NCBI RefSeq assembly: GCF_000419605.1
Contig: NZ_ATTI01000002.1
Span: forward strand, 1-64,000
Length of the DNA stretch: 64,000 nucleotides
Direction: 5' to 3'
Origin: Sphingomonas phyllosphaerae 5.2
Lineage (GTDB): Bacteria > Pseudomonadota > Alphaproteobacteria > Sphingomonadales > Sphingomonadaceae
In this document: piece by piece, positions 1 through 64,000 of the stretch
Layout: the number at the start of each line of letters is the position of its first letter
How positions within the stretch are numbered: position 1 is the first letter of the stretch
Program-made: the position numbers and the translations under genes
The notes under the pieces: generated by a model
What the model was told of the DNA's origin: nothing
Databases searched by the model: none
What the model saw: only the letters and a program-made list of their open reading frames with translations

Positions 1-390
1 CGCCAGCGCGTCGCTGCGGTAGCGGCGCTCCTCGCCGGGCGGGGGCGTCCAGCGATAGGCCTCGGGAACGTTGCGCCACATCGCGCGGGCGCGCGGGCCG
101 TCCTCGACCATGAACACGCGCACCGCGCGCGGGCGCGCCGCAGCGGCGATCGTGTCGATCCGCGCCAGCTCGGCATGGCACGGCGCGCACCACGGCGCGA
201 CGAGCAGCAGCACGCTGTCGGGCGGATAACGCAGCGGCGACTCCGCGGCGGACGCGGGCAGCGCCGCCAGTGTTGCCAGTGCCGCGAGCGTTGCGACGAA
301 CCGCGGCGCGATCGTCCGCTTCGGGCCGCTTCCCCCCTCGACAGCCCGCGGCGGCCGTGATGTGTTCGCCGCGACAAAGGGAGGCTTCAT
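1..390 (-). CDS. Thioredoxin-like protein, secreted (partial, N-terminal part)
   Basis: Read on the minus strand, the frame opens with ATG at 390 and runs off the left edge of the window. A hydrophobic Ala/Leu-rich segment ending in ASA-A (about residues 38-53) looks like a signal or anchor sequence. It is followed by LLLVAPWCAPCH, a thioredoxin-fold active site with the WCxxC motif, so the product is probably a periplasmic thiol-disulfide oxidoreductase or TlpA-like protein. The start is uncertain: ATG at 390 is the only standard start I see in frame. It would overlap the first bases of the divergent gene at 389 and leave a long polar leader before the hydrophobic segment. The C-terminal part lies outside the window. 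Confidence 0.6.
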   Translation of the reverse strand, partial: MKPPFVAANTSRPPRAVEGGSGPKRTIAPRFVATLAALATLAALPASAAESPLRYPPDSVLLLVAPWCAPCHAELARIDTIAAAARPRAVRVFMVEDGPRARAMWRNVPEAYRWTPPPGEERRYRSDALA

Positions 391-2383
391 GTCCGTATCC
401 ATGCTCGCGCTGGCGCTTGCCGGTCAAGCCGCGACCGCGGCGCCCGCGCCGGCGCCGCCCCCGCCTGCACCGCCCCCGCCTGCACCGCCCCCGCCTGCAC
501 CGCAAAGTGCGCAGGCGCGCTTCGACGCCGCCAGCCTGGCCGCGGCCGAGGGGCGGTGCAGCGAGGCGGTGCGGGGTTTCGCGACGCTGACCGTCAGCCG
601 CAACCCGCTGCTCGCCGCGACGGTGGACGTGCGCAACGGGCGCTGCCTGGTCGAGCTGGGGCGCGTCGACGAGGGCAAGGCGGCGATCGCGCGCGGGCTG
701 CCGGTGCTGGTCGCGAAGGGCGAGGCGTTCACCGGCGACGTCTATGATGCGCATCTGACGCTGGGGCGCGCGGCGCAGCGCGGCTTCGACTATGACACCG
801 CGGCACGCGAATATCGCACCGCGGTCGAACTGGTGAAGGGCGGCGCGCGCATCCCGGTGCTGCTGCGGCTGGCGCAGGTGACGATGTTCGACCGCGACGG
901 GCGCGCGCTGGCCGCGGCGGAGGAGGCGCGCACGCTGGCGCTCGCCGAACCCGATCTCGGCAAGAAGAACCTCGCCGCGGTGCAGACCGTCCATGCGCGC
1001 GTGCTGCTCAACGAAGGCCGCACCAGGGAGGCCTATGCCGAGCTGAAGGACAGCCTGGCCAAGCAGGGCGGGCTGACCAGCCGCGTCGGCGCCTCCGACA
1101 TCACCACGCGGTCCGACCTCGCGATCGCGGCGCTGAAGAACAAGGATCGCGACAATGCGCGGCTGTACCTTGCCTACACCGGCGCCGGGCGGATGCGCGA
1201 CACGCCGTTCACCACCGCCGCGGCGATGAACCCGCCGGCGTGCGGCGAAGGCGGGCTGCTGCCAGAGGACGAAGCGATCGTCGAATTCTCGCTGGAGAGC
1301 GACGGGCATGTCGCGGGGGTCGCGCCGATCTACACCAACGGCGGGCGCGCCAAGGCGCTGGCGTTCGCACGCGCGGTCGCCGACTGGTCGTGGCGCGCCG
1401 AGGATGCCGCGAAGATCCCGCCGCTGTTCCGCTACACCACGCGCGTCGAGCTGCGCTGCGTGAAGGCCGATGGCGCGCCGGGCACGATGCGCCCGCTGGC
1501 GGAGGCGTTCGACGCGTGGCTGGCGGACAAGGGCGCGGGCACGCCGGCATGGGACGAACGGCCGGCGGCGCTGGCGCTGCCGATGCAGCGCGCCGCGCTG
1601 GCCGCGGCGACCGCGAAGCGCGACGCCGCCGCACAGCTGCAGGCCGCGCTGGCGCTGGGCGGCAACCCGGTGGTCGACGGGAAGGAGAAGCCGGCATTCT
1701 ACGCGACCGCGCGCGCCGCGGCCGCGTCGCTGTCGCCGCCGGTGCCGGCGCGCACCTTCGTGGCGATCGCCGCGCCCGAGGATGACGACGAGCACGGCGA
1801 CGCGCGGCGCACGCGACTGCGCACGCTGCTGGCGCAGCCCGACGTGGCGCGCGATCCGCTGTCGGCGGCGACGCTCAGGCTGCTGATCGCGCAGCCCGAT
1901 TACCGCAAGGGGCCGCCCGCCGATGCCGGCGCGCTGCTGGCGGCGGTCAGCGGCGATGCGGCACTGCCCGCGCGTCACCCGCTGAAGATCGCGGCGTTGC
2001 TGGCGGAGGCGAACGTGCTGGCGGCAAAGGGCGACCTGCCCGGCGCGCGCGCGGTGTTCGACCGCACCGGGCTGACCGCCGAGCAATGCGCGACGATCGG
2101 GGTGCAGCCGGCGGTGCAGCGGATGAGCGCGGGGGCGAGCGACTTCCCGATGGAGGCGCAACGGCTGGGGTTCGAGGGCTGGGTGCGCACCGCGTTCGAC
2201 ATCGCCGCGGACGGGCGGACGGTCGCACCGCGCGCGGTGATCGCCTATCCGCCGTTCATCTTCGACGAAGCCGCCAACGGCATCATCCGCGGCGCACGCT
2301 TCAGCAGCACCTTCCGCCCCGAAGGCGCGCTGGCCTGTTCGGGGCAGCAGCAGTCGGTGCGGTTCCTGCTGCCGGGGGGATGA
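389..2383 (+). CDS. Secreted TPR-like protein with two TonB-C-like domains
   Basis: About 664 aa. I chose ATG 389 over an upstream in-frame GTG (362) because AAGGGAGG lies 4-11 bases before it and the product then starts with a signal peptide (hydrophobic residues 5-19). A proline-rich linker follows (near residues 22-40). Residues 45-280 are alanine-rich helical repeats resembling TPRs. A first TonB C-terminal-like module (AIVEFSLESDGHV) lies near residue 290, and a second (GWVRTAFDIAADGRTV ... FDEAANGI) at about 593-660. TonB-C modules of this kind occur in periplasmic sphingomonad proteins that are not true energy transducers, and no N-terminal membrane anchor like that of TonB is present. 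No substrate can be named. The gene is divergent from the thioredoxin-like gene. Confidence 0.6.
   Translation: MSVSMLALALAGQAATAAPAPAPPPPAPPPPAPPPPAPQSAQARFDAASLAAAEGRCSEAVRGFATLTVSRNPLLAATVDVRNGRCLVELGRVDEGKAAIARGLPVLVAKGEAFTGDVYDAHLTLGRAAQRGFDYDTAAREYRTAVELVKGGARIPVLLRLAQVTMFDRDGRALAAAEEARTLALAEPDLGKKNLAAVQTVHARVLLNEGRTREAYAELKDSLAKQGGLTSRVGASDITTRSDLAIAALKNKDRDNARLYLAYTGAGRMRDTPFTTAAAMNPPACGEGGLLPEDEAIVEFSLESDGHVAGVAPIYTNGGRAKALAFARAVADWSWRAEDAAKIPPLFRYTTRVELRCVKADGAPGTMRPLAEAFDAWLADKGAGTPAWDERPAALALPMQRAALAAATAKRDAAAQLQAALALGGNPVVDGKEKPAFYATARAAAASLSPPVPARTFVAIAAPEDDDEHGDARRTRLRTLLAQPDVARDPLSAATLRLLIAQPDYRKGPPADAGALLAAVSGDAALPARHPLKIAALLAEANVLAAKGDLPGARAVFDRTGLTAEQCATIGVQPAVQRMSAGASDFPMEAQRLGFEGWVRTAFDIAADGRTVAPRAVIAYPPFIFDEAANGIIRGARFSSTFRPEGALACSGQQQSVRFLLPGG
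455..499 (+). repeat. 15-bp tandem repeat, 3 copies, coding a Pro-rich linker
   Basis: Three head-to-tail copies of CCGCCCCCGCCTGCA encode PPPPA units just after the signal peptide of the TPR/TonB-C protein. In-frame 15-bp units like these can gain or lose copies by slippage without breaking the frame. Confidence 0.9.
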
Positions 2384-2415
2384 GGGCGCGGGTGCGTCGT
2401 TTCGACGACGCGCCG

Positions 2416-2856
2416 CGGTGACGGATCGAGTGCCGGTCGACAGCCGGATCGGGCATCGAGGTCAGCTGGTTTCACGACCCGGACTTACCAGCTCCGTCAC
2501 TCCGGACCTGATCCGGGGTCCCGCTTCTCGTCGACGACCGCAGAAGCCGGGCCCCGGTCCCTGTCCCGGTCCGGGTCCGGGGCGACGCTCGACGCCGATG
2601 GTCGGTGATGCCATCGTAGCCGAGGCGTTCCGGTGTTGCTCGGGGCGGTGACGGATCGAGTGCCGGTCGACAGCCGGATCGGGCATCGAGGTCAGCTGGT
2701 TTCACGCTCCGGACTTACCAGCGCCGTCACTCCGGACCTGATCCGGGGTCCCGCTTCTCGCCGACGACCGCAGAAGTCGGGCCCGGGTCCGGGGCCACGC
2801 TCGACGCCGATGATCGGTGATGCCATCGTAGCCGAGGCGTTCCGGTGTTGCTCGGG
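2416..2856. repeat. Tandem intergenic repeat, two ~220-bp copies
   Basis: Copy 1 (2416-2645) and copy 2 (2646-2856) are nearly identical. Both begin CGGTGACGGATCGAG, include CTCCGGACCTGATCCGGGG and end in GCGTTCCGGTGTTGCTCGGG. They differ by a few substitutions and about 12 bases missing from the GC-rich middle of copy 2. CGGACCTGATCCGG is a partial inverted repeat. Copy 2 continues into GGATCCACTACGCTCGCGATGAC. From general knowledge, sequences of this style recur between genes in sphingomonads and other alphaproteobacteria. The short open frames through them are not genes. They fill the gap between the TPR gene and the photolyase gene; I see nothing else there. Confidence 0.85.
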
Positions 2857-2976
2857 ATGGATCCACTACGCTCGCGATGACAGGCGGGGGCCGCAGCGTT
2901 CGGCACGCGAAGAGCGGCATGACGGCCCGACCGAACAACGCACGCCGCCTTCGCGCGCCTCGTGCGTTGCCGTCGC

Positions 2977-4536
2977 ATGACCATGCTGATCCCGGTGCTG
3001 GGCGACCAGCTCACCCACACGCTCGCTTCCCTGCGCGATGTCGATCGCGCGCAGGCGGTGGTGGTGATGATGGAGGTGGGCGACGAGACCACCTACGTCC
3101 GCCACCACAAGAAGAAGATCGCCTTGCTCTTCGCCGCGATGCGCCACTTCGCCGAAGAATTGCGCGGTGACGGGTGGACGGTCGATTACGTGACGCTCGA
3201 CGCGCCCGGCAACACGCACAGCTTCACCGGCGAGGTCGCGCGCGCCGCCGAGCGGCATGCGGTCACCGCGATCCGCACCGTCGCGGGGGCCGAGTTCCGC
3301 GTGCGGCAGGCGCAGGACGACTGGGCGTTGCGCACCGGATTGCCGGTCGACATCCTCGAGGACGATCGCTTCGTCTGCCCGCTGCCGGACTTCTATGCCT
3401 GGGCGCAGGGACGCCGCGCGCACCGCATGGAATATTTCTACCGCGACATGCGCCGCCGCACCGGGCTGCTGATGACCGCGGACGGCAAGCCCGTCGGCGA
3501 TAAATGGAATTACGACCACGACAATCGCGACACGCCGCCGCGCGGGGTGAACTATCCCGCCCCCGAGCGCTTCGCGCCCGACGCGATCACGCAGGACGTG
3601 CTGGCGTTGGTCGGCGCGCGCTTCGCCGCCCATTTCGGCGATCTCGAACCGTTCGCGTTGCCGGTGACGCGCGCGCAGGCGCTGACCGCACTCGACCATT
3701 TCATCGCCGCGGCGCTGCCCGATTTCGGGCGCTACCAGGATGCGATGATCGCCGGGCAGGATTACCTGTTCCACAGCAGCCTGTCGCTGTGCCTCAACCT
3801 CGGGCTGCTCGGGCCGGTCGAGGTGTGCGAGGCGGCGGTCGCGGCCTATGATCGCGGCGACGCGCCGCTGAACGCGGTCGAGGGCTTCGTGCGGCAGATC
3901 ATCGGCTGGCGCGAATATATGCGCGGCATGTATTGGTGGGACATGCCGAAACTCGCCGCGCGCAACGCGCTGGAGGCGACGCGCCCGCTCCCCGATTTCT
4001 ACTGGACCGGCGACACCGACATGCGCTGCCTCGCCGAAAGCGTCGGCCAGACCAAGCGCGAGGCCTATGCGCATCACATCCAGCGGCTAATGGTGCTCGG
4101 CAATTTCGCGCTGCTGGCGGGCATCGACCCGAAGGCGGTGTCGGACTGGTTCCTGGTCGTCTATTTCGACGCCTACGAATGGGTCGAGATGCCCAATGTG
4201 ATCGGCATGAGCCAGTTCGCCGACGGCGGCGCGATCGCGTCGAAGCCGTACGTGTCGAGCGGCGCGTATATCGACCGTATGTCCGATTATTGCGGGCGCT
4301 GCCGGTACGACGTGAAGAAGAAGACCGGCGCGGACGCATGCCCGTTCAACGCGCTCTACTGGGATTTCCTGGCGCGCCACGAGAAGCGGTTCGCGGGCAA
4401 TGCGCGGATGCGCAACATGTACGCGACATGGGGCCGCTTCGACGACGCGAGGCGCGCCGAGTACCGCGAGAGCGCCGCGGCGTTCCTCGCCACGCTGGTG
4501 CCGGCGGGGGAGGGATGGGCGCGCGTGGGCGATTAA
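2977..4536 (+). CDS. Fe-S bacterial cryptochrome/photolyase (PhrB-like)
   Basis: About 519 aa, the usual size of the FeS-BCP family (photolyase-related proteins such as Agrobacterium PhrB). ATG 2977 gives the family N-terminus MTMLIPVLGDQLT; ATG 2983 is also possible, and an in-frame GTG (2962) is less likely. Four cysteines sit at residues 351, 439, 442 and 455 (DMRC, DYCGRC, DACPF), almost exactly where PhrB places its [4Fe-4S] ligands. The C-terminal FAD-binding region is recognisable (QLMVLGNFALL, WFLVVYFDAYEWVEMPN). Characterised relatives repair (6-4) photoproducts or act as light receptors. It stands alone downstream of the tandem repeat. Confidence 0.88.
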   Translation: MTMLIPVLGDQLTHTLASLRDVDRAQAVVVMMEVGDETTYVRHHKKKIALLFAAMRHFAEELRGDGWTVDYVTLDAPGNTHSFTGEVARAAERHAVTAIRTVAGAEFRVRQAQDDWALRTGLPVDILEDDRFVCPLPDFYAWAQGRRAHRMEYFYRDMRRRTGLLMTADGKPVGDKWNYDHDNRDTPPRGVNYPAPERFAPDAITQDVLALVGARFAAHFGDLEPFALPVTRAQALTALDHFIAAALPDFGRYQDAMIAGQDYLFHSSLSLCLNLGLLGPVEVCEAAVAAYDRGDAPLNAVEGFVRQIIGWREYMRGMYWWDMPKLAARNALEATRPLPDFYWTGDTDMRCLAESVGQTKREAYAHHIQRLMVLGNFALLAGIDPKAVSDWFLVVYFDAYEWVEMPNVIGMSQFADGGAIASKPYVSSGAYIDRMSDYCGRCRYDVKKKTGADACPFNALYWDFLARHEKRFAGNARMRNMYATWGRFDDARRAEYRESAAAFLATLVPAGEGWARVGD

Positions 4537-4611
4537 CCATTCCGCAGCCCGACCGCTTTATCGTGCCGCGCAGCGCGGCCCGCGGGTGGGCGGCGAAGGC
4601 ATGGCGGACGC

Positions 4612-5892
4612 ATGAACCACGCGGCGACGATCAGGGCATCGGTAACACGCTGGGGCCTCTACGACTGGCTGGGCGTGGTGCTCGGCATCGCGATGCCGGT
4701 GATCGCGGCCTTGCTGTATCCGACCTACATGCACCGCGTCAGTCCGGGATGGGCGGAATGGTCGCGGTTGCTCGAGTTGCCGTTCGTCGTGTGCGAGCTG
4801 GCGTTCGTGCATGTCGCGGTCCGTGCCGGTTACCGCGATGCCGCGCTCTGGCAGCGATTGCCGCGCGACGTGAAGGCAGCCTTCGCACTGTTGCTGGTCG
4901 GCCTGACGGTCGGCAGCGTGTTAGTGTCGAGGAAGCCGTTCGATTCCGTGCTGATCTCGCTCATCACGCTTGTCCATCTGCGTTTCTGCGCGGCGATCTG
5001 GTTCTTCGCGCGCGCCGAGCCGGTCGCGCGGATCCGCACGCTGTTCTCGTGGCTGACGCTCGGGCTGGTCGCGCTGGCGATGCTGACGACGTGGCGGTTC
5101 CAGCTGCCCCCGCCCGCGGCGAGCGTGCCGGGCGGAGTGATCGAGCTGGGTTCGGCGCTACCCGGGTTCATCAACGTGCGCCATTTCGGATCTTGGACCG
5201 GGGCGATCGCGGCCGGGCTGATGCTGGGCTTGCTCTATGGCGATGAGGGGGAGGATCATCGCCTTGCCAGCGTGGCCTATCTGCTGGCGGCGGGGTTGAC
5301 CTGCTGGTCGGGAACGCGCGCCGCGATTCTCGCGATGGTGGTCGTGGCCGCGGTGGCGCTGGTCAGTCTGCGGCGCTGGCCGGAGCGGGCGCGGCTGGTG
5401 CATGTCGCCGGGCTGAGCGCGCTGGCGCTGGGGCTCGCGTTGCCGCTGCTGCCCGACAATCCGGATTTCTATCTCTATGCGAGCGGTGATGCACAGGATG
5501 CCAATATGGCCACCGGCGGGCGGCTGGCCTTGTGGCACGCCACGTTCGCGCGTTGGCTGGACGCGCCGCTGTTCGGCTGGGGGTCGGGATCGACCTTCTG
5601 GGAAGTGTTCGTTGGCTGGACGCACACGCAGCCGCATAACGCCGTGTTGCAGTTCCTGATCTCGTGGGGCGTCTTCGGTGCGGCGGGCGCGCTGTGGCTG
5701 CTCGGCCGCGCGATCGTCGCGACGCATCGCACGGGCATGGACGACGCCGCGCTGCGACCGCTGACCGGCATGCTCTACTCGTTGCTGTTCATGAGCCTGC
5801 TGGAGGGCATGCTTCATTACCCGCGCTTCATCATGATGATCGCGGTAGGCTTCGCGGTGCTGTTCGCCGCGCGGGAGCAGCGGGCAGGGTAG
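4612..5892 (+). CDS. O-antigen ligase/polymerase family membrane protein
   Basis: A 426-aa polytopic membrane protein with about 10-12 hydrophobic segments. The long polar loop near residues 285-340 ends in THTQPHNAVLQFLISWGVFGA, the Wzy_C/WaaL-type pattern. Such proteins join or polymerise undecaprenyl-linked glycans on the periplasmic face. It lies 75 bp after the photolyase gene and outside the EPS island, so it may serve lipopolysaccharide or another glycan. Its stop codon sits inside a hairpin shared with the convergent amidase gene. Ligase and polymerase cannot be told apart from sequence. Confidence 0.75.
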   Translation: MNHAATIRASVTRWGLYDWLGVVLGIAMPVIAALLYPTYMHRVSPGWAEWSRLLELPFVVCELAFVHVAVRAGYRDAALWQRLPRDVKAAFALLLVGLTVGSVLVSRKPFDSVLISLITLVHLRFCAAIWFFARAEPVARIRTLFSWLTLGLVALAMLTTWRFQLPPPAASVPGGVIELGSALPGFINVRHFGSWTGAIAAGLMLGLLYGDEGEDHRLASVAYLLAAGLTCWSGTRAAILAMVVVAAVALVSLRRWPERARLVHVAGLSALALGLALPLLPDNPDFYLYASGDAQDANMATGGRLALWHATFARWLDAPLFGWGSGSTFWEVFVGWTHTQPHNAVLQFLISWGVFGAAGALWLLGRAIVATHRTGMDDAALRPLTGMLYSLLFMSLLEGMLHYPRFIMMIAVGFAVLFAAREQRAG

Positions 5893-5907
5893 GGCCGCAG
5901 CCCTACC
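5888..5907. terminator. Bidirectional hairpin between convergent genes
   Basis: GGTAGGGC-CGCA-GCCCTACC is a perfect 8-bp stem with a 4-base loop. The stop codons of both flanking convergent genes (TAG 5890-5892 on plus; TAG 5905-5903 on minus) lie within the stem. There is no T-tract, so the hairpin could also act mainly in 3'-end protection. Confidence 0.65.
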
Positions 5908-7432
5908 GTCCCTCCGTCCGCGGCAGGTAACGCGGCGCGACGCGGGCGTGCGCGCGCTGTTCGTAGGCATAGCCGGCGCCCAGCACCGTCGCGTCGGCGC
6001 CCTTCGTCGCGATGAACGACAGGCCGACCGGCAACCCGCGCACCAGCCCCATCGGCACGGTCAGGTGCGGGTAGCCGGCGACCGCGGGGAGCGTGGCGGC
6101 GGACGGGCCGTCATATTGGTCGCCGTACACCGGATCGCTCAGCCACGCCGCGCCGTAGGTGGGCGCCACCAGCAGCCGCGCGCCGGCCTTCGCCAGCAGC
6201 GCGTCGATGCCCTGCCGGCCCGCCAGCCGCAGCGACGTCGCGCGCGCCGCCTTGTACGCCGGGTCGTCGAGCCCCCTGGTCTTCACCGCCGCCTCGAAGA
6301 ATTCCTGCGCGAAGTACGGCATCTCCTCGGCCGCGTGCGCGCGGTTGAACGCGATCACCTCCGCCAGCGTGCGCGTGGTCACCGCGGGCGGGGTGGTGGC
6401 GAGATAGGCGTCGAGATCCGCCTTCAGTTCGGTCTCCAGCACCAGTTGTTCGGCCGCGCCGAGCCCGTCGAGGTCGGGCATCACCACCGCGACCGGCACC
6501 GCGCCCGCCGCGCGCAGCACGTCGACCGCCGCGTCGAAGCGTGCGGCGAGATCGGGGCGCAGGTCCTTCGGGCGGATCACCCCGACGCGCACGCCGGACA
6601 GCGCGCCGGCGGACAACCCCGCCGCGAAGGCGTGCGTGCCGCCGGTCATCGCATCGAGCAGCAGCGCGGCGTCGCGCACGCTGCGCGCCATCGGGCCGGG
6701 CGTGTCCTGGCTGTGGCTGATCGGCACGATCCGCGCGCCGTCGATCAGCCCGAGCGTCGGCTTCAGCCCGACCAGCCCGTTCACCGACGACGGGCACACC
6801 ACCGATCCGTCGGTCTCGGTGCCGACCGCCGCGGCTGCGAAGCTGGCCGCGACCGCCGCGCCCGATCCCGACGAAGAACCGCAGGCGGTGCGATCGAGCG
6901 CATAGGGATTGCGCACCAGCCCGCCGGTCGCGCTCCACCCGCTCATCGAGTGCGTCGAGCGGATGTTGGCCCATTCGGAGAGATTGGTCTTGCCGAGGAT
7001 CACCGCGCCCGCGCGGCGCAATGCGGCGACCAGCGGGGCGTCGCGCGCGGTGACGTTGCCGGCGAGCGCGAGGCTGCCGGCGGTGGTCGCGGTGCGATCG
7101 GCGGTCTCGATATTGTCCTTGATGAGCAATGGCACGCCATGCAGCGGACCACGGACGCGGCCAGCCTTGCGCTCGGCATCCAGCGCCTTGGCCTGCGCCA
7201 GCGCAGCGGGGTTGAGCGCGATCACGCTGGCGAGCGCCGGGCCCTTGCGGTCCATCGCCGCGATCCGCGCGAGATAGGCGCGGGTGAGCGTGACGCTGCT
7301 CGCCCTGTGCGCGGTCATCTGCGCCTGGAGTGCGTCGATCGACGCTTCCTCGACGGTGACGCGGCCGGCGGATGCGGCGGAGGGGATCGCCACGGCGAGC
7401 AGCACGGCGGACAGGATCGGATGGCGCATCAT
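5903..7432 (-). CDS. Secreted amidase-signature hydrolase
   Basis: About 509 aa. I placed the start at ATG 7432 (or the adjacent 7429), just after GAGGGGAA, which opens a clear signal peptide (MMRHPILSAVLLAVAIPSA) cleaved near ASA-G. The amidase-signature fold is evident: LLIKDNIET supplies the catalytic Lys and CGSSSGSGAAVAAS supplies the cis-Ser and nucleophile Ser; TETDGSVVCPSS follows. Family members hydrolyse amides by a Ser-cisSer-Lys triad. The signal peptide suggests a periplasmic enzyme. The natural substrate is unknown. It is convergent with the ligase-like gene and lies about 110 bp downstream of the cupin gene on the same strand. Confidence 0.85.
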   Translation of the reverse strand: MMRHPILSAVLLAVAIPSAASAGRVTVEEASIDALQAQMTAHRASSVTLTRAYLARIAAMDRKGPALASVIALNPAALAQAKALDAERKAGRVRGPLHGVPLLIKDNIETADRTATTAGSLALAGNVTARDAPLVAALRRAGAVILGKTNLSEWANIRSTHSMSGWSATGGLVRNPYALDRTACGSSSGSGAAVAASFAAAAVGTETDGSVVCPSSVNGLVGLKPTLGLIDGARIVPISHSQDTPGPMARSVRDAALLLDAMTGGTHAFAAGLSAGALSGVRVGVIRPKDLRPDLAARFDAAVDVLRAAGAVPVAVVMPDLDGLGAAEQLVLETELKADLDAYLATTPPAVTTRTLAEVIAFNRAHAAEEMPYFAQEFFEAAVKTRGLDDPAYKAARATSLRLAGRQGIDALLAKAGARLLVAPTYGAAWLSDPVYGDQYDGPSAATLPAVAGYPHLTVPMGLVRGLPVGLSFIATKGADATVLGAGYAYEQRAHARVAPRYLPRTEGR

Positions 7433-7540
7433 TTCCCCTCTGGCATTCAGCGAGTTACGATGCCGCGTCCGATCCGCGCTGCGCAAGCGGCATCGTGCGC
7501 CGCCGTGTCGCGCCGTGCCGCGCCGTGCCGTGCCCGTGCG

Positions 7541-7957
7541 TCAGCCGCCGATGACGTCCTTCACCTTGTCGGCGGCCTTGGCGAGCAGGCCCTTCTCGGC
7601 TTCCTCGGCCTCGGCCTTGGTCTTGAACGCGGCACCTTCGGGCTCGGCGGGTGGGGCGTAGACCGAGAACAGCTTCAGGTCGCCGGTGCCCTTGTTGACG
7701 ATATTGTGCTCGGCGCCCTTCGGGACGACGACCAGATGGTTGGGGCCGGCGGTGGTGTTGTGGCCGTCGATCGTCACCTTCGCCTCGCCCGCGACGATGA
7801 AGGTGGTCTGGTCGGCGCGGTGCGTCTCCAGCCCGATCTCCTCACCGGCGGGGATGCTCATCAGCACGATCTGCACCTTGGCGTCGCGGTACACTTCCTT
7901 CTGCCACAGCGCGTTCTTGCCCGCGAGTTCGACCATGTCCTTGTTGAAGATCGCCAT
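7541..7957 (-). CDS. Small cupin-domain protein
   Basis: 138 aa from ATG 7957, preceded by AAGGACG. The frame extends further upstream, but those codons are arginine/proline-rich noise. Residues 20-100 form a single cupin barrel (IPAGEEIGLETHRADQTTFIVAGEAKV ... PKGAEHNIVNKG) with His and Glu residues at metal-ligand positions. A short charged Ala/Glu/Lys-rich C-terminal tail (KAEAEEAEKGLLAKAADKV) is probably helical. There is no signal peptide. Stand-alone cupins have very varied roles, so no reaction is assigned. Confidence 0.8.
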   Translation of the reverse strand: MAIFNKDMVELAGKNALWQKEVYRDAKVQIVLMSIPAGEEIGLETHRADQTTFIVAGEAKVTIDGHNTTAGPNHLVVVPKGAEHNIVNKGTGDLKLFSVYAPPAEPEGAAFKTKAEAEEAEKGLLAKAADKVKDVIGG

Positions 7958-8063
7958 GTCCGATCGTCCTTTTTCCGAATGATGTCGGGGGACGAACGGC
8001 GATGGGCGCGAAGGGATGCATTGCAAAAGCCGCGGGGAGCGAACGCCGCCCCCCGCGGACCCG

Positions 8064-11000
8064 TCAGAAGCGCAGCCGCACGCCGGCGGTGATCGTCTCC
8101 TGATGGTCGTCGCGCCCGGTCTGCGCCGAGGCCGAGGCGAACAGGTCGAGCCCGCTCGGCAGGCGATAGGCGACACCGCCCGCCGCGGTGCCGACCAGTT
8201 CGCTGCGCTGCGCACCGACCGCGGTCAGCCCGAGGCCGCCCCCGGCATAGCCCGCCAGCGCGTCGGCACGCTGGCCCTCGATCTGGTAGCGCGCGCCCAG
8301 CGTCACCGACGGGCGGAAAGCCGCGTCCGAGGCGTCGCTGCGTGCGAACGTCAGCCCGGCGTCGGCGAAGCCCGCGACGTGGCGGTCCTGCGCGACCTGC
8401 AACGCGAACGCGCTGCCGCCGCCTTCCGCGACGGCGGCGCGGGTGGTGCGGATGTACGTCACCCCGAGGCGCGGGCGCAGCGACCAGCCCTCGCCGGTTT
8501 CGATCCCGTACGATGCCGCGATGTCGCTGACCCAGCTGTGCAGGTCGTAGCGCCCGGTCGCCGCCGCGACGGTACCGGGCAGCGCGCGGTCGGTGCGCGC
8601 CTTGCCGCCGTCATAGAGCAGCGAGGCGCTGAAGCCCCAGCCGCTGTCGGCGCCGTAGCGGCCGTGCACGCCCGCCACCACGCCGTCGGCGCGGGTGCGT
8701 GCGCCCAGCGCGCCGATCTGCTGCCGTCCGTTGAGATAGCCGCCGAACGCGCCGACCATCCAGCCGCGATCGCCGTAACCGACGCCGCCGAGGAAGCCGT
8801 AGCTCTGCGCGCGCGCCGCGTTGCTGCCCTGCGCCGCATCGCCCTGCAGCGTGTGCCACTGGCCGATCGTCTGCGCGAAGGTGAACGCGCCGGCATCGTC
8901 GCGATCGGTCGCGAACGCGTTGCCGCGCGCGACCTGCGCCAGCGACAGCGCATGGTCGATGCCGAGCTGCGTCGCCGAGGCATAGGCCTCCGGCGTCAGC
9001 TGCGCGAAGCCGCGCGCGTTCGAGGCGCCCGACGCCTCGACCAATGCCGGCAGACTGTTGAACAACGTGCTGGTCGCCGGCTGCACCGCCAGCGTGGCGT
9101 TCGCATAGGCGATGCTGCGCGCCACCTGGGCCGAGAAGCGCGCGTCGGTCAGGAACTGGCCGAGCAGCTGGATGCGGTCGGCACGCTGCACGATCACGCC
9201 GAACAGCGACGCCGGTTTGGTCACGGTCGTGAACCCGCCGGTGATCCCGCCGCTGGCGGTGATCAGGTCGTAGCTGGTGCCGGCGCGGAGCGTGCCGACC
9301 GGCACGATCTGCAACGTGGCCCCGCTGGCGATCTGCAACGCGCCGTTGACGACCAGTTTGTCGGAGACGGTCGGGGTGAGTTCGAACACCGACAGCGATC
9401 CGCCGGCCAGCGTGACGTTGCCGTTGACGGTCATGATCCCCGGCGACGCGCCGGGGCTGAGCGTGCCCGCGACGACGACATTGCCGTTGACGGTGCCTGC
9501 CGACCCGAACGTCGCGCCGCTGGCGACGTCGAAGCGGCTGGCGGTGAGCGTCGAATTGGCGAGCCCGACCAGCCGCCCGCCGCCGAGGTTCACCGCGCCC
9601 AGCGCGGCGTTGCCCGCGACCGTCGCATAACCGGCGCTCATCCCGAACGCCTCGACGCCGGCGACGTCGGTGAAGGCGACCGGCGCGCTCGCGCTGCCGC
9701 CCGACACCGCGACCGTGTCGGTCCCCGCGCCGCCGTCGACCGCGCCGGCGAAGCCGCCCGCGATCGTCAGCCGTTCGTTGCCGGCGCCCATGCGCAGCGT
9801 CGACGTGGTCAGTGACCCGCCGTTCGCCACCGTCAGGTCGGTGCCCGACAGCACCTGCGCATAGCGTTGCGCGCCGGTCAGCGTCAGCGTGCCCGTGCCG
9901 GTGCTGGCCAGCGTCTCGAACCCGGTCAGCGCCGCCGCCAGCGTGCGGTCGCCCGCCAGCGTGACGGTGGCGATGTCGTCGCCGGCGCCGCCCGCGACGG
10001 TGCCGGCGAGCGTGCCGCCCGGCGCGAGGCTGAAGTTGTCGTTGCCCGCGCCGAGATCGACCGTCCCGGCAATCGTCCCGCCGTTGGCGAGTAGCAGCGT
10101 CTGCGCGCCATCGCCGAGCGTCATGGTCTCGCCGGTGGCCCCCAGCGTGCCGGTGACGGTGAGCGCGTTGCCGGTCAGCGCGATCGTCTCGAAGCCGCTG
10201 ACGGTGCCGGCGAGCGTGGCCGGCCCAGCGGCGGTGAAGCGCAGCGTGTCGCTGCCCGTACCGCCGGCATAGCTGCCCGCGGCGGTGGTGGTGCCCAGCG
10301 CCAGCCTATCGTTGCCAGCGCCCAGCGCGACGCGCGCGATGTCGCCGTCGACGTCCAGCGTCTCGGCCGCGTCGGAACCGGTCACCGCACCGACGGTGTT
10401 GCCGGCCAGCGTGAGCGCCAGCCCGGTGCCGGCGAGCGCGACAGTGTCGAAGCTCTGGTCGAGCGTGAGCGCCAGCGCGCCGTTGCCGGTGACGGCGAGC
10501 TGCTCGAACCCGCTGCGCGCGCCGATCCCGCTGCGGTCGCCCGACAGCGCGACGCGGTACGTGTCGATGCCGGTGCCGCCGTCGAGCGTCCCCAGCACGC
10601 TGCTGCCGGCGCGGTCGACATAGGTGTCGTCGCCGGCGCCCAGCTCGACCGCGCCCGCGATCGTGCCGGCATTGTCGACGGTCTCGGCCGCGTCGCTGCC
10701 GGTGATCGTGACCGGACCGGTGCTGCTCAGCGTCTCGCCCGCGGCTACCGCGACGGTGCCGCCCGCGACGCCGATCGTGTCGGACTGGAACGCGCCGACA
10801 TAGTCGACCGCGCCCGCGCCGATCTGGCTGAAGCGTTCGAAGTTGACGAACTGGCTGGCGCGCACCGTGCCGCCCGCGGTGGCGTCGATGATCAGGCTGT
10901 CGAGGCCGATGCCGGCGTCGACAGTGCCGGTCAGCGTCGCCGAGGCGCGGTGGAGGAACGTGTCGTCGCCGTCACCCAGGAACACGTCGCCGGTGAGCGT

Positions 11001-14000
11001 GCCGTAATTCTCGACGCGGTCGTCGCCCGCGCCGGTCGCGATCGAGCCGATGATCGTGCCGGTGTTGACGATGCGGGCACCGTCACCTGCGAATTGCGTG
11101 TCGATCGCGCCGGCGACAGTGGAGGTGGTGCCGTAGTTCTGCGCCGTGAAGCTGCCTCCGCCGCGCACCGTACCGGCATTGGTCAGGTCGAGCGCGCCGC
11201 CCGATACGAGGACCGCGCTCGACAGTGCGCCGGTCGCTTCGATCGTGCCCGTAGCGGTGTTGGTGATGGTTATCGTGTCGTCGGCAAAGAGGAGCAGCCC
11301 GGCACCGATGTCGGTATAGGTCTGGTCGGGTCCCGGGAAGAAGGGATCGGTCAGGACCGTGCCGCCATCGTTGGCGCGGATCGTGCCACTGTTGGTGATG
11401 GTGATCTGCCGCGTGCCTGACAGCGGAAGACTGTTCTGGCTGTAACCATAGGAGGCCAGATAGGCGGCATTGCCGCCCGCACCGGTTGCCTCGATCGTGC
11501 CGCCATTGTCGAGCGTGACGTTGGCATCGATGATGCCGGCGCCGTCGATAGCGTACAGCTCGATCGCCGCCGCGCTCCGGTCGGTCGAGATCGTGCCGCT
11601 GTTGACCAGCGACACCGCCATCGGCTGCGGCGCGGTCATATCGCCGGAGGTCTGGGTGGACGCCTCGAAGCCACCGCTGATCGCGCCGCTGTTGCGTGCC
11701 GTCACAACCGTCTGTGCGTAGGCACCGACGGCGCTTCTGCGCGCGCCGCGATCGATGCGCCCGGCGTTGACGAACTCCAGCGTCTCGCCCTGGCTGAGGT
11801 TGACGGCCCCGGCCTGGGAGGCGGTCTGCGCGGTGACGACGCCGCCGGCGTCGTTCTCGAAGCGCAGCACCCGCCCGTCGAAGCCGTCGTGCAGCGTCGC
11901 CCGGTTGGTGAATCCGGCCAGCACCGGCGTGGACCACGAGGACCAGCCGTCATTCCGGTAGGTCGTCACTTGGCCCGTGATATCGGCGGTGTTCACGATC
12001 GCCCCGTCGCCGAATACCGACAGCCCGGTCGCGACCGGCGCGGCTGCGGCGATCGTCACGACCGTGTCCGCACCCAGCGTGCGGACACCCTCGACCTCGA
12101 AGCCGCGCGGGAGCGCCGTTCCCAGCGTGACCGTGCCGGTCGTCTCGCGCGCATGCACGTACGTGTCGGTGCCGTCGCCGCCGTCGATTATCCCGCTGAC
12201 ACCGGTCACGTCGTCATAGGCGATCAGCGTGTCGTCGCCGCGGCCGAACAGCAGGTCGCCGGCGATCGTGCCGCCGCGTGCGCTGTAGGTCGCGCTGGAG
12301 AACGACCGATCGTTCCAGCTGCTTCCCAGGTCGACCGTGCCGGTGATCGTGCCGGCATTGTCCAGCGTACCGCCGCTGATGCGGATCGCGGTCCCGCTAC
12401 CCGCGATCGTGCCATCCGCCCGGTTCGTGATCGTGGCGATCGCATAATTGTCCGAACCGATCGCGACGTCGCCGCTGCTGACGATGCGGCCTTTGTTGTC
12501 GATCGTCAGGCCGTAGCTGCCCAGGACCGCGACCCCGGCGACGTCGATCGTGCCGGTGTTGGTCAGCCGCATCCCGCCGCCCCAGCTATACAGCCCGCGG
12601 CTGGTGGCGCCGCCCGCGACCTGCGCGATCGTGCCGTTGTTGGTGACCTGCGTCGCGCCGATCCCGGTCGCGCCGTCCAGCGCGATGGTACCGTCGTTGA
12701 CGACGGTGCTGCCGGATATCGCATAGAGGGTGCCGAAGGTGCCGGCGTCCCGCTTGCGCACGGTGATCGACCCGGCATTGGTGAAGCTGCTGCCGTCGTC
12801 GAGCGACACGGCGCTGTTCGTGGTGTTCGCGGCGCCCTGCTCCAGTGTCAGTGCGCCGCGGCTGGTGATTGCCAGCGTGTTGCCGTCCGACGAATATTCG
12901 CCCGGATTGCGCGTCAGGCCCAGCACACGGATCGCGCTGTTCGTGGTCGCGGCGATGTCGCCGGTCACGTCGATGGTGCCGGTCCCGGCGAGCGACAGCG
13001 GCACGTTCGCACCGGTCAGGGTCAGCGCGGCATCGTCGTACAGGTCGTAGCCGACCGACGAAAAGCCCGTGGCCGCCGTACCGGCGATGCTGGCATTGCC
13101 CCGCACGCGATAGACCAGCGTGGCATCGGTCGCGGTGACGGTGCCGGTGATCCCGGCGAAGGTGCCGGGGCCGTCGTTCGCCAGCTCGGTGACCAGCGTA
13201 GTGCCGCTCCCCAGCGTCAGGTTACCGTTCAGCACCCCGCCGACCACCGCGAAATAGCGGTTGTTGGCATAGCTGAAGCCGCTCGATCCATCGAAGCGGA
13301 CGTTGCCGTCGACCGTGCCGGCATTGACCACGGCAGCATTGGTGACGGTGAAGAAGGACTGCACCTGCGGGACGATGTCGCCGCGGACGCGCGCGCCGGC
13401 GCGGTTGTCGAGCGTGCCGCCCGAGCCCAGGATCACGCCCGCGTCGGTGCCGGCGATCGTGCCGCTGTTCGCCAGGTTGCCGAACAGCCGCACGCCGGCG
13501 GCGACGCCGGTAATGGTGCCGTTGTTGGTAGCGGTGCCGCCGGAGGCAAGGCTCGCGCCGATCCCCGCGTTCGAGGTGATCGCGCCGTCGTTGGTGAAGC
13601 GGCCGCCGGCGAAATTCACTGCGGTACCCGCGGCGGTGATCGCGCCGCTGTTGTCGAACGAGCCGCTCGTGACCGATACGCCGTTGACAGCCGACGTGAC
13701 CGTGCCGCTGTTGCCGAACGCCCGCGCCCAGTTCAGCGTGACCGCATAGGACGCGGCATCGCCGCCGGTCGCGTTAATGGTCTGCGCGTTGACGAACGCG
13801 ACCGATCCGTTGCCGACGAACGTGTCCGACACGATCGACGCGTTGCCGCGCAGCACGCCGTCATTGATGACCCTACCGCCACCACTGATCTGCAGGAGCC
13901 CGCCCAGCACACCGAAGGTGCTGTCCAGCGTCACCGTCCTGTTGGCGGTCGTTATCAGGCCAAGCCGTTCGAACCCGGTCGGCAACGCCACGGCGCCGAG

Positions 14001-15038
14001 CGTGGCGTCGTCCAGGATCGAGGCGCTGAGCGTGTCGATGCCGGCACCACCATCGATCGCGCCGGTAATGCCGGTGACCAGCCGCCCGCCATCCAGCCGC
14101 GCCAGGATCGTGTCGTCGCCCGCGCCGAGCGTCAGATTGCCGTCGATCGTACCGGACAGGGTATCGATCGTGCTGTTCTGCCCGCTGGACGCGCGCGACA
14201 CGACCGCGCCGGTGATCGTGCCGCTGTTGGTCAGCGCAAGCGCGCCGTCGACGCTGATCGCGGTAACACCCGGCGTTGCGATCGTCCCGGTGTTGGTGAC
14301 GACGGCGCGTCCGACGCGCGACGCGAACCCGATGCCGCCCGCGGCGGATACTGTGCCTGCGTTCGTCAGCTGCGTGATCTGTCCCTGCATCCCGGCGATC
14401 GTGCCGCCGGCCAGGTTGATGACCGACAGGCTGGTGTTGCCGACATCGCCGTCGGTAAGGATCGCCGGCCCGGCGGTTCCGGTCATCGTGCCGGCGTTGG
14501 TGAGGGTCGCGGAGGCGATCCCGACGTGATTGTACAGGTTCGGCCGCAGCAGCAGCGCCTGCGTGCCCGTGACCGTCGCACCGGTGCCCACCGTGATCGA
14601 CGTGCTGGAAGACGGATAGACAAATTGATAGCTGCCGGGCCAGCAGAAGGGGAAGGGGAAGGGGACCGATGCCCCGGCATAGGGATCGTCCGGGCAACGT
14701 TCGTAGCCGGGCTCGGCCGTGTTGACGAAGATTCCGGCGCCGCTGCCGCCGTCGATGCGTCCCTCCAGCGCGATCGCCGTCCCCGTCGCACGATTCACGA
14801 TCGCACCACCATCGTTCCCGCCCAGGACGGTTGCCCCGGCACCGATTGCCACGCGCGTGCCGAAGGTGGTGACGGTCAGTCCGTCAGCGTCGGTCCCGGT
14901 GCAGGTGGTGGTGCCGTTCGCGACAACTGGATCCGGCGAACATTGCGCTTGCGCCGCCGAGGCCGCGCTCATCGCTACGATGCTCGTCCCGAGCGCGAAC
15001 GACCACCGGCGCAACCGCACCGAACGCTGAACTGACAT
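8064..15038 (-). CDS. Giant autotransporter adhesin-like protein
   Basis: About 2,324 aa from ATG 15038, which gives a signal peptide ending in AQAQC. The passenger (about residues 40-2000) is built from many short beta-solenoid units of the type NAGTI.G..., NSGTI, LGAGDDT and DGGAGIDT; the acidic Gly-rich stretches resemble RTX nonapeptides. A passenger-associated region (TVNGNVTLAGGSLSVFEL ... DKLVVNGALQIASGATLQI) precedes the C-terminal beta-barrel (about the last 280 residues), which ends in VRLRF, the aromatic C-terminus expected for BamA-dependent insertion. This is a type Va secretion protein; such passengers usually mediate adhesion or aggregation. The long open frames on the opposite strand are codon-bias shadows. 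Confidence 0.88.
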   Translation of the reverse strand: MSVQRSVRLRRWSFALGTSIVAMSAASAAQAQCSPDPVVANGTTTCTGTDADGLTVTTFGTRVAIGAGATVLGGNDGGAIVNRATGTAIALEGRIDGGSGAGIFVNTAEPGYERCPDDPYAGASVPFPFPFCWPGSYQFVYPSSSTSITVGTGATVTGTQALLLRPNLYNHVGIASATLTNAGTMTGTAGPAILTDGDVGNTSLSVINLAGGTIAGMQGQITQLTNAGTVSAAGGIGFASRVGRAVVTNTGTIATPGVTAISVDGALALTNSGTITGAVVSRASSGQNSTIDTLSGTIDGNLTLGAGDDTILARLDGGRLVTGITGAIDGGAGIDTLSASILDDATLGAVALPTGFERLGLITTANRTVTLDSTFGVLGGLLQISGGGRVINDGVLRGNASIVSDTFVGNGSVAFVNAQTINATGGDAASYAVTLNWARAFGNSGTVTSAVNGVSVTSGSFDNSGAITAAGTAVNFAGGRFTNDGAITSNAGIGASLASGGTATNNGTITGVAAGVRLFGNLANSGTIAGTDAGVILGSGGTLDNRAGARVRGDIVPQVQSFFTVTNAAVVNAGTVDGNVRFDGSSGFSYANNRYFAVVGGVLNGNLTLGSGTTLVTELANDGPGTFAGITGTVTATDATLVYRVRGNASIAGTAATGFSSVGYDLYDDAALTLTGANVPLSLAGTGTIDVTGDIAATTNSAIRVLGLTRNPGEYSSDGNTLAITSRGALTLEQGAANTTNSAVSLDDGSSFTNAGSITVRKRDAGTFGTLYAISGSTVVNDGTIALDGATGIGATQVTNNGTIAQVAGGATSRGLYSWGGGMRLTNTGTIDVAGVAVLGSYGLTIDNKGRIVSSGDVAIGSDNYAIATITNRADGTIAGSGTAIRISGGTLDNAGTITGTVDLGSSWNDRSFSSATYSARGGTIAGDLLFGRGDDTLIAYDDVTGVSGIIDGGDGTDTYVHARETTGTVTLGTALPRGFEVEGVRTLGADTVVTIAAAAPVATGLSVFGDGAIVNTADITGQVTTYRNDGWSSWSTPVLAGFTNRATLHDGFDGRVLRFENDAGGVVTAQTASQAGAVNLSQGETLEFVNAGRIDRGARRSAVGAYAQTVVTARNSGAISGGFEASTQTSGDMTAPQPMAVSLVNSGTISTDRSAAAIELYAIDGAGIIDANVTLDNGGTIEATGAGGNAAYLASYGYSQNSLPLSGTRQITITNSGTIRANDGGTVLTDPFFPGPDQTYTDIGAGLLLFADDTITITNTATGTIEATGALSSAVLVSGGALDLTNAGTVRGGGSFTAQNYGTTSTVAGAIDTQFAGDGARIVNTGTIIGSIATGAGDDRVENYGTLTGDVFLGDGDDTFLHRASATLTGTVDAGIGLDSLIIDATAGGTVRASQFVNFERFSQIGAGAVDYVGAFQSDTIGVAGGTVAVAAGETLSSTGPVTITGSDAAETVDNAGTIAGAVELGAGDDTYVDRAGSSVLGTLDGGTGIDTYRVALSGDRSGIGARSGFEQLAVTGNGALALTLDQSFDTVALAGTGLALTLAGNTVGAVTGSDAAETLDVDGDIARVALGAGNDRLALGTTTAAGSYAGGTGSDTLRFTAAGPATLAGTVSGFETIALTGNALTVTGTLGATGETMTLGDGAQTLLLANGGTIAGTVDLGAGNDNFSLAPGGTLAGTVAGGAGDDIATVTLAGDRTLAAALTGFETLASTGTGTLTLTGAQRYAQVLSGTDLTVANGGSLTTSTLRMGAGNERLTIAGGFAGAVDGGAGTDTVAVSGGSASAPVAFTDVAGVEAFGMSAGYATVAGNAALGAVNLGGGRLVGLANSTLTASRFDVASGATFGSAGTVNGNVVVAGTLSPGASPGIMTVNGNVTLAGGSLSVFELTPTVSDKLVVNGALQIASGATLQIVPVGTLRAGTSYDLITASGGITGGFTTVTKPASLFGVIVQRADRIQLLGQFLTDARFSAQVARSIAYANATLAVQPATSTLFNSLPALVEASGASNARGFAQLTPEAYASATQLGIDHALSLAQVARGNAFATDRDDAGAFTFAQTIGQWHTLQGDAAQGSNAARAQSYGFLGGVGYGDRGWMVGAFGGYLNGRQQIGALGARTRADGVVAGVHGRYGADSGWGFSASLLYDGGKARTDRALPGTVAAATGRYDLHSWVSDIAASYGIETGEGWSLRPRLGVTYIRTTRAAVAEGGGSAFALQVAQDRHVAGFADAGLTFARSDASDAAFRPSVTLGARYQIEGQRADALAGYAGGGLGLTAVGAQRSELVGTAAGGVAYRLPSGLDLFASASAQTGRDDHQETITAGVRLRF

Positions 15039-15089
15039 CAATCTTCGCCCCTGTTCCCTACGGCGTCCCCACGCCATCGCAGTGTTTCT

Positions 15090-15104
15090 ATGATACGATA
15101 TCAT
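15090..15104. promoter_or_regulatory. Inverted repeat upstream of the autotransporter gene
   Basis: ATGATA-CGA-TATCAT, 6-bp arms and a 3-bp spacer, in a locally AT-rich patch about 52 bp upstream of the autotransporter start. It is a candidate operator or part of the promoter. No regulator is identified. Confidence 0.35.
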
Positions 15105-15235
15105 GAACGTCTACACCGACCTCTTGGCTTGGACGTCATTTTGGTAAAGCCTGTGAAGCGCAAGATCGGCAGGCCTGTGCCGGCGCGATCTCTGTGACCT
15201 TCCGGCACAGTCCTGATCCGAAAAGATTCTTCCAC

Positions 15236-15705
15236 GACATCTTGGCTAAAATCCGATTGACGCCGCCGCGCGGACACGACAGTCTCCTACGATACTTCCA
15301 ATAGAGAAACGGGAGTGGCGGTGGACTACCGGTCAGGAGCACGGATCGCGGCGGCGGCGTCGTCGCCGACGCTTCCGCGCAACCGTCCGCGATCCAGCCC
15401 CCCCTCTGGGGCGCAGCCTTCCGCCAACTCGTCAGCTGCCGAGCTGACCGTGCCGGCACCCCGCCACGCCGGCGCTTTTGTGGCAGGACGTAACCTTGAT
15501 CGGCGTCACTAGCCTTGTACACACCGCCGACGGCATTGCCACCGGCGCGATCCATGACCGCCTCTGCGCCGCCGTTACTGCGCAGCCGCAAAGGGCACGC
15601 CGGTGCCTGCCGCGGCGCTCGGCGGGGCACCGCTGGCGCCGGCGCGGGTCACCTTGCTGGTGCAGGCCTCCGTCGCGGACGTGCCCGGCGCCGGGGTCGT
15701 CGCCT
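15236..15705 (+). pseudogene. Decayed copy of the small secreted-protein gene at 47,897
   Basis: This stretch aligns with about 47,818-48,303: the leader (GACATCTTGG-TAAAATCCGATTGACG), the GTG start region at 15315 (GTGGCGGTGGACTAC), TTGTGGCAGGACGTAAC, CACACCGCCGACGG, GACCGCCTCTGCGCCGCCGT and GGTCACCTTGCTGGTGCAGG are all shared. Small deletions after the first 15 codons and in the middle break the frame. Homology stops abruptly after GGGGTCGTCGC, so the 3' third is missing. It is therefore a truncated, frameshifted duplicate in the same orientation as the intact copy 32 kb away, and it marks the left edge of the EPS island. Confidence 0.85.
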
Positions 15706-15785
15706 GGCGATCGACGTCGATTAGGGCATAAAGGCGAGCAGTGTGGTCGAGGGTGATGACGCAGATCACATCGTAGCGCGAGGCA

Positions 15786-16097
15786 CCGCAAAGCATTCGT
15801 GTGAACAATGGGCCAGAGTTCATCTCGAAGGCGCTCGACCGCTGGGCATACGAGAATGGCGTGACCTTGGACTTCAGCCGGCCGGGTAAGCCGACCGACA
15901 ACGCCTTCGTAGAGTCGTTCAACGGCCGCCTTCGCGACGAATGCCTGAACACGCACTGGTTTCTGTCCCTCGAGGACGCACGGGCCAAGATCGAGGCTTG
16001 GCGGCGCGATTACAACGAGAGCAGTCCTCACACATCGCTTGGCTGGCTGACGCCGCTCGAATATGCTGCTGCCGCGGCCAAGATCGCGGCCGAATGA
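15786..16097 (+). pseudogene. IS3-family transposase, C-terminal fragment
   Basis: About 100 residues of the end of an IS3 OrfB integrase: QSIRVNNGPEFISKALDRW, PGKPTDNAFVESFNGRLRDE, WRRDYNESSPHTSLGWLTP. This contains the second Asp region and the catalytic Glu of the DDE core. The N-terminal part and OrfA are missing, cut close to the pseudogene breakpoint at 15705. The following sequence to about 16178 may hold the element's right end. A related decayed fragment lies in inverse orientation at 45,164-45,380. Confidence 0.85.
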
Positions 16098-16333
16098 ACG
16101 CCGGAAACTCACCCCCGACCTGGATGAGAAACCGGGAAACCCTCAAACCAACCCTGGACTCTAGTTATGACTGGTAGAGCTTTGGGAGATACGTCTATAC
16201 ATGCTACATCATCCGCGATTTAGTCATGATGGAGCGCGGTCAGCATCGCTGGGCTGGCAGTAGTGAATGCACATGGCCGTTTGACTGATAGGCTTCGTTG
16301 CTACGGTAGCGCGCTGCTGCTAGGACGCCCGCC
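16098..16333 (+). promoter_or_regulatory. Presumed promoter region of EPS operon 1
   Basis: A 236-bp non-coding stretch between the IS3 fragment and the first EPS gene. The first half is probably IS3 end sequence. The second half is less GC-rich (for example CTATACATGCTACATCATCC near 16192) and presumably carries the promoter for the 11-kb operon. I cannot point to a confident -35/-10 pair. An AGGA lies 8 bases before the ATG at 16334. Confidence 0.3.
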
Positions 16334-17593
16334 ATGTTTGCTAACGCACCTACCCGGGGACGCGCCGCTTCGCTGTGGGCGGGACTTTTGATCGGCGCGT
16401 TGCTGTTCGTGCCGGGGGCGCTCGGCTATCTGTATGAGGCGTCTTCGTTCGCGCCGGGCACCTCCTTCATTGGAATATTGGCGCTGGCATTAGCGGCGAC
16501 CGGTAATATCCCACTGACCTCGACCGACATCCAGACGGCGTTCGCGGCAGCCGGCGTGACGACGCTGGTGCTGCTGATCCACCTATTGCTGGCCACTGCA
16601 ATCGGCAACGACCCGAGCTTAGACGTTTCGCGCGCCTTTCTGTCGATTATCTTGCTAGGCCTCATCATCGTGTCTGTCCCGGCAGTGCGTGAGGGTGTCA
16701 TGGGCGAAGATACTCGCATCACGGCCGCGATCCGGATCGTATGCACGCTGTTCGCGCTTAGCGCGATTTTTTCCCTCGCGCAGATCCAGCCTGAGACGGC
16801 TAGCCTCGGGGCCAAGCCAATTTTTCCCTATACGGAGCCGTCATTCCTAGGTTTCTCGCTGCCAGCAGCGCTAATTTTTACGATGTTGCGTGCGCCGCGT
16901 TTAGTGCGGCTGGTAATAGTGCTGACATTCTTCGCCCTAGGTTACGGGCTCGGCAATTTCACAATCATCGTAGCCTGCGTGCTGGCTGCGGCGACGGCAC
17001 TGCCGCTATCGTGGTTGGTGGCGGGATTAATCGTTGGGGTGATCGGCAGCGCCAGCCTCGACCTGAGCTATTACGCCGAACGGCTTGACTTCAATTGGGC
17101 GACCAGCACCAATCTCTCGGCGCTGGTCTATGTGCAAGGCTGGCAGATGCTGGGCGAGTCACTGCATAAATCGCTGGGATGGGGCATAGGATTTCAACAG
17201 CTTGGCATCGTGTATACGAATGTTCCGGCATCAATACGGATTAATCTATTGCTTGGCCGCGACGCGAATCTGCAGGATGGCGGTTTCATCATGTCTAAGA
17301 TTGGCAGTGAATTGGGATTATTAGGGATGCTACTGATAGTAGCATATTTTTATACTGCGGTTCGGAGTTTTTTGCGGCTGCGCACGATTGCTAAACCTGG
17401 GGTAAAGATCACCGATGCCGAACTATTCGCACGTGCCTGTGTGGTTGGATATCTAGTTGAAATGGCAGTTCGCGGCACTAACTACTTCACTGGCACCTTC
17501 ATGCTGTTGTTGGCTGCGCTGTCTTATCTGGTGCGGCGGCGCGTTGCGTCGGGCGCTCGGCCTGCGACGCGCGCGGCGGGGCAGCCGGCGTGA
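16334..17593 (+). CDS. Polysaccharide polymerase-like membrane protein (Wzy candidate)
   Basis: A 419-aa protein with about ten hydrophobic segments and a large polar loop (about residues 235-320: YYAERLDFNW ... LLGRDANLQDGGFIMSKIGSELG) placed as in Wzy/O-antigen polymerases. Sequence signals for this family are weak, so the call rests on topology and on its position as first gene of an EPS operon that also encodes a flippase. Codon use is less GC-rich than that of the flanking chromosome (many TTA, CTA and ATA codons), suggesting horizontal origin. The stop overlaps the GTG start of the next gene. Confidence 0.6.
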   Translation: MFANAPTRGRAASLWAGLLIGALLFVPGALGYLYEASSFAPGTSFIGILALALAATGNIPLTSTDIQTAFAAAGVTTLVLLIHLLLATAIGNDPSLDVSRAFLSIILLGLIIVSVPAVREGVMGEDTRITAAIRIVCTLFALSAIFSLAQIQPETASLGAKPIFPYTEPSFLGFSLPAALIFTMLRAPRLVRLVIVLTFFALGYGLGNFTIIVACVLAAATALPLSWLVAGLIVGVIGSASLDLSYYAERLDFNWATSTNLSALVYVQGWQMLGESLHKSLGWGIGFQQLGIVYTNVPASIRINLLLGRDANLQDGGFIMSKIGSELGLLGMLLIVAYFYTAVRSFLRLRTIAKPGVKITDAELFARACVVGYLVEMAVRGTNYFTGTFMLLLAALSYLVRRRVASGARPATRAAGQPA

Positions 17594-18720
17594 CCGTAAT
17601 TGCCATTAACTCCATGATCCTCGACGAGCGACTTTCAGGAATTGGCCATTACATCGTCCAGTTACTGACGCACTTTGCGCGTTTTAATCAATCGACTGGT
17701 AATCCGCACCGCCTACTCGGCATCGTACGTGCGCAGGCCGCGCATCACCTGAACGCGATTTCAGGGGTCGAACCGATTGTACTGTCAGGCCACGGTGGCC
17801 GGATAGCGCGCGTGTTGGCCGAGCAGACCACGATTCCGCACAGGCTGCACCGCGAAGGCGTCGATGTGCTACTAAACCCTGCATTTACGGGGCCAATCTG
17901 GGGAGCGCGGCGGATCGCGTTTACCGTTCACGACATATATTTCCGCGTTACGCCCGAGTTGCTACCGCGCGCACAGCGCCTATTCCTGTCGACGCTGGTA
18001 CCGTGGTGCTGCCGCCGCGCGGATGCGGTGATTGCGCCGTCGGAGGTAACTGCCTGCGACCTGCTACGCTATTATCCCGATCTGTTGGGTAAGGTTTCGG
18101 TCATCCCGCTCGCCAGTCGCTTTCCGGGCCCCTTGACTCTGCCAAACGTGTCCCCGGCAGTGCCCCCGTTCGTGTTGCTGGTGGCCGCGCTAACCGGCAA
18201 CAAGAATCCCTTGCCGCTGGTCGCCGCAATCAAATTGCTGCGCGCGCGGCATCCCAACCTGTTTCTGTTACACATCGGCTCTGATCCTGAGGGGCGACTG
18301 GCGGCGGCGCGCGTGCGCCATGGCGCGGACGCATGGATTACCAGCCGATCGGGGGTGAGCGACGCTGACCTGTCTGCTGCCTATCGCGATTGCCTGTGTT
18401 TCGTTATCCCGTCGCTGTACGAGGGCTTCGGGTTGCCGCTGCTGGAGGCGCAGGCACTGGGCGCGCCCGCCATCGCCTCAGATCGTGGTGCTTTGCCGGA
18501 AGTGGGCGGGGAGGGTGCGCTGTATGTCGATCCGACGGACCCAATGGCGATCGCCGCTGCGATTGGCGACCTGATCGACTTCCCGGCGCGGCGGCAAGCG
18601 CTGCGCGTCACGGGGTTCGCGAACCAGGCGCGTTTCTCTTGGGAACGGACTGCGCGGGCGACATGGGAACTGCTGTTAGAAAATGGCGTGGGTCGCCCTG
18701 CGCAGGTGGAAAACGCTTGA
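17590..18720 (+). CDS. Glycosyltransferase family 4 (GT-B fold)
   Basis: 376 aa, starting at GTG 17590, which overlaps the previous stop (GTGA), implying translational coupling. The N-terminus ends in the glycine-containing acceptor loop SGIGHY. The C-terminal donor domain has EGFGLPLLEAQALG (E-x7-E motif, about residue 278) and SDRGALPEVGGEGALYVDP. GT4 enzymes transfer sugars from nucleotide donors with retention of configuration. Here it probably adds one residue to the undecaprenyl-linked repeat unit in the cytoplasm. Donor and acceptor are unknown. Confidence 0.85.
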   Translation: MTVIAINSMILDERLSGIGHYIVQLLTHFARFNQSTGNPHRLLGIVRAQAAHHLNAISGVEPIVLSGHGGRIARVLAEQTTIPHRLHREGVDVLLNPAFTGPIWGARRIAFTVHDIYFRVTPELLPRAQRLFLSTLVPWCCRRADAVIAPSEVTACDLLRYYPDLLGKVSVIPLASRFPGPLTLPNVSPAVPPFVLLVAALTGNKNPLPLVAAIKLLRARHPNLFLLHIGSDPEGRLAAARVRHGADAWITSRSGVSDADLSAAYRDCLCFVIPSLYEGFGLPLLEAQALGAPAIASDRGALPEVGGEGALYVDPTDPMAIAAAIGDLIDFPARRQALRVTGFANQARFSWERTARATWELLLENGVGRPAQVENA

Positions 18721-18790
18721 AATCGGGCAAGGTGCGGGCCAGTGGGCCTCAGGTGGCAGGCAAGTGCCCGCATATCATTCGGGGATATCG

Positions 18791-19567
18791 ATGAAAGCCG
18801 TAATTCTCGCGGGAGGGCTGGGCACGCGTCTGAGTGAAGAAACCGCGACCCGGCCCAAGCCGATGGTCGAGGTCGGCGGCCGCCCTATCCTGTGGCATAT
18901 CATGAAAGTCTTTGCAGCGCACGGCGTCAACGACTTCCTGATATGTTGCGGGTACAAAGGCTACGTTATCAAGGAATATTTCGCCAACTATTTCCTCCAC
19001 ATGTCGGACGTCACGTTCGACATGGAACACAACACGATGCACGTCCATCAGCGCAAGGCCGAGCCATGGCGCGTAACGCTGGTCGATACCGGCGAGCTGA
19101 CGATGACCGGTGGACGGCTGGGGTACTTGCGGCCTTACCTGGAGGATCAGGAGGCGTTCTGCATGACCTATGGGGACGGGGTCGCCGATGTTGATGTTGG
19201 CGCGCTGATCGATTTTCATCGCGCGCATGGGCGCAAGGCGACGGTCACCGCGGTGCAGCCATCTGGGCGCTACGGCGCGCTGCTGATCTCGGGCGAACAT
19301 CAGGTTGACGGCTTTGTCGAAAAGCCGCGCGGCGACGGCGGCTGGATCAACGGCGGCTTCTTCGTGCTGTCGCCGCAGGTGCTGGACCTGATCCAAGACG
19401 ATACGACCGTATGGGAGCAGTCACCGCTGGAGACGCTGGCGACCACCGGTGAACTGCGCGCCTTCCATCACACCGGCTTTTGGCAGCCGATGGATACGTT
19501 GCGCGACAAGGTCCACCTCGACCAGTTGTGGAGCTCGGGCCAAGCGCCGTGGAAGGTCTGGTCGTGA
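18791..19567 (+). CDS. rfbF: Glucose-1-phosphate cytidylyltransferase
   Basis: 258 aa from ATG 18791, matching the usual family length of about 257. The nucleotidyltransferase signature LAGGLGTRLSEET...RPKPM opens the protein; TYGDGVADVD (metal-binding Asp), EKPRGDGGWINGGFF and GFWQPMDTLRDK follow in family order. It makes CDP-glucose from CTP and glucose-1-phosphate and so commits sugar to the CDP branch. The next gene is the matching dehydratase, and its GTG start overlaps this gene's stop. Confidence 0.93.
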   Translation: MKAVILAGGLGTRLSEETATRPKPMVEVGGRPILWHIMKVFAAHGVNDFLICCGYKGYVIKEYFANYFLHMSDVTFDMEHNTMHVHQRKAEPWRVTLVDTGELTMTGGRLGYLRPYLEDQEAFCMTYGDGVADVDVGALIDFHRAHGRKATVTAVQPSGRYGALLISGEHQVDGFVEKPRGDGGWINGGFFVLSPQVLDLIQDDTTVWEQSPLETLATTGELRAFHHTGFWQPMDTLRDKVHLDQLWSSGQAPWKVWS

Positions 19568-20613
19568 CGCCGGCGCTTTGGCGGGGACGGCGCGTCCTCG
19601 TCACCGGACATACCGGGTTCAAGGGCAGCTGGCTGACGCTGCTGCTGCGCTCAGTCGGCGCGGAGGTAACAGGGCTTTCGCTGGCGCCGCCGACCACGCC
19701 GAACCTGTTCGACGTGTTGGGGCTAGCGGGCGAAATCCACCATATCGTTGGGGACATCCGCGACGCCGCGAAGGTCGCGGCGGTGATGGCCGAGACTGCA
19801 CCCGACACGGTGCTGCACCTCGCTGCGCAGCCGCTGGTGCGCCGGTCGTATCGCGATCCGTTGGAAACCTACGCCACCAACGTGATGGGCACCGCGCACG
19901 TTCTGCAGGCGGTGCGCGACGTCGCCTCGGTGCGGCATGTCGTCAGCGTGACCACGGACAAATGCTACGAGAATCGCGAATGGTTGTGGTCATATCGCGA
20001 GGACGAAGCGCTGGGCGGCTACGACCCATATTCCAGCAGCAAGGCGTGTGCGGAGCATATCACTGCCGCCTATCGCAGTTCCTTCCTACGTGAGCGCGGC
20101 GTCCATGTCGCGAGCGCGCGCGCTGGCAATGTGATTGGTGGAGGCGATTGGGCAGCGGACCGACTGGTTCCCGATTTCTTCCGCGCTGCCGATAACGGGC
20201 AGCCGGTGGTGTGCCGCTATCCGGCCGCACTGCGTCCATGGCAGCATGTGCTGGAGCCGGTGTCGGGCTATGTTGCCTTGGCGGAGGCGCTGTTTGACCG
20301 TGGCGACGCAGTGGCCGAAGCGTGGAATTTCGGTCCGTCGGAAGAGGATGCGCTGCCGGTCGGTTGGGTCCTCGACCAACTGACGCGGGTCTATGGCGGC
20401 CCTGGCTGGCGGCACGATCCCGCGCCGCAACCGCACGAGGCAGGGCTGCTTAAGCTTGACAGCAGCAAGGCACGCCAGCGGCTCGGCTGGCGGCCGCGCT
20501 GGCGGCTGAAACAGTCGCTCGCCGAGACCGCTGTCTGGCACCGCGCGTGGCGCGGGGGCGAGGACATGCGGCACGTGACGCTGGCGCAGATCAAACGGTT
20601 CATGGGCGGCTGA
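19564..20613 (+). CDS. rfbG: CDP-glucose 4,6-dehydratase
   Basis: 349 aa from GTG 19564, overlapping the rfbF stop by 4 bases. It is an extended short-chain dehydrogenase: VLVTGHTGFKGSWL is the NAD-binding loop with the FKGSW sequence typical of RfbG, TTDKCYEN and YDPYSSSKACAE carry the active-site Tyr/Lys, and ARAGNVIGGGDWA follows. It converts CDP-glucose to CDP-4-keto-6-deoxyglucose. With RfbF it forms the first two steps of all CDP-deoxysugar pathways. No RfbH-type 3-dehydratase follows, so 3-deoxygenation is not predicted. Confidence 0.93.
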   Translation: MTPALWRGRRVLVTGHTGFKGSWLTLLLRSVGAEVTGLSLAPPTTPNLFDVLGLAGEIHHIVGDIRDAAKVAAVMAETAPDTVLHLAAQPLVRRSYRDPLETYATNVMGTAHVLQAVRDVASVRHVVSVTTDKCYENREWLWSYREDEALGGYDPYSSSKACAEHITAAYRSSFLRERGVHVASARAGNVIGGGDWAADRLVPDFFRAADNGQPVVCRYPAALRPWQHVLEPVSGYVALAEALFDRGDAVAEAWNFGPSEEDALPVGWVLDQLTRVYGGPGWRHDPAPQPHEAGLLKLDSSKARQRLGWRPRWRLKQSLAETAVWHRAWRGGEDMRHVTLAQIKRFMGG

Positions 20614-20625
20614 CCTTACACGATC

Positions 20626-21177
20626 ATGAGCAACCTCGCGATCCATCCGACCCCGCTTGACGGGCTGTGCCGCATCGCGCGGCTGCGGCACGGCGACGCG
20701 CGCGGGTTCTTCTCCCGCTTCTTCGACGCTAATCGCTTGGCCGAACTCGGCTGGCCGGGGCCGGTCGTGCAGATGAATCATACGCAGACCGGCTCGACCG
20801 GGACGATCCGCGGGCTGCACTTCCAGCGAGCGCCGCACGGCGAATGGAAATACGTCAGTTGTCTGCGCGGATCGGTGTTCGACGTCGCGGTCGACCTTCG
20901 GCGCGGCTCGGTGACTTACGGCCGCTGGTATGGTGCGGTACTGTCGGCGGCCAACGGCCACAGCCTATGCATTCCCTCCGGGTTCGCGCACGGGTTCCAG
21001 ACGCTGGAGTCAGATTGCGAAATGATTTATCTCCACTCGGCGGCCTATGCCCCGGCATACGAAGGGGGTATCGACGCGCTTGATGCCACTCTGGGGATCG
21101 CCTGGCCGCTACCGGTATCCTCCCGGTCGAACCGGGATATCGCCCTTCCAGCCCTTGACCAAGAGACGGGTTTGTAA
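20626..21177 (+). CDS. RmlC-like NDP-4-keto-6-deoxysugar epimerase
   Basis: A 183-aa protein of the dTDP-4-dehydrorhamnose 3,5-epimerase family: DARGFFSRFF, IRGLHFQ (catalytic His), SGFAHGFQTLE and YAPAYEGGI (catalytic Tyr) are present. Because it sits between the CDP-glucose dehydratase and the C-methyltransferase genes, its substrate is more likely CDP-4-keto-6-deoxyglucose than the dTDP sugar; this is inference. It differs in sequence from the separate rmlC gene at 63,417. Its stop overlaps the next ATG (TAATG). Confidence 0.88.
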   Translation: MSNLAIHPTPLDGLCRIARLRHGDARGFFSRFFDANRLAELGWPGPVVQMNHTQTGSTGTIRGLHFQRAPHGEWKYVSCLRGSVFDVAVDLRRGSVTYGRWYGAVLSAANGHSLCIPSGFAHGFQTLESDCEMIYLHSAAYAPAYEGGIDALDATLGIAWPLPVSSRSNRDIALPALDQETGL

Positions 21178-22403
21178 TGCACTGTCGTCACTGCCATCAG
21201 CCGCTCGACGTGCCGTTCGTCGATCTTGGCGCTTCGCCACCTTCCAATTCCTATCTGACTACCGCCGCGCTCGATCGGCCGGAGCGTTATTATCCGCTGC
21301 GCGTGGCGGTCTGTTCGTCGTGCTGGCTGGTGCAGACCGAGGATTTCACCGACCGCGAAGAGTTTTTCTCCGAGGATTACGCTTATTTCAGCTCGTTCTC
21401 GACCGGCTGGCTAGATCATTCGCGTCGCTATGTCGAGGCGATGCGCGACCGGTTCGCACTGGATTCCGGGTCTCTAGTGGTGGAAGTCGCCGCCAATGAC
21501 GGTTATCTGCTCCAATATGTGACAGCGGCCGGCATCCGCGCGCTGGGAATTGAGCCCACCCACAGCACCGCCAACGCCGCGCGCGCCAAGGGAATAGAGA
21601 TTGTCGAGGAATTCTTCGGGGTGGCGCTGGCCGAACGGCTGGTTACAGAAGGACGCAGCGCCGATTTGACCGCTGCGAACAACGTGCTGGCACATGTTCC
21701 CGACATCAACGATTTCGTAGCCGGATTCGCCCGGTTACTGAAGCCGGCCGGGGTCGCGACTTTCGAGTTCCCGCACCTGCTGGAGATGGTAACCCATGGT
21801 CAGTTCGACACGGTCTATCACGAGCATTACTCTTATCTGTCGCTGACTGCCGTCGATCGCATCTTCGCCGCGAACGGACTTCAGGTGTTCGACGTCGACC
21901 AGATCCAGACTCATGGCGGCAGCTTGCGCGTCTATGCGCAGCGCCTCGATACGGGTTTGCGAACGCGAGGGGGCGTTGTAGAAGCGTTGTTACGGACCGA
22001 AGTTGATCGCGGCGTCGCGACTGCGGCCTTTTACAAAGGCTTTCAAAGCCGAGTTGATCGACTGAAGGATGAATTCGTCCGCTTCCTGCTCGATGCCAAG
22101 CGCGACGGACGGAAGGTTGCCGCCTATGGCGCCGCGGCGAAGGGCAACACGCTGCTCAACTTTGCGGGGGTGCGGCACGACCTTCTTCCCTGGGTAGTTG
22201 ATCGCAATCCTGCCAAAGCGGGCAAGTTTATGCCGGGCAGCCATATCCCGATCGTGGACGAGGATCGAATCCGCGCGGAGCGACCCGAGCTGATCGTGAT
22301 CCTACCCTGGAACATCAAGGACGAGGTCATGGAGCAGTTGAGCTATGCGCGCGAATGGGGCGCCAAGTTCATTACGGCTATTCCGGAACTAGAAATCCGA
22401 TGA
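21177..22403 (+). CDS. NDP-hexose C-methyltransferase (NovU/TylC3 type)
   Basis: A 408-aa protein with the three-part layout of sugar C-methyltransferases: an N-terminal zinc-binding segment (CRHCHQPL, later CSSCW), a SAM-binding domain (VVEVAANDGYLLQ, near residue 101), and a C-terminal domain (HEHYSYLS, QTHGGSLRVYA, YGAAAKGNTLLN). Characterised relatives methylate C-3 of 4-keto-6-deoxy sugars. The gene overlaps its neighbours at both ends within the CDP-sugar block, so a CDP-linked 4-keto-6-deoxyhexose is the likely substrate. Confidence 0.88.
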   Translation: MHCRHCHQPLDVPFVDLGASPPSNSYLTTAALDRPERYYPLRVAVCSSCWLVQTEDFTDREEFFSEDYAYFSSFSTGWLDHSRRYVEAMRDRFALDSGSLVVEVAANDGYLLQYVTAAGIRALGIEPTHSTANAARAKGIEIVEEFFGVALAERLVTEGRSADLTAANNVLAHVPDINDFVAGFARLLKPAGVATFEFPHLLEMVTHGQFDTVYHEHYSYLSLTAVDRIFAANGLQVFDVDQIQTHGGSLRVYAQRLDTGLRTRGGVVEALLRTEVDRGVATAAFYKGFQSRVDRLKDEFVRFLLDAKRDGRKVAAYGAAAKGNTLLNFAGVRHDLLPWVVDRNPAKAGKFMPGSHIPIVDEDRIRAERPELIVILPWNIKDEVMEQLSYAREWGAKFITAIPELEIR

Positions 22404-23500
22404 GCCGTATCCATTACACGAAGCCTTCGATCACGGATCTTGAGGTCGAGTTCGCGTCCGATGCCGCACGCAACGGCTGGGGCAGTGCATGCTATGCCTA
22501 TATCGAACGGTTCGAGCGCGAGTTCGCCGCGTTTCTTGGCTGTCGCCATGCCATTGCCACGTCCAGTTGTACTGGGGCCTTGCATCTCGGGCTCGCGGCA
22601 GCGGGCATCGGCGCGGGTGACGAGGTGATCGTCGCTGACACGAATTGGATCGCCTCCGTTGCTCCTGTCACCTACCTCGGTGCCACGCCGATTTTCGTCG
22701 ACGTTCTGCCCGATAGCTGGTGCATCGATCCGGCTGCAGCCGAGGCGGCGATTACGTCTAGGACGAAGGCGATCATCGCGGTACACCTGTACGGCAATCT
22801 GGCTGACCTACGCGCGCTTCGGGCTGTCGCCGATCGGCACGGCCTGTTGCTGATCGAAGATGCCGCAGAGGCATTCGGGTCGATCTATCACGACACGCGC
22901 GCGGGCGCGTTTGCGGACTTCGGCATCTTCTCGTTTCACGGCACCAAGACGCTGACGACGGGCGAGGGTGGGATGTTCGTGACCTCGCGTGCGGATCTGT
23001 ATGAGAAGGTGCTGACGCTCAACAACCATGGGCGTGTGACGGGTCAGACCAAGCAATTCTGGTCAGATATAATTGGCTATAAGTACAAGATGTCGAACAT
23101 GCAGGCTGCGATAGGTTGTGCGCAGCTTCAGCGTGCCGACGAGCTGATCGCGGGCAAGCGCCGTGTGTTCGAAACGTATCACGACTTATTGAGCGACTTG
23201 CCGCTTAGCATGAACCCCGAACCGGAAGGATGCGTCAATGGCTATTGGATGCCGACGATCGTCATCGACGAAGGAGCAGCGTTCGACCGCCAGGTCGTAC
23301 TGGACGCCTTCAAGGAGGATGAGATTGATGGGCGCGTGTTCTTCTGGCCCGTCAGCATGCTCCCCATGTTCGAGAGCCGCCCGGAAAACGCGATCAGCTA
23401 TTCTCTTTACCGGCGAGCGCTGAACCTTCCCAGTTATCACGACTTGACCGAGGAGGAGATGGCGCGGGTCGCCAACGTGATCCGTACCGTGGTTGGATAG
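22400..23500 (+). CDS. DegT/DnrJ/EryC1/StrS sugar aminotransferase
   Basis: 366 aa from ATG 22400, overlapping the previous stop (ATGA). It is a fold-type I PLP enzyme: TSSCTGALHLGL binds phosphate, LIEDAAEAFGS holds the cofactor Asp, and FSFHGTKTLTTGEGG carries the Schiff-base lysine. Because this lysine is present and the protein lacks the longer Fe-S form of RfbH, it should transaminate rather than 3-deoxygenate. The likely reaction is conversion of a 4-keto sugar to a 4-amino sugar, as in perosamine synthesis. Acting after the C-methyltransferase, it would give a branched amino sugar. Confidence 0.9.
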   Translation: MSRIHYTKPSITDLEVEFASDAARNGWGSACYAYIERFEREFAAFLGCRHAIATSSCTGALHLGLAAAGIGAGDEVIVADTNWIASVAPVTYLGATPIFVDVLPDSWCIDPAAAEAAITSRTKAIIAVHLYGNLADLRALRAVADRHGLLLIEDAAEAFGSIYHDTRAGAFADFGIFSFHGTKTLTTGEGGMFVTSRADLYEKVLTLNNHGRVTGQTKQFWSDIIGYKYKMSNMQAAIGCAQLQRADELIAGKRRVFETYHDLLSDLPLSMNPEPEGCVNGYWMPTIVIDEGAAFDRQVVLDAFKEDEIDGRVFFWPVSMLPMFESRPENAISYSLYRRALNLPSYHDLTEEEMARVANVIRTVVG

Positions 23501-23501
23501 G

Positions 23502-24152
23502 ATGCGCGACTACATTCTCTGGGGCGCGACGGGCCAAGCAAGGGTCCTGATCGAACTCCTCGCGGGCCAGTCGATGCAGCTGGTCGCGTTGGTGGATCGC
23601 GCCGTGGCGGAGCCTCCGCTCCCAGGCGTGACGATGCTGCGCGATGCTGAAGCATTGGACACGTGGCTAAACGAACGAGAGGCGCCGCTGCCCGGCGCGC
23701 TGGTCGCGATCGGCGGTCATCATGGTGCGGAGAGGCGCCGATTGCAGCAGGCGCTGCAGCAGCGCGGGGTGAAGATCCTTTGCGCCATCCATCGTGCCGC
23801 CTATGTGGCCACCGACGCGATGGTCGGGGCGGGTAGCCAGGTGTTGGCTGGCAGCGTGGTCGCCGCCCGAGCCCAACTGGGCGAGGCGGTCATCGTTAAT
23901 ACCGGCGTAACTGTAGATCATGATTGCGTGATCGATGCAGGAGTTCACCTCGCTCCAGGTGTCACGCTCGCCGGCGAGATAATGGTCGGCAGGGATGCCT
24001 TCGTCGGCGCCGGGGCGACTGTGCTGCCCCGTCTGCGAATCGGGGCGGGGGCGATCGTCGGGGCCGGCGCGGTGGTGACGCGCGACGTTGTCGCGGGCGC
24101 GACCGTCGTCGGAGTTCCGGCGAGGGCGATTTCCGCAAGCGGATCGGCATGA
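23502..24152 (+). CDS. PglD/NeuD-family sugar N-acyltransferase
   Basis: 216 aa; ATG 23502 lies one base after the previous stop. The N-terminal Rossmann-like domain (YILWGATGQARVLIELL) binds the nucleotide sugar in PglD. A C-terminal left-handed beta-helix of hexapeptide repeats follows (TVDHDCVIDAGVHLAPG, FVGAGATVLPRLRIG), where the His in VDHDC corresponds to the catalytic base. Relatives acetylate 4-amino-4,6-dideoxysugars. Placed directly after the aminotransferase gene, it probably acylates the new amino group. Confidence 0.87.
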   Translation: MRDYILWGATGQARVLIELLAGQSMQLVALVDRAVAEPPLPGVTMLRDAEALDTWLNEREAPLPGALVAIGGHHGAERRRLQQALQQRGVKILCAIHRAAYVATDAMVGAGSQVLAGSVVAARAQLGEAVIVNTGVTVDHDCVIDAGVHLAPGVTLAGEIMVGRDAFVGAGATVLPRLRIGAGAIVGAGAVVTRDVVAGATVVGVPARAISASGSA

Positions 24153-24772
24153 CGATCGCGCGTATCCTTCAAGCTTATGTAGAGCGGCAGATCGCCCATG
24201 TGGTCCCAGGCTTTTCCGATGCGATCTCTCTTCCCCTCGCTGCTGTCGAGGAGGCGGTGGAGCGGATCGAGTGCAACGTCCGCGCGCAGCATGGCGGCGA
24301 ACGAGGATTTGACCCGCTCATCTCCGGGCAATATGCCACCTTCCTGTATTATCTCGCCCATGTGCTTCGTATGGATCGTGAACGAGCGACGCACGTCTTC
24401 CTGCTCAACAAGGCACTGAACGGAATCGACTTATTTTACGACGTGGTTATGCCCGATCATTTCCTCATTGGGCACACGGTAGGGATGGTATTTGCTAAGG
24501 CCGACTATGGCGATTACTGCGTCTTTCATCAGGGATGCACGGTCGGACGCATCTTGGCGGATCGCCCGATACTAGGCGAGGGAGTCGTCATCTATCCTGG
24601 CGGTGCTATCATCGGGCGCTGTCGCGTCGGGCCGAACACTGTCGTGTCAGCCGGCGTCCAGGTTATTAACACGGACACACCAGGCAACTGCATCGTGTTC
24701 CAAGGCGAGAATGGCCGGCCGTTCTTCAAGCCAATCAGGGAGCGCTTCTATGCGCGCTATTACCGGGCTTAG
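24149..24772 (+). CDS. Serine acetyltransferase-like hexapeptide acyltransferase
   Basis: 207 aa from ATG 24149, overlapping the PglD-like stop. A helical N-terminal half (residues 1-95) resembles the helical domain of CysE-type enzymes; the C-terminal left-handed beta-helix carries FHQGCTVGRI (likely catalytic His) and NTVVSAGVQVINTDTPG. In an EPS operon it more likely adds an O- or N-acyl group to a sugar, or makes an acyl-amino acid decoration, than serves cysteine synthesis. The exact acceptor is unknown. It overlaps the flippase gene by 23 bp. Confidence 0.75.
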   Translation: MTIARILQAYVERQIAHVVPGFSDAISLPLAAVEEAVERIECNVRAQHGGERGFDPLISGQYATFLYYLAHVLRMDRERATHVFLLNKALNGIDLFYDVVMPDHFLIGHTVGMVFAKADYGDYCVFHQGCTVGRILADRPILGEGVVIYPGGAIIGRCRVGPNTVVSAGVQVINTDTPGNCIVFQGENGRPFFKPIRERFYARYYRA

Positions 24773-26288
24773 GCGACTGGCTGGTAGGTCGGCGGGCCTG
24801 CGCGTCAATCTCGTCGCGAACTATGTGGGTCAAGGATGGACTGCGATCGCCAACATCGCGTTCATCCCAGCCTACATCCATTATCTTGGCGTTCAAGCCT
24901 ATGGGCTAATCGGCGTATTCGCTATCATCCTGTCGACCGCCAGCCTGCTTGACGGGGGTTTAACACCGACATTAAATCGAGAACTGGCGACCTTCTCCGC
25001 AGGAGGGCATACCGTCCAATATGTCCGCAACCTGCTGCGCACGATCAATCTGATCTGCGCGGCTGGGTTCGTTCTGGTGACGTTGGCGGGCTTGGCTGCA
25101 GCCCCGGCGCTGGCGGCGCACTGGATCGGCGATCGGTCGTTGCCGCCGGGGACGGTGGTTCAGTCGCTCTTTCTCATGATCTTGATGGCGGCTCTGCGTA
25201 TCGTCGAGGGAGTACAGCGGAGCGCGTTGCTGGGTCTGCACCGACATGTCCTGCTGAACTTGCTGTCGATGATTACGGTGACTTTGCGTGCGGGAGGGGT
25301 CATCGCGCCGCTGGCACTCGTGTCGGCAACTCCGCAAATGTTCTTCTGCTGGCAGGCCACAATATCGGCAGTGTCAGTCGCCGCCTTCGCCGTGGCGGTG
25401 CGTAAGAGTATTCCTTCGTCCGAGCGCCGACCACGCTTCGACCCGGCGATCGTGCGAACGCTGCGGCATTTTGCGGGTGGCGTCCTAGGGGCGACGGCCT
25501 TGGCCGTGGTCCTGACTCAGGCGGACAAGATCCTCTTGGTCAAGCTAGTTCCGCTGGACCAGTTCAGCGCTTATGCCTTGGCGACCGCAATCGCGAGCGG
25601 GCTGTATCAGGTCGTAAGCCCGGTGTCGCAATCCTATTACCCTGTCTTTACGAGTCGGATGGCGAGCGGGCAAAACCAGCTGGCGATGTCCTATCATCAG
25701 GGATCGCAGATCGTGTCGGCGACGGTAGGCCCGCCTGCGGCTATCCTGTCTTTCTTCTCCGGTCCGGTGCTGACGCTGTGGACCGGTAATCCCCCGCTCG
25801 CTGCTATGGCTAGCCCTATTTTATCACTGCTTGCACTGGGCACCGCGTGTCATTGTGCGATGTACATGCCCTACATGCTTCAATTGTCCGCCGGATGGTC
25901 TGGATTGGCGATGAGGATGAATATCGCCGCAGTCCTGATAGTGTTTCCGGCGTTACTAATCGTAGTCCCTCGCGCAGGTATGATCGGTGCGGCCGTGATC
26001 TGGCTGGTGCTGAATGCCGGCGCACTGGTTACCACGATCCGTATCATGCACCGACGCCTGTTGATAGGCGAGATGCGACGATGGTACGTGCAGGATCTAC
26101 TGATCCCGTTCGGGGTGGCGTTCGGCGTAGCCGCGCTGTGCCGTTTCCTCTATCCCGACACAGCAACTCCTGCGGTCCGGCTACTCGCCCTTGGAGCCTC
26201 ATGCGTTGTGACGCTGATCGCGGGAATTTTGACGGTTTCTTTTCTACGCGAGCGGATTAGCTCGCTTGTAAAACGGTGTCTCGCCTGA
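24750..26288 (+). CDS. Wzx-type polysaccharide flippase
   Basis: 512 aa from ATG 24750, preceded by AGGGAG. Topology is that of the MOP/PST exporters: 12-14 hydrophobic segments from NLVANYVGQGWTAIANIAFI onward, with YYPVFTSRMASG between the two halves. It should move the undecaprenyl-linked repeat unit to the periplasmic face. The start lies inside the upstream acyltransferase gene, so the two are translationally linked. Confidence 0.85.
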   Translation: MRAITGLRRLAGRSAGLRVNLVANYVGQGWTAIANIAFIPAYIHYLGVQAYGLIGVFAIILSTASLLDGGLTPTLNRELATFSAGGHTVQYVRNLLRTINLICAAGFVLVTLAGLAAAPALAAHWIGDRSLPPGTVVQSLFLMILMAALRIVEGVQRSALLGLHRHVLLNLLSMITVTLRAGGVIAPLALVSATPQMFFCWQATISAVSVAAFAVAVRKSIPSSERRPRFDPAIVRTLRHFAGGVLGATALAVVLTQADKILLVKLVPLDQFSAYALATAIASGLYQVVSPVSQSYYPVFTSRMASGQNQLAMSYHQGSQIVSATVGPPAAILSFFSGPVLTLWTGNPPLAAMASPILSLLALGTACHCAMYMPYMLQLSAGWSGLAMRMNIAAVLIVFPALLIVVPRAGMIGAAVIWLVLNAGALVTTIRIMHRRLLIGEMRRWYVQDLLIPFGVAFGVAALCRFLYPDTATPAVRLLALGASCVVTLIAGILTVSFLRERISSLVKRCLA

Positions 26289-26305
26289 ACCATCGGAGAT
26301 CTCCC

Positions 26306-27439
26306 ATGTCATCCGCCCCGACGCTCACGGTGCTGATCCCTACCCGTGACCGCTCTCAAACACTGGGCAGCACCATCCAGTCCTGTCTCGCGCAGGACTA
26401 TCCGCACCTAAGGATCGTCGTGAGCGACAACTGCAGCACCGACGGGACAGCCGACATGGTGGCGGCGATTGACGATCCGCGGCTGCGCTATGTCCGCACC
26501 CCGCGCCGACTAAGCATGACGGGCAATTTCGAGTTCAGTCTCTCGCAGGTTGAGAGCGGGTATCTGATGCACCTAGGTGACGATGACGGCTTGGTCCTCG
26601 GCGCCGCGTCACAGGTTGCGGGCATCATTCAGGAAACGGGAGCGGAGGCGGTCAATTCGGCCCACGCCGTGTATCATTGGCCAAACAGTCTTTACACAGG
26701 ATATCGCAATCGTCTGATCCTGCCTGTCAGACGCGGTTATCGCCGGGTGAAGGGATTGGATGCAGCGGCGGATGTAATCGCGTTCCGGCGCGGATACCCT
26801 TATCTACCCAGCACTTATTCGGGATTTGTCATGAAGGCGGTGATCGATCGCGTGGCGGCAGGCGCGAGCTATTACTCGTCCATCACGCCCGATTCTTACG
26901 CCGGTTTCGTCAACGCCGGAGTCATAGACACCTTCGTTTATTCCGAGCGGCCGTTCGCCATTGCGGGGTTATCGGGGCGAAGCAATGGAGGGTCCAATGT
27001 GAACAGCGGTGACCCCGGCGAGGCGCAACGGTACTTGGTCGAGAACGACCTGCCGACCCATCCAGACATCACCTACTGCCCCAAGTCGATCCCGCTTGTC
27101 GTGGCGGAAGCCTTTCTGCAAGCGCGAGATCGCGTGCCGCGTCTTCGCAACCTCCCGTTCGACATACGGCTTTTGTGCCGCGTCGCTATGCGCGACGTGG
27201 GCGAGGAGAATTACGCAACGGTGCGCAATGCCGTGGTCGAGACCGCGGATCGTCATGGCCTCCGCCTGGCCGTTCCGCAATCACCGACGCTGACGCAGAG
27301 GATTGATCGAGAGGCGGACCGCCTCCGAGTGCGTATACGTCGCGTGCGCGAAGGTTATCGACGCGTTGATGTGACTCGATATGGCGTTGACGACGTCGAT
27401 GGCGCGGGCCGCCTGGCGTACGATTTGCTGAGTTCGTAA
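26306..27439 (+). CDS. Glycosyltransferase family 2 (GT-A fold)
   Basis: 377 aa from ATG 26306, preceded by GGAG (an in-frame GTG at 26276 is less likely). The N-terminal GT-A domain is clear: TVLIPTRDRSQTLG, VVSDNCSTDGTAD, and HLGDDDGLVL as the DXD-like metal site. The C-terminal half (from about residue 230) is not a familiar domain. It is the last gene of EPS operon 1; the IS-filled break follows about 290 bp later. Donor and acceptor are unknown. Confidence 0.85.
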   Translation: MSSAPTLTVLIPTRDRSQTLGSTIQSCLAQDYPHLRIVVSDNCSTDGTADMVAAIDDPRLRYVRTPRRLSMTGNFEFSLSQVESGYLMHLGDDDGLVLGAASQVAGIIQETGAEAVNSAHAVYHWPNSLYTGYRNRLILPVRRGYRRVKGLDAAADVIAFRRGYPYLPSTYSGFVMKAVIDRVAAGASYYSSITPDSYAGFVNAGVIDTFVYSERPFAIAGLSGRSNGGSNVNSGDPGEAQRYLVENDLPTHPDITYCPKSIPLVVAEAFLQARDRVPRLRNLPFDIRLLCRVAMRDVGEENYATVRNAVVETADRHGLRLAVPQSPTLTQRIDREADRLRVRIRRVREGYRRVDVTRYGVDDVDGAGRLAYDLLSS

Positions 27440-27731
27440 GGATCGGCGGATGTTAACTTCAGTTTCAAAGCATGTCATCATTCGGTCAGGGCGGGATCGA
27501 GGGCACTGAGCATGAAATAAGTAATCGTGGAATTTATCCGACAGTAGAGTAGATGATACTTTAGTAGTCGCCATCCCGCCGACCGTTCTACCGCAACGCC
27601 GCGGTGGATGATCATGCGACAGTTAGCGGCTCACGAAAACCCAGATCTTCGACTGATTCAACCTACCCACCATGCCAATCAGACCTCTACCACGATGCTA
27701 ACCGCCCCGTCGGATGCTTCAGGTCGATGGC
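27440..27731. other. Non-coding gap after EPS operon 1
   Basis: A 292-bp stretch, less GC-rich than its surroundings, with no convincing gene. I see no strong terminator hairpin. It ends at the TA target of the IS630 element. Confidence 0.5.
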
Positions 27732-27776
27732 TAGAGTCGGATGACATCAAGCTGACCCATATCCTGAGTTGACTAG

Positions 27777-28791
27777 GTGTTTGATCCCACGGTTTGATGG
27801 TGCGATCCTTTCGTTGGAATGGAAGGAAGCCGCATGGGACAAGTTCGTCACGGGAGCGCCACGACCACGCACGCCGTCCGAGCAGCAATACAGCGATCGC
27901 AAGCTTCGCTCGCGACGCTGAGCCGTGAGCTGGGGATCAATCCGAAGACAGTCGCGAAGTGGCGTAAGAGGGCAACGGTCGAGGATATAAAGACCGGGCC
28001 GAAGGCCCCTCATTCGACTACCTTGACCGAGGCTGAAGAGGCGATGGTTGTGGCGTTCCGACGGCACACACTGCTGCCGCTCGACGACTGCCTCTACGCG
28101 TTGCAGCCATCGATCCCGCAGTTGACGCGCTCAGCGCTGCATCGTTGCCTCCAGCGGCCCGGCATATCCCGCCTGCCGGATATCGAGGGCGAAAAACCGA
28201 AGCGCCAGCGCTTCAAGCGTTATCCCATCGGCTTCTTTCACATCGATATCGCCGAGGTGCAGACTGCCGAAGGCAAACTGTACCTGTTCGTCGGCATCGA
28301 CCGCTACCCGCCAAGTTCGCGGTCACCCAATTGGTTGAGAAGGCTGACAGGCGAACTGCGTGGGAGTTCCTCGAACACCTGCTGAAGGCCGTGCCGTACC
28401 GCATCCACACCATCCTGACCGACAACGGCATCCAGTTTGCCGACCAGCCTCGTAACCGCAACACCGCCTGGTCGCGTCAGATGCGGTTCGACATGATCTG
28501 CGAGGCAAATGGCATCGAGCACCGGCTCACGAAACCGAACCATCCGTGGACCAACGGTCAGGTCGAGCGGATGAACCGGACCATCAAGGAGGCGACCGTC
28601 AAACGCTTCCACTACGAAAGCCACGACCAGCTAGGCACGCACCTCGCCGACTTCATGGCCGCCTACAATTTCGCCCGCCGGCTCAAGACGCTGAACGGTC
28701 TCACGCCCTACGAATACATCGCCAAGATCTGGACGTCAGAGCCAAATCGGTTCATCGTCGACCCGATCCACCAGATGCCGGGACTAAACAC
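27777..28791 (+). mobile_element. IS481-type insertion sequence, copy 1
   Basis: A 1,015-bp element with ends GTGTTTGATCCC... and ...GGGACTAAACAC (terminal inverted repeat), flanked on both sides by CTAG (27,773-27,776 and 28,792-28,795), a 4-bp target duplication. It lies inside the 3' end of the IS630 transposase. An inverted second copy of exactly the same core length is at 45,388-47,726. Confidence 0.88.
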
Positions 28792-28795
28792 CTAG
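27834..28795 (+). pseudogene. IS481-family transposase, frameshifted (copy 1)
   Basis: ATG 27834 opens an N-terminal helix-turn-helix (TLSRELGINPKTVAKWRKR) followed by the start of the rve core (YPIGFFHIDIAEVQTAEGKL). After LFVGIDR the frame shifts: normal coding (KFAVTQLVEKADRRTAWEFL, LTDNGIQFAD, HPWTNGQVERMNRTIKEA) continues in another frame to the C-terminus MPGLNT. The lesion lies in CGCTACCCGCCAAGTTC (near 28,305), where about two extra bases seem present. The stop codon TAG is supplied by the CTAG target duplication. The same lesion occurs in copy 2. Confidence 0.87.
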
Positions 28796-29708
28796 GTAGT
28801 TGCGGCGTTCTGCGGGGGAGAAGGCATCGAGAAGCGTGCCGACGCGTCTCCATGTTGCCTCGTGGGATCGCTCGGCGGCCTTGCGCATGAGGTGCTTGAG
28901 CTTGGCGAAGACCTGCTCGATCGGGTTCAGGTCCGGGCTGTAGGGCGGCAGGAACAGCAGCCTGGCACCGACCGCACGGATAGCGTTGCGGATGGCGGGT
29001 TTCTTGTGGCTGGAGAGGTTGTCCATGATGACGACGTCGCCGGGCGACAGCGTCGGCACGAGGCACTGCTCGATATAGTCGGTGAAGCTTTGCGCGTTGA
29101 CCGGCTGGTCCAGCACGCACGGCGCGTCGATCCGGTCGCAGCGCAGCGCCGCCAGGAACGTCATCGTGCGCCAGTGGCCGTAGGGCACCTTGGCATGGAG
29201 CCGCTGGCCGACCGGTGCCCAACCGCGCAAGGGGGCCATGTTCGTCTTCACCCACGTCTCATCGATGAAGACGAGACGCGCCGGATCAAGCCGACCCTGG
29301 TATTTCTTCCACTGCGCGCGACGCCGGGCAATTGCGGGACGGAGTTGTTCGGCGGGCAGCACGCTTTTTTTTGAAGCTCAGCCCCTCGACATGGGCGAAC
29401 CGCCAGACCTGAACATAGTCGACCTTCACGTCGCGGCCCGCCAACTCCGCTACCAGTCCACGCAAGGTGAAGTCGCGGGTCATCCGCTCCAGCAGCCAGT
29501 CACGTGTCGCGCCGGACAGGATGTTGGATCGGCGACCACCCATCCGGCTCGGCGCGGCGCTGCCCGTATCGCGAAAGCGCCGCACCCATTTGATCGCCGA
29601 ACTCGGCGCCACCCCGAAGCGTGAAGCAGCCGCGTGGCACGACATGCCATCGGCGATTACCGCCCTGACCACCCGTTCCCGCAGGTCCATCGAATACGGC
29701 TTTGACAT
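28796..29708 (-). pseudogene. IS630-family transposase, interrupted near its C-terminus
   Basis: The N-terminal frame from ATG 29708 carries the helix-turn-helix (SRFGVAPSSAIKWVRRF). At GLSFKKKR an A8 run (minus strand, about 29,370) marks a frameshift to the catalytic frame, which holds LVFIDETWVKTNM, VVIMDNLSSHK and YSPDLNPIEQVFAKLK, the DDE residues. A slippery A-run here is typical of programmed frameshifting in IS630 elements. The frame reaches RRNYL and then enters the inserted IS481 end. The missing tail (VNSGYGSA-stop) is on the far side at 27,747-27,772. Confidence 0.87.
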
Positions 29709-29862
29709 GCTGGCTGGCCTCCTTCGCCAGCCGGCACATTGAATCAGATCGCCAGCCCAATGGGAATCCTCAGCGATTCAGATCCACGCCATCACGCTCT
29801 AAGGGGAAGGTTCGCTTACGCAGCGCGCCTCTTGGATTCATGCAATGAGCTTGGCGTCGTGA

Positions 29863-30990
29863 TCAGGAACAGGACACGCTTCTGATAAGATGCGCATAGC
29901 GTTCTCCCACTGAGGCCATCTCATGATCGCGCTCGATCGAGCGGAGTGCGCCTGCGGATAGGCGTTGCCAGAGCGCATCGTCGGCGACGAGCCGTCGCAT
30001 GGCAAGGAGCAGTGCTTTCGGGTCGCCAGGTTCCACGATAAGTCCGGTCTCGCCGTCTTTGTTCACGAAGGGAACGCCGGATCGCTTCAGATTGGTGGAC
30101 ACCATCGGCAGTCCCGCGGCCATGCTCTCTACCTGCGCGATGCCATACATCTCCGCCGCCGTGATCGACGGCATAACCCCCAGCTTCGCTTGAGCGAACG
30201 CATCCGCGAGTTCGGCGGGTGTCAAGCCGCCCGCGAGCAGAACGCGATCTTTGACCCCTGCCGTTTCAATCCGGCGCCTTAGCTCATCCTCAAGCGGCCC
30301 CGAGCCGACGATTAGCGAGCAAAGCTCTTCGTCGAAGCCGCGAGCGGCCTCGACCAGAACGTCGAAGCCTTTGTAGGGGACCAGTCGTCCAATCGAGATT
30401 GACATCGCACGACCGCGGCGAAAGCGCCTGAGCGTGTCGGCAAAGGCTGTGTGTCCGGTCGCGACGGGGATCAAGGTCCGGTTGAACGGGAAAGGAATGA
30501 CAACACCGTTGCGGATGGCCTTGGCCCGGCGCGAGCATTCGAGATGAATCGGCGTCGGTCCGATCACCGCGGCCGCGCGGGCCAGCAGGCGGTTGTCGAC
30601 CGGCGCTGTGGCCCAGCGTATCATGGCCTGCGGAATGTCAGCATGCCAGATGAGGATCACCGGTTTGCGCCAACTGAGCGCCGCCAGCACCGCTAAGGGA
30701 TTAGGCAAATGGACTAAGGCGCAGTCGTAATCCGCTTCGAGCCGGCGGCCCAGTTGGAGGTAGCGCCGGGACAGCCGCTTGTTGCCGAACGACAGATCGG
30801 CTTTGCAACGGATCACTCGATAATCGCGTTCGCGCTCGATATACGGGCCCTTGACCTCCGTGCACAGGACGTCGGCGCGGATATTATGCCGTATCAGCAT
30901 CTCGGCGATGTTGAAGGTAATTGTCTCGATTCCGCCGGTGTCAGGATCGAAATGCTTGGCCAGTTGTAGCACACGGGTCGGATGGGACAT
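29863..30990 (-). CDS. Glycosyltransferase family 4
   Basis: 375 aa from ATG 30990; upstream in-frame codons are arginine-rich and unlikely to be translated. The N-terminus has the acceptor loop HFDPDTGGIETI; the donor domain has SIGRLVPYKGFDVLVEA, AEMYGIAQVESMAAGLP (E-x7-E) and GETGLIVEPGDP. A retaining GT-B enzyme, probably adding a hexose to the EPS repeat unit. It is transcribed away from the beta-helix gene at 31,150, so the 160 bp between should contain divergent promoters. Confidence 0.87.
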   Translation of the reverse strand: MSHPTRVLQLAKHFDPDTGGIETITFNIAEMLIRHNIRADVLCTEVKGPYIERERDYRVIRCKADLSFGNKRLSRRYLQLGRRLEADYDCALVHLPNPLAVLAALSWRKPVILIWHADIPQAMIRWATAPVDNRLLARAAAVIGPTPIHLECSRRAKAIRNGVVIPFPFNRTLIPVATGHTAFADTLRRFRRGRAMSISIGRLVPYKGFDVLVEAARGFDEELCSLIVGSGPLEDELRRRIETAGVKDRVLLAGGLTPAELADAFAQAKLGVMPSITAAEMYGIAQVESMAAGLPMVSTNLKRSGVPFVNKDGETGLIVEPGDPKALLLAMRRLVADDALWQRLSAGALRSIERDHEMASVGERYAHLIRSVSCS

Positions 30991-31149
30991 GCGAGACGCG
31001 GACCTTGAACGTGGTAAGTCCGACGATGCGCAGCGACGCGTGGCGGACGAGGGATGGCGCGGGGCGACATCCCTATGAAGGCGCTCTCTCGATTGCAACA
31101 GATGCACCGGCCGGTCGCTTGAAAGAGTCACTCAAACGGAAGGATGACC

Positions 31150-32679
31150 ATGTCCCTCGACCCCGATCGCCGCCAACTCCTGCGTGCGACAATCGGCACG
31201 ACGGCGGTGCTGCCCGTGACGTTGACGGCGCGTGACACCGCCCGCACTATTCGGAACGAGGGGCTGTCCGCGCGCGACCTTGGCGCAAGGTTCGACGGAC
31301 GCAGCGACGATGCGGCGGCTCTCCAGCGTGGGATCGATGAGGCGGCTCGGACGGGGCGTCCATTGGTGCTGCCTTCAGGCACCGCCGGACTGAGCCGCCC
31401 ATTGGATTTGAAGGGGCGACACGTTGCCATTTTGGGCGATCCAGCCGGGCATACCGTCCTGCGCGCCGTGGGCTCGTTGACCTGTCTGATTGATGCGCAG
31501 GAAGCGCATGAGGTGATCGACAGTGCGCTCTACCTGTTCGGGCTGACTCTGGACGGGGCAGGCAAGACGGCGGCGGGGATCAACCTGCGCTATCGACACC
31601 GAACCTTCTTGGATACGCTGACAGTCGGCGGCTGTATGATTGGGATAGATGAGCGGGACGCTTGGCTGGCACGACGCATTAATTGCCGCGTACGCGGCAA
31701 CGCTACCGGCTGGCGGCTGCGCGGGGCGAACCACAGTAGCGTGTGGATCGGCTGCAGCTTTAGCGACGCGCGCGACGTGCATCTTGACATCGGCGTGGAT
31801 GGTACCGCGCAGGACGGCAATGACGCGCTGCTCTTCCAAGCGTGCGACGTCGAGTACGGTACCGGCGACGGTATCCGCGTCGCGTCAGGCGCGACCGCGA
31901 CGTTCGATACCTGCTACCTGGGCGAGGCGATCGGCGGTGATGTGTTGCGCACAGCCGGAACGGTGCTGGTACGCGGCGGCGTACTGTTCGTCGGGTATGG
32001 CACCAAGGCACGTGGCATCGTGCCGCTGGGCGGGCGCACGACTGTGACGGACGCGTCGGTTCGTGGTCAGGAGCAGGGCACGCTCGATCGGCTGGCGGGA
32101 TGTGACGTGCCCGGCGCATCGGGACGCGTGGTGTTCCGTGAAATTGACATGCAACTGAAGGTCGGGGGCGATCCGCTGTTGCACGGCGACATTCTGGGGA
32201 CCCTGCCGATGCGCGTGCTGGCCCCGCTACACGGGCGCAACTGGCAGGCGAGCGCGAACGATACGGAGATCATCGACGACGCAATAGGCGACACGCGCAG
32301 CACGTGCTGTCGCGCGGCGACGGGCCCAAACCCGCTGATCGGACTAGCCGCATCGCTGCACGGGCAGGCAGAGGCGCGACGCGACGGCCCGGCCTATGTC
32401 GTGATCGTCTATGCCGCGACGCGCCCGGTCGAGCTGAAATTCTCGGGAGGTGCGATCGGGCGCATGCCCGAACGGCTGGTCGGGTTGCTGCCTGCGACGC
32501 GTGCACCGGCTACCTATGTGAAGGTTGACGTGCCGGTCGAGTTTGCGCGCTTTTCAACGGTCGAACTCATTATGCCAGGTGCGCGGCCTGGCGACGTGCT
32601 GACGCTCCACCACGCGACGATCGCCGACGCGGCGGTGCTCGAACCCGCCCCGCTTGCAAACCTTGCTCGCGCTCGGTGA
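31150..32679 (+). CDS. Right-handed beta-helix protein, lyase-like (paralogue 1)
   Basis: About 509 aa from ATG 31150 (GGAAGG 7 bases before; ATG 31144 is also possible). The N-terminus has a twin-arginine-like leader (DRRQLLRATIGTTAVLP), implying export. From about residue 40 (SARDLGARFDGRSDDAAALQRGIDEAA) it matches the opening of pectate-lyase-3-type beta-helices; coils follow to about residue 340, then a C-terminal beta-rich domain. It is clearly paralogous to the product at 43,185-44,621. In EPS loci such proteins are often lyases or hydrolases that trim the polymer. No catalytic residues can be assigned with confidence. Confidence 0.75.
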   Translation: MSLDPDRRQLLRATIGTTAVLPVTLTARDTARTIRNEGLSARDLGARFDGRSDDAAALQRGIDEAARTGRPLVLPSGTAGLSRPLDLKGRHVAILGDPAGHTVLRAVGSLTCLIDAQEAHEVIDSALYLFGLTLDGAGKTAAGINLRYRHRTFLDTLTVGGCMIGIDERDAWLARRINCRVRGNATGWRLRGANHSSVWIGCSFSDARDVHLDIGVDGTAQDGNDALLFQACDVEYGTGDGIRVASGATATFDTCYLGEAIGGDVLRTAGTVLVRGGVLFVGYGTKARGIVPLGGRTTVTDASVRGQEQGTLDRLAGCDVPGASGRVVFREIDMQLKVGGDPLLHGDILGTLPMRVLAPLHGRNWQASANDTEIIDDAIGDTRSTCCRAATGPNPLIGLAASLHGQAEARRDGPAYVVIVYAATRPVELKFSGGAIGRMPERLVGLLPATRAPATYVKVDVPVEFARFSTVELIMPGARPGDVLTLHHATIADAAVLEPAPLANLARAR

Positions 32680-32689
32680 GGAAGTGCGC

Positions 32690-33290
32690 GATTGTCCCCT
32701 TTGGTTCGGGACAGCGATTGACAGCGGGCATGCCCGCGGGGCCGGGAACGACACGCTGACCGGCGGCGCGGACGATTACCGGATTGATGGCGGCAGCGGC
32801 ATCGACACCGCTGTCTTCGTCGGGCTGTGGCGTCAATCCGCGCTGATGCGCGACGGCGCAGGGGAGCGTGACCGTCATTGGCCCCGACGGAACGGACATG
32901 CTGACGAACGTCGAGCGGTTCGCATTCAACGACGGCCATTCCGTCTTCAACGCCGAGAGTGCGTTGCGCAGATCATGCGCCGTACAATGCCGTGCCGCGC
33001 CACAACGAATGACATTGAATTCGACCTCTACCTCGATATGTCCGACGATCGCGGCGGCACCATGGCCGGCGTCGCAGGCAATCTAATCGGATCGGGCGAG
33101 TTCCTAGGCGCGGCCGGCGAGTTCGAGAACGTCAGCTTCGTCGATTACCTGTATCGGAACAACCTCGGCAGGGCGCCCGACAGCGGAGGTCGCGCTTTCA
33201 TTTTATATTGACCAATTGGCACACAGCGGGAGCGCTGCTCGATGTCGCGCTGGGCATCAAACATTTACAGTTTGTTCGGCGCCCATATCG
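32690..33290 (+). pseudogene. Remnant of an RTX/DUF4214 secreted protein
   Basis: Reading different frames gives pieces of a typical sphingomonad RTX protein: GAGNDTLTGGADDYRIDGGSG (one frame), then MTVIGPDGTDMLTNVERFAFNDGH (another), then VSFVDYLYRNNLGRAPDSGG, the DUF4214 signature. At least two frameshifts and no proper start or repeat array remain, so this is a decayed tail of a larger gene. It may once have encoded a secreted enzyme linked to this EPS locus. Confidence 0.8.
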
Positions 33291-33321
33291 GAGCGAATAT
33301 CAACTTTCCTTTGACGCCGGA

Positions 33322-34590
33322 TCAGCGCGCACCGAAGCCGGTTAGCATCGTACGGATGGTGCGTGCCACGATCAGGATGTCGAGCCACGGCGAGAAATGA
33401 CGGATGTAGTAAAAGTCGTAGTGCAGCTTGTGGCGCACGTCCTCCACTTCGGCGACATGGCCTTGATTGACCTGCGCCCAGCCCGTGATCCCCGGCCGCA
33501 CAATGTGACGATAGCGATAGAAGGGGATTTCCGCCTCGTACCAGCGCGATAGTACCACCGCCTCCGGACGTGGACCGATCCAGCTCATCTCACGCTTGAG
33601 CACGTTCAACAATTGCGGCAATTCGTCGACGCGCGAGGGACGCAGGAAGCGCCCGATCCTTGTCACGCGCTGATCGTTCGATTGCGTCATCGCATGGCTG
33701 CGCGCATCATCTTTCGTGTTACGCGTAATGGTCATTGAGCGGAACTTGTAGACCGTGAACGGCACGCCCTGATAACCGATACGGCGTTGTCGGAAGATAG
33801 CGGGTCCCGGAGAATCGAGCCGGATTGCCAACGCAATCGACAGTAGTGCCGGCGACAGGATTAGCAGCGCGGCTGCCGCCGCTGCCCAGTCAATCAAGTG
33901 CTTTGCCGTCATATATGCCGATACCGGCACCAAGCTTCCGAAGCTGTTTTCGGACAGATGCTCTAGTTCGACTTTCCCGGTCAGTGATTCAAGTAGATGT
34001 TTGCTGTGATAGACTGGTAGCCCGGTCAGCGCACAATCAGTAAGGCGGCGTTCCCACTCGTCGGGTAGATCAGCGCGCAAGTCCGCCGCGATCGCCGAGA
34101 GGTCAGACGCATCGTCGTTCGGCGTGTTCAATATACGCCATTCGATCCGTTCGATCTCGGTTAGTTTCACGGCATTGCCGATTGGAATAATTCCGATTAC
34201 TAATCCGGCACGGCGTTGCGCCCGGAAATAAGCGATGTAGAACCATGCAACACACAAAATGAAGCTGGTGATAAATACCGAGCGAGAATAAGAGAAGCGG
34301 CCTAATAGGAAGATTACGAATCCCAGACTATAGCTCGAAAAAAATGAGGGCACGATATATACGCTGCCTTGCACGCCGGGATAATTGCTAAGACTGCGCA
34401 ACAGGAACACCCCGAGCAAAGACGCGAGCAACGTACCCATTAAGGTGATGTTTAGTAATCCCGCGTCATCATTGAGCGGATTAGTCATCAGCCGGACGAC
34501 ATAGGGCGTTGCCGAACATAGTATCGCGCCCAGAAGGTTCCATCGTAACCGCTGCCAGCTGACATGTCGGCGCAAGATTTGTTCGGCCAC
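33322..34590 (-). CDS. Priming undecaprenyl-phosphate sugar-1-phosphate transferase
   Basis: 422 aa. About four to five N-terminal hydrophobic segments, a central soluble domain, one more membrane segment (LIDWAAAAAALLILSPALL) and then the bacterial sugar-transferase domain: DSPGPAIFRQRRIG, FTVYKFRSM, RPSRVDELPQLLNVL, MSWIGPRPE and RPGITGWAQV. It starts repeat-unit assembly by moving a sugar-1-phosphate, usually glucose or galactose, to undecaprenyl phosphate. It is divergent from the Wzy/Wza/Wzc operon across a 160-bp AT-richer gap. Confidence 0.92.
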   Translation of the reverse strand: MAEQILRRHVSWQRLRWNLLGAILCSATPYVVRLMTNPLNDDAGLLNITLMGTLLASLLGVFLLRSLSNYPGVQGSVYIVPSFFSSYSLGFVIFLLGRFSYSRSVFITSFILCVAWFYIAYFRAQRRAGLVIGIIPIGNAVKLTEIERIEWRILNTPNDDASDLSAIAADLRADLPDEWERRLTDCALTGLPVYHSKHLLESLTGKVELEHLSENSFGSLVPVSAYMTAKHLIDWAAAAAALLILSPALLSIALAIRLDSPGPAIFRQRRIGYQGVPFTVYKFRSMTITRNTKDDARSHAMTQSNDQRVTRIGRFLRPSRVDELPQLLNVLKREMSWIGPRPEAVVLSRWYEAEIPFYRYRHIVRPGITGWAQVNQGHVAEVEDVRHKLHYDFYYIRHFSPWLDILIVARTIRTMLTGFGAR

Positions 34591-34750
34591 CTATTATACT
34601 CGCTATAATTTCTTCGAGGTCGTCAATCGGCTGGACATTAGTTACAGATTACCTGCCGAATGATGCAATGATCTGTAAAGGCACTTGAAAATGACGGATC
34701 GTTCTTACCTTGATGTCCTTTACCGATTTGGCGGAAAAGTGTAAACCGAT
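34591..34750. promoter_or_regulatory. Divergent promoter region in EPS module 2
   Basis: A comparatively AT-rich gap between the divergent priming transferase and Wzy-like genes. It includes TATTATACTCGCTATAATTT (34,593-34,612), containing -10-like hexamers on both strands. It presumably drives both halves of the secretion module. Specific boxes are not certain. Confidence 0.4.
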
Positions 34751-36205
34751 GTGTCGCCACGCGACTTGTTGCGGGCGCGCCTAGATCCTACACGACGCTT
34801 CATGCCCACTCGTCACCGCCCGCTGCCGTTCCCGCTTCCGGGGATCGCGTTCGCCCTTTTGCTGGCATTGCTGGCGATGCTGTGGCTGGCGGGGGGCGCA
34901 TCGCGGGCCGACGTTTCCGGGCAGGTGGTGGTGCGCGTCGCCGCTTGGGGCGCGCTGATCGTCGCCGGGCTGCTCGCGCCGCGCCCGAATGTCACGCGTG
35001 ACTTGCGCCCGGTCGCGTGGCTGCTGGCGTTCGGGGTCGTGCTCGTCGCTTTGCAGCTGATTCCGCTGCCCGCCGACCTGTGGCTGCGGTTGCCGGGACG
35101 CGCGGTGTTGACCGAGGCGGTGCCACGCGGCGCACCACAACCGTGGCGGCCGTGGACAATGACGCCGGGGGCGACAGGCAACGCGCTGTCCGCGCTGGTG
35201 GTGCCGGTTGCGGTGCTAGTGTTGCTGGTCGCGATGCGCCCGGCCGAGCGCGCCTTGCTGCCGGGCGTGCTGCTAGTGATGGTCACGATCGCGATGCTCG
35301 TGGGGCTGCTACAGGTATCGGGAGCCCGGCTCAGCAATCCCTTCGTCAACGATACGGTCGGGCAGGTCAGCGGCATCTTCGCCAACCGCAATCACTTCGC
35401 GGTGTTCTTGGCGTGTGGCTGCCTGCTGGCACCCGCTTGGGCGTTCCGGGGCGAGCGGCATGCGCGCTGGCGCGGGCCACTGGCGTTAGGATTGATCGTG
35501 CTGTTCGTGATGACAATTCTGGCGACCGGATCGCGCGCGGGAATGCTAACTGCTGTGCTGGCGGTTCTGATCGCGCTCACGATGGTGCGTCACGAACTGC
35601 GTCGGCAACTATCGCGCGCGCCACGATGGGCGTTCCTGGCGCTGATCGCGAGCGTGCTGGGCTTGCTGGCGGTAGTGGTCGCGGCCAGCGTCGCGGCGAA
35701 CCGCGCGGAATCGATCCACCGTACCTTCGCGGTTGACGTTGGCACCGACATGCGCAACCGCGGGCTGCCGATCGTGCTGAAGATGATCAGTACCTACCTG
35801 CCGCTTGGCAGCGGGGTTGGCGGGTTCGACCCGATGTTCCGGATGCACGAACCGCTGGCGTTACTGAAGCCCACCTTTTTCAACCATGCGCATAATGATT
35901 TCCTGGAAGTGGTTCTAGATGCCGGGGTGCCAGGCGGGCTGTTGCTGGGCGCGGCGCTGTTCTGGTGGCTTTCGGCTAGCATCCGCGTGTGGCGCGTGCG
36001 GGGGGGGGCAATAACCGGTGCAGGGCGGCTTGGTTCGGCGATCCTGCTGCTGCTAATCGTGGCGAGTGCCTTCGATTATCCACTACGCACCCCGACGATG
36101 ATGGCGCTGACTGTGATCGCTGCGGTGTGGCTGGCAGACGGGCAGGGGAGTGGTGACGAGGCCGGCAAGCGCTCGTCTTTACCTGAAGCAGGCCAGCACC
36201 TATAG
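34751..36205 (+). CDS. O-antigen ligase/polymerase-like membrane protein (Wzy candidate)
   Basis: 484 aa from GTG 34751; ATG 34802 is a possible alternative that removes a basic leader. A polytopic protein with about twelve hydrophobic segments; the periplasmic loop holds GIFANRNHFAVFLACG, GSRAGMLTAVLAVL and FFNHAHNDFLEVVLDAGVPGG, the Wzy_C/O-antigen ligase pattern. It lies just upstream of the Wza and Wzc genes and is the strongest candidate for the EPS polymerase. Two other members of this broad family are in the window (4,612 and 16,334). Confidence 0.83.
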   Translation: MSPRDLLRARLDPTRRFMPTRHRPLPFPLPGIAFALLLALLAMLWLAGGASRADVSGQVVVRVAAWGALIVAGLLAPRPNVTRDLRPVAWLLAFGVVLVALQLIPLPADLWLRLPGRAVLTEAVPRGAPQPWRPWTMTPGATGNALSALVVPVAVLVLLVAMRPAERALLPGVLLVMVTIAMLVGLLQVSGARLSNPFVNDTVGQVSGIFANRNHFAVFLACGCLLAPAWAFRGERHARWRGPLALGLIVLFVMTILATGSRAGMLTAVLAVLIALTMVRHELRRQLSRAPRWAFLALIASVLGLLAVVVAASVAANRAESIHRTFAVDVGTDMRNRGLPIVLKMISTYLPLGSGVGGFDPMFRMHEPLALLKPTFFNHAHNDFLEVVLDAGVPGGLLLGAALFWWLSASIRVWRVRGGAITGAGRLGSAILLLLIVASAFDYPLRTPTMMALTVIAAVWLADGQGSGDEAGKRSSLPEAGQHL

Positions 36206-36243
36206 CACGCCAGCCCATCTGGTTCGGGACATTATCCGTCGAC

Positions 36244-36954
36244 ATGCGTAAGCTCTGTATACTCCTGTCCTTCGCGGCTGCGCTGTCGGCTTGCGGGGGC
36301 CGACAACCCCTGATCTCCACCGCACGGCTGACAGTCGTCTCCGACAGCGCGGTGCTGCCCGCACCCGACCGCAACGACCTGACTGCGCCCGATCGCCCCT
36401 CGCTTGTCGGGCCGCTTGATACGATTCAGGTCGATGTCTTCAACATCCCCGAACTGAGCCGCGAAATGCAGGTCGACGCCAGCGGGCGAATCTCAATGCC
36501 GCTGGCCGGCACTGTCGATGCGCGCGGCAAGACCGCTGCGGAACTGGCCACCGCAATCGAGGCGACGCTGCGCGGTCGCTACGTCCGTAACCCGGAAGTA
36601 ACCGTCAACATTCGCAGCTCGGTCAGCCAAGTGGTGACCGTCGATGGCCAGGTGGTCGAGCCTGGCTTATATCCCGTAACCAATCAGATGACGCTGATGC
36701 GCGCCATCGCCTCTGCAAAGGGGTTGTCTGAATTCGCGCGACAGGACGATGTGGTGATCCTGCGCACTGTCGCCGGGCACAAGATGGCCGGGCTCTACAA
36801 TATCGACGCGATCAGGCGCGGCACGTACGATGACCCTCCGATATACGCTAATGATGTGATCCTTGTTGGCGATTCCCCACAGCGTCGCCTGTTCCGCGAT
36901 TTCGTGTCGCTCTCGCCGATCGTTGCGGCGCCGTTAATTGCGATTCTCCAGTAA
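36244..36954 (+). CDS. Outer-membrane polysaccharide export lipoprotein (Wza/GumB-like)
   Basis: 236 aa with a lipoprotein signal (lipobox LSAC, Cys 17). The polysaccharide-export domain starts with LVGPLDTIQVDVFNIPELS and is followed by an SLBB-type segment (VTVDGQVVEPGLYPVTNQMTLMRAI). It is shorter than E. coli Wza and closer in length to the Gum/Sps-type exporters. It forms the outer-membrane exit channel with the Wzc-type co-polymerase encoded 9 bp downstream. Confidence 0.92.
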   Translation: MRKLCILLSFAAALSACGGRQPLISTARLTVVSDSAVLPAPDRNDLTAPDRPSLVGPLDTIQVDVFNIPELSREMQVDASGRISMPLAGTVDARGKTAAELATAIEATLRGRYVRNPEVTVNIRSSVSQVVTVDGQVVEPGLYPVTNQMTLMRAIASAKGLSEFARQDDVVILRTVAGHKMAGLYNIDAIRRGTYDDPPIYANDVILVGDSPQRRLFRDFVSLSPIVAAPLIAILQ

Positions 36955-36963
36955 GGCGCCTGC

Positions 36964-39156
36964 ATGACTACTGTTACATCCAACATGCGCGCCGCGCCGC
37001 CTGTCGCCTCACCCGCGGCCTCGGGCGACGGGATGCCGCTGATCCGACAGTATCTGCGCATTGCGATGCGCTGGCGCTACGTCATTATAGGCACGACGGC
37101 GGCCTGCGTGCTGCTCGGGCTGGTCGCGACCTTGTTGATGACCCCCAAATATACCGCGGTCTCCACGGTCGAAATATCTCGGGATTCGGACAAAGTGACC
37201 GATTTTCAGGGTGTCGAGCGGGAGACGAGCGTCGCTGATCAGGAATTCTACCAGACGCAGTACGGCCTGCTGCAGTCGCGCTCGCTGGCAGAGCGGGTCG
37301 CGGTGCAGCTGCGAATGGTCGACGATCCGAAGTTTTTCGAGATGTACGGAGCGGCGAAGGACGAGCCGGCGTTCGAGTTGGTGGGCGGTCGCTATCCCGC
37401 CAGCGGCCGGAGCGTGCGGCAACGGATCGCGGGCGAGGTGCTAATGAAAAATTTGGCAATTGCACCAACGCGCTTGTCGCGACTGGTCGACATCCGGTTC
37501 ACCAGCCCGAACGCGGATTTCGCTGCGAAGGTCGCCAATGCTTGGGCGGAAAACTTCATTCAGACTAATCTGGAGCGCAAGATTCAGGCGACCTCCTACG
37601 GCCGAAACCTGCTTCAGCACCAGCTTGGGCAAATCAAGGAGCGCCTCGACGAGTCGCAGCGCCAGCTTGTCGGCTATGCATCGGCACAACGGATCATTAA
37701 TCTGCCTGCGCAGACTGGCGGTGACGGACGCACTACCTCCGAACGCTCGATCGTCGCGGACGATCTGGCTGCGCTGAACGCCGCGTTGTCGCAAGCGACC
37801 GCCGACCGCATCCAGGTCGAGGCTCGATACCAGCAGGCGGGGCGTGGTGGCGCGTCGACCGAGGCACTGCGCAATCAGGCGATTAACGCTCTGCGTCAGA
37901 AACGCGCCGAACTGGCCGCCGAATATCAGCGGCTTATGGTACAATTCGAGCCCGGCTACCCGACCGCGCAGGCGATCAACTCACAGATTGATCAGCTCGA
38001 CCGGTCGATCGCGCGCGAGGAAGGACGCGTGTCGGGCTCGCTGCTTGCCGATTTCCGCGAGGCGCAGGAGCGCGAACATGCATTGGCGAGCAAGGTCGAT
38101 CAGTTAAAGTCGAGCTATCTCGACCTGCGCCGACGATCGATCCAATACAATATCTACCAGCAGGAAGTGGATACCAATCGCGCGTTGTACGATGGCCTGC
38201 TTCAGCGCTTCAAGGAGATCGGCGTCGCGGGCGGTGTGGGCGTCAATAATATCTCAATCGTGGACCCCGCTAATGTTCCGCAAAAGCCGTCGAGCCCGCG
38301 GCTCTTATTGAACTTGGCGTTGGCGCTGCTGGCCGGCTTCGGACTTGGCGTGCTGCTGGCGCTCGGGCTCGAACAGATTGATGAGGCGATCGCCGATCCA
38401 GCGGAGGTCGAGCGACGACTCGGCCTACCGCTGCTAGGATCGGTGCCCAAACTACAATCGGGGACGCCCAAGGAAGCGCTGCTGGATCGCAAGTCCGATC
38501 TGTTCGACGCCTACCTAGCTGTGCAGACCAACTTGGCCTTCACCACCGAACATGGCGTACCGCGTTCCTTCGCGGTCACCTCGACCCGTCCGGCTGAGGG
38601 CAAGTCGACGACGGCCCTGGCGTTGGCCACCACGCTGGCGCGTGCGCACCGGCGCGTCATCCTGGTCGACGGTGACATGCGTTCGCCCTCGATACACCAT
38701 TTGGGTGGGGTCGATCACGACCGTGGGCTCAGCAACTTCCTCACCGGGCAGGATAATATCGATGCGTTGATCTTCCCTATGCATGATCTGGGCATCACCG
38801 CCATGTCTGCCGGCCCTATCCCGCCGAACGCGGCGGAGCTGCTGACTGGCAATCGTTTGTCGACACTTATCGAAAGGTTGCTGCAGAGCTACGACCATGT
38901 GGTGATAGACAGCCCGCCGGTCATGGGGTTGGCCGATGCGCCACTGATTGCCAGCCGCGTTGAGGGTGTGATTTATGCGGTTGAATCGCATGGAATTCGC
39001 TCCAGCATGGTTAAGACCGCTCTTGGCCGCCTTGCCAGCGCCAATGCACGCGTCATGGGCGGCGTATTAACCAAGTTCGAGAGTCGAAAGGCTCATTACG
39101 GCTATGGCTATGAATATGGCTATGGCTATGGTCGCGATAAGGGTACATCCGCCTGA
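36964..39156 (+). CDS. Polysaccharide co-polymerase with BY-kinase domain (Wzc-like)
   Basis: A 730-aa protein. First membrane segment at about residues 38-60, a Wzz-type periplasmic domain with coiled coil, a second membrane segment near 445-465 (LLLNLALALLAGFGLGVLL), then a cytoplasmic tyrosine kinase: Walker A TRPAEGKSTTALALA, Walker A' VILVDGDMRSP, Walker B VVIDSPPVMG. The C-terminus is a tyrosine cluster (HYGYGYEYGYGYGRDKG), the autophosphorylation tail. It controls chain length and couples polymerisation to Wza. Its stop overlaps the next start (TGATG). Confidence 0.93.
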   Translation: MTTVTSNMRAAPPVASPAASGDGMPLIRQYLRIAMRWRYVIIGTTAACVLLGLVATLLMTPKYTAVSTVEISRDSDKVTDFQGVERETSVADQEFYQTQYGLLQSRSLAERVAVQLRMVDDPKFFEMYGAAKDEPAFELVGGRYPASGRSVRQRIAGEVLMKNLAIAPTRLSRLVDIRFTSPNADFAAKVANAWAENFIQTNLERKIQATSYGRNLLQHQLGQIKERLDESQRQLVGYASAQRIINLPAQTGGDGRTTSERSIVADDLAALNAALSQATADRIQVEARYQQAGRGGASTEALRNQAINALRQKRAELAAEYQRLMVQFEPGYPTAQAINSQIDQLDRSIAREEGRVSGSLLADFREAQEREHALASKVDQLKSSYLDLRRRSIQYNIYQQEVDTNRALYDGLLQRFKEIGVAGGVGVNNISIVDPANVPQKPSSPRLLLNLALALLAGFGLGVLLALGLEQIDEAIADPAEVERRLGLPLLGSVPKLQSGTPKEALLDRKSDLFDAYLAVQTNLAFTTEHGVPRSFAVTSTRPAEGKSTTALALATTLARAHRRVILVDGDMRSPSIHHLGGVDHDRGLSNFLTGQDNIDALIFPMHDLGITAMSAGPIPPNAAELLTGNRLSTLIERLLQSYDHVVIDSPPVMGLADAPLIASRVEGVIYAVESHGIRSSMVKTALGRLASANARVMGGVLTKFESRKAHYGYGYEYGYGYGRDKGTSA

Positions 39157-40412
39157 TGTCTGCGCGCGCCCGGTCGCCTTCCCGCACCCGCACCCACACG
39201 CGCCGAACGCCCGTCGAGTGGGCGATGCGCGGCGTGCTGGCGGTCGTGCTGCTGGCGCTTGCGTGGGCATCGATTGCGCGAACGCTGGGCTTTATGTTGC
39301 GCACCGCCAACGTTGAGCGCGCGCACAGGCTGGCCCCGCACGATGGGCGCGTCACTGCGCTGCTGGCACAAAAACTGGTGAGGCCTGATGCGGATGGCGC
39401 CTCGCGCCTGCGCGCCGACCAGCTAGCGCGCCGCGCACTGCTGCAGGAACCGATGGCGGTGGTTGCGGCCGCGACGCTGGGGCTGAACGCGCAACTGCGT
39501 GGCGATGTCGCGGGATCGCGGCGGCTATTCAATTACGCCGGGCGATTGTCGCGCCGCGATCTCCAGACGCAGGTCTGGGCGATCGAGGACGCGGTAGCGC
39601 GCGCCGACATCCCAGCGGCGCTGCAACACTACGATATCGCGCTGCGCACCTCGCGAGAGGCGCCTGACCTGCTGTTCCCAGTGCTGAGCTCGGCAATTGC
39701 GGAGCCCAGCGTGCGTGCCGTGCTCGTCGCGACTATGGCGCAGGCACCGGTCTGGCCGGGCGCCTTCATCGATTACGTGTCAGGCAATGGCCCTGATCCG
39801 CTGGTGACGGTGCAGTTCTTCCTTAAACTGCGTCGCGCCGGAGTCGAAATCCCGCCAGGTGCGGGGGCGACGATTGTAAGCACGTTAATCGGCAAAGGCC
39901 GGATTGCAGCGGCTTGGCGTTATTATGCGTCGATGCACCGTCATGCCGATCCCCGCCGTTCGCGCGATCCTGATTTTGCGGAACAGCCGATCACACCGTC
40001 GCCGTTCGACTGGGTGACAATCAGCGATGCGAGCGTCAACACTTCGATTCAGCGCGGCACAAATGGCGGGGTGCTCGATTTCTCGGCTCCGACCAGCGTC
40101 GGCGGACCGGTCGTGCAACAGATGCAGATTTTACCGCCAGGCCGATACCGGCTGGAAGGGCGAAGCACCGGGATAAGCCAGGCGCCCGCCGCGCTGCCTT
40201 ATTGGGTGTTGACCTGCGGTGATGGGCGCGAGGCCGGGCGGGTAACCGTCCAAAATTCGGGCGCTGATCCGAAGGGGGACCTTTTCGGCGGGGAGGTCGT
40301 GGTGCCTTCCGATTGTACCACGCAAACGCTTCGCCTGATACTCCGCGCCTCCGATAAGGTCGATGGCGTCAACGGTCAGATCGAGACGGTTCGGCTCGCA
40401 CCGTCCGCGTGA
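39156..40412 (+). CDS. Membrane-anchored TPR-like protein of the EPS operon
   Basis: A 418-aa protein, translationally coupled to the Wzc-like gene. An Arg-rich N-terminus precedes one hydrophobic segment (about residues 26-46, ending LAWASIAR). A helical repeat region follows (residues 55-270), then a beta-rich C-terminal domain (from about residue 280: WVTISDASVNTSIQRG ... LPYWVLTCGDG). No named family is recognised. By position it is probably an assembly or regulatory partner of the export complex, facing the periplasm. This role is inferred from context only. Confidence 0.65.
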   Translation: MSARARSPSRTRTHTRRTPVEWAMRGVLAVVLLALAWASIARTLGFMLRTANVERAHRLAPHDGRVTALLAQKLVRPDADGASRLRADQLARRALLQEPMAVVAAATLGLNAQLRGDVAGSRRLFNYAGRLSRRDLQTQVWAIEDAVARADIPAALQHYDIALRTSREAPDLLFPVLSSAIAEPSVRAVLVATMAQAPVWPGAFIDYVSGNGPDPLVTVQFFLKLRRAGVEIPPGAGATIVSTLIGKGRIAAAWRYYASMHRHADPRRSRDPDFAEQPITPSPFDWVTISDASVNTSIQRGTNGGVLDFSAPTSVGGPVVQQMQILPPGRYRLEGRSTGISQAPAALPYWVLTCGDGREAGRVTVQNSGADPKGDLFGGEVVVPSDCTTQTLRLILRASDKVDGVNGQIETVRLAPSA

Positions 40413-40425
40413 TGGGAGTGGTGTG

Positions 40426-40725
40426 ATGCAGCGACAACCGATCTGGATGACACGATTGACTGTGTTGCTCGCCCTGGTTGCTGGTGCCGAGACGGTGCGC
40501 GCGCAAGCTCTGCCTTCCGGGCATGTCGCCACCTCTGCGGTTGGACAGGTCGGACAACGGCAGGTTGCAGACGTAACCGATCCGCTGGGGCGAATTGACA
40601 GCCGCATCCCCAGCCGTATCCCGTCGCGGCTGCGCTCTCGTATTGACCGTGCCTACGATCCGGAGGCGAAAGCCACAACGCCGGCTTTTGCACCCAAGTA
40701 TCCAGCAGGGCGTCGACAGTTCTGA
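40426..40725 (+). CDS. Small secreted protein of the EPS operon
   Basis: 99 aa from ATG 40426 (GGGAG upstream). A signal peptide (MTRLTVLLALVAGAETVRAQA) precedes a short basic mature part with repeated SRIPSR units (RIDSRIPSRIPSRLRSRID). No family is recognised. It is the last gene of the secretion operon, 13 bp after the TPR-like gene. It may be a minor periplasmic or matrix component. Confidence 0.5.
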   Translation: MQRQPIWMTRLTVLLALVAGAETVRAQALPSGHVATSAVGQVGQRQVADVTDPLGRIDSRIPSRIPSRLRSRIDRAYDPEAKATTPAFAPKYPAGRRQF

Positions 40726-40882
40726 AATTCTGTAATTAACGTCTGACATGTTCAATCTCAGCAAGTCCATGCTGCGTGGGTGTCGTCTCGTTGTCGCTCT
40801 TAGGTGCTGCTCAGCGTCGGCATGCTTTGACGATATCAGGAGCAAGGGTCAGGTCGCGATGGGCGTGACGTGCTCCCCATTT

Positions 40883-41077
40883 TCAGGCCGCTGATAAGTT
40901 AGGTTCGGTTACCTCATGCCTTTGGTGGGAGCGGTCCATAAACTCGGCGGGTACCATGCCGCCAAGGCTGCTGTGCGGACGCACAGTGTTGTAGTCCGTC
41001 CGCCATGCCTTGATGATCCGCCTCGCTGCAGCCAGCGATGGGAACAGGTGCTCGTCGTCTAATCGCATCCGGTGCAA
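40883..41077 (-). pseudogene. IS3-family transposase C-terminal fragment (host of IS110)
   Basis: Minus-strand residues DDEHLFPSLAAARRIIKAWR and NTVRPHSSLGG are the end of an IS3 OrfB. The upstream half of the same protein resumes at about 42,436 with matching sequence up to RLRDKCLN, so both pieces appear to belong to one element split by the IS110 element between them. Confidence 0.8.
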
Positions 41078-42435
41078 GGGGTTTCTGAGATGGCGTTGCC
41101 GTGAGCATGGTCGTCTTCGCGGTTGGAATGTGCCGCCGCATGATGGGGCTTCGCAGGGCGACCTCTCTAAGGTTCAGGACGCATTCCATTCCCGTGTGGG
41201 TGTCGGATGCAACGAGCGTCTCGGAGTTGGTCGGCCTACGTCCTGGCAGGACGTCTCGCTGCGCCTTGCGACGCGGACGAACTCGGTATCAGGCTGTGGC
41301 GCGTGTCTCCTTGAACGGCTCGCCAGTGATCAGCATGCTGTGCATGATGACGGGGAGCTTTGGGGCGACGGCAACCGCGACGCGCTTGAAGCCGAGCCGC
41401 TCGCGCAGCTGCAGTCCCGCAGAACCCACTTGCGCAGATCGCACTCGGACCGGCTGCGGGCCAGCAACACCGTCGCTGCCTCGTAGAGGAGCCCGCAGGT
41501 GCCTGTCGCTACGTCGGGAGATATGTCCGTCAAAGTCGATCTCGCCCGACTGATAGCGCCGGGTTGTCAGCGCGACCCAGACGCCCACGGACCGGGAGCG
41601 CTGGAAGTTGGTCGGGTCCTCAATTGCGGTGACGAAGGAAGTGACCGTCACAACGCCGACGCCGGGAATGGTCATGAGCAGCTGGCAGGCATCGCCGCGC
41701 CGAGCATCGGCCAGCAGCTTGCGCCCCAGCTCCGCGGCACGAAGGCGGACCGCGTGCCAAGCCTCGAGCTGCGGCCGGATGATCCGGCCCGGGTCGGCAT
41801 TGTCGGCCAGCAGAGCCTCCACTTGGCGCTCGAACTTGCTTCCAGAGGCAGGCGGGACGACGAGACGGAACGTCTTCATCAAGCTCCGGACCTGGTTCGA
41901 CAGCTCGGTGCCGATCCGCACCAGGCGCGTTCGTGCCGCCAGCAGCGTGCGCCCGAGCATGCTGTGGAAGCTCTTGACCCGCACCTCCTTGTAGAACCCG
42001 ACCTCGGCCAGATGCGCCAGACTATCAGCATCGTTGGCGCCGGTCTTGTTCGCCGCCAGATCAAGCGCAGCCTTGGCATGGCACGCATCGATGCATATCG
42101 TCGGCAGCCCCTCCGCGGTCAGCGCATGATAGAACCAGATCGACAGCGGTCCCGTCTCGAACACCACCCCCTCCGCTTCACGAACATGCTTGCGGATCAG
42201 CGCTGCAAGCAGTTGCGGGTCGAGGCACACTTGTGCGGCAAATGCACTTGCCGTCACGCCGAATAGATACCGCCGTCTTTTTCCGCGAAACGTCGAGCCC
42301 GATATACTCACCTATGGCTGTTCTCCGTCCGATGTTGGGGCCCGACTGTCAGTCGTGAGCCCGCACCTTTTTCTATCCAGGAACAGCCACCTTTCGCACT
42401 ATCGCTGATCGAGGTGCCGCGCTCCAGCGACTACC
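41078..42435 (-). mobile_element. IS110-family element inserted in an IS3 element
   Basis: About 1.36 kb separates the two halves of the IS3 transposase and contains a single IS110-type transposase gene. The ends are placed by where IS3 homology stops and are approximate. No terminal inverted repeats or target duplication are obvious, as is common for this family. Confidence 0.7.
41289..42317 (-). pseudogene. IS110-family transposase with frameshifts
   Basis: The correct N-terminus (EYIGLDVSRKKTAVSI, DEDD first Asp) is in one frame; from DPQLLAALIRKHV the protein continues in another (VFETGPLSIWFYHAL, KTGANDADSLAHLA, TIPGVGVVTVTSFV, TRRYQSGEIDFDGHIS). A second shift follows: the C-terminal LLYEAATVLL motif is in a third frame. 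Two frameshifts mean the enzyme is probably dead. Confidence 0.82.
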
Positions 42436-43190
42436 CCGTGTTCAGGCATTTGTCGCGCAAGCGACCATTGAACAATTCCGCGAAGCCATTCTGTTGCGGC
42501 TTGCCCGGAGCGATGTAATACTATTAGACCCGAGTGTCCTGGCACCAAGCGAGAACGGCATGACTGGTCAGCTCGGTGCCGTTGTCGCTGACCACCATAC
42601 ACGGCAGCCCGTAACGCTCGGCGATGGCCGTCAACTCTCGCACGACGCGGCGACCTGACAACGAGGTATCGACAATGTAGGCCACGCATTCTCGGCTGTA
42701 ATCGTCGATGACGTTGAGCACGCGGAACCGACGGCCGCAGGCCAATGCATCCGACACGAAGTCAAGGCTCCAGCGCTGGTTGGGTTCCTGCGGGATCGCC
42801 ATCAGTGCCCGCGTGCCCAACGCTCGGTTCCTGCCGCCGAGTCAGCCGCTCTTTGCGATACAGCCGGTACACCTTCTTCAGGTTCATGCCCTTGCAATCC
42901 CGCCTGAGCAGGATCGCCAGTCGCCGGTAGCCGAACCGCCGACGCTCGTTCGCGATCTCGCGCATCCGTTCGCGGACAGCATCGACCTTCCCGCAAAACG
43001 GTTCATATCGTCATGCCGACCGGTTGACCCCGATCAGCCTGCAGGCGCGACGCTCGGAGAAGCCGTGGTCGGCCGTCAGAAACTAGCGGGCGTCGATACA
43101 CGCTACGACCGCCGCCCGCCTTCTTCTCTGGCGTCGGCTTTGCTGCCACCGTCATCTTTGGACTGTGATCACCGAACCTTGGTTCTAGCA
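42436..43190 (-). pseudogene. IS3-family transposase N-terminal and core fragment, decayed
   Basis: Minus-strand pieces include SERRACRLIGVNRS-like sequence near 43,030, NERRRFGYRRLAILLRRDC, NQRWSLDFVSDALACGRRFR, VLNVIDDYSRECV, VVSDNGTELTSHAVL and APGKPQQNGFAELFNGRLRD. These are consecutive parts of an IS3 OrfB but in several frames, with internal stops. OrfA is essentially gone, and the element abuts the end of the beta-helix gene. Confidence 0.82.
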
Positions 43191-44621
43191 CTTACTTAAC
43201 CTATTCACGGGCGCAATTCCTTTGGCAGCCGCAGTCGCGTCAGTCAGGAAGCACTCGCTGATCTCGATGAAGTCACCGGCCGCCGCATTCGGCATCAGAA
43301 TATCAAGTACCGCGCCGGTTGGCACGGGCGGCAGTGGGGCGTCTAACTTAATGAGCGTCGCGGTTGACGTGCTCGCTGGCGGGAAACTTAGGAGAACCAC
43401 GTCCGCACCCAAGGGAGACGCGTCCACCCTAATCTGGAGCGGCCTTGATGCGCGATAGACGAGCACGAGGTAGAACGGTTCGGAGACGCGGTAATCGCGC
43501 GATAGCGGGGCGTATAAGCCGATGATCGGGTTGCCCCCGCTCACGGTCGAGCACGTGACCCGTTGGGCATTAGGTTTGGGATTAGAAACCGCTAGTGTGA
43601 CGCTGTTGCCGATCGCTGTGAATTGACGACCCAACCTGGGAACGAGGACGTTCCGCTGCTCGCCGTAGCCGAGCACGTCGCCTTGGACGATTTGGTCGCC
43701 TCCGGTGATGAGATAGGCCTTTGTATCATCCAGCCGGAAGGTGCCATGCGCCGCTGCCTGCTGTGCCGGACTAAGGTAGCTGAGGAGGTTCACCGACCCA
43801 TAATCTTGCCCGTTCAATTGAGCCCCATTCTGGATCAGCGTCTCGCCGCCAGCCGGAATCACAAGGTAGCTTTGCGGCGTCCAGCCAAACGAGAGCGTAC
43901 CACCTTCAAAAATCGCGACCGCACCGTTATTTACGACCGTGGCCCGGTCCAGGTTCTCGCCGAAGTAGCAGGCGTGGAAGTTCGCGACGACTTGGCCGTT
44001 GAGGACCACGCCCCGACCCGAGCCATCCGTCGCGCCGCAATTCGAGAAAAGCAGCGAGTTGTTTCCATTCAGTAGTGTGCCATTGTTGTTCAGAAGCCAT
44101 TGGGTGTCTGAGCAACCGGCGATGTAGCAGCCGTAGAAGGCGCTATCGAAGTTGCTTCCTTCAAGTTGCCAGCCGACGGGGCCTCCCTCCACGCGGCAAT
44201 TATAGCGACGGGAGACCCATGTCTCGCGCTCCCAAGCATTCGCCACCCGTGCCGAACTAAGAAATACTCCATTCAACTCTGAGTGATGCCGGTTGCGGAT
44301 CCTAATACAATAGTCGGCCCTATTTGCGCCGTCGAGCTGGATGCCATTTATCTTGAAAGGCGAGTAGATGATCTCGTCGGGGCTCTCCGCGTCGATCATG
44401 GTCATGCCAACCGTTGCAGCGCGGAGCACGGTCTTTTTCATAGTCCCATAGATCTCGACCGTGCGGTTTCTTAGGTTAAGCGCTGTCCTGATAACGGCGG
44501 TTCGGCCGGGAAAGGAGAGCGGCTCGCCTTGCGCGTCGGCAGTATCGATCGCGGTTTGGATCGCCTGGCTGTCGTCGGTCACGCCATCGAACTTCGCGCC
44601 AAAGTTGGTCACGTACAGCAT
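43185..44621 (-). CDS. Right-handed beta-helix protein, lyase-like (paralogue 2)
   Basis: About 478 aa from ATG 44621 (GAGGAC upstream; GTG 44624 adjacent). It starts directly with VTNFGAKFDGVTDDSQAIQTA, the pectate-lyase-3 opening, with no signal peptide, unlike paralogue 1. Shared landmarks with paralogue 1 include RR.NCRV, GNNSLLFSNC versus GNDALLFQAC, CYFGE versus CYLGE, NPIIGL versus NPLIGL and YLVLVYRASRP versus YVVIVYAATRP. The last codons (RLSKC-stop) touch the neighbouring IS3 debris, so a few C-terminal residues may have been replaced. A polymer-trimming role is inferred from context. Confidence 0.75.
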   Translation of the reverse strand: MLYVTNFGAKFDGVTDDSQAIQTAIDTADAQGEPLSFPGRTAVIRTALNLRNRTVEIYGTMKKTVLRAATVGMTMIDAESPDEIIYSPFKINGIQLDGANRADYCIRIRNRHHSELNGVFLSSARVANAWERETWVSRRYNCRVEGGPVGWQLEGSNFDSAFYGCYIAGCSDTQWLLNNNGTLLNGNNSLLFSNCGATDGSGRGVVLNGQVVANFHACYFGENLDRATVVNNGAVAIFEGGTLSFGWTPQSYLVIPAGGETLIQNGAQLNGQDYGSVNLLSYLSPAQQAAAHGTFRLDDTKAYLITGGDQIVQGDVLGYGEQRNVLVPRLGRQFTAIGNSVTLAVSNPKPNAQRVTCSTVSGGNPIIGLYAPLSRDYRVSEPFYLVLVYRASRPLQIRVDASPLGADVVLLSFPPASTSTATLIKLDAPLPPVPTGAVLDILMPNAAAGDFIEISECFLTDATAAAKGIAPVNRLSKC

Positions 44622-45155
44622 CACTCGTGTCCTCGACCTGTTTATTTCGGGAGGACCCTCAGCATAGGCTTACGAGGAAAGGAAGGCGCTTTTTTCAGCC
44701 ACACTCCGCGCGTCATCAGCGTCGATCAAGACGGCAATCGAAGGAACGCTGATTCGGTTTTGGAGCGAAGGTCCTTGGAGTGGCGGCATCGATCGGAACC
44801 GGTGTCGTCATCCTCCATACGGCTTCGCATAGCGAGAGCACGCCCAAGGCGGCGGACCTGATACTGCGCTTGTGTCAGCCAATCTACATGGACCTTCGTG
44901 CCATGTAGAAGACGGTTGAGTTGTTGAAGTTAATTGGGAAAGCCGCGTTTGCTGTCCTCAACAGCGTGCCGCATCAAAGCACTGACGGCCAAGAGGGGGC
45001 TGACATGGTCATGTTGTTACTCGTGCTTGAGGTAACGGATGCTTCGTTTGGCAATGGCGTGGCGTTCGGCCGCTGCATGATTTCAGGCCAAGCGGCACAG
45101 GGGCTCGAACCGCATAAGTTACCGGCATTTATGTTGCCCGTGGCGCAGTATTTTC

Positions 45156-45172
45156 GACCGGTGTCACCGGTC
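45156..45172. repeat. 17-bp perfect palindrome
   Basis: GACCGGTG-T-CACCGGTC is a perfect inverted repeat with 8-bp arms. It lies next to the end of the IS3 fragment. It could be an operator, a hairpin or an IS-end relic; no function is assigned. Confidence 0.5.
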
Positions 45173-45380
45173 AAGCGATGTGTAAGGACCGCTCTCGCTA
45201 TAATCCCGTCGCCGGCCATCGATCTTGGTCCGATCATCCGCCAACGACAGGTGCCAGTGTACGTTCATCCTGCTGCGAAAGCGGCCGTTCAACGTCTCTA
45301 CGAAGGTATTGTCGGTCGCCTTTCCCAATCGGCTGAACTCCAACGTCACAACGTTGTCATAGTCCAGCGATCCAACGCGT
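45164..45380 (-). pseudogene. IS3-family transposase fragment, inverted relative to 15.8 kb
   Basis: The minus strand encodes VTLEFSRLGKATDNTFVETL, NGRFRSRMNVHWHLSLADD and RRDYSESGPYTSL. This parallels the fragment at 15,786-16,097 (VTLDFSRPGKPTDNAFVESF, RRDYNESSPHTSL) but is more diverged, with a frameshift near 45,365 and loss of the C-terminus. Confidence 0.8.
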
Positions 45381-45514
45381 GCCGCTGGTGTTTAGTCCCG
45401 GCATCTGGTGGATCGGATCGACGATGAACCGGTCTGGCTCTGACGTTCAGATCTTGGCGATGTATTCGTAGGGAGTGAATCGCCCCGGGTCTGCCGGAGG
45501 CCTTGAGTTGTGAG

Positions 45515-46420
45515 TCACGCCGCCATATCGATGTTGTTCACGGCAGCATAATATTGATCTTCGGCTTCGGCCGGCGGGATGTTGCCGATGGGCTCCAGCA
45601 GCCGGCGATGGTTGAACCAGTCGACCCATTCGAGGGTCGCGTATTCCACCGCTTCGAAAGATCGCCAGGGCCCACGGCGATGGATGACCTCGGCCTTGTA
45701 GAGGCCGTTGATCGTCTCGGCCAAAGCGTTGTCATAGCTGTCGCCGACGCTGCCAACCGAGGGCTCGATCCCGGCCTCGGCTAGGCGCTCGGTGTACTTG
45801 ATGGACACATATTGCGACCCCCGGTCGCTATGATGGATGAGGCCGCCCCGATGGGCCGGCCGACGATCGTGAAGCGCCTGTTCCAAGGCATCGAGGACGA
45901 AGCTGGCATGCGCCGTCCTGCTGGCCCGCCAGCCGACGATCCGCCGAGGATAGGTATCGATGACGAAGGCGACGTAGACGAACCCCGCCCAGGTCGCGAC
46001 GTAGGTGAAGTCTGAGACCCACAGCATGTTCGGCGCTGGTGCGTAGAACTGGCGGTTGACGTGATCGAGCGGGCACGGCGCCGCCTTGTCGCTGATTGTG
46101 GTGCGCACCGGCTTGCCCCGGATTACGCCTGCCAGGCCCATCTCGCGCATCAGTCGCGCGACCGTACAGCGGGCGCCGGGCACTCCCTCCCGTATCATCT
46201 GCCGCCAGACCTTGCGCACGCCGTAGACCGCGAAGTTCTCGGCGAACACGCGCGCGATCTCGGGCTTGAGAGCAACATCGTGCCGTGCCCGCGCCGACAG
46301 GCGTGTCGGATCCTGTCGCTGCGCGATACGCTCGTGGTAGGTGGATGGGGCGATCGGCAGGACACGGCAGATCGGCTCGACCCCATAGGCATCGCGGTGA
46401 TCGTCAATGAACGCGATCAT
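45515..46420 (-). CDS. IS3-family transposase OrfB (integrase core)
   Basis: 301 aa. The HTH-like leader ([25 protein letters not shown]) and rve core are complete: [34 protein letters not shown] and [17 protein letters not shown] supply the three DDE residues. It overlaps the end of orfA by 4 bases in another frame, as expected for an OrfAB fusion made by -1 frameshifting. Confidence 0.92.
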
Positions 46421-46743
46421 CGCCGGAACGGGCGGTCGAGCTCCGCCTGCGCAAAATATGCGGACGCCTTGCGCAGAATCTCGTTGGCCTGCCGCAGCTC
46501 GCGGACCTCCCGCTCTAGCGCCTTCATCTTGTCGGCAACCTCGGTCGGGACACCGGCACGCTTGCCGCTGTTGACCTCAGCCTTCTTCACCCACTCATGC
46601 AGCGTCTGCGGAACGCAGCCGATCTTCTCCGCGATCGACACCACGGCTGCCCATCGAGAAGAATGATCCCGCTCGTGGTCGAAAACCATCCGTACCGCGC
46701 GTTCCCGAACTTCCGGCGCAAACTTGTTCGTCGTCTTGCTCAT
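46417..46743 (-). CDS. IS3-family transposase OrfA
   Basis: 108 aa. The helix-turn-helix ([20 protein letters not shown] ... [21 protein letters not shown]) is followed by a leucine-zipper-like coil ([30 protein letters not shown]), the standard OrfA layout. Confidence 0.92.
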
Positions 46744-46796
46744 ACAGGCTCCACCTTCTCAGGAGTTGGAGCCTCCGGCAAACCCGGGGCGGTTCA

Positions 46797-47669
46797 GAGT
46801 GAGGCCGCTGAGCGTCTTAAGCCGGCGGGCGAAGTTGTAGGCGGCCATGAAGTCGGCGAGGTGCGTCCGCAGCTGGTCGTGGCTCTCGTAATGGAAGCGT
46901 TTGACGGTCGCCTCCTTGATGGTCCGGTTCATCAGTTCGGCCTGCCCATTGGTCCACGGGTGGTTCGGCTTTGTCAGTCGGTGCTCGATATCGTTCGCCT
47001 CGCAGATCATGTCGAACCGCATCTGACGCGACCAGGCGGTGTTGCGGTTACGAGGCTGGTCGGCAAACTGGATGCCGTTGTCGGTCAGGATGGTGTGGAT
47101 GCGGTACGGCACGGCCTTCAGCAGGTGTTCGAGGAACTCCCACGCAGTTCGCCTGTCAGCCTTCTCAACCAATTGGGTGACCGCGAACTTGGCGGGTAGC
47201 GGTCGATGCCGACGAACAGGTACAGTTTGCCTTCGGCAGTCTGCACCTCGGCGATATCGATGTGAAAGAAGCCGATGGGATAACGCTTGAAGCGCTGGCG
47301 CTTCGGTTTTTCGCCCTCGATATCCGGCAGGCGGGATATGCCGGGCCGCTGGAGGCAACGATGCAGCGCTGAGCGCGTCAACTGCGGGATCGATGGCTGC
47401 AACGCGTAGAGGCAGTCGTCGAGCGGCAGCAGTGTGTGCCGTCGGAACGCCACAACCATCGCCTCTTCAGCCTCGGTCAAGGTAGTCGAATGAGGGGCCT
47501 TCGGCCCGGTCTTTATATCCTCGACCGTTGCCCTCTTACGCCACTTCGCGACTGTCTTCGGATTGATCCCCAGCTCACGGCTCAGCGTCGCGAGCGAAGC
47601 TTGCGATCGCTGTATTGCTGCTCGGACGGCGTGCGTGGTCGTGGCGCTCCCGTGACGAACTTGTCCCAT
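46797..47669 (-). pseudogene. IS481-family transposase, frameshifted and interrupted (copy 2)
   Basis: The first reading frame from ATG 47669 encodes the same 183 residues as copy 1, including the lesion CGCTACCCGCCAAGTTC. The second frame differs from copy 1 at several residues (ANDIEHRL versus ANGIEHRL, GQAELMNR versus GQVERMNR, QLRTHL versus QLGTHL) and is cut at LKTLSGLTL by the IS3 element; its last 29 codons lie at 45,388-45,475. Confidence 0.87.
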
Positions 47670-47730
47670 GCGGCTTCCTTCCATTCCAACGAAAGGATCG
47701 CACCATCAAACCGTGGGATCAAACACCTAC

Positions 47731-47808
47731 GGCCGCGCGATCCTGCGCGCCGTGGAGGACCTGCGCGCCGTGGAGGATCGGGTATCGTTGTCCGCAATAT
47801 CAAAATGA
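47731..47808 (+). pseudogene. Possible C-terminal gene remnant with an 18-bp duplication
   Basis: The frame directly after the IS481 end reads GRAILRAVEDLRAVEDRVSL... to a TGA at 47,808. CTGCGCGCCGTGGAGGAC is duplicated in tandem (47,743-47,760 and 47,761-47,778, last base T). It may be the tail of a chromosomal gene cut by the IS. The family is not recognised and the call is weak. Confidence 0.35.
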
Positions 47809-47896
47809 TTTGCGCATGACATCTTGGTTAGAATCCGATTGACGCTGCCGCGGCGACGGGACAGTCTTCCACGAAACTTCCCATAGGGAGACGAAA

Positions 47897-48493
47897 GTGG
47901 CGGTGGACTACGGGTCAAGGGCACGAATTGCGGCGGCATCGTCGCTGGTTCTGGTTGCCGCCGACGCTGCCGCGCAACCCGCCGCGATCCCGTCCGCTCC
48001 CAGCCAGCCTTCCGCCAACCCGGCAGCCGCCGACCTGCCGGCGCCGGCAGCCGCCACGCCCGCGCTGCTGTGGCAGGACGTCACCTCGCTCGGCGTCACC
48101 TGCCTCGTCCACACCGCCGACGGTATCGCCACCGGCGCGCTCCACGACCGCCTCTGCGCCGCCGTCACCGCGCAGGCCGCGAAGGGCGCGCCGGTGCCCG
48201 TCACCGCCGCGGCGCTCGGCGGTGCGGCGCTGGCGCCGGGGCGGGTCACCTTGCTGGTGCAGGCCTCCGTTGAGGACGTGCGCGGCGCCGGGGTCGTCGC
48301 GCTGACGATCCGCCCGTTCCGCAACGCCGCCGAGGCCGGGCAGCTGTTCGGCGCGCCGCCGCGCGTCGTGGCGGCCGACGACCTGCCGGCGCTCGAGCGC
48401 GCGGTCGCCGGGCTGCTCGCCGCGACGCTGCCGTGGCAGGCCGCGGTGGGCTCGCATGCGCGGCCACTGCCCGCCGGGCGCCCGCGACGATGA
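47897..48493 (+). CDS. Small secreted Ala-rich protein upstream of the M10 protease
   Basis: 198 aa from GTG 47897, with GGGAGA about 8 bases upstream. The N-terminus (ARIAAASSLVLVAADAAAQ) resembles a short signal peptide; an Ala/Pro linker follows to about residue 55. A compact domain (LLWQDVTSLGVTCLVHTADG, ALHDRLCAAV, GRVTLLVQASVEDVRGAGVV) with two cysteines runs to about residue 185. I do not recognise the family. It lies 83 bp before the M10 metalloprotease gene on the same strand, so a chaperone, inhibitor or accessory role is conceivable but unproven. A decayed duplicate lies at 15,236-15,705. Confidence 0.65.
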   Translation: MAVDYGSRARIAAASSLVLVAADAAAQPAAIPSAPSQPSANPAAADLPAPAAATPALLWQDVTSLGVTCLVHTADGIATGALHDRLCAAVTAQAAKGAPVPVTAAALGGAALAPGRVTLLVQASVEDVRGAGVVALTIRPFRNAAEAGQLFGAPPRVVAADDLPALERAVAGLLAATLPWQAAVGSHARPLPAGRPRR

Positions 48494-48527
48494 TGCTTCG
48501 CGTCTGGCCGACGCCCACGGCACGCCG

Positions 48528-48562
48528 AAATCACATGATAAAATCACACGATAAAATCACAC
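48528..48562 (+). repeat. 13-bp tandem repeat, 2.7 copies, before the M10 start
   Basis: AAATCACATGATA, AAATCACACGATA, AAATCACAC run head to tail and end directly at the AGGGAG ribosome-binding site of the protease gene. Copy number here would change the leader length and possibly translation. Confidence 0.85.
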
Positions 48563-48576
48563 AGGGAGTCGAGTAG

Positions 48577-50973
48577 ATGACGATCGGGAACACTGCCGAG
48601 ATCGAACAGCTGATCCGGCATTCGGAACACCAGACCGAGCTGCTCAAGGGCGTCGCCTGCACCTGTCCGGCCTGCACCGGGGGCATCCAGAAGGACGTCG
48701 GGCTGGTCGATCCGATGGCCGGGCTGAAGCTGACCGGCGAGCAGGGCTCGGTCGATTACCTCGCCGGCACCACCGCGGCGAACGGCAAGCAGATCTGGTC
48801 GGCCGATCAGATCGCCGCCTATCTCAACCGCTCGGGCGCGAGCTGGGTCGGCGGGCCGGATCCGGCGCGGCAGGTCGACAGCAACGTGCGCGAGATCACC
48901 TTCGGCTTCTATGAGAACAAGGAGCAGCTGCTCGACAACGGCTACGCCTATACCGAGAACGGCCAGGACTACGCCTTCGACGAATATTTCAACTTCGCCG
49001 CCTTCAACACCGATCAGCGCGTCGCCGCGCGGCAGGCGATGGGCTTCTGGGACGATGTCGTTTCGGTGACGTTCAAGGAAGTCAGCAACGTCTATCGCGC
49101 CGACATCACCTTCGGCAGCCTCGCCAACGCGCCGCAGACGCAGGCCTATGCCTATCTGCCGCAGGGCACGCTGGTGGACGGTGACGTCGCGCTCAACGCG
49201 CAGATCGAGCGCGTCGCCGGCGACGTGTGGGTGTCGGCCAGCCAGGCCAGCAACTTCCAGCTGACCCCGGGCGGCTACGGCCTCAACACGCTGACCCACG
49301 AACTGGGCCATGCGATCGGCCTGTCGCATCCGGGCAATTACAACTTCGGCCCCGGCTTTGCGGTGAATTACCAGAACGGCGCCGAATATTACCAGGATTC
49401 GCGCAACTACACGATCATGTCCTACTGGAACCCGGGCGACATCGGCGCGGGCGACATCGACTGGAACACGTTCGCGCGCGCCTATGGCGGCACGCCGATG
49501 ATCCACGACATCCTGGCGGTGCAGAAGATGTACGGCGCGGACACCACCACGCGCACCGGCGACACCGTCTATGGCTTCAACGCGACCGCCGGCAAGGACG
49601 TGTTCGACTTCACGGTCAACAAGGCGCCGATCGTGACGATCTGGGATGCCGGCGGCAACGACACGCTCGACGCCTCGGGCTATCGCACCGATCAGGAGAT
49701 CAACCTGAACCCGGGCTCGCTGAGCAGCATCGGCGGCGTGACGCTGGCCGACGTGCGTGAGCGGCTCGGCTTCGAGCAGGTCAACGCCAACCGCGCCACG
49801 CTCGGTTACCCGCCGCTCACGCGCGCCAATTACGACTCGCTCTATGCGCAGTTGATCGCCGGGCAGCGCAACCTGAGCCTGACCGACAACGTCGGCATCG
49901 CCTATGGCGCGACGATCGAGAATGCGGTCGGCGGCAGCGGCAACGACCTCGTGATCGGCAATGCGGTGGTCAATCGCCTCGACGGCGGGCTGGGCACCGA
50001 CATCGTCAGCTACCGTGACGCGCAGGCCGCCGTTTCGGTCTCGTTGCTGAACGGGCGCGGCTATGCCGGCGACGCACGGGGCGATTATTATCGCGGCTTC
50101 GAGGGCGTAGAGGGCAGCCGGTTCGACGACGCGCTGGCCGGCGACAACGCCAGCAACGTGCTGATCGGCGGCGCGGGCGCGGACTCGCTCAACGGCAACG
50201 GCGGGTTCGACACCGCCAGCTACCGTTATTCGACGACGGGCGTCACCGTTTCGCTGCTGTCGAACCGCGGCACCGCCGGCGACGCGCTGGGCGACAAGCT
50301 GATCAGCATCGAGGCGCTGGAAGGCGGGCGCGGCGATGATGCGCTGACCGGCTCGAACAACGCCGACACGCTGACCGGCAACGCCGGCAACGACCAGCTG
50401 TTCGGCAACGGCGGCGACGATACGCTGGACGGCGGGGCCGGGAACGACATCCTGTACGGCCAGGCCGGCGACGACTGGCTGGCGGGCGGGAGCGGCGCGG
50501 ACCAGCTCTATGGCGGCGCGGGCATCGACACGCTGTACGGCGGCGATGGCGACGACATCCTGGACGGCGTGTTCGACAATGACGTGCTGTTCGGCGGTGC
50601 CGGCAACGACACGATGCAGGGCGGCGCTGGCGATGACCTGCTCTACGGCGGTGCGGGCAACAACATCATGACCGGTGGCGCGGGGGCCGACACCTTCCGC
50701 TTCACCGATCTGGGCGCGAAGGACACGATCCGCGATTTCACGCGTGGCGTCGACTTCCTCGACCTCAGCCTGCTCGACGCGAAGACCGGCGGCGCGGTCG
50801 ATCCGTTCAAGTGGGTCGGCGCGGCGGCGTTCAGCAACACCGCGGGCGAGCTGCGCGCGTTCACGCTGGACGGCCTCAACTATGTCGAGGGTGACGTGAA
50901 CGGCGACGGCGTCGCCGACTTCTCGATCCAGACCAACATCAAGATCATCCAGGCCGACATCCTCTTCGCCTGA
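48577..50973 (+). CDS. Serralysin-like M10 metalloprotease with RTX repeats
   Basis: 798 aa from ATG 48577 (AGGGAG upstream). The catalytic domain has LTHELGHAIGLSHPG (HExxHxxGxxH zinc site, about residues 240-250) and the Met-turn YTIMSYW (about 279-285). Gly/Asp-rich RTX nonapeptides (GGAGNDTLDG-like) fill about residues 445-705, and the C-terminus is a hydrophobic type I secretion-like end. There is no Sec signal, so export by a type I system is expected; none is encoded in the window. Unusually, the N-terminus contains CTCPACTGG, while classical serralysins are nearly cysteine-free. A GC hairpin follows the stop. Confidence 0.9.
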   Translation: MTIGNTAEIEQLIRHSEHQTELLKGVACTCPACTGGIQKDVGLVDPMAGLKLTGEQGSVDYLAGTTAANGKQIWSADQIAAYLNRSGASWVGGPDPARQVDSNVREITFGFYENKEQLLDNGYAYTENGQDYAFDEYFNFAAFNTDQRVAARQAMGFWDDVVSVTFKEVSNVYRADITFGSLANAPQTQAYAYLPQGTLVDGDVALNAQIERVAGDVWVSASQASNFQLTPGGYGLNTLTHELGHAIGLSHPGNYNFGPGFAVNYQNGAEYYQDSRNYTIMSYWNPGDIGAGDIDWNTFARAYGGTPMIHDILAVQKMYGADTTTRTGDTVYGFNATAGKDVFDFTVNKAPIVTIWDAGGNDTLDASGYRTDQEINLNPGSLSSIGGVTLADVRERLGFEQVNANRATLGYPPLTRANYDSLYAQLIAGQRNLSLTDNVGIAYGATIENAVGGSGNDLVIGNAVVNRLDGGLGTDIVSYRDAQAAVSVSLLNGRGYAGDARGDYYRGFEGVEGSRFDDALAGDNASNVLIGGAGADSLNGNGGFDTASYRYSTTGVTVSLLSNRGTAGDALGDKLISIEALEGGRGDDALTGSNNADTLTGNAGNDQLFGNGGDDTLDGGAGNDILYGQAGDDWLAGGSGADQLYGGAGIDTLYGGDGDDILDGVFDNDVLFGGAGNDTMQGGAGDDLLYGGAGNNIMTGGAGADTFRFTDLGAKDTIRDFTRGVDFLDLSLLDAKTGGAVDPFKWVGAAAFSNTAGELRAFTLDGLNYVEGDVNGDGVADFSIQTNIKIIQADILFA

Positions 50974-50981
50974 TCGACATC

Positions 50982-51005
50982 GCCGCGGGCAGCGACGCCC
51001 GCGGC
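50982..51005 (+). terminator. GC-rich hairpin after the M10 gene
   Basis: GCCGCGGGC-AGCGAC-GCCCGCGGC is a perfect 9-bp stem with a 6-base loop, 8 bp after the stop. There is no T-tract. Confidence 0.6.
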
Positions 51006-51304
51006 ACCGGCATGACGCGCACGGCGCGGGGAGGGCGACCTTCCCGCGCCGTTCGCATGGATGCGGGATGGGACCAAAGCCGGCCCATAAACCGCTTCGC
51101 TTCCGAGTGCCTCGTAGACGCAGGTCGCCGAAGACGTTTGAATAACAAAAAATGGTATTGTTTAAGTATTCGAATGGTGACACATCCGTGAATGCTGACG
51201 CCGGGGAGATCAGCGAACATCGTTCCAGCGTAGACCCTGCCGGTAAAGGCGGGCGGCGCGAGCATCTCCGGCGCTTCAGGGAGCGTGCAAGGGGAGATAC
51301 GATC
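51006..51304 (+). promoter_or_regulatory. Upstream region of the TonB-dependent receptor
   Basis: 299 bp without a gene. An AT-rich patch (TTGAATAACAAAAAATGG, 51,138-51,155, followed by TATTGTTTAAGTATTCGAAT) stands out in GC-rich surroundings and is the likely promoter. An in-frame ATG at 51,152 exists, but its codons do not resemble the family. GGGGAGA precedes the ATG at 51,305. Confidence 0.4.
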
Positions 51305-54300
51305 ATGACGTTGAGGAGTTTGCTGGCCGGCGGTTGCTGCATGGCCGCACTGGTCGCGATGCCGTCGCTTGCGGCGGCGCAGACCGAGACCGCACCGGTC
51401 ACCACGCAGGCGGATACCGCGATCGGCGACCCGGTCGCATCGGCCAAGCTGGCCGCGGACGTGGGCCGCGACAACACGAGCGCCGCCGGTTCGGGCGACG
51501 TCGTCGTCACCGGCACGCGCATCACGCGTCCCAACACGCGTTCGGCCGCGCCGATCGTCACCACCACCGCGTTCGACATCGCCGCGCAGGGCGCGACGAC
51601 GATCGAGGAAGTCGTCAACCGGCTGCCGCAGGTGCAGGTCAATTCCGAGCAGAATTTCAGCGATTCCGAAGGACGCCAGCGCATCAAGCTGCGCAGCCTC
51701 GGCTATGAGCGCACGCTGACGCTGATCGACGGCCTGCGCATCGGGTTGCCCAACACCGTCGACGTCGGGATCATCCCCAATGCGCTGGTCGAGCGGATCG
51801 ACTTGCTGACCGGCGGCGCGTCGTCGGTCTACGGCTCGGACGCGATATCGGGCGTCGTCAATTTCATCCTGAAGAAGAATTTCGAGGGCATCCGCATCGA
51901 TGCCAATTACAGCTTCTTCAACCACGACAACGGTTCCAACGCAGTCACCGCCGCCGCGGAGCGCGCCGGGTTCAATTCGGGCAACGGGCTGACCAACGAC
52001 GGCGGACGCAGCGACATCAGCCTCGCGGCGGGCGTCAACCTGTTCGACAACCGCGTCAATTTCAGCAGCTTCATCAACTATCGCCAGTCGGATCTGGTCC
52101 AGCTGGTCGATCGCTCGAATTCGGTCTGCGAAGTGACGCAGCCGTCGAACACCGCGCCGCTTTCGTGCACGCGCGCCAGCTATACGCCGGCCGGCACGAT
52201 CATCCCGCAGTCGGGGCCGCGCGCCGGGCAGCAGCTGGTCAACAACCCGAACGGCAACGGCACCTTCATCCCGATCAACAGCGGCCCGCCGGGTACCTCG
52301 GCCAACCCGTATGACGATTGGGCGTTTCAGCGGCCGTTCGAGCGCGTCAACGTCGGTGGCTTCCTGAGCGCCGAGCTTACCGATGACATCGAGCTTTACG
52401 CGAACGCGTTGTTCTACCGCGACAAATCCTACAACACGCAGCTGAACCGCACATTCTCCTACACCGCCTACGGCAACGGCGATGTGCCGTTCCAGGTGAA
52501 TTGCGACAATCCGTTCCTGTCCGGCGCGCAGCGCGGCGACCTGTGCGGCACGAACGCGGGCGTGGCGGGGCAATTTGCGCCGATCGACGTCCGCTACCGC
52601 TTCGACGGTCAGCCGCTGGTGCAGCAGAAGTTCACCAACGAAGGCTATCGTATCGTTGCGGGGCTGCGCGGGCGCGGTCTGAACGACGTGTGGACCTATG
52701 ACGTCGCCGGGATGATCTCGCGCGCGCGGCTCGACACGATCGACGTGCCGTTCGCACAATTCGCCAACATCAACCGGTCGCTCGACGTCGTCAACGTCGG
52801 CGGTGTGCCAACCTGCCGGGCGGTGGTGAACGGCAGTGACCCGAATTGCGTACCGTTCAACGCCTTCGCGCCGTTCAACAAGGACCAGGCGCTCAACCAG
52901 TATCTGTACGGCGGCGCGACCGGCGGGATCAGCACGCGCATTCCGCGCCTGATGCAGTTCCTGGGCACGATCAGCGGCGACCTCGGCAAATATGGCATCA
53001 CTTCGCCGCTCGCCGAGCAGGGCCTGGCGGTCGCGATCAGTGCCGAATATCGCGACGAGATGGAGCGGACCGACGTCAACCAGGTCTTCATCGACAACAA
53101 CGGCGGCCAGAATCAGCGCGTCACGCAGAACATCCTGGAAGCGAACGCCGAAATCCAGGCGCCGCTGGTCGAGAACCAGTCGTGGACACGGCTGTTGCAG
53201 GTCAACGGCGGCTATCGCGTGTCGAAGTACAACCGGCTCGACAACCGCTTCACCACCTGGAAGATCGAGGGGCTGTGGTCGCCGATCGAGGACGTCACGT
53301 TCCGCGCGTCCTACAACAAGGCGCAGGCCGCGCCCGGCGTCGGGGCGGCGGCCAATGCGGCCAACGTCACCTGGAACCAGGGCTTCTATGCGGATCCGTG
53401 CGCCCCACGCATCGACCCCGCCAACCCGAGCGGACCGCGGCTGGCGCCGATTGCCACCCAGGCGCAATGCGGGAACACCGGGCTGCCCGCCAACCTCTAT
53501 GGCAGCGCGTCGCTGATCTGCCCGAACGATGCGTGCACCGTGCGCGAGGGCGGGTTCAACCTGAAACCGGAAACCGCCTATACCAAGACGTTCGGCGTCG
53601 TGCTGCGCCCGCGCTTCATCCCCGGACTGGTCGTGTCGGCGGACCGGTGGTTGATCGATCTGGAGGACCAGCTGGTGTTCCTGCAACCGCAGGATCTCAT
53701 CAACGAATGTCTCAACACCGGACTGGAATATTTCTGCAGCGGCATCGTCCGCAACGCGGGGTCGGGGACGCTGTCCAGCCCCGCCGGCAGCCGCCCGGCA
53801 GCCGGCTGGGTCGCACGCGGCTCGTCGAACGGCTACAAGGAGCAGTCGTACGGCTGGGACTTCCAGGGCCAGTATAACGTCCGGCTGGGTGGGGCGGGCT
53901 CGCTCGACGTCAGCTTCAACGGCACGCTGATGACGCGCAACGGCGGACAGGCGTCGCCGGCGGCGATCAAGCGCAATTGCACCGGCTATTTCGGTTCGGG
54001 CTGCGGCGAGAGCATGCCGCGCTGGGCGCATCAGCTGCGCGCGACGTGGTTCGCGCCGGAGCGGATCGCCAACGTCTCCGTCAACTGGCGCCATCGCAGC
54101 GGCATGCCGACGACCTTCTACGCGCCCGCCGACACCGGCATCCCGGTGCAGGACGAAAGCGCGCGTCGCGACCAGTATCCGGGCATCGCCGCCTATGACT
54201 GGATCGACCTGGCAGTCGGCTTCGACATCAACAAGCGGATGACCTTCCGCATCGCCGCGAACAACCTGTTCGACCGCGACCCGCCGCTCGTCCCCGACAG

Positions 54301-54394
54301 CCGTTCGCGGATCGGGTTGCTGCGCGGCAACACGATCATGGGTTATGACCTGCTCGGCCGGCAGATCGTTGCAGGTGTCTCGCTGAAGCTGTGA
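51305..54394 (+). CDS. TonB-dependent outer-membrane receptor
   Basis: 1,029 aa from ATG 51305. Signal peptide to AAAQ (about residue 23), a spacer, the TonB-box-like region DVVVTGTRI, then the plug (TIEEVVNRLPQVQV, LRSLGYERTLTLIDGLRI, VERIDLLTGGASSVYGSDAISGVVNF) and a large 22-strand-type barrel. The C-terminus is GVSLKL rather than the usual aromatic residue. The subfamily resembles the abundant sphingomonad receptors for plant sugars, peptides or aromatics; the ligand cannot be told. Its placement after a secreted protease suggests, without proof, uptake of breakdown products. Confidence 0.9.
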   Translation: MTLRSLLAGGCCMAALVAMPSLAAAQTETAPVTTQADTAIGDPVASAKLAADVGRDNTSAAGSGDVVVTGTRITRPNTRSAAPIVTTTAFDIAAQGATTIEEVVNRLPQVQVNSEQNFSDSEGRQRIKLRSLGYERTLTLIDGLRIGLPNTVDVGIIPNALVERIDLLTGGASSVYGSDAISGVVNFILKKNFEGIRIDANYSFFNHDNGSNAVTAAAERAGFNSGNGLTNDGGRSDISLAAGVNLFDNRVNFSSFINYRQSDLVQLVDRSNSVCEVTQPSNTAPLSCTRASYTPAGTIIPQSGPRAGQQLVNNPNGNGTFIPINSGPPGTSANPYDDWAFQRPFERVNVGGFLSAELTDDIELYANALFYRDKSYNTQLNRTFSYTAYGNGDVPFQVNCDNPFLSGAQRGDLCGTNAGVAGQFAPIDVRYRFDGQPLVQQKFTNEGYRIVAGLRGRGLNDVWTYDVAGMISRARLDTIDVPFAQFANINRSLDVVNVGGVPTCRAVVNGSDPNCVPFNAFAPFNKDQALNQYLYGGATGGISTRIPRLMQFLGTISGDLGKYGITSPLAEQGLAVAISAEYRDEMERTDVNQVFIDNNGGQNQRVTQNILEANAEIQAPLVENQSWTRLLQVNGGYRVSKYNRLDNRFTTWKIEGLWSPIEDVTFRASYNKAQAAPGVGAAANAANVTWNQGFYADPCAPRIDPANPSGPRLAPIATQAQCGNTGLPANLYGSASLICPNDACTVREGGFNLKPETAYTKTFGVVLRPRFIPGLVVSADRWLIDLEDQLVFLQPQDLINECLNTGLEYFCSGIVRNAGSGTLSSPAGSRPAAGWVARGSSNGYKEQSYGWDFQGQYNVRLGGAGSLDVSFNGTLMTRNGGQASPAAIKRNCTGYFGSGCGESMPRWAHQLRATWFAPERIANVSVNWRHRSGMPTTFYAPADTGIPVQDESARRDQYPGIAAYDWIDLAVGFDINKRMTFRIAANNLFDRDPPLVPDSRSRIGLLRGNTIMGYDLLGRQIVAGVSLKL

Positions 54395-54408
54395 CCTGAC
54401 GCCGTCGG

Positions 54409-54428
54409 CACGTCGATCCGTCGACGTG
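54409..54428. terminator. Hairpin between convergent TonB receptor and rlpA genes
   Basis: CACGTCGA-TCCG-TCGACGTG is a perfect 8-bp stem with a 4-base loop, 14 bp after the receptor stop. It could serve both converging genes. Confidence 0.55.
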
Positions 54429-54504
54429 TCGACACAGCGGTTCAAAGCCGTCGCAACGCCATCCAGGCCGCCGCACGGCGAACCGGATGGCGTTGTCGTT
54501 TCCG

Positions 54505-55062
54505 CTACATCCCCGACGCCGCCAGCTGCGATCGCCAGAACGCCAGCGATTGCGGGTCGGCGTTCGGGCGCGACGCCGCGGGCTTGCCGTGGCGCAGCCG
54601 TTCGCGGTCGCGCTCATCCGGCGCGACCACGCGCACGCGCACCGCGCCGTGCCCCCCGGCGCGCATCCCCAGCGCTTCGGCCGCGCCCTTCGACAGGTCG
54701 ATGATCCGCCCGCGCGCGAACGGCCCGCGATCGTTGACGCGCACCACGATCACCCGCCCGGTGTCGAGCGAGGTCACCTCGACATAGCTCGGCAGCGGCA
54801 GCGTGGCGTGCGCGGCGGTGAGCCAGCCCGGCCGGAACTTCTCGCCGCGCGCCGTGCGGTTGCCGCTTTCGCTGCCATACCAGCTCGCGCGCCCGAGCAT
54901 GTCGTAATCCGGTGCGGGCGCAGGGACATAAGTGATCCCGCGCACCACGTACGGTCGCCCGACCGTCACCGGCGTGTCACTGACCGCGCGGTATCGTCCG
55001 CCGCACGCCGTTAGCGCGAGCGCGAGCGTGCCGGCAAGCAAGGCGGGGCAGGGAAGGCGCAT
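54505..55062 (-). CDS. rlpA: RlpA-family septal ring lipoprotein
   Basis: 185 aa from ATG 55062. Lipoprotein signal with lipobox LTAC (Cys 20). The double-psi beta-barrel is clear: GRASWYGSESGNRTARGEKF, TAAHATLPLPSYVEVTSL and VVRVNDRGPFARGRIIDLS. RlpA proteins act on denuded peptidoglycan strands at division sites in some bacteria. There is no SPOR domain in this short version, so activity at the septum is uncertain. Confidence 0.87.
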   Translation of the reverse strand: MRLPCPALLAGTLALALTACGGRYRAVSDTPVTVGRPYVVRGITYVPAPAPDYDMLGRASWYGSESGNRTARGEKFRPGWLTAAHATLPLPSYVEVTSLDTGRVIVVRVNDRGPFARGRIIDLSKGAAEALGMRAGGHGAVRVRVVAPDERDRERLRHGKPAASRPNADPQSLAFWRSQLAASGM

Positions 55063-55144
55063 CCCGCATCCGCTACCGGCCGGCACGCGTTGGGGCAACC
55101 GGTGCGCGCGTCGGGCGTGCCGCGCGCGCGATGGAGGACACGGC

Positions 55145-56056
55145 ATGACGATCGATCTCGAAGCCCGCCCGCGACTGGCCGACCTGCGCCCGCTGCTGCG
55201 CGAGGCACCCGCCTTGCTGGCGGAGGCGCGCGTATCGTCGCCGGCGTCGCTCGCCGACCGCGCGGGCTATCGCAGCGACCATCTCGGCGCGTTTGCGGTT
55301 CCGCTGCCGGTTGCGCCCGCCGCGGTCGTGCTGCCGGTCGCCGGGCGCGACGATGCGCGGCTCGATTACGAGCACTTCACGGTGGTGATGGCGCGCGGAC
55401 GGCGGCTGGCGCTGTTCACCGCCGCCAATCTCGACGGCGCGGCCAGCGTGGCGGTCCCGCGCGGCGGCGATGCATGGGCGTATGACGGGCGCATTCCCGA
55501 GGAGGCGCAGGCCGGCGACGAACTGTACGCCGACAACGATTTCGATCGCGGGCACCTGGTGCGCCGCGAGGATCCGAACTGGGGCGCGACCGCCGCGACC
55601 GCCAACCGCGACACCTTCCACTTCACCAATTGCGCGCCGCAGCTGTCGGCGTTCAACCAGCGCACGTGGCTGGAACTGGAGGATTACATCCTCGTCAACA
55701 CGCGGCGCGTGCGCGAGCGCGCCAGCGTGTTCACCGGGCCGGTCTTCCGCGCCGACGATCCGGTCTACCGCGGCGTGGCAATCCCGCTGGCCTATTGGAA
55801 GGTGGTGGCGTTCGTCCATGACGACGGCCGCCCCTCGGCGACCGCCTATCTGATCGACCACGACGTCGACCTGAGCGAGCAGTCCCTGCTGTTCGGCGCG
55901 TTCCGCACCTACCAGCGCTCGATCCTGTCGATCGCGGCGCTGACCGGGCTCGATTTCGGCGCGCTGCCGCAGTTCGACGGCTTCTCGAACGAGGAACGCG
56001 CGATGGGCGTGACGGTGAAGCAGCGGATCACCGGGCCGGCGGACGTTCGGGTATGA
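55145..56056 (+). CDS. DNA/RNA non-specific endonuclease (beta-beta-alpha metal)
   Basis: 303 aa from ATG 55145 (GGAGGA upstream). The nuclease core holds DNDFDRGHLVRREDPNWG (DRGH motif with catalytic His, about residue 136) and DTFHFTNCAPQLSAFNQ (metal-binding Asn). No signal peptide is visible, though most relatives are secreted; the N-terminal 40 residues are helical and unassigned. It is divergent from rlpA across 82 bp. A role in nutrient nucleic acid digestion or in competition is possible. Confidence 0.87.
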   Translation: MTIDLEARPRLADLRPLLREAPALLAEARVSSPASLADRAGYRSDHLGAFAVPLPVAPAAVVLPVAGRDDARLDYEHFTVVMARGRRLALFTAANLDGAASVAVPRGGDAWAYDGRIPEEAQAGDELYADNDFDRGHLVRREDPNWGATAATANRDTFHFTNCAPQLSAFNQRTWLELEDYILVNTRRVRERASVFTGPVFRADDPVYRGVAIPLAYWKVVAFVHDDGRPSATAYLIDHDVDLSEQSLLFGAFRTYQRSILSIAALTGLDFGALPQFDGFSNEERAMGVTVKQRITGPADVRV

Positions 56057-56082
56057 GCGGCGGGTGTGAGGGGGCGGGCCCG

Positions 56083-56805
56083 CTATCGACCGCGCACTGC
56101 AAAGTGCAACCCGAATGGCACAGCCGGCACGCCACCTGGATCCACGAAATTACGGTACGGCGGATCGTTGAACCAGATTTCGTAGCGGCCGCCGGGGCGC
56201 ACCATACAGGTCAGCGTGAAGGTTCGCCCATCTGCCGATTGCTCCGGCCGGTTCGCGCCGCAATCGGGATAGGTCGCGGCGCTCTTCTGCACGAAGGAAT
56301 AGCTTTGCGCGCGCATCGGACGGTCGAAGGATACGCGCAATCGCAGCGTACCGGCATCGATCGTCGCGCCCTGCTTTGGGTAGGTGGAGACCACGCGCGG
56401 CGCGGCGGGCGCAGCGCCGTTCGCCGCGCCGATCTGCGCTCCGATCGCGATCATCGCGGCGGCGAAGACGGTCAGCATGGCAAGCAACTCCCATCGGCCC
56501 GGTAAGCGGGGGTCCTCCGCGGCCACGCGGCGTGGCACCATCGAAGGCTCGCGCATCGCCGGGTCGGCGCGAACCCGCATTTTCTCGGATACGAAATTTT
56601 CGGGGCCGTCGCGGTCGGTCAGCAGCCGCGCCGCCGCCCGGCTGCTCCCCGCGCCGGTCTTGGCGCGCGCCTCGCGCAGCCGCTCGTTCACGGTATGCAC
56701 CGACACGCCCAGCGTGGCCGCGGCGCTCTTGGCATCGTGTCCGCGCGCCAGCAGCCGCAGGACCGCGCATTCCTTGTCGCTCAGCCCGAAAGGCGCGTCT
56801 GACAC
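56083..56805 (-). CDS. Membrane-tethered LuxR-type HTH regulator with periplasmic Ig-like domain
   Basis: 240 aa. N-terminal LuxR/GerE helix-turn-helix (LSDKECAVLRLLARGHDAKS, LGVSVHTVNERLREARAKTG, about residues 8-58), a linker, one membrane segment (about 108-128: LLAMLTVFAAAMIAIGA), then a C-terminal SbsA-type Ig-like domain (VVSTYPKQGATIDAGTLRLR to the end) with two cysteines. The layout parallels ToxR/CadC one-component sensors but with a LuxR-type DNA-binding domain. It is divergent from the lipoprotein/protealysin operon, which is its most obvious target. Confidence 0.82.
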   Translation of the reverse strand: MSDAPFGLSDKECAVLRLLARGHDAKSAAATLGVSVHTVNERLREARAKTGAGSSRAAARLLTDRDGPENFVSEKMRVRADPAMREPSMVPRRVAAEDPRLPGRWELLAMLTVFAAAMIAIGAQIGAANGAAPAAPRVVSTYPKQGATIDAGTLRLRVSFDRPMRAQSYSFVQKSAATYPDCGANRPEQSADGRTFTLTCMVRPGGRYEIWFNDPPYRNFVDPGGVPAVPFGLHFAVRGR

Positions 56806-56973
56806 GATGTTCTCACCGGTTGCGGGTTGATCGGTAAAGCGATGCGTACGTCACCGCGCCGTCGAACGCCAAGCGCCCGCGCGTACCAGCAGGTAAGCCG
56901 TTCGAAACGCTGTCCTACATCGCACGACTGTGGAAGATTGCCACCGACTCGCCGATCCCGAAGGAGAGTGCGC

Positions 56974-57981
56974 ATGCGCCGTCCCGTCCTGTCGTTGCTG
57001 CTGTTCGCGTCGCTCGCGGGCTGTGCCGGCAATGCGCTCCGGCTCGAGGCGGCGGGTGCGGTGCAGCGCGACAGCCGCGTCGCGGTCGCGGCGGCCGCGC
57101 GCTATTTCGACGGCATCGAGCAACGCCGCCGCGCCGCGGCCGCCGCGTTGGTCGCCAGCGACTCCAGCTGCCTGCCGCTCACGCCGCTGCGCCTCCAGGT
57201 GCCGGTCGCGCCCGGCGCCGCCCCTGCGCCACTGTGCCTGTCCGACGCGGCTCCCGCGGCGGGGCATACCGCGTTCACGATCGATATCGCCGACAGCCCG
57301 CGCGCGGTGCTCGAACCGCGCATCGCGTTGCTCGCCGCGGTCGCCGATTATGCCGATGCGCTCGCCGCGATCCTCGACGCGCCGAAGCGCGACGTCGCTG
57401 CCGAGCTGACCGCCTTCGCCGATCAGGCCGACCGGCTGGCGCGCTTCGCCAACTTCGCTGCGGGCACCGACATCCCCGGCATCGGCGCCGCGGCGGCGAG
57501 CGAGCAGGGACAGAGCCTGATCGCGCTGATCGCCTTCGCCGATGCACTGGCGCGCGAGGCGCGCGACACGCGGGCGGTACGCGCGCTCGTCGTCGAACGT
57601 GGGGCGACCGTCGATCGCGCGCTCGCCGCGCTCGTCGTGCAGGTCGATGTCTGGGGCACCGGCGCCGCGCGTACCGCCGACGACCTCTACGGCAACGCGC
57701 TGTTCCGCAGCTACCTGCGCGAGCGGGCGGACGTGTCCGCAAGCCAGCGCGAGGAACTCGCCGCGCGCGTGTTCGCCGCCCGCGCCGCCGCGCGCGACGG
57801 CCCGGCGCGCGCCGCGGAGGTGAGTGCCGCGCTCGCGCTCGCCGCGACCGCGCAGGCGGGGTTGCGCGACGCGCTTGCCGGGCGCTTCACGCCCGCGCAG
57901 CGCCGCGCCGCCGCGCGGCTCAATCTCGACCGCGTGACGCGCGCGCTCGGTCTGGTCGCCGCGTTGGGGACACCGCTATGA
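56974..57981 (+). CDS. Lipoprotein of the protealysin operon
   Basis: 335 aa from ATG 56974 (AAGGAGAG upstream). Lipoprotein signal with lipobox LAGC. The mature part is almost entirely helical and Ala-rich with two cysteines (SSCLPL, APLCLS near residues 65-88). No named domain is recognised. First gene of a four-gene operon; its stop overlaps the next start (ATGA). Family and function unknown. Confidence 0.65.
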   Translation: MRRPVLSLLLFASLAGCAGNALRLEAAGAVQRDSRVAVAAAARYFDGIEQRRRAAAAALVASDSSCLPLTPLRLQVPVAPGAAPAPLCLSDAAPAAGHTAFTIDIADSPRAVLEPRIALLAAVADYADALAAILDAPKRDVAAELTAFADQADRLARFANFAAGTDIPGIGAAAASEQGQSLIALIAFADALAREARDTRAVRALVVERGATVDRALAALVVQVDVWGTGAARTADDLYGNALFRSYLRERADVSASQREELAARVFAARAAARDGPARAAEVSAALALAATAQAGLRDALAGRFTPAQRRAAARLNLDRVTRALGLVAALGTPL

Positions 57982-58790
57982 CCGACTTCGCTCAAGCCGT
58001 CGCGGCCGCCGATACACTGGTCGATCAAATGCAGGCATTGGTCGAGGACGCACGGTTCGTGCCGCGGTTCTTCGAGACCTTGTTCGGCCTGCGCACCGCG
58101 CTCGGCAGCGCGCGCGACCGCTTCGCCGCGACGCCGGGGGAGGGCGACCGCCCCGGCTATGCGATCGTGCAGGACCGCAGCGAACAGGCGGTCGCGATCG
58201 GCCGCGCGCTCGTCCCCGACGATGAAGCGGTCGCGCGCTATGCCGCGGCGGTACAGCGCGCGATCGCCGCGCTCGAAACGCCGCCCGCCCCGCCCCTGCC
58301 TGCGGACCTGTCTGCGGACCTGCCTGCGGGCCTGCCTGCGGCCCTGCGCCCGGCCCTGCGCGGGACGCTGCGGATCAGGCCGGCCACGCGGCGCAGCGTC
58401 GCCGCTGCCGCGCCCGAGCCCTATTACACCAGCCTGGTGAAGCTGTTCCCGGTCGAGGCGGTGACGCTCTATCCGCTCGCGATCGGGATCGCGGCCGGCG
58501 ACGCCGCGATCCGGCTGCTGTTGATCGCGGTCATCATGATCTTCGTCGTCACCTTGCGCTGGTTCGCCACGCAGGACGCCGCCCCGGACGTCACGGGGAG
58601 CACGGGCGGCGGCGCGGCGGACGTGCCCGCGATCGCGGTCGCGGTCGTGTCGTTCGCGCTCTACGCCGCGTCGCTCGGCGGGTTCGGTTACCTGCGCGGC
58701 GGCGAAGCGCAGACCGGGCAATTGCTCGCCTTCCTGACCGTCATGTGGGTCGCGCTGGTGCCGTTCGCGCTCCGCCGCGTCCGCCGTTGA
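57978..58790 (+). CDS. Membrane protein of the protealysin operon
   Basis: 270 aa from ATG 57978, coupled to the lipoprotein gene. A cytoplasmic helical N-terminal half with a 12-bp-repeat-encoded LPAxLxA linker (about residues 107-122), then about four hydrophobic segments (AVTLYPLAIGIAAG, LLLIAVIMIFVVTLRWF, IAVAVVSFALYAASLGG, LLAFLTVMWVALVPFAL). No family is recognised. It ends 12 bp before the M4 protease gene. Confidence 0.65.
   Translation: MTDFAQAVAAADTLVDQMQALVEDARFVPRFFETLFGLRTALGSARDRFAATPGEGDRPGYAIVQDRSEQAVAIGRALVPDDEAVARYAAAVQRAIAALETPPAPPLPADLSADLPAGLPAALRPALRGTLRIRPATRRSVAAAAPEPYYTSLVKLFPVEAVTLYPLAIGIAAGDAAIRLLLIAVIMIFVVTLRWFATQDAAPDVTGSTGGGAADVPAIAVAVVSFALYAASLGGFGYLRGGEAQTGQLLAFLTVMWVALVPFALRRVRR
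58296..58343 (+). repeat. 12-bp tandem repeat, 4 copies, in a coding region
   Basis: CTGCCTGCGGAC, CTGTCTGCGGAC, CTGCCTGCGGGC and CTGCCTGCGGCC encode LPAD-LSAD-LPAG-LPAA in the membrane protein gene. They are in frame, so copy-number change would lengthen or shorten the linker only. Confidence 0.85.
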
Positions 58791-58802
58791 AGGAGAACGC
58801 CG

Positions 58803-59882
58803 ATGTGTACCAAGACGCACCGCCACTCGCTCCACTGCATCCTGCCGCCGTACATCCTGTCGCGGATCGCCGAGCACGGCCCGCCCGAGCTGCGCGCCGC
58901 GGCGATGCGCGGGCTGCTGATCGACCCGACGATCCGCATGGTTCGCGCCGCGACGGCCGGCCCGGTGCTCGGCGCGTTGGCACGACTGCGCACCGCGGCG
59001 GGCGTGGTTCCGGCACCGGCGCCGCTGCGCACGATCCGCGATGCGGGAGGGCAGCCGCAGGCGCCCGGCGCCACGATCCTGCGCCGCGAGGGCGACGCGC
59101 CGACGGGCGACCTGGCCGCGGACGAGGCTTATGACGGGCTCGGCGCAACCTTCGCATTGTTCCGGGAAGCGTACGGCCGCAATTCGATCGACGACGCCGG
59201 GCTACCGCTCGACGCGACCGTCCATTACGACCGCGACTATGACAACGCCTTCTGGGACGGCACGCAGATGGTGTTCGGCGACGGCGACGGACAGCTGTTC
59301 AACCGCTTCACGATCGCGCTCGACGTGATCGGCCACGAACTGACCCACGGCGTGACCGAGAAGGAGGCCGGGCTTGCCTATTACGGGCAGTCGGGCGCGC
59401 TCAACGAAAGCATCTCCGATGTGTTCGGCAGCCTCGTGAAACAATATCTGCTCGGGCAGACCGCAGACCAGGCCGACTGGCTGATCGGCGCCGGGCTGCT
59501 GACCGATGCGGTGAAGGGCGAGGCGCTGCGCTCGATGAAGGCGCCCGGCACCGCCTATGACGATCCGGTGCTCGGCAAGGATCCGCAGCCCGCCGACATG
59601 GCGGGCTTCGTGCGCACCAACCAGGACAATGGCGGCGTGCACATCAACTCGGGCATCCCCAACCGCGCCTTCCAGCTCGCCGCGACCGCGATCGGCGGCA
59701 ACGCGTGGGAGCGTGCCGGGCAGATCTGGTACGACGCGCTGCTCGACCCCGCGACGCGCGCCAACACCGATTTTGCAGCCTTCGCGCAGATCACCCGCGA
59801 CGTCGCCGCGCGCCGTTACGGCGCGGACGCCGCGGAGGCGAAGGCGGTCGTCGACGCCTGGGCGACGGTGGGGGTGATCTGA
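58803..59882 (+). CDS. Protealysin-like M4 metalloprotease
   Basis: 359 aa. The N-terminus has the short protealysin-type propeptide (HRHSLHCILPPYILSRIAEHG) instead of a signal peptide and long FTP/PepSY prodomain. The catalytic domain has GHELTHGVTEKEAGL (HExxH, about residue 178) and ALNESISDVFGSL (third zinc ligand Glu). GVHINSGIPNRAF is the other conserved M4 block, with its active-site His. Protealysin-group enzymes act in or leave the cell by unclear routes and are paired with emfourin inhibitors, as here. Confidence 0.92.
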   Translation: MCTKTHRHSLHCILPPYILSRIAEHGPPELRAAAMRGLLIDPTIRMVRAATAGPVLGALARLRTAAGVVPAPAPLRTIRDAGGQPQAPGATILRREGDAPTGDLAADEAYDGLGATFALFREAYGRNSIDDAGLPLDATVHYDRDYDNAFWDGTQMVFGDGDGQLFNRFTIALDVIGHELTHGVTEKEAGLAYYGQSGALNESISDVFGSLVKQYLLGQTADQADWLIGAGLLTDAVKGEALRSMKAPGTAYDDPVLGKDPQPADMAGFVRTNQDNGGVHINSGIPNRAFQLAATAIGGNAWERAGQIWYDALLDPATRANTDFAAFAQITRDVAARRYGADAAEAKAVVDAWATVGVI

Positions 59883-60193
59883 TGGCCGACGAAGCGCGGC
59901 TGCGTGTCGAGGGCGGGTTCGCGCATATCCCGGGACGCGCGCGCGACCACGCCGTCGCGCTGTGCGACCTCGCGCCCGGCGCGCGCGACGAACTCTGCGC
60001 GCTCGCCGACGCTGCCGACTTCTTCGGCTGTGCCGCGCCCGACCACGCCGCGCGCCCGGACGCGCGCACCTATACGCTGGCGCTCACGCTCGGCGACCGC
60101 ACGCGCGAACTGCGCGTCGCCGAACCGATCCGCGACCCGGCGCTGGCGCAATTGGTGTCGGCGGTGCGGCGGCTGGGGGAGGCGGGCGGGTAG
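59882..60193 (+). CDS. Emfourin-family protealysin inhibitor
   Basis: 103 aa from ATG 59882, sharing its first base with the last base of the protease stop. It matches the emfourin pattern: an N-terminal strand with EGGFAHIPGRAR, a helix (RDELCALADAADFFG), then TYTLALTLGDRTREL and a C-terminal helix. Emfourins are slow tight-binding inhibitors of protealysin-like M4 proteases encoded in the same transcript. It probably protects the cell from the protease. Confidence 0.85.
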   Translation: MADEARLRVEGGFAHIPGRARDHAVALCDLAPGARDELCALADAADFFGCAAPDHAARPDARTYTLALTLGDRTRELRVAEPIRDPALAQLVSAVRRLGEAGG

Positions 60194-60299
60194 GGGCGAC
60201 TGGCTGCGCTCAAGCGCGTCGTTTGCAACCCGTTAGGAATACGTTGCTATCGGCGTTCTCATTCGTGCGACTCACCAGTCGCCGTGGGATCGGGCAGCC

Positions 60300-60833
60300 A
60301 TGCTAAGCAAAGGGCGGATGAGGAGATTGCGTCGCGACGAGCGCGGCGCCACGCTCATCGAATTCGCTCTCGTGGCGTTGCCGTTCTTCGCGCTGCTGCT
60401 GGCGACGTTGCAGACCTGCATTGCCTTTTTTGCGCAGCAATGCCTCGACACCGCGGCGGAGAGTACCGCACGTCAGCTGATGACCGGCGCCGCGCAAAAG
60501 GCCGGCATGAACCAGACCGCCTTCAAGACGATGGCATGCAAGAACCTGCCGAACTTCATGACCTGTGCCAACACGATGATCGACGTCCAGTCCGCGACCG
60601 AATTCGCGTCGGTCGCCACCACGACGCCGGCATTGACCTACGACACCGCCAGCAATGTCTCAAACACGTGGCAGTTCGCGCCGGGTGGCCCCGGCAGCGT
60701 CGTCGTTATGCGCGTGATGTACCTTCTGCCGGTCGTCGGCGCGCCGCTGGGGTTCAACCTTGCGACCGCCCGCGGCGGTCGGCGGCTGCTGGTGTCGACC
60801 ATCGTCTTTAAATCGGAGCCATACGCGTCATGA
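60300..60833 (+). CDS. TadE-like pilus assembly protein
   Basis: 177 aa from ATG 60300. The N-terminus RDERGATLIEFALVALPFFALLL is the TadE signature: charged leader, Gly-Ala-x-x-x-Glu-Phe and a hydrophobic helix. These pseudopilin-like proteins are minor components of Flp/Tad pili. The stop overlaps the next ATG. No TadA/B/C or pilin genes are in the window. Confidence 0.85.
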   Translation: MLSKGRMRRLRRDERGATLIEFALVALPFFALLLATLQTCIAFFAQQCLDTAAESTARQLMTGAAQKAGMNQTAFKTMACKNLPNFMTCANTMIDVQSATEFASVATTTPALTYDTASNVSNTWQFAPGGPGSVVVMRVMYLLPVVGAPLGFNLATARGGRRLLVSTIVFKSEPYAS

Positions 60834-61435
60834 CGCGCTCCGGCTTCGCAGCGTGGCGTCTGCTGCGTGACCGGCGCGCGGTCGCGGCGACCGAATTCGC
60901 GATCATCCTGCCGGTAATGCTGCTGCTGTATCTGGGCGGGTTCCAGCTGATGGATGCGATCGCGACCTATCGCAAGGTCACGAGCACGGTCCGCGCGCTC
61001 GCCGACCTGTCGACGCAGAGCGAACAGGTCACGCCGGCGGAAATGACCGCAATTCTCGCCGGGACACGCCAGATCATGGCGCCGTATTCGATCACCGGAT
61101 CGACGCTGTCGGTTGTCGCGATCGATTTCGACAATCTCGGCCAACCGTCGGTCACCTGGGTCTGTGCGCAGACGGTGACCGCGTCGTGCGGCACGTCCTA
61201 TCCGGGGTTGCAGGTGGCCAACCTGAAGATCCCGGCCGGGTTGCGCGTGCCGAACAGCACGTTGCTCTACAGCGCGCTGTCGTTGCCGTACGTACCGATC
61301 TTCAGCGGTGCGTTCATGTTGCCGGTAACGCTCAGTGACAAGCTGTTTATGTCTCCGCGGCGTTCGCCATCGGTGTGCCTTAACAAGGGCACCCCGACAG
61401 CGCCGCTGTGCGTCGGAAAAGGCGGTGTCACATGA
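60830..61435 (+). CDS. TadE/TadG-like protein
   Basis: 201 aa from ATG 60830, overlapping the upstream stop. It starts RDRRAVAATEFAIILPVMLLLYLGG, the same charged/Glu/hydrophobic pattern, followed by a helix resembling pilin N-termini and a beta-rich C-terminal part with four cysteines. It is the second member of the trio. Confidence 0.82.
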   Translation: MTRSGFAAWRLLRDRRAVAATEFAIILPVMLLLYLGGFQLMDAIATYRKVTSTVRALADLSTQSEQVTPAEMTAILAGTRQIMAPYSITGSTLSVVAIDFDNLGQPSVTWVCAQTVTASCGTSYPGLQVANLKIPAGLRVPNSTLLYSALSLPYVPIFSGAFMLPVTLSDKLFMSPRRSPSVCLNKGTPTAPLCVGKGGVT

Positions 61436-62967
61436 TCCGGACCTTCTGCACCTTGCTGCGGCGGCTGGCATCGGAACGGCGCGGCGGCGTCCTGATGCTC
61501 TTCGCGATTTCGCTGGTTCCGATGATCTTCGCCACCGGCATGGGGATCGATTACGCGCGGGCGGTGCGGCTGCGCACCAAGCTGAACGCGATCGCGGACG
61601 CTGCGGCGCTGGCGGGCGTATCGCAGCCGATGATGAACGTGGTCGACGACACGCAGGTCCGTGCGGCCGCGCTGGCGATGTTCAACGGGCAATCGGCCGG
61701 GCTGGAAGGACTGGCAGCGGCACCGCAGATCACGGTGGTCGTCACGCATCCCGAAGGCGCCACGTCGCGGGCGGTGGCGGTGACCTATACCGCGGGCTCG
61801 ACGAACATGTTTGCCAGCATCCTCAACCTGCGCAGCATCGGAATCGGCGGCGCATCGACCGCAACTGCAACCGCAGCGCCGAACGTCGATTTCTATCTTG
61901 CGCTGGACACCTCACCGTCGATGGCGCTGGCCACCACCACCGCTGGCATGACGCTGATGGACACCGTCCTGAAGTGCACGTTCGCGTGCCATAGCAACAA
62001 CATGGCGGCGGTCAGCACCTCAAGCTTCCCGAACCTGATCGTCGACACCACCAAGTTTTCGATCAACAAGAAAAATTACGGCACCAAGACGGTCGGCGGG
62101 TTCCCGGCAACGGTCATCGATGCCAATGGCACCTATATCTTCGACAACAAGACCACCAATGTTCCGGCGCGCTGTAATCAGGGCGGCAAGGACCTGTGCG
62201 TCTACAACAGCAACGGCACCGCCGTCGACAGTTACTGGTATGCCCTGAACCAGGGCGTGCGGATGCGTGTCACCGACGAGCGCGCGGCGATCCGCGACCT
62301 GATGACGCTGGCGATGCAATATGCCGACCAGAACAAGCGACGCTATCACGCCTCGCTCCACACCTTCGACCACAAGTCGAACTTCAAGACGCTGGTGACG
62401 ATGCCGAATCCCAGCGCGGCGGCGAACCTGACGGCGGTGTCGAATGCGGCGGACGCGATCGATCTGGTCACGGTCAACGATCTGGCCGGGGGCGGGCGCC
62501 CGCCCAACGGCGAAAGCGGCACCGAATACCTTTTCACCAGCCTGGAGTCGGTCCTCACCCAGATGGGCGCGATCATGCCGGCCAAGAGCGGGCAGGGCTC
62601 CGACCAGCCCGGCGACACGCCGCAGGCGATGATGTTCCTCGTTACCGACGGGATGAGCGACGAGAATATCGGCTCCGGACGCACGCGCTCTGCGATGCGC
62701 GACCAGCAGGTCGCGCAATGCAATGCGATCAAGGCGCGCGGGATCAGGCTGGCGATCCTCTATACCGAATACACGGCCGAATCGATCAAGGACGACGAGC
62801 CCAATCAGCGCGCCCTGGCACAGGCGGCAATTCCCAATATCGCGCCGCAACTGACCAAGTGCGCGTCGCCAGGGCTGCTCTATACCGTGAAGACCGACCA
62901 GAGCATGTCGACCGCGTTGCAGGCGCTGTTCGCAAAGGCGATGGTCACCGCCCGCCTGACGCAGTGA
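61432..62967 (+). CDS. TadG-like pilus protein with von Willebrand A domain
   Basis: 511 aa from ATG 61432, overlapping the upstream stop. Leader RRGGVLMLFAISLVPMIFATGMGIDYARAV is TadG-like. A vWA domain starts near residue 152 with a MIDAS DTSPS motif and continues to TDGMSDENIG (about residues 403-412). The C-terminus is helical. TadG-type proteins sit in the inner membrane and periplasm and are linked to Tad pilus function or adhesion. Confidence 0.85.
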   Translation: MIRTFCTLLRRLASERRGGVLMLFAISLVPMIFATGMGIDYARAVRLRTKLNAIADAAALAGVSQPMMNVVDDTQVRAAALAMFNGQSAGLEGLAAAPQITVVVTHPEGATSRAVAVTYTAGSTNMFASILNLRSIGIGGASTATATAAPNVDFYLALDTSPSMALATTTAGMTLMDTVLKCTFACHSNNMAAVSTSSFPNLIVDTTKFSINKKNYGTKTVGGFPATVIDANGTYIFDNKTTNVPARCNQGGKDLCVYNSNGTAVDSYWYALNQGVRMRVTDERAAIRDLMTLAMQYADQNKRRYHASLHTFDHKSNFKTLVTMPNPSAAANLTAVSNAADAIDLVTVNDLAGGGRPPNGESGTEYLFTSLESVLTQMGAIMPAKSGQGSDQPGDTPQAMMFLVTDGMSDENIGSGRTRSAMRDQQVAQCNAIKARGIRLAILYTEYTAESIKDDEPNQRALAQAAIPNIAPQLTKCASPGLLYTVKTDQSMSTALQALFAKAMVTARLTQ

Positions 62968-63416
62968 TCGGCGGCTGGCGGGGAGGCGGGGGATGCCGTG
63001 GATCGGTACGCCTCCACCAGCAAAGGCAGGCATATCTCGCGCCGGTCAGGGGGAGCGTAGCCGAGAGGGCGCGACCGTGCCGCCCACGGCGTGCATCAAC
63101 CCGTGGAGCCGGATGCACGGGGTTAACCTGCCGTCGCCGATCAGCCACACCGCGCCGTGTCAAACGACCGACCGATAGGCTCGCCACGTAGAGCGGAAGC
63201 AGGAGTTATCAGAATATCCTGTGGAACATAGGTTAAGACCTGAGCTTTAGGATATTTGGCCGATCATGACCGCAAGCAGTTGATCGTCGCTCGTTCGAAA
63301 CCCCGCTGGCTCCCGGGGGCGTTCGTAACATGTCCGCGCCCAGAGCGTTCGACCGGTCAGAACGGCCAACACGGCGTGATTGCGGGGTATCGGCGCGGAC
63401 GGTACGTTCGCCGGAC
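62968..63416 (+). other. Intergenic region after the Tad-like trio and before rmlC
   Basis: 449 bp without a convincing gene. It holds a hairpin CGTGCATC...GATGCACG (63,090-63,119; 8-bp stem, 14-base loop), possibly ending the trio's transcript. Downstream lies an AT-richer segment with inverted AATATCC (63,213-63,219) and GGATATT (63,250-63,256) that may be part of the rmlC promoter. I see no tRNA fold. Confidence 0.45.
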
Positions 63417-63983
63417 ATGGCATGTTCCCCCGTGCAGCTCCTTCGCCCTCGCCGGTTCGGCGACAGCCGCGGCTGGCTCACGGAAGTCTATTCGGTACCT
63501 GCCTTCGCTGCGCTGGGTATCGACTGCACGTTCGTGCAGGACAATCACTCGCTCTCGGCCCCAGCCTTCACGCTGCGCGGCCTGCACTTCCAGACGCCCC
63601 CGCGTGCGCAGGACAAGCTGGTGCGCTGCGTCCGCGGGCGGATCTTCGATGTTTCGGTCGACGTGCGTGCGGGCTCACCGAGCTACGGCCAGTGGGTCGG
63701 CACTGAACTCAGCGCCGAGAACGGCCACCAGCTGTTCATCCCCGTCGGCTTCGCGCACGGCTTCGTCACGCTCGAGCCCGATTGCGAGGTCACGTACAAA
63801 TGTTCGGACACCTACGCTCCCGCTAACGACGGCGGGATCCGCTGGGACAGCGTCGGCATCGACTGGCCGATCCCGGCCGGCACCACGCCGGAGCTGAGCG
63901 AGAAGGACAAGGTCCAGCCGACGCTCGCCGAGTTCGACAGCCCCTTCGCCTATGACGGCCGTCCGCTGACGCCGCTCGCCTGA
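63417..63983 (+). CDS. rmlC: dTDP-4-dehydrorhamnose 3,5-epimerase
   Basis: 188 aa from ATG 63417 (the frame is open further upstream but without family sequence). LLRPRRFGDSRGWLTEVYS, LRGLHFQTPP (catalytic His), PVGFAHGFVTLE and SDTYAPANDGGIRWD (catalytic Tyr) are all present. It epimerises dTDP-4-keto-6-deoxyglucose on the way to dTDP-L-rhamnose. A next gene begins 14 bp later, so a rml operon probably continues beyond the window. Confidence 0.9.
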   Translation: MACSPVQLLRPRRFGDSRGWLTEVYSVPAFAALGIDCTFVQDNHSLSAPAFTLRGLHFQTPPRAQDKLVRCVRGRIFDVSVDVRAGSPSYGQWVGTELSAENGHQLFIPVGFAHGFVTLEPDCEVTYKCSDTYAPANDGGIRWDSVGIDWPIPAGTTPELSEKDKVQPTLAEFDSPFAYDGRPLTPLA

Positions 63984-63996
63984 GGACCCGACCGAC

Positions 63997-64000
63997 ATGC
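63997..64000 (+). CDS. Start codon of a further gene (truncated by the window)
   Basis: An ATG at 63,997 follows TGAGGACCCGACCGAC, with AGGA as a possible ribosome-binding site. By position it could be rmlB, rmlD or rmlA. Only the first codon is visible, so the identity is a guess. Confidence 0.3.

Follow-up and report, generated by a model that had tools for sequence, protein, structure and literature searches.

Within the 64-kb stretch of DNA analysed here (the window), seven open reading frames lie head to tail on the plus strand between positions 18791 and 24772, neighbours overlapping or standing apart by no more than 12 bp (Table 1). All genes named in a preliminary description of this locus were found at that span and on that strand. 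A Wzx-like flippase gene lies directly 3' of the seventh gene, overlapping it by 23 bp; its profile scores (21.9 bits against PF13440, cut-off 23, and 22 bits against NF041503) are both sub-threshold. Very probably, the product of the seven genes is a rare, branched amino sugar destined for an exopolysaccharide.

Table 1. Genes of the sugar locus and the adjoining flippase gene, with positions in the window
Feature	Position	Strand	Basis and remarks
rfbF/ddhA, glucose-1-phosphate cytidylyltransferase (to CDP-glucose)	18791..19567	+	TIGR02623, 1tzf
rfbG/ddhB, CDP-glucose 4,6-dehydratase (to CDP-4-keto-6-deoxyglucose)	19564..20613	+	TIGR02622; GTG start; 4-bp overlap
RmlC-type 4-keto-sugar 3- and/or 5-epimerase (RmlC)	20626..21177	+	PF00908
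Sugar C-3 methyltransferase (CMT), NovU/TylC3/TcaB9 type	21177..22403	+	PF08421 + PF08484
DegT/DnrJ/EryC1 aminotransferase (DegT), probably C-4	22400..23500	+	PF01041
NeuD/PglD/VioB-type acyltransferase (NeuD), probable 4-amino N-acylation	23502..24152 (ATG) or from TTG 23493	+	TIGR03570
CysE/EpsC-like acyltransferase, probable O-acetylation	24149..24772	+	weak EpsC/CysE matches
Wzx-like flippase	24750..26288	+	sub-threshold PF13440, NF041503; context of exopolysaccharide export

The first two enzymes belong to CDP-type families. RfbF scored 461 bits against the TIGR02623 equivalog (cut-off 300) and matched 1tzf, a glucose-1-phosphate cytidylyltransferase of known structure, over almost its full length with 425 bits, the next best match, of other activity, reaching 93 bits. 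RfbG scored 474 bits against the TIGR02622 equivalog (cut-off 278), and its sole solved matches at E<=1e-20 were the CDP-glucose 4,6-dehydratases 1rkx and 1wvg. Both proteins thus lie far above the cut-offs of the CDP families to which they had first been assigned, whereas dTDP families score just 44-102 bits on them. C-methyl amino sugars of actinomycete antibiotics are built on dTDP, and a similar pathway on dTDP or another carrier would suit the solved relatives of the epimerase, which are mostly dTDP-sugar enzymes by name, and those of the CMT, which presumably use dTDP sugars. Against such a carrier stand the family scores of RfbF and RfbG as well as their retention together with the CMT and DegT in 70 of 80 loci (best 80 of 356 DegT relatives), and we judge it highly improbable. 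CDP would be the carrier in vivo.

RmlC scored 186 bits against the wider family PF00908 and 149.3 bits against TIGR01221, the dTDP-4-dehydrorhamnose 3,5-epimerase equivalog, just below the cut-off of 155.75. The window's genome encodes a second RmlC beside an RmlB, both over their cut-offs, at contig positions 63330-65046, so that the RmlC of the cassette is not needed for dTDP-rhamnose. We expect this homologue to epimerise at carbons adjacent to the ketone; inversion at both C-3 and C-5 would be the simplest case and would lead to the L series. In support of a double inversion, the 3,5-epimerase RmlC 1dzr matches best among proteins of known structure, and H65, K75, Y135 and D171, which we take to be the catalytic residues, are conserved in 95% or more of the 136 RmlCs lying close to a CMT. 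If RmlC inverted C-3 only or C-5 only, the same pathway would yield a D-sugar or another 3-C-methyl diastereomer instead of the L-manno or L-talo type. Consistent with a single inversion are the score below the equivalog cut-off, the presence of NovW and the 3-epimerase of the D-allose pathway among the solved relatives, and the position of the CMT before RmlC in six of the 80 loci (best 80 of 356; L057, L060, L071, L080, L106 and L119); set against the 1dzr match and the conserved residues, this outcome appears possible but rather unlikely. RmlC would presumably act before the CMT.

The CMT contains both domains of its type (PF08421, 85 bits; PF08484, 205 bits), and its solved relatives are the sugar 3-C-methyltransferases of D-mycarose (4rv9, 5t64) and TcaB9 (3ndi), in keeping with the NovU/TylC3 assignment made at the outset. 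C3, C6, C46 and C49, forming the Cys4 site, together with Y214, E216 and H217 are conserved in at least 98% of 149 alignment rows, the Tyr and His residues presumably representing the active site. The homology to the enzymes for the C-methyl sugars of actinomycete antibiotics (mycarose, the TcaB9 substrate) extends over a full-length alignment including the Tyr-His-Glu-His stretch; in contrast to those systems, the CMT of the window is accompanied by first enzymes of CDP type and is part of a polysaccharide locus. It is predicted to place a methyl group on C-3, for which the 4-ketone would be required.

The fifth gene product, DegT, scored 399 bits against PF01041 and is over no NCBIfam cut-off. 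As described before, it contains the characteristic lysine: Lys183 is present, invariant in 12 rows and conserved in at least 98% of 84, its loop being a low-confidence stretch of the structure model. At this position the RfbH-like proteins of L046-L048 carry a His; with Lys in the PLP position, DegT is therefore an aminotransferase rather than a dehydrase of RfbH type. Since it is the single PF01041 protein of the genome at E<=1e-20, the reported absence of RfbH was confirmed. Perosamine synthase catalyses the C-4 amination of a 4-keto-6-deoxyhexose, and the GDP-perosamine synthases of Caulobacter (3bn1, 3dr7) are the best solved relatives of DegT by sequence (37% identity) and among its best structural matches, although they use a GDP carrier and a sugar without a C-methyl group. 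In the fold comparison, perosamine synthase, DesV and ArnB matched within about one Z unit, too close to tell 4- and 3-aminotransferases apart, and the matches within a few Z units include the E1 dehydrase along with 3-aminotransferases. The fold matches would thus also fit an enzyme that aminates C-3 or works as a deoxygenase-like partner. We consider this very unlikely, given that the best sequence matches are C-4 enzymes, that Lys183 stands where the RfbH-like proteins have His, and that a C-3 carrying methyl and hydroxyl would offer no ketone for amination. Judging from its sequence, DegT probably acts at C-4, as the cap that turns the sugar into an amino sugar.

We analyzed the neighbourhoods of the best 80 of 356 DegT relatives, with flanks of up to 10 kb. 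All five genes RfbF-RfbG-RmlC-CMT-DegT are present in 70 of these 80 loci, which come from several phyla. More than 4 kb of upstream sequence was available in 71 loci, 66 of them having the four partners upstream on the same strand, while in L118 and L122 all four lie beside DegT but on the other strand. Seven of the ten loci without at least one of the five genes end at a contig edge (L050, L053, L058, L063, L064, L066 and L109); L091 is devoid of RfbG, with none in its genome at E<=1e-30, and in L117 and L120, from two Nitrospira genomes, DegT sits beside RfbF only, the CMT being encoded elsewhere and no RfbG exceeding the cut-off. A CMT occurred in the flanks of none of 28 other PF01041 loci, a control limited to flanks of at most 1.5 kb as compared to up to 10 kb for the 80, which is valid for direct neighbours because the CMT usually abuts DegT. 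A search for the seven-gene set had been proposed in the preliminary description. The set as a unit was rejected, all seven genes occurring in just three of the 80 loci (best 80 of 356; the NeuD match of L094 is weak, 79 bits), and the recurring unit is the five-gene core. A separate draw of 398 sampled Pseudomonadota genomes, which yielded 60 CMT loci from genomes other than that of the window, contained ten further genomes with this DegT, five of them already among the 80 loci. In seven of the ten, the stretch read contains the full set of five; in the remaining three, L152 is without RfbF and RfbG, L154 is without RfbG (a further stretch, L267, has one) and L145 lies at a contig end. The five genes are a conserved unit in many unrelated bacteria and form a cassette that is widespread and apparently mobile and that probably yields kansosamine-like sugars. 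In phage records, this DegT was not found at E<=1e-80.

RfbF, RfbG and RmlC accompany the CMT in 38 of the 60 CMT loci, where the end step is a reductase (SDR) in 24, DegT in seven and neither in seven. L232, classed as 'other', has a DegT fragment at the contig end. A reductase of the epimerase/dehydratase family at 80 bits or more was present in 29 of the 60 CMT loci versus none of the 80 DegT loci (best 80 of 356), the label being assigned by tblastn with a small number of PF01370 proteins as queries and these two counts coming from two of them. With looser thresholds, five of the 80 DegT loci match the two queries at 50 bits, one at 60 and none at 80. L263, one of nine DegT loci among the 60 CMT loci, carries DegT and reductase together. 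On a FastTree phylogeny of the CMT, where 45 of the 146 internal branches are left open and 80 of the source loci had been chosen by DegT, the amination/reduction label undergoes 22 or more switches, and the CMT of the window groups (98*) with three CMTs of reductase type from its own genus. The amination and reduction caps are exchanged repeatedly. This interchange on the CMT tree, together with the division into reductase and DegT loci, implies a shared pre-cap intermediate and therefore C-methylation before amination.

On a Pacificitalea plasmid, the replicon searched, RfbF, RfbG, RmlC and DegT occur with a CMT nowhere on that plasmid, and DegT therefore need not see a C-methyl substrate. 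Along with the separation of DegT from the CMT in the two Nitrospira genomes and the absence of such a DegT from 31 of the 38 RfbF-RfbG-RmlC-CMT loci, this raises the alternative of two sugars, a neutral 3-C-methyl sugar made by RfbF, RfbG, RmlC and the CMT, and an unmethylated or different nucleotide sugar modified by DegT and NeuD. A neutral sugar, however, needs a C-4 reductase, and that of the sister loci was found neither in the 80 DegT loci (80 bits; best 80 of 356) nor in the 64-kb window; moreover, the genome has no second PF01041 protein at the threshold given above and no second RfbG over cut-off. Two separate sugars are thus improbable.

The sixth gene scored 193 bits against the NeuD/PglB/VioB family TIGR03570 (cut-off 161), in agreement with the PglD type proposed earlier. 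Immediately after DegT, the best 80 of 356 loci carry a gene of NeuD type in 26 cases, an ATP-grasp gene in six, an AMP-ligase gene in five and members of two formyltransferase groups in five and four. The genes following DegT vary and are N- and O-modifying, and the cap provided by NeuD has several alternatives. The seventh gene gave weak EpsC/CysE matches alone (44 and 35 bits). Its type lies downstream of DegT in three of the 80 loci (best 80 of 356) and near a CMT without this DegT in five of the 60 CMT loci (L221, L242, L245, L246 and L250) and likewise in L038 and L039. Because it is present near the CMT in loci without this aminotransferase, it probably stands outside the amino-sugar core, O-acetylating the sugar or the polysaccharide; for the same reason, a role of this second hexapeptide gene as N-acyltransferase was ruled out. 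A CmcI-like methyltransferase is encoded within 3.8 kb in 51 of the 80 loci (best 80 of 356), and a CmcI-like protein had no match in the 64-kb window at E<=1e-3. As a guess, the CmcI-like enzyme may be responsible for 2-O-methylation.

Taken together, it is likely that the product of the locus is an N-acylated 4-amino-4,6-dideoxy-3-C-methylhexose in CDP-activated form, intended for the neighbouring exopolysaccharide of Wzx/Wzy type; it would be built on a five-gene core in which the C-4 step (amination or reduction) and the N-cap can be exchanged. RfbF would supply CDP-glucose and RfbG convert it to CDP-4-keto-6-deoxyglucose; following epimerisation and C-methylation, DegT would transaminate C-4 and NeuD acylate the new amine. 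We infer CDP-4-acylamido-4,6-dideoxy-3-C-methyl-L-hexose as the most likely product, carrier and stereochemistry included. The route from CDP-glucose through epimerisation, C-3 methylation, 4-amination and N-acylation, as outlined initially, is thus supported in its enzyme families and in the coupling of the five core genes, but not in treating the seven genes as a unit, NeuD being an alternative cap and the seventh gene probably lying outside the core. More broadly, with about even chances in our estimate, RfbF-RfbG-RmlC-CMT may be a general bacterial platform for CDP-3-C-methyl-4-keto-6-deoxy-L-hexose, on which the C-4 reductase (vinelose-type neutral sugars) has repeatedly been swapped for DegT (kansosamine-type amino sugars). 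The amine would then serve for diversification, being capped by acetyl or acyl, formyl, WbqC-linked (perhaps glycyl), ATP-grasp-ligated or fatty-acyl groups (AMP-ligase/LuxE/LuxC), often with O-methylation by the CmcI-like enzyme; the result would be a family of amino sugars, widespread among environmental bacteria and as yet without an assigned pathway.

Several known sugars share parts of this scheme. The CDP-3,6-dideoxyhexose pathways (abequose, paratose, ascarylose) use RfbF, RfbG and RfbH and have the first two steps in common with the window, whereas its genome is without RfbH, and C-methylation and amination replace C-3 deoxygenation. CDP-vinelose, a CDP-linked 3-C-methyl-6-deoxy-L-sugar of Azotobacter vinelandii, would fit the RfbF-RfbG-RmlC-CMT-reductase loci but has a hydroxyl at C-4 where the predicted sugar has an amino group. 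Kansosamine of Mycobacterium kansasii is a 4-acylamido-3-C-methyl-6-deoxyhexose that also carries a 2-O-methyl group; the window has no CmcI-like methyltransferase. With a methyl group at C-3, an acylamido group at C-4 and a 6-deoxy position, the sugar predicted for the window is probably of kansosamine type. The statement that the combination was not known from bacterial polysaccharides is too strong: the cassette is found in several phyla, and the class of sugar is similar to kansosamine, whose cluster includes a cytidylyltransferase. According to the gene table and main text of PMC4403928, M. kansasii makes N-acyl kansosamine as part of its lipooligosaccharide, and the cluster encodes a glucose-1-phosphate cytidylyltransferase, an NAD-dependent epimerase/dehydratase, a rhamnose epimerase and a methyltransferase, with no M. 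marinum orthologues listed; the likeness is one of gene names, and an aminotransferase is named neither in that table nor in that text. In Sinorhizobium meliloti, a pSymB stretch has RfbF-RfbG-CMT in the same order and no DegT match in the 25 kb read; we infer its identity with SMb21416-SMb21418, given in PMC4053727 as ddhA, ddhB and an NDP-hexose 3-C-methyltransferase.

Among the open-licence PMC papers searched, no report joined a C-methyltransferase, CDP-glucose and an aminotransferase, or rfbF, rfbG and a C-methyltransferase, or 3-C-methyl, O-antigen, aminotransferase and CDP; there was nothing on vinelose and no biosynthesis for sibirosamine (passages of PMC4426599) or dideoxy-3-C-methyl sugars. 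For CDP-linked 3-C-methyl-4-amino sugars, the cassette offers a defined set of genes that can be tested, and a natural experiment in which one cap gene would switch a neutral branched sugar to an amino sugar. If the proposal is true, kansosamine-type sugars become predictable in the surface polysaccharides of bacteria from several phyla; the cassette also suggests where mycobacterial kansosamine may have come from, which can be checked by sequence. Current annotation scatters the cassette under labels including 'dTDP-4-dehydrorhamnose 3,5-epimerase family protein', 'class I SAM-dependent methyltransferase' and 'perosamine synthetase'.

Seven ORFs from RfbF to a second acyltransferase were real and had been correctly described, with spacings of -8 to +12 bp that vary with start choice. 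RfbF scored far above its NCBIfam equivalog cut-off as a glucose-1-phosphate cytidylyltransferase, and RfbG did so as a CDP-glucose 4,6-dehydratase; the best solved relatives (1tzf for RfbF, 1rkx/1wvg for RfbG) have these same two activities. The RmlC homologue matched PF00908 and narrowly missed the rmlC equivalog cut-off (149.3 vs 155.75). The sugar 3-C-methyltransferase (CMT) has both domains typical of sugar C-methyltransferases, one with the zinc site and one C-terminal, and can be aligned throughout with the D-mycarose 3-C-methyltransferase of known structure. The Lys-type aminotransferase DegT, the only PF01041 protein of the genome, is closest by sequence to perosamine synthetases, the NeuD-type acyltransferase reaches its subfamily cut-off, and the seventh gene gave weak EpsC/CysE matches and no others. 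Conserved residues in CMT (Cys 3/6/46/49, Tyr214, Glu216, His217), RmlC (His65, Lys75, Tyr135, Asp171) and DegT (Lys183) agree with the proposed mechanism. The genome has two contigs and a size of 3.92 Mb; the window is the initial 64 kb of the contig of 124.8 kb. The neighbourhood of the seven genes, with glycosyltransferases and flippase-like, PF02397, Wzy_C, Poly_export and Wzz/tyrosine-kinase-like proteins, resembles an exopolysaccharide locus of the Wzx/Wzy type. A second RmlC adjoins RmlB on the same contig and, since both exceed their cut-offs (203 vs 156 and 492 vs 365 bits) and lie side by side, the genome likely carries a separate dTDP-rhamnose gene set. Three transposases within the locus are a sign of mobility, its two pectate-lyase-like proteins are possibly polysaccharide lyases or epimerases, and a long repetitive ORF beside it appears autotransporter-like by eye.

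Features of contig NZ_ATTI01000002.1 in and around the apparent exopolysaccharide locus
Feature	Position	Strand	Remark
Repetitive ORF	8064-15104	-	2346 aa
Seven-gene array	18791-24772	+	
DDE_3-type transposase	28784-29362	-	
Pectate-lyase-like protein	31144-32679	+	PF12708
Initiating sugar transferase	33322-34590		PF02397
Wzy_C protein	34751-36205		
Poly_export protein	36244-36954		
Wzz/tyrosine-kinase-like protein	36964-39156		
IS110-type transposase	41289-42311	-	
Pectate-lyase-like protein	43185-44624	-	PF12708
Integrase-core (rve) transposase	45515-46420	-	
Second RmlC and RmlB	63330-65046		

Using 12 aligned DegT sequences as query, we found 356 relatives among GTDB species genomes and analysed the loci of the best 80, keeping up to 10 kb per side. 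RfbF, RfbG, RmlC and CMT accompany DegT in 70 of these 80 loci, and the four partners lie upstream on the same strand in 66 of the 71 with more than 4 kb of upstream sequence; at two loci (L118 and L122) all four are beside DegT but on the opposite strand. The five-gene loci, several of them from metagenome-assembled genomes, belong by record title to Pseudomonadota (61), Cyanobacteriota (3), Omnitrophota, Verrucomicrobiota, Myxococcota and Bacteroidota (one each), with two unassigned. As a control, we used 30 PF01041 loci out of 60 phylum-wide genomes: both members of the cassette DegT family carry CMT, as compared to none of the other 28 in flanks searched up to 1.5 kb. Cassette DegT was found in 11 of 398 Pseudomonadota genomes and in 3 of 295 genomes within the genus, own genome included in both counts. 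Its distribution is widespread yet patchy, as would be expected if these surface-polysaccharide genes spread by horizontal transfer. The preliminary reading of a C-methyl amino sugar pathway appears largely correct, with its unit redrawn: not seven genes, but a five-gene core that exemplifies a widespread cassette whose caps are exchangeable.

CMT itself, at 45% identity or more, occurs in 60 of the 398 Pseudomonadota genomes, own included. Leaving out the own genome, we compared 60 CMT loci from 59 genomes, 38 of which hold RfbF, RfbG and RmlC close to CMT. Of these 38, 24 have a candidate reductase of the SDR type for the end step, seven have cassette DegT and seven have neither. Across all 60 loci DegT is present in nine, one of which (L263) has the reductase as well. 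At 80 bits, the reductase was detected in 29 of 60 CMT loci vs none of the best 80 of 356 DegT loci, and it is not present in the window. Within the genus, a PF01370 protein follows CMT at four loci (L034, L035, L038, L039), an ORF similar to PF01370 proteins is placed after RmlC at L043, and at L046-L048 RfbG is followed by an RfbH-like protein and then CMT; these RfbH-like proteins have His at the lysine position, that of L047 scoring 315 bits to RfbH (cut-off 423). On a FastTree phylogeny of 149 CMTs, the amination/reduction label switches at least 22 times, 13 changes of the amination label being forced by starred branches, and a starred five-member clade unites the CMTs of the window and Sphingomonas yantingensis with three reductase-type CMTs. 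Because one CMT lineage serves both end steps, the 3-C-methyl-4-ketone predicted as CMT product fits best as the intermediate common to amination and reduction. This is the strongest computational argument for methylation before amination, the order suggested earlier, which also agrees with chemistry, as C-3 methylation by this methyltransferase family requires a 4-ketone.

In the most likely pathway, RfbF would convert glucose-1-phosphate to CDP-glucose and RfbG would convert this to CDP-4-keto-6-deoxyglucose, followed by epimerisation by the RmlC homologue, C-3 methylation by CMT, C-4 transamination by DegT and N-acylation by NeuD, before sugar transfer and Wzx/Wzy export. The predicted DegT structure (mean pLDDT 76, below 50 in the Lys183 loop) does not single out one specificity, its matches to several kinds of sugar aminotransferase being of similar quality, and the putative C-4 position therefore rests on sequence similarity to perosamine synthetases and on chemistry. 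The product is a prediction, and the pathway, initially predicted to be new, is better seen as a variation on CDP- and C-methyl-sugar pathways already described than as a category of its own. Known 3-C-methyl sugars include kansosamine, which is 4-acylamido-4,6-dideoxy-2-O-methyl-3-C-methyl-L-mannose, and CDP-vinelose, a CDP-linked 2-O-methyl-3-C-methyl-6-deoxy-L-sugar from Azotobacter. We hypothesize that the cassette is linked to kansosamine of M. kansasii. N-acyl kansosamine is present in some lipooligosaccharides of this species, whose lipooligosaccharide cluster includes genes for a glucose-1-phosphate cytidylyltransferase, an NAD-dependent epimerase/dehydratase, a rhamnose epimerase and a methyltransferase (PMC4403928). 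The available portion of that paper lists an M. marinum orthologue for none of the four and assigns none to kansosamine, and the word 'aminotransferase' is absent from its main text.

The proposed gene-neighbourhood search recovered the five-gene core, with variable genes after DegT. Among the best 80 of 356 loci, 26 have a NeuD-type gene as the first one after DegT within 400 bp, 13 a PhyH-like gene, six an ATP-grasp gene, five and four a formyltransferase of one or other of two groups, five an AMP-ligase, four the methyltransferase MT_c15 and ten other genes, with nothing recognised in seven; recognised types are those with a query protein taken from the 80 loci. Downstream of DegT, 51 of the 80 have a CmcI-like methyltransferase (PF04989) at a distance of up to 3.8 kb. 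In the window, L049 (S. yantingensis) and L051, its position directly after NeuD is held by the CysE/EpsC-like gene, and we speculate that this enzyme may O-acetylate the position O-methylated in other loci. At six loci (L096, L105, L110, L112, L117, L120), DegT is followed by an AMP-binding ligase, a LuxE-like acyl-protein synthetase and a LuxC-like acyl-CoA reductase, which hints that the sugar is modified with a fatty-acyl or a reduced acyl group.

Several loci depart from the core pattern. S. meliloti has a trio of ddhA, ddhB and a 3-C-methyltransferase (PMC4053727). On pSymB of strain 1021 (L129), RfbF-RfbG-CMT occurs with no DegT in the 25 kb analysed; a CmcI-like methyltransferase and an RmlC lie ~8-10 kb off. 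Plasmid pDY25-F of Pacificitalea manganoxidans carries RfbF-RfbG-RmlC-DegT (L133, 6206-9735) and no C-methyltransferase anywhere along its length, possibly an unmethylated version of the amino sugar set. On Brachyspira hyodysenteriae plasmid pZH1261, where no RfbG exceeds the cut-off, a radical SAM protein occupies its place between RfbF and RmlC, CMT, DegT and an acetyltransferase (L131, 10213-15778), and may perform other chemistry. In two Nitrospira loci (L117, L120), an N-terminally extended DegT ORF (452 aa) comes next after RfbF, and a C-methyltransferase of 50-51% identity is located elsewhere in the genome.
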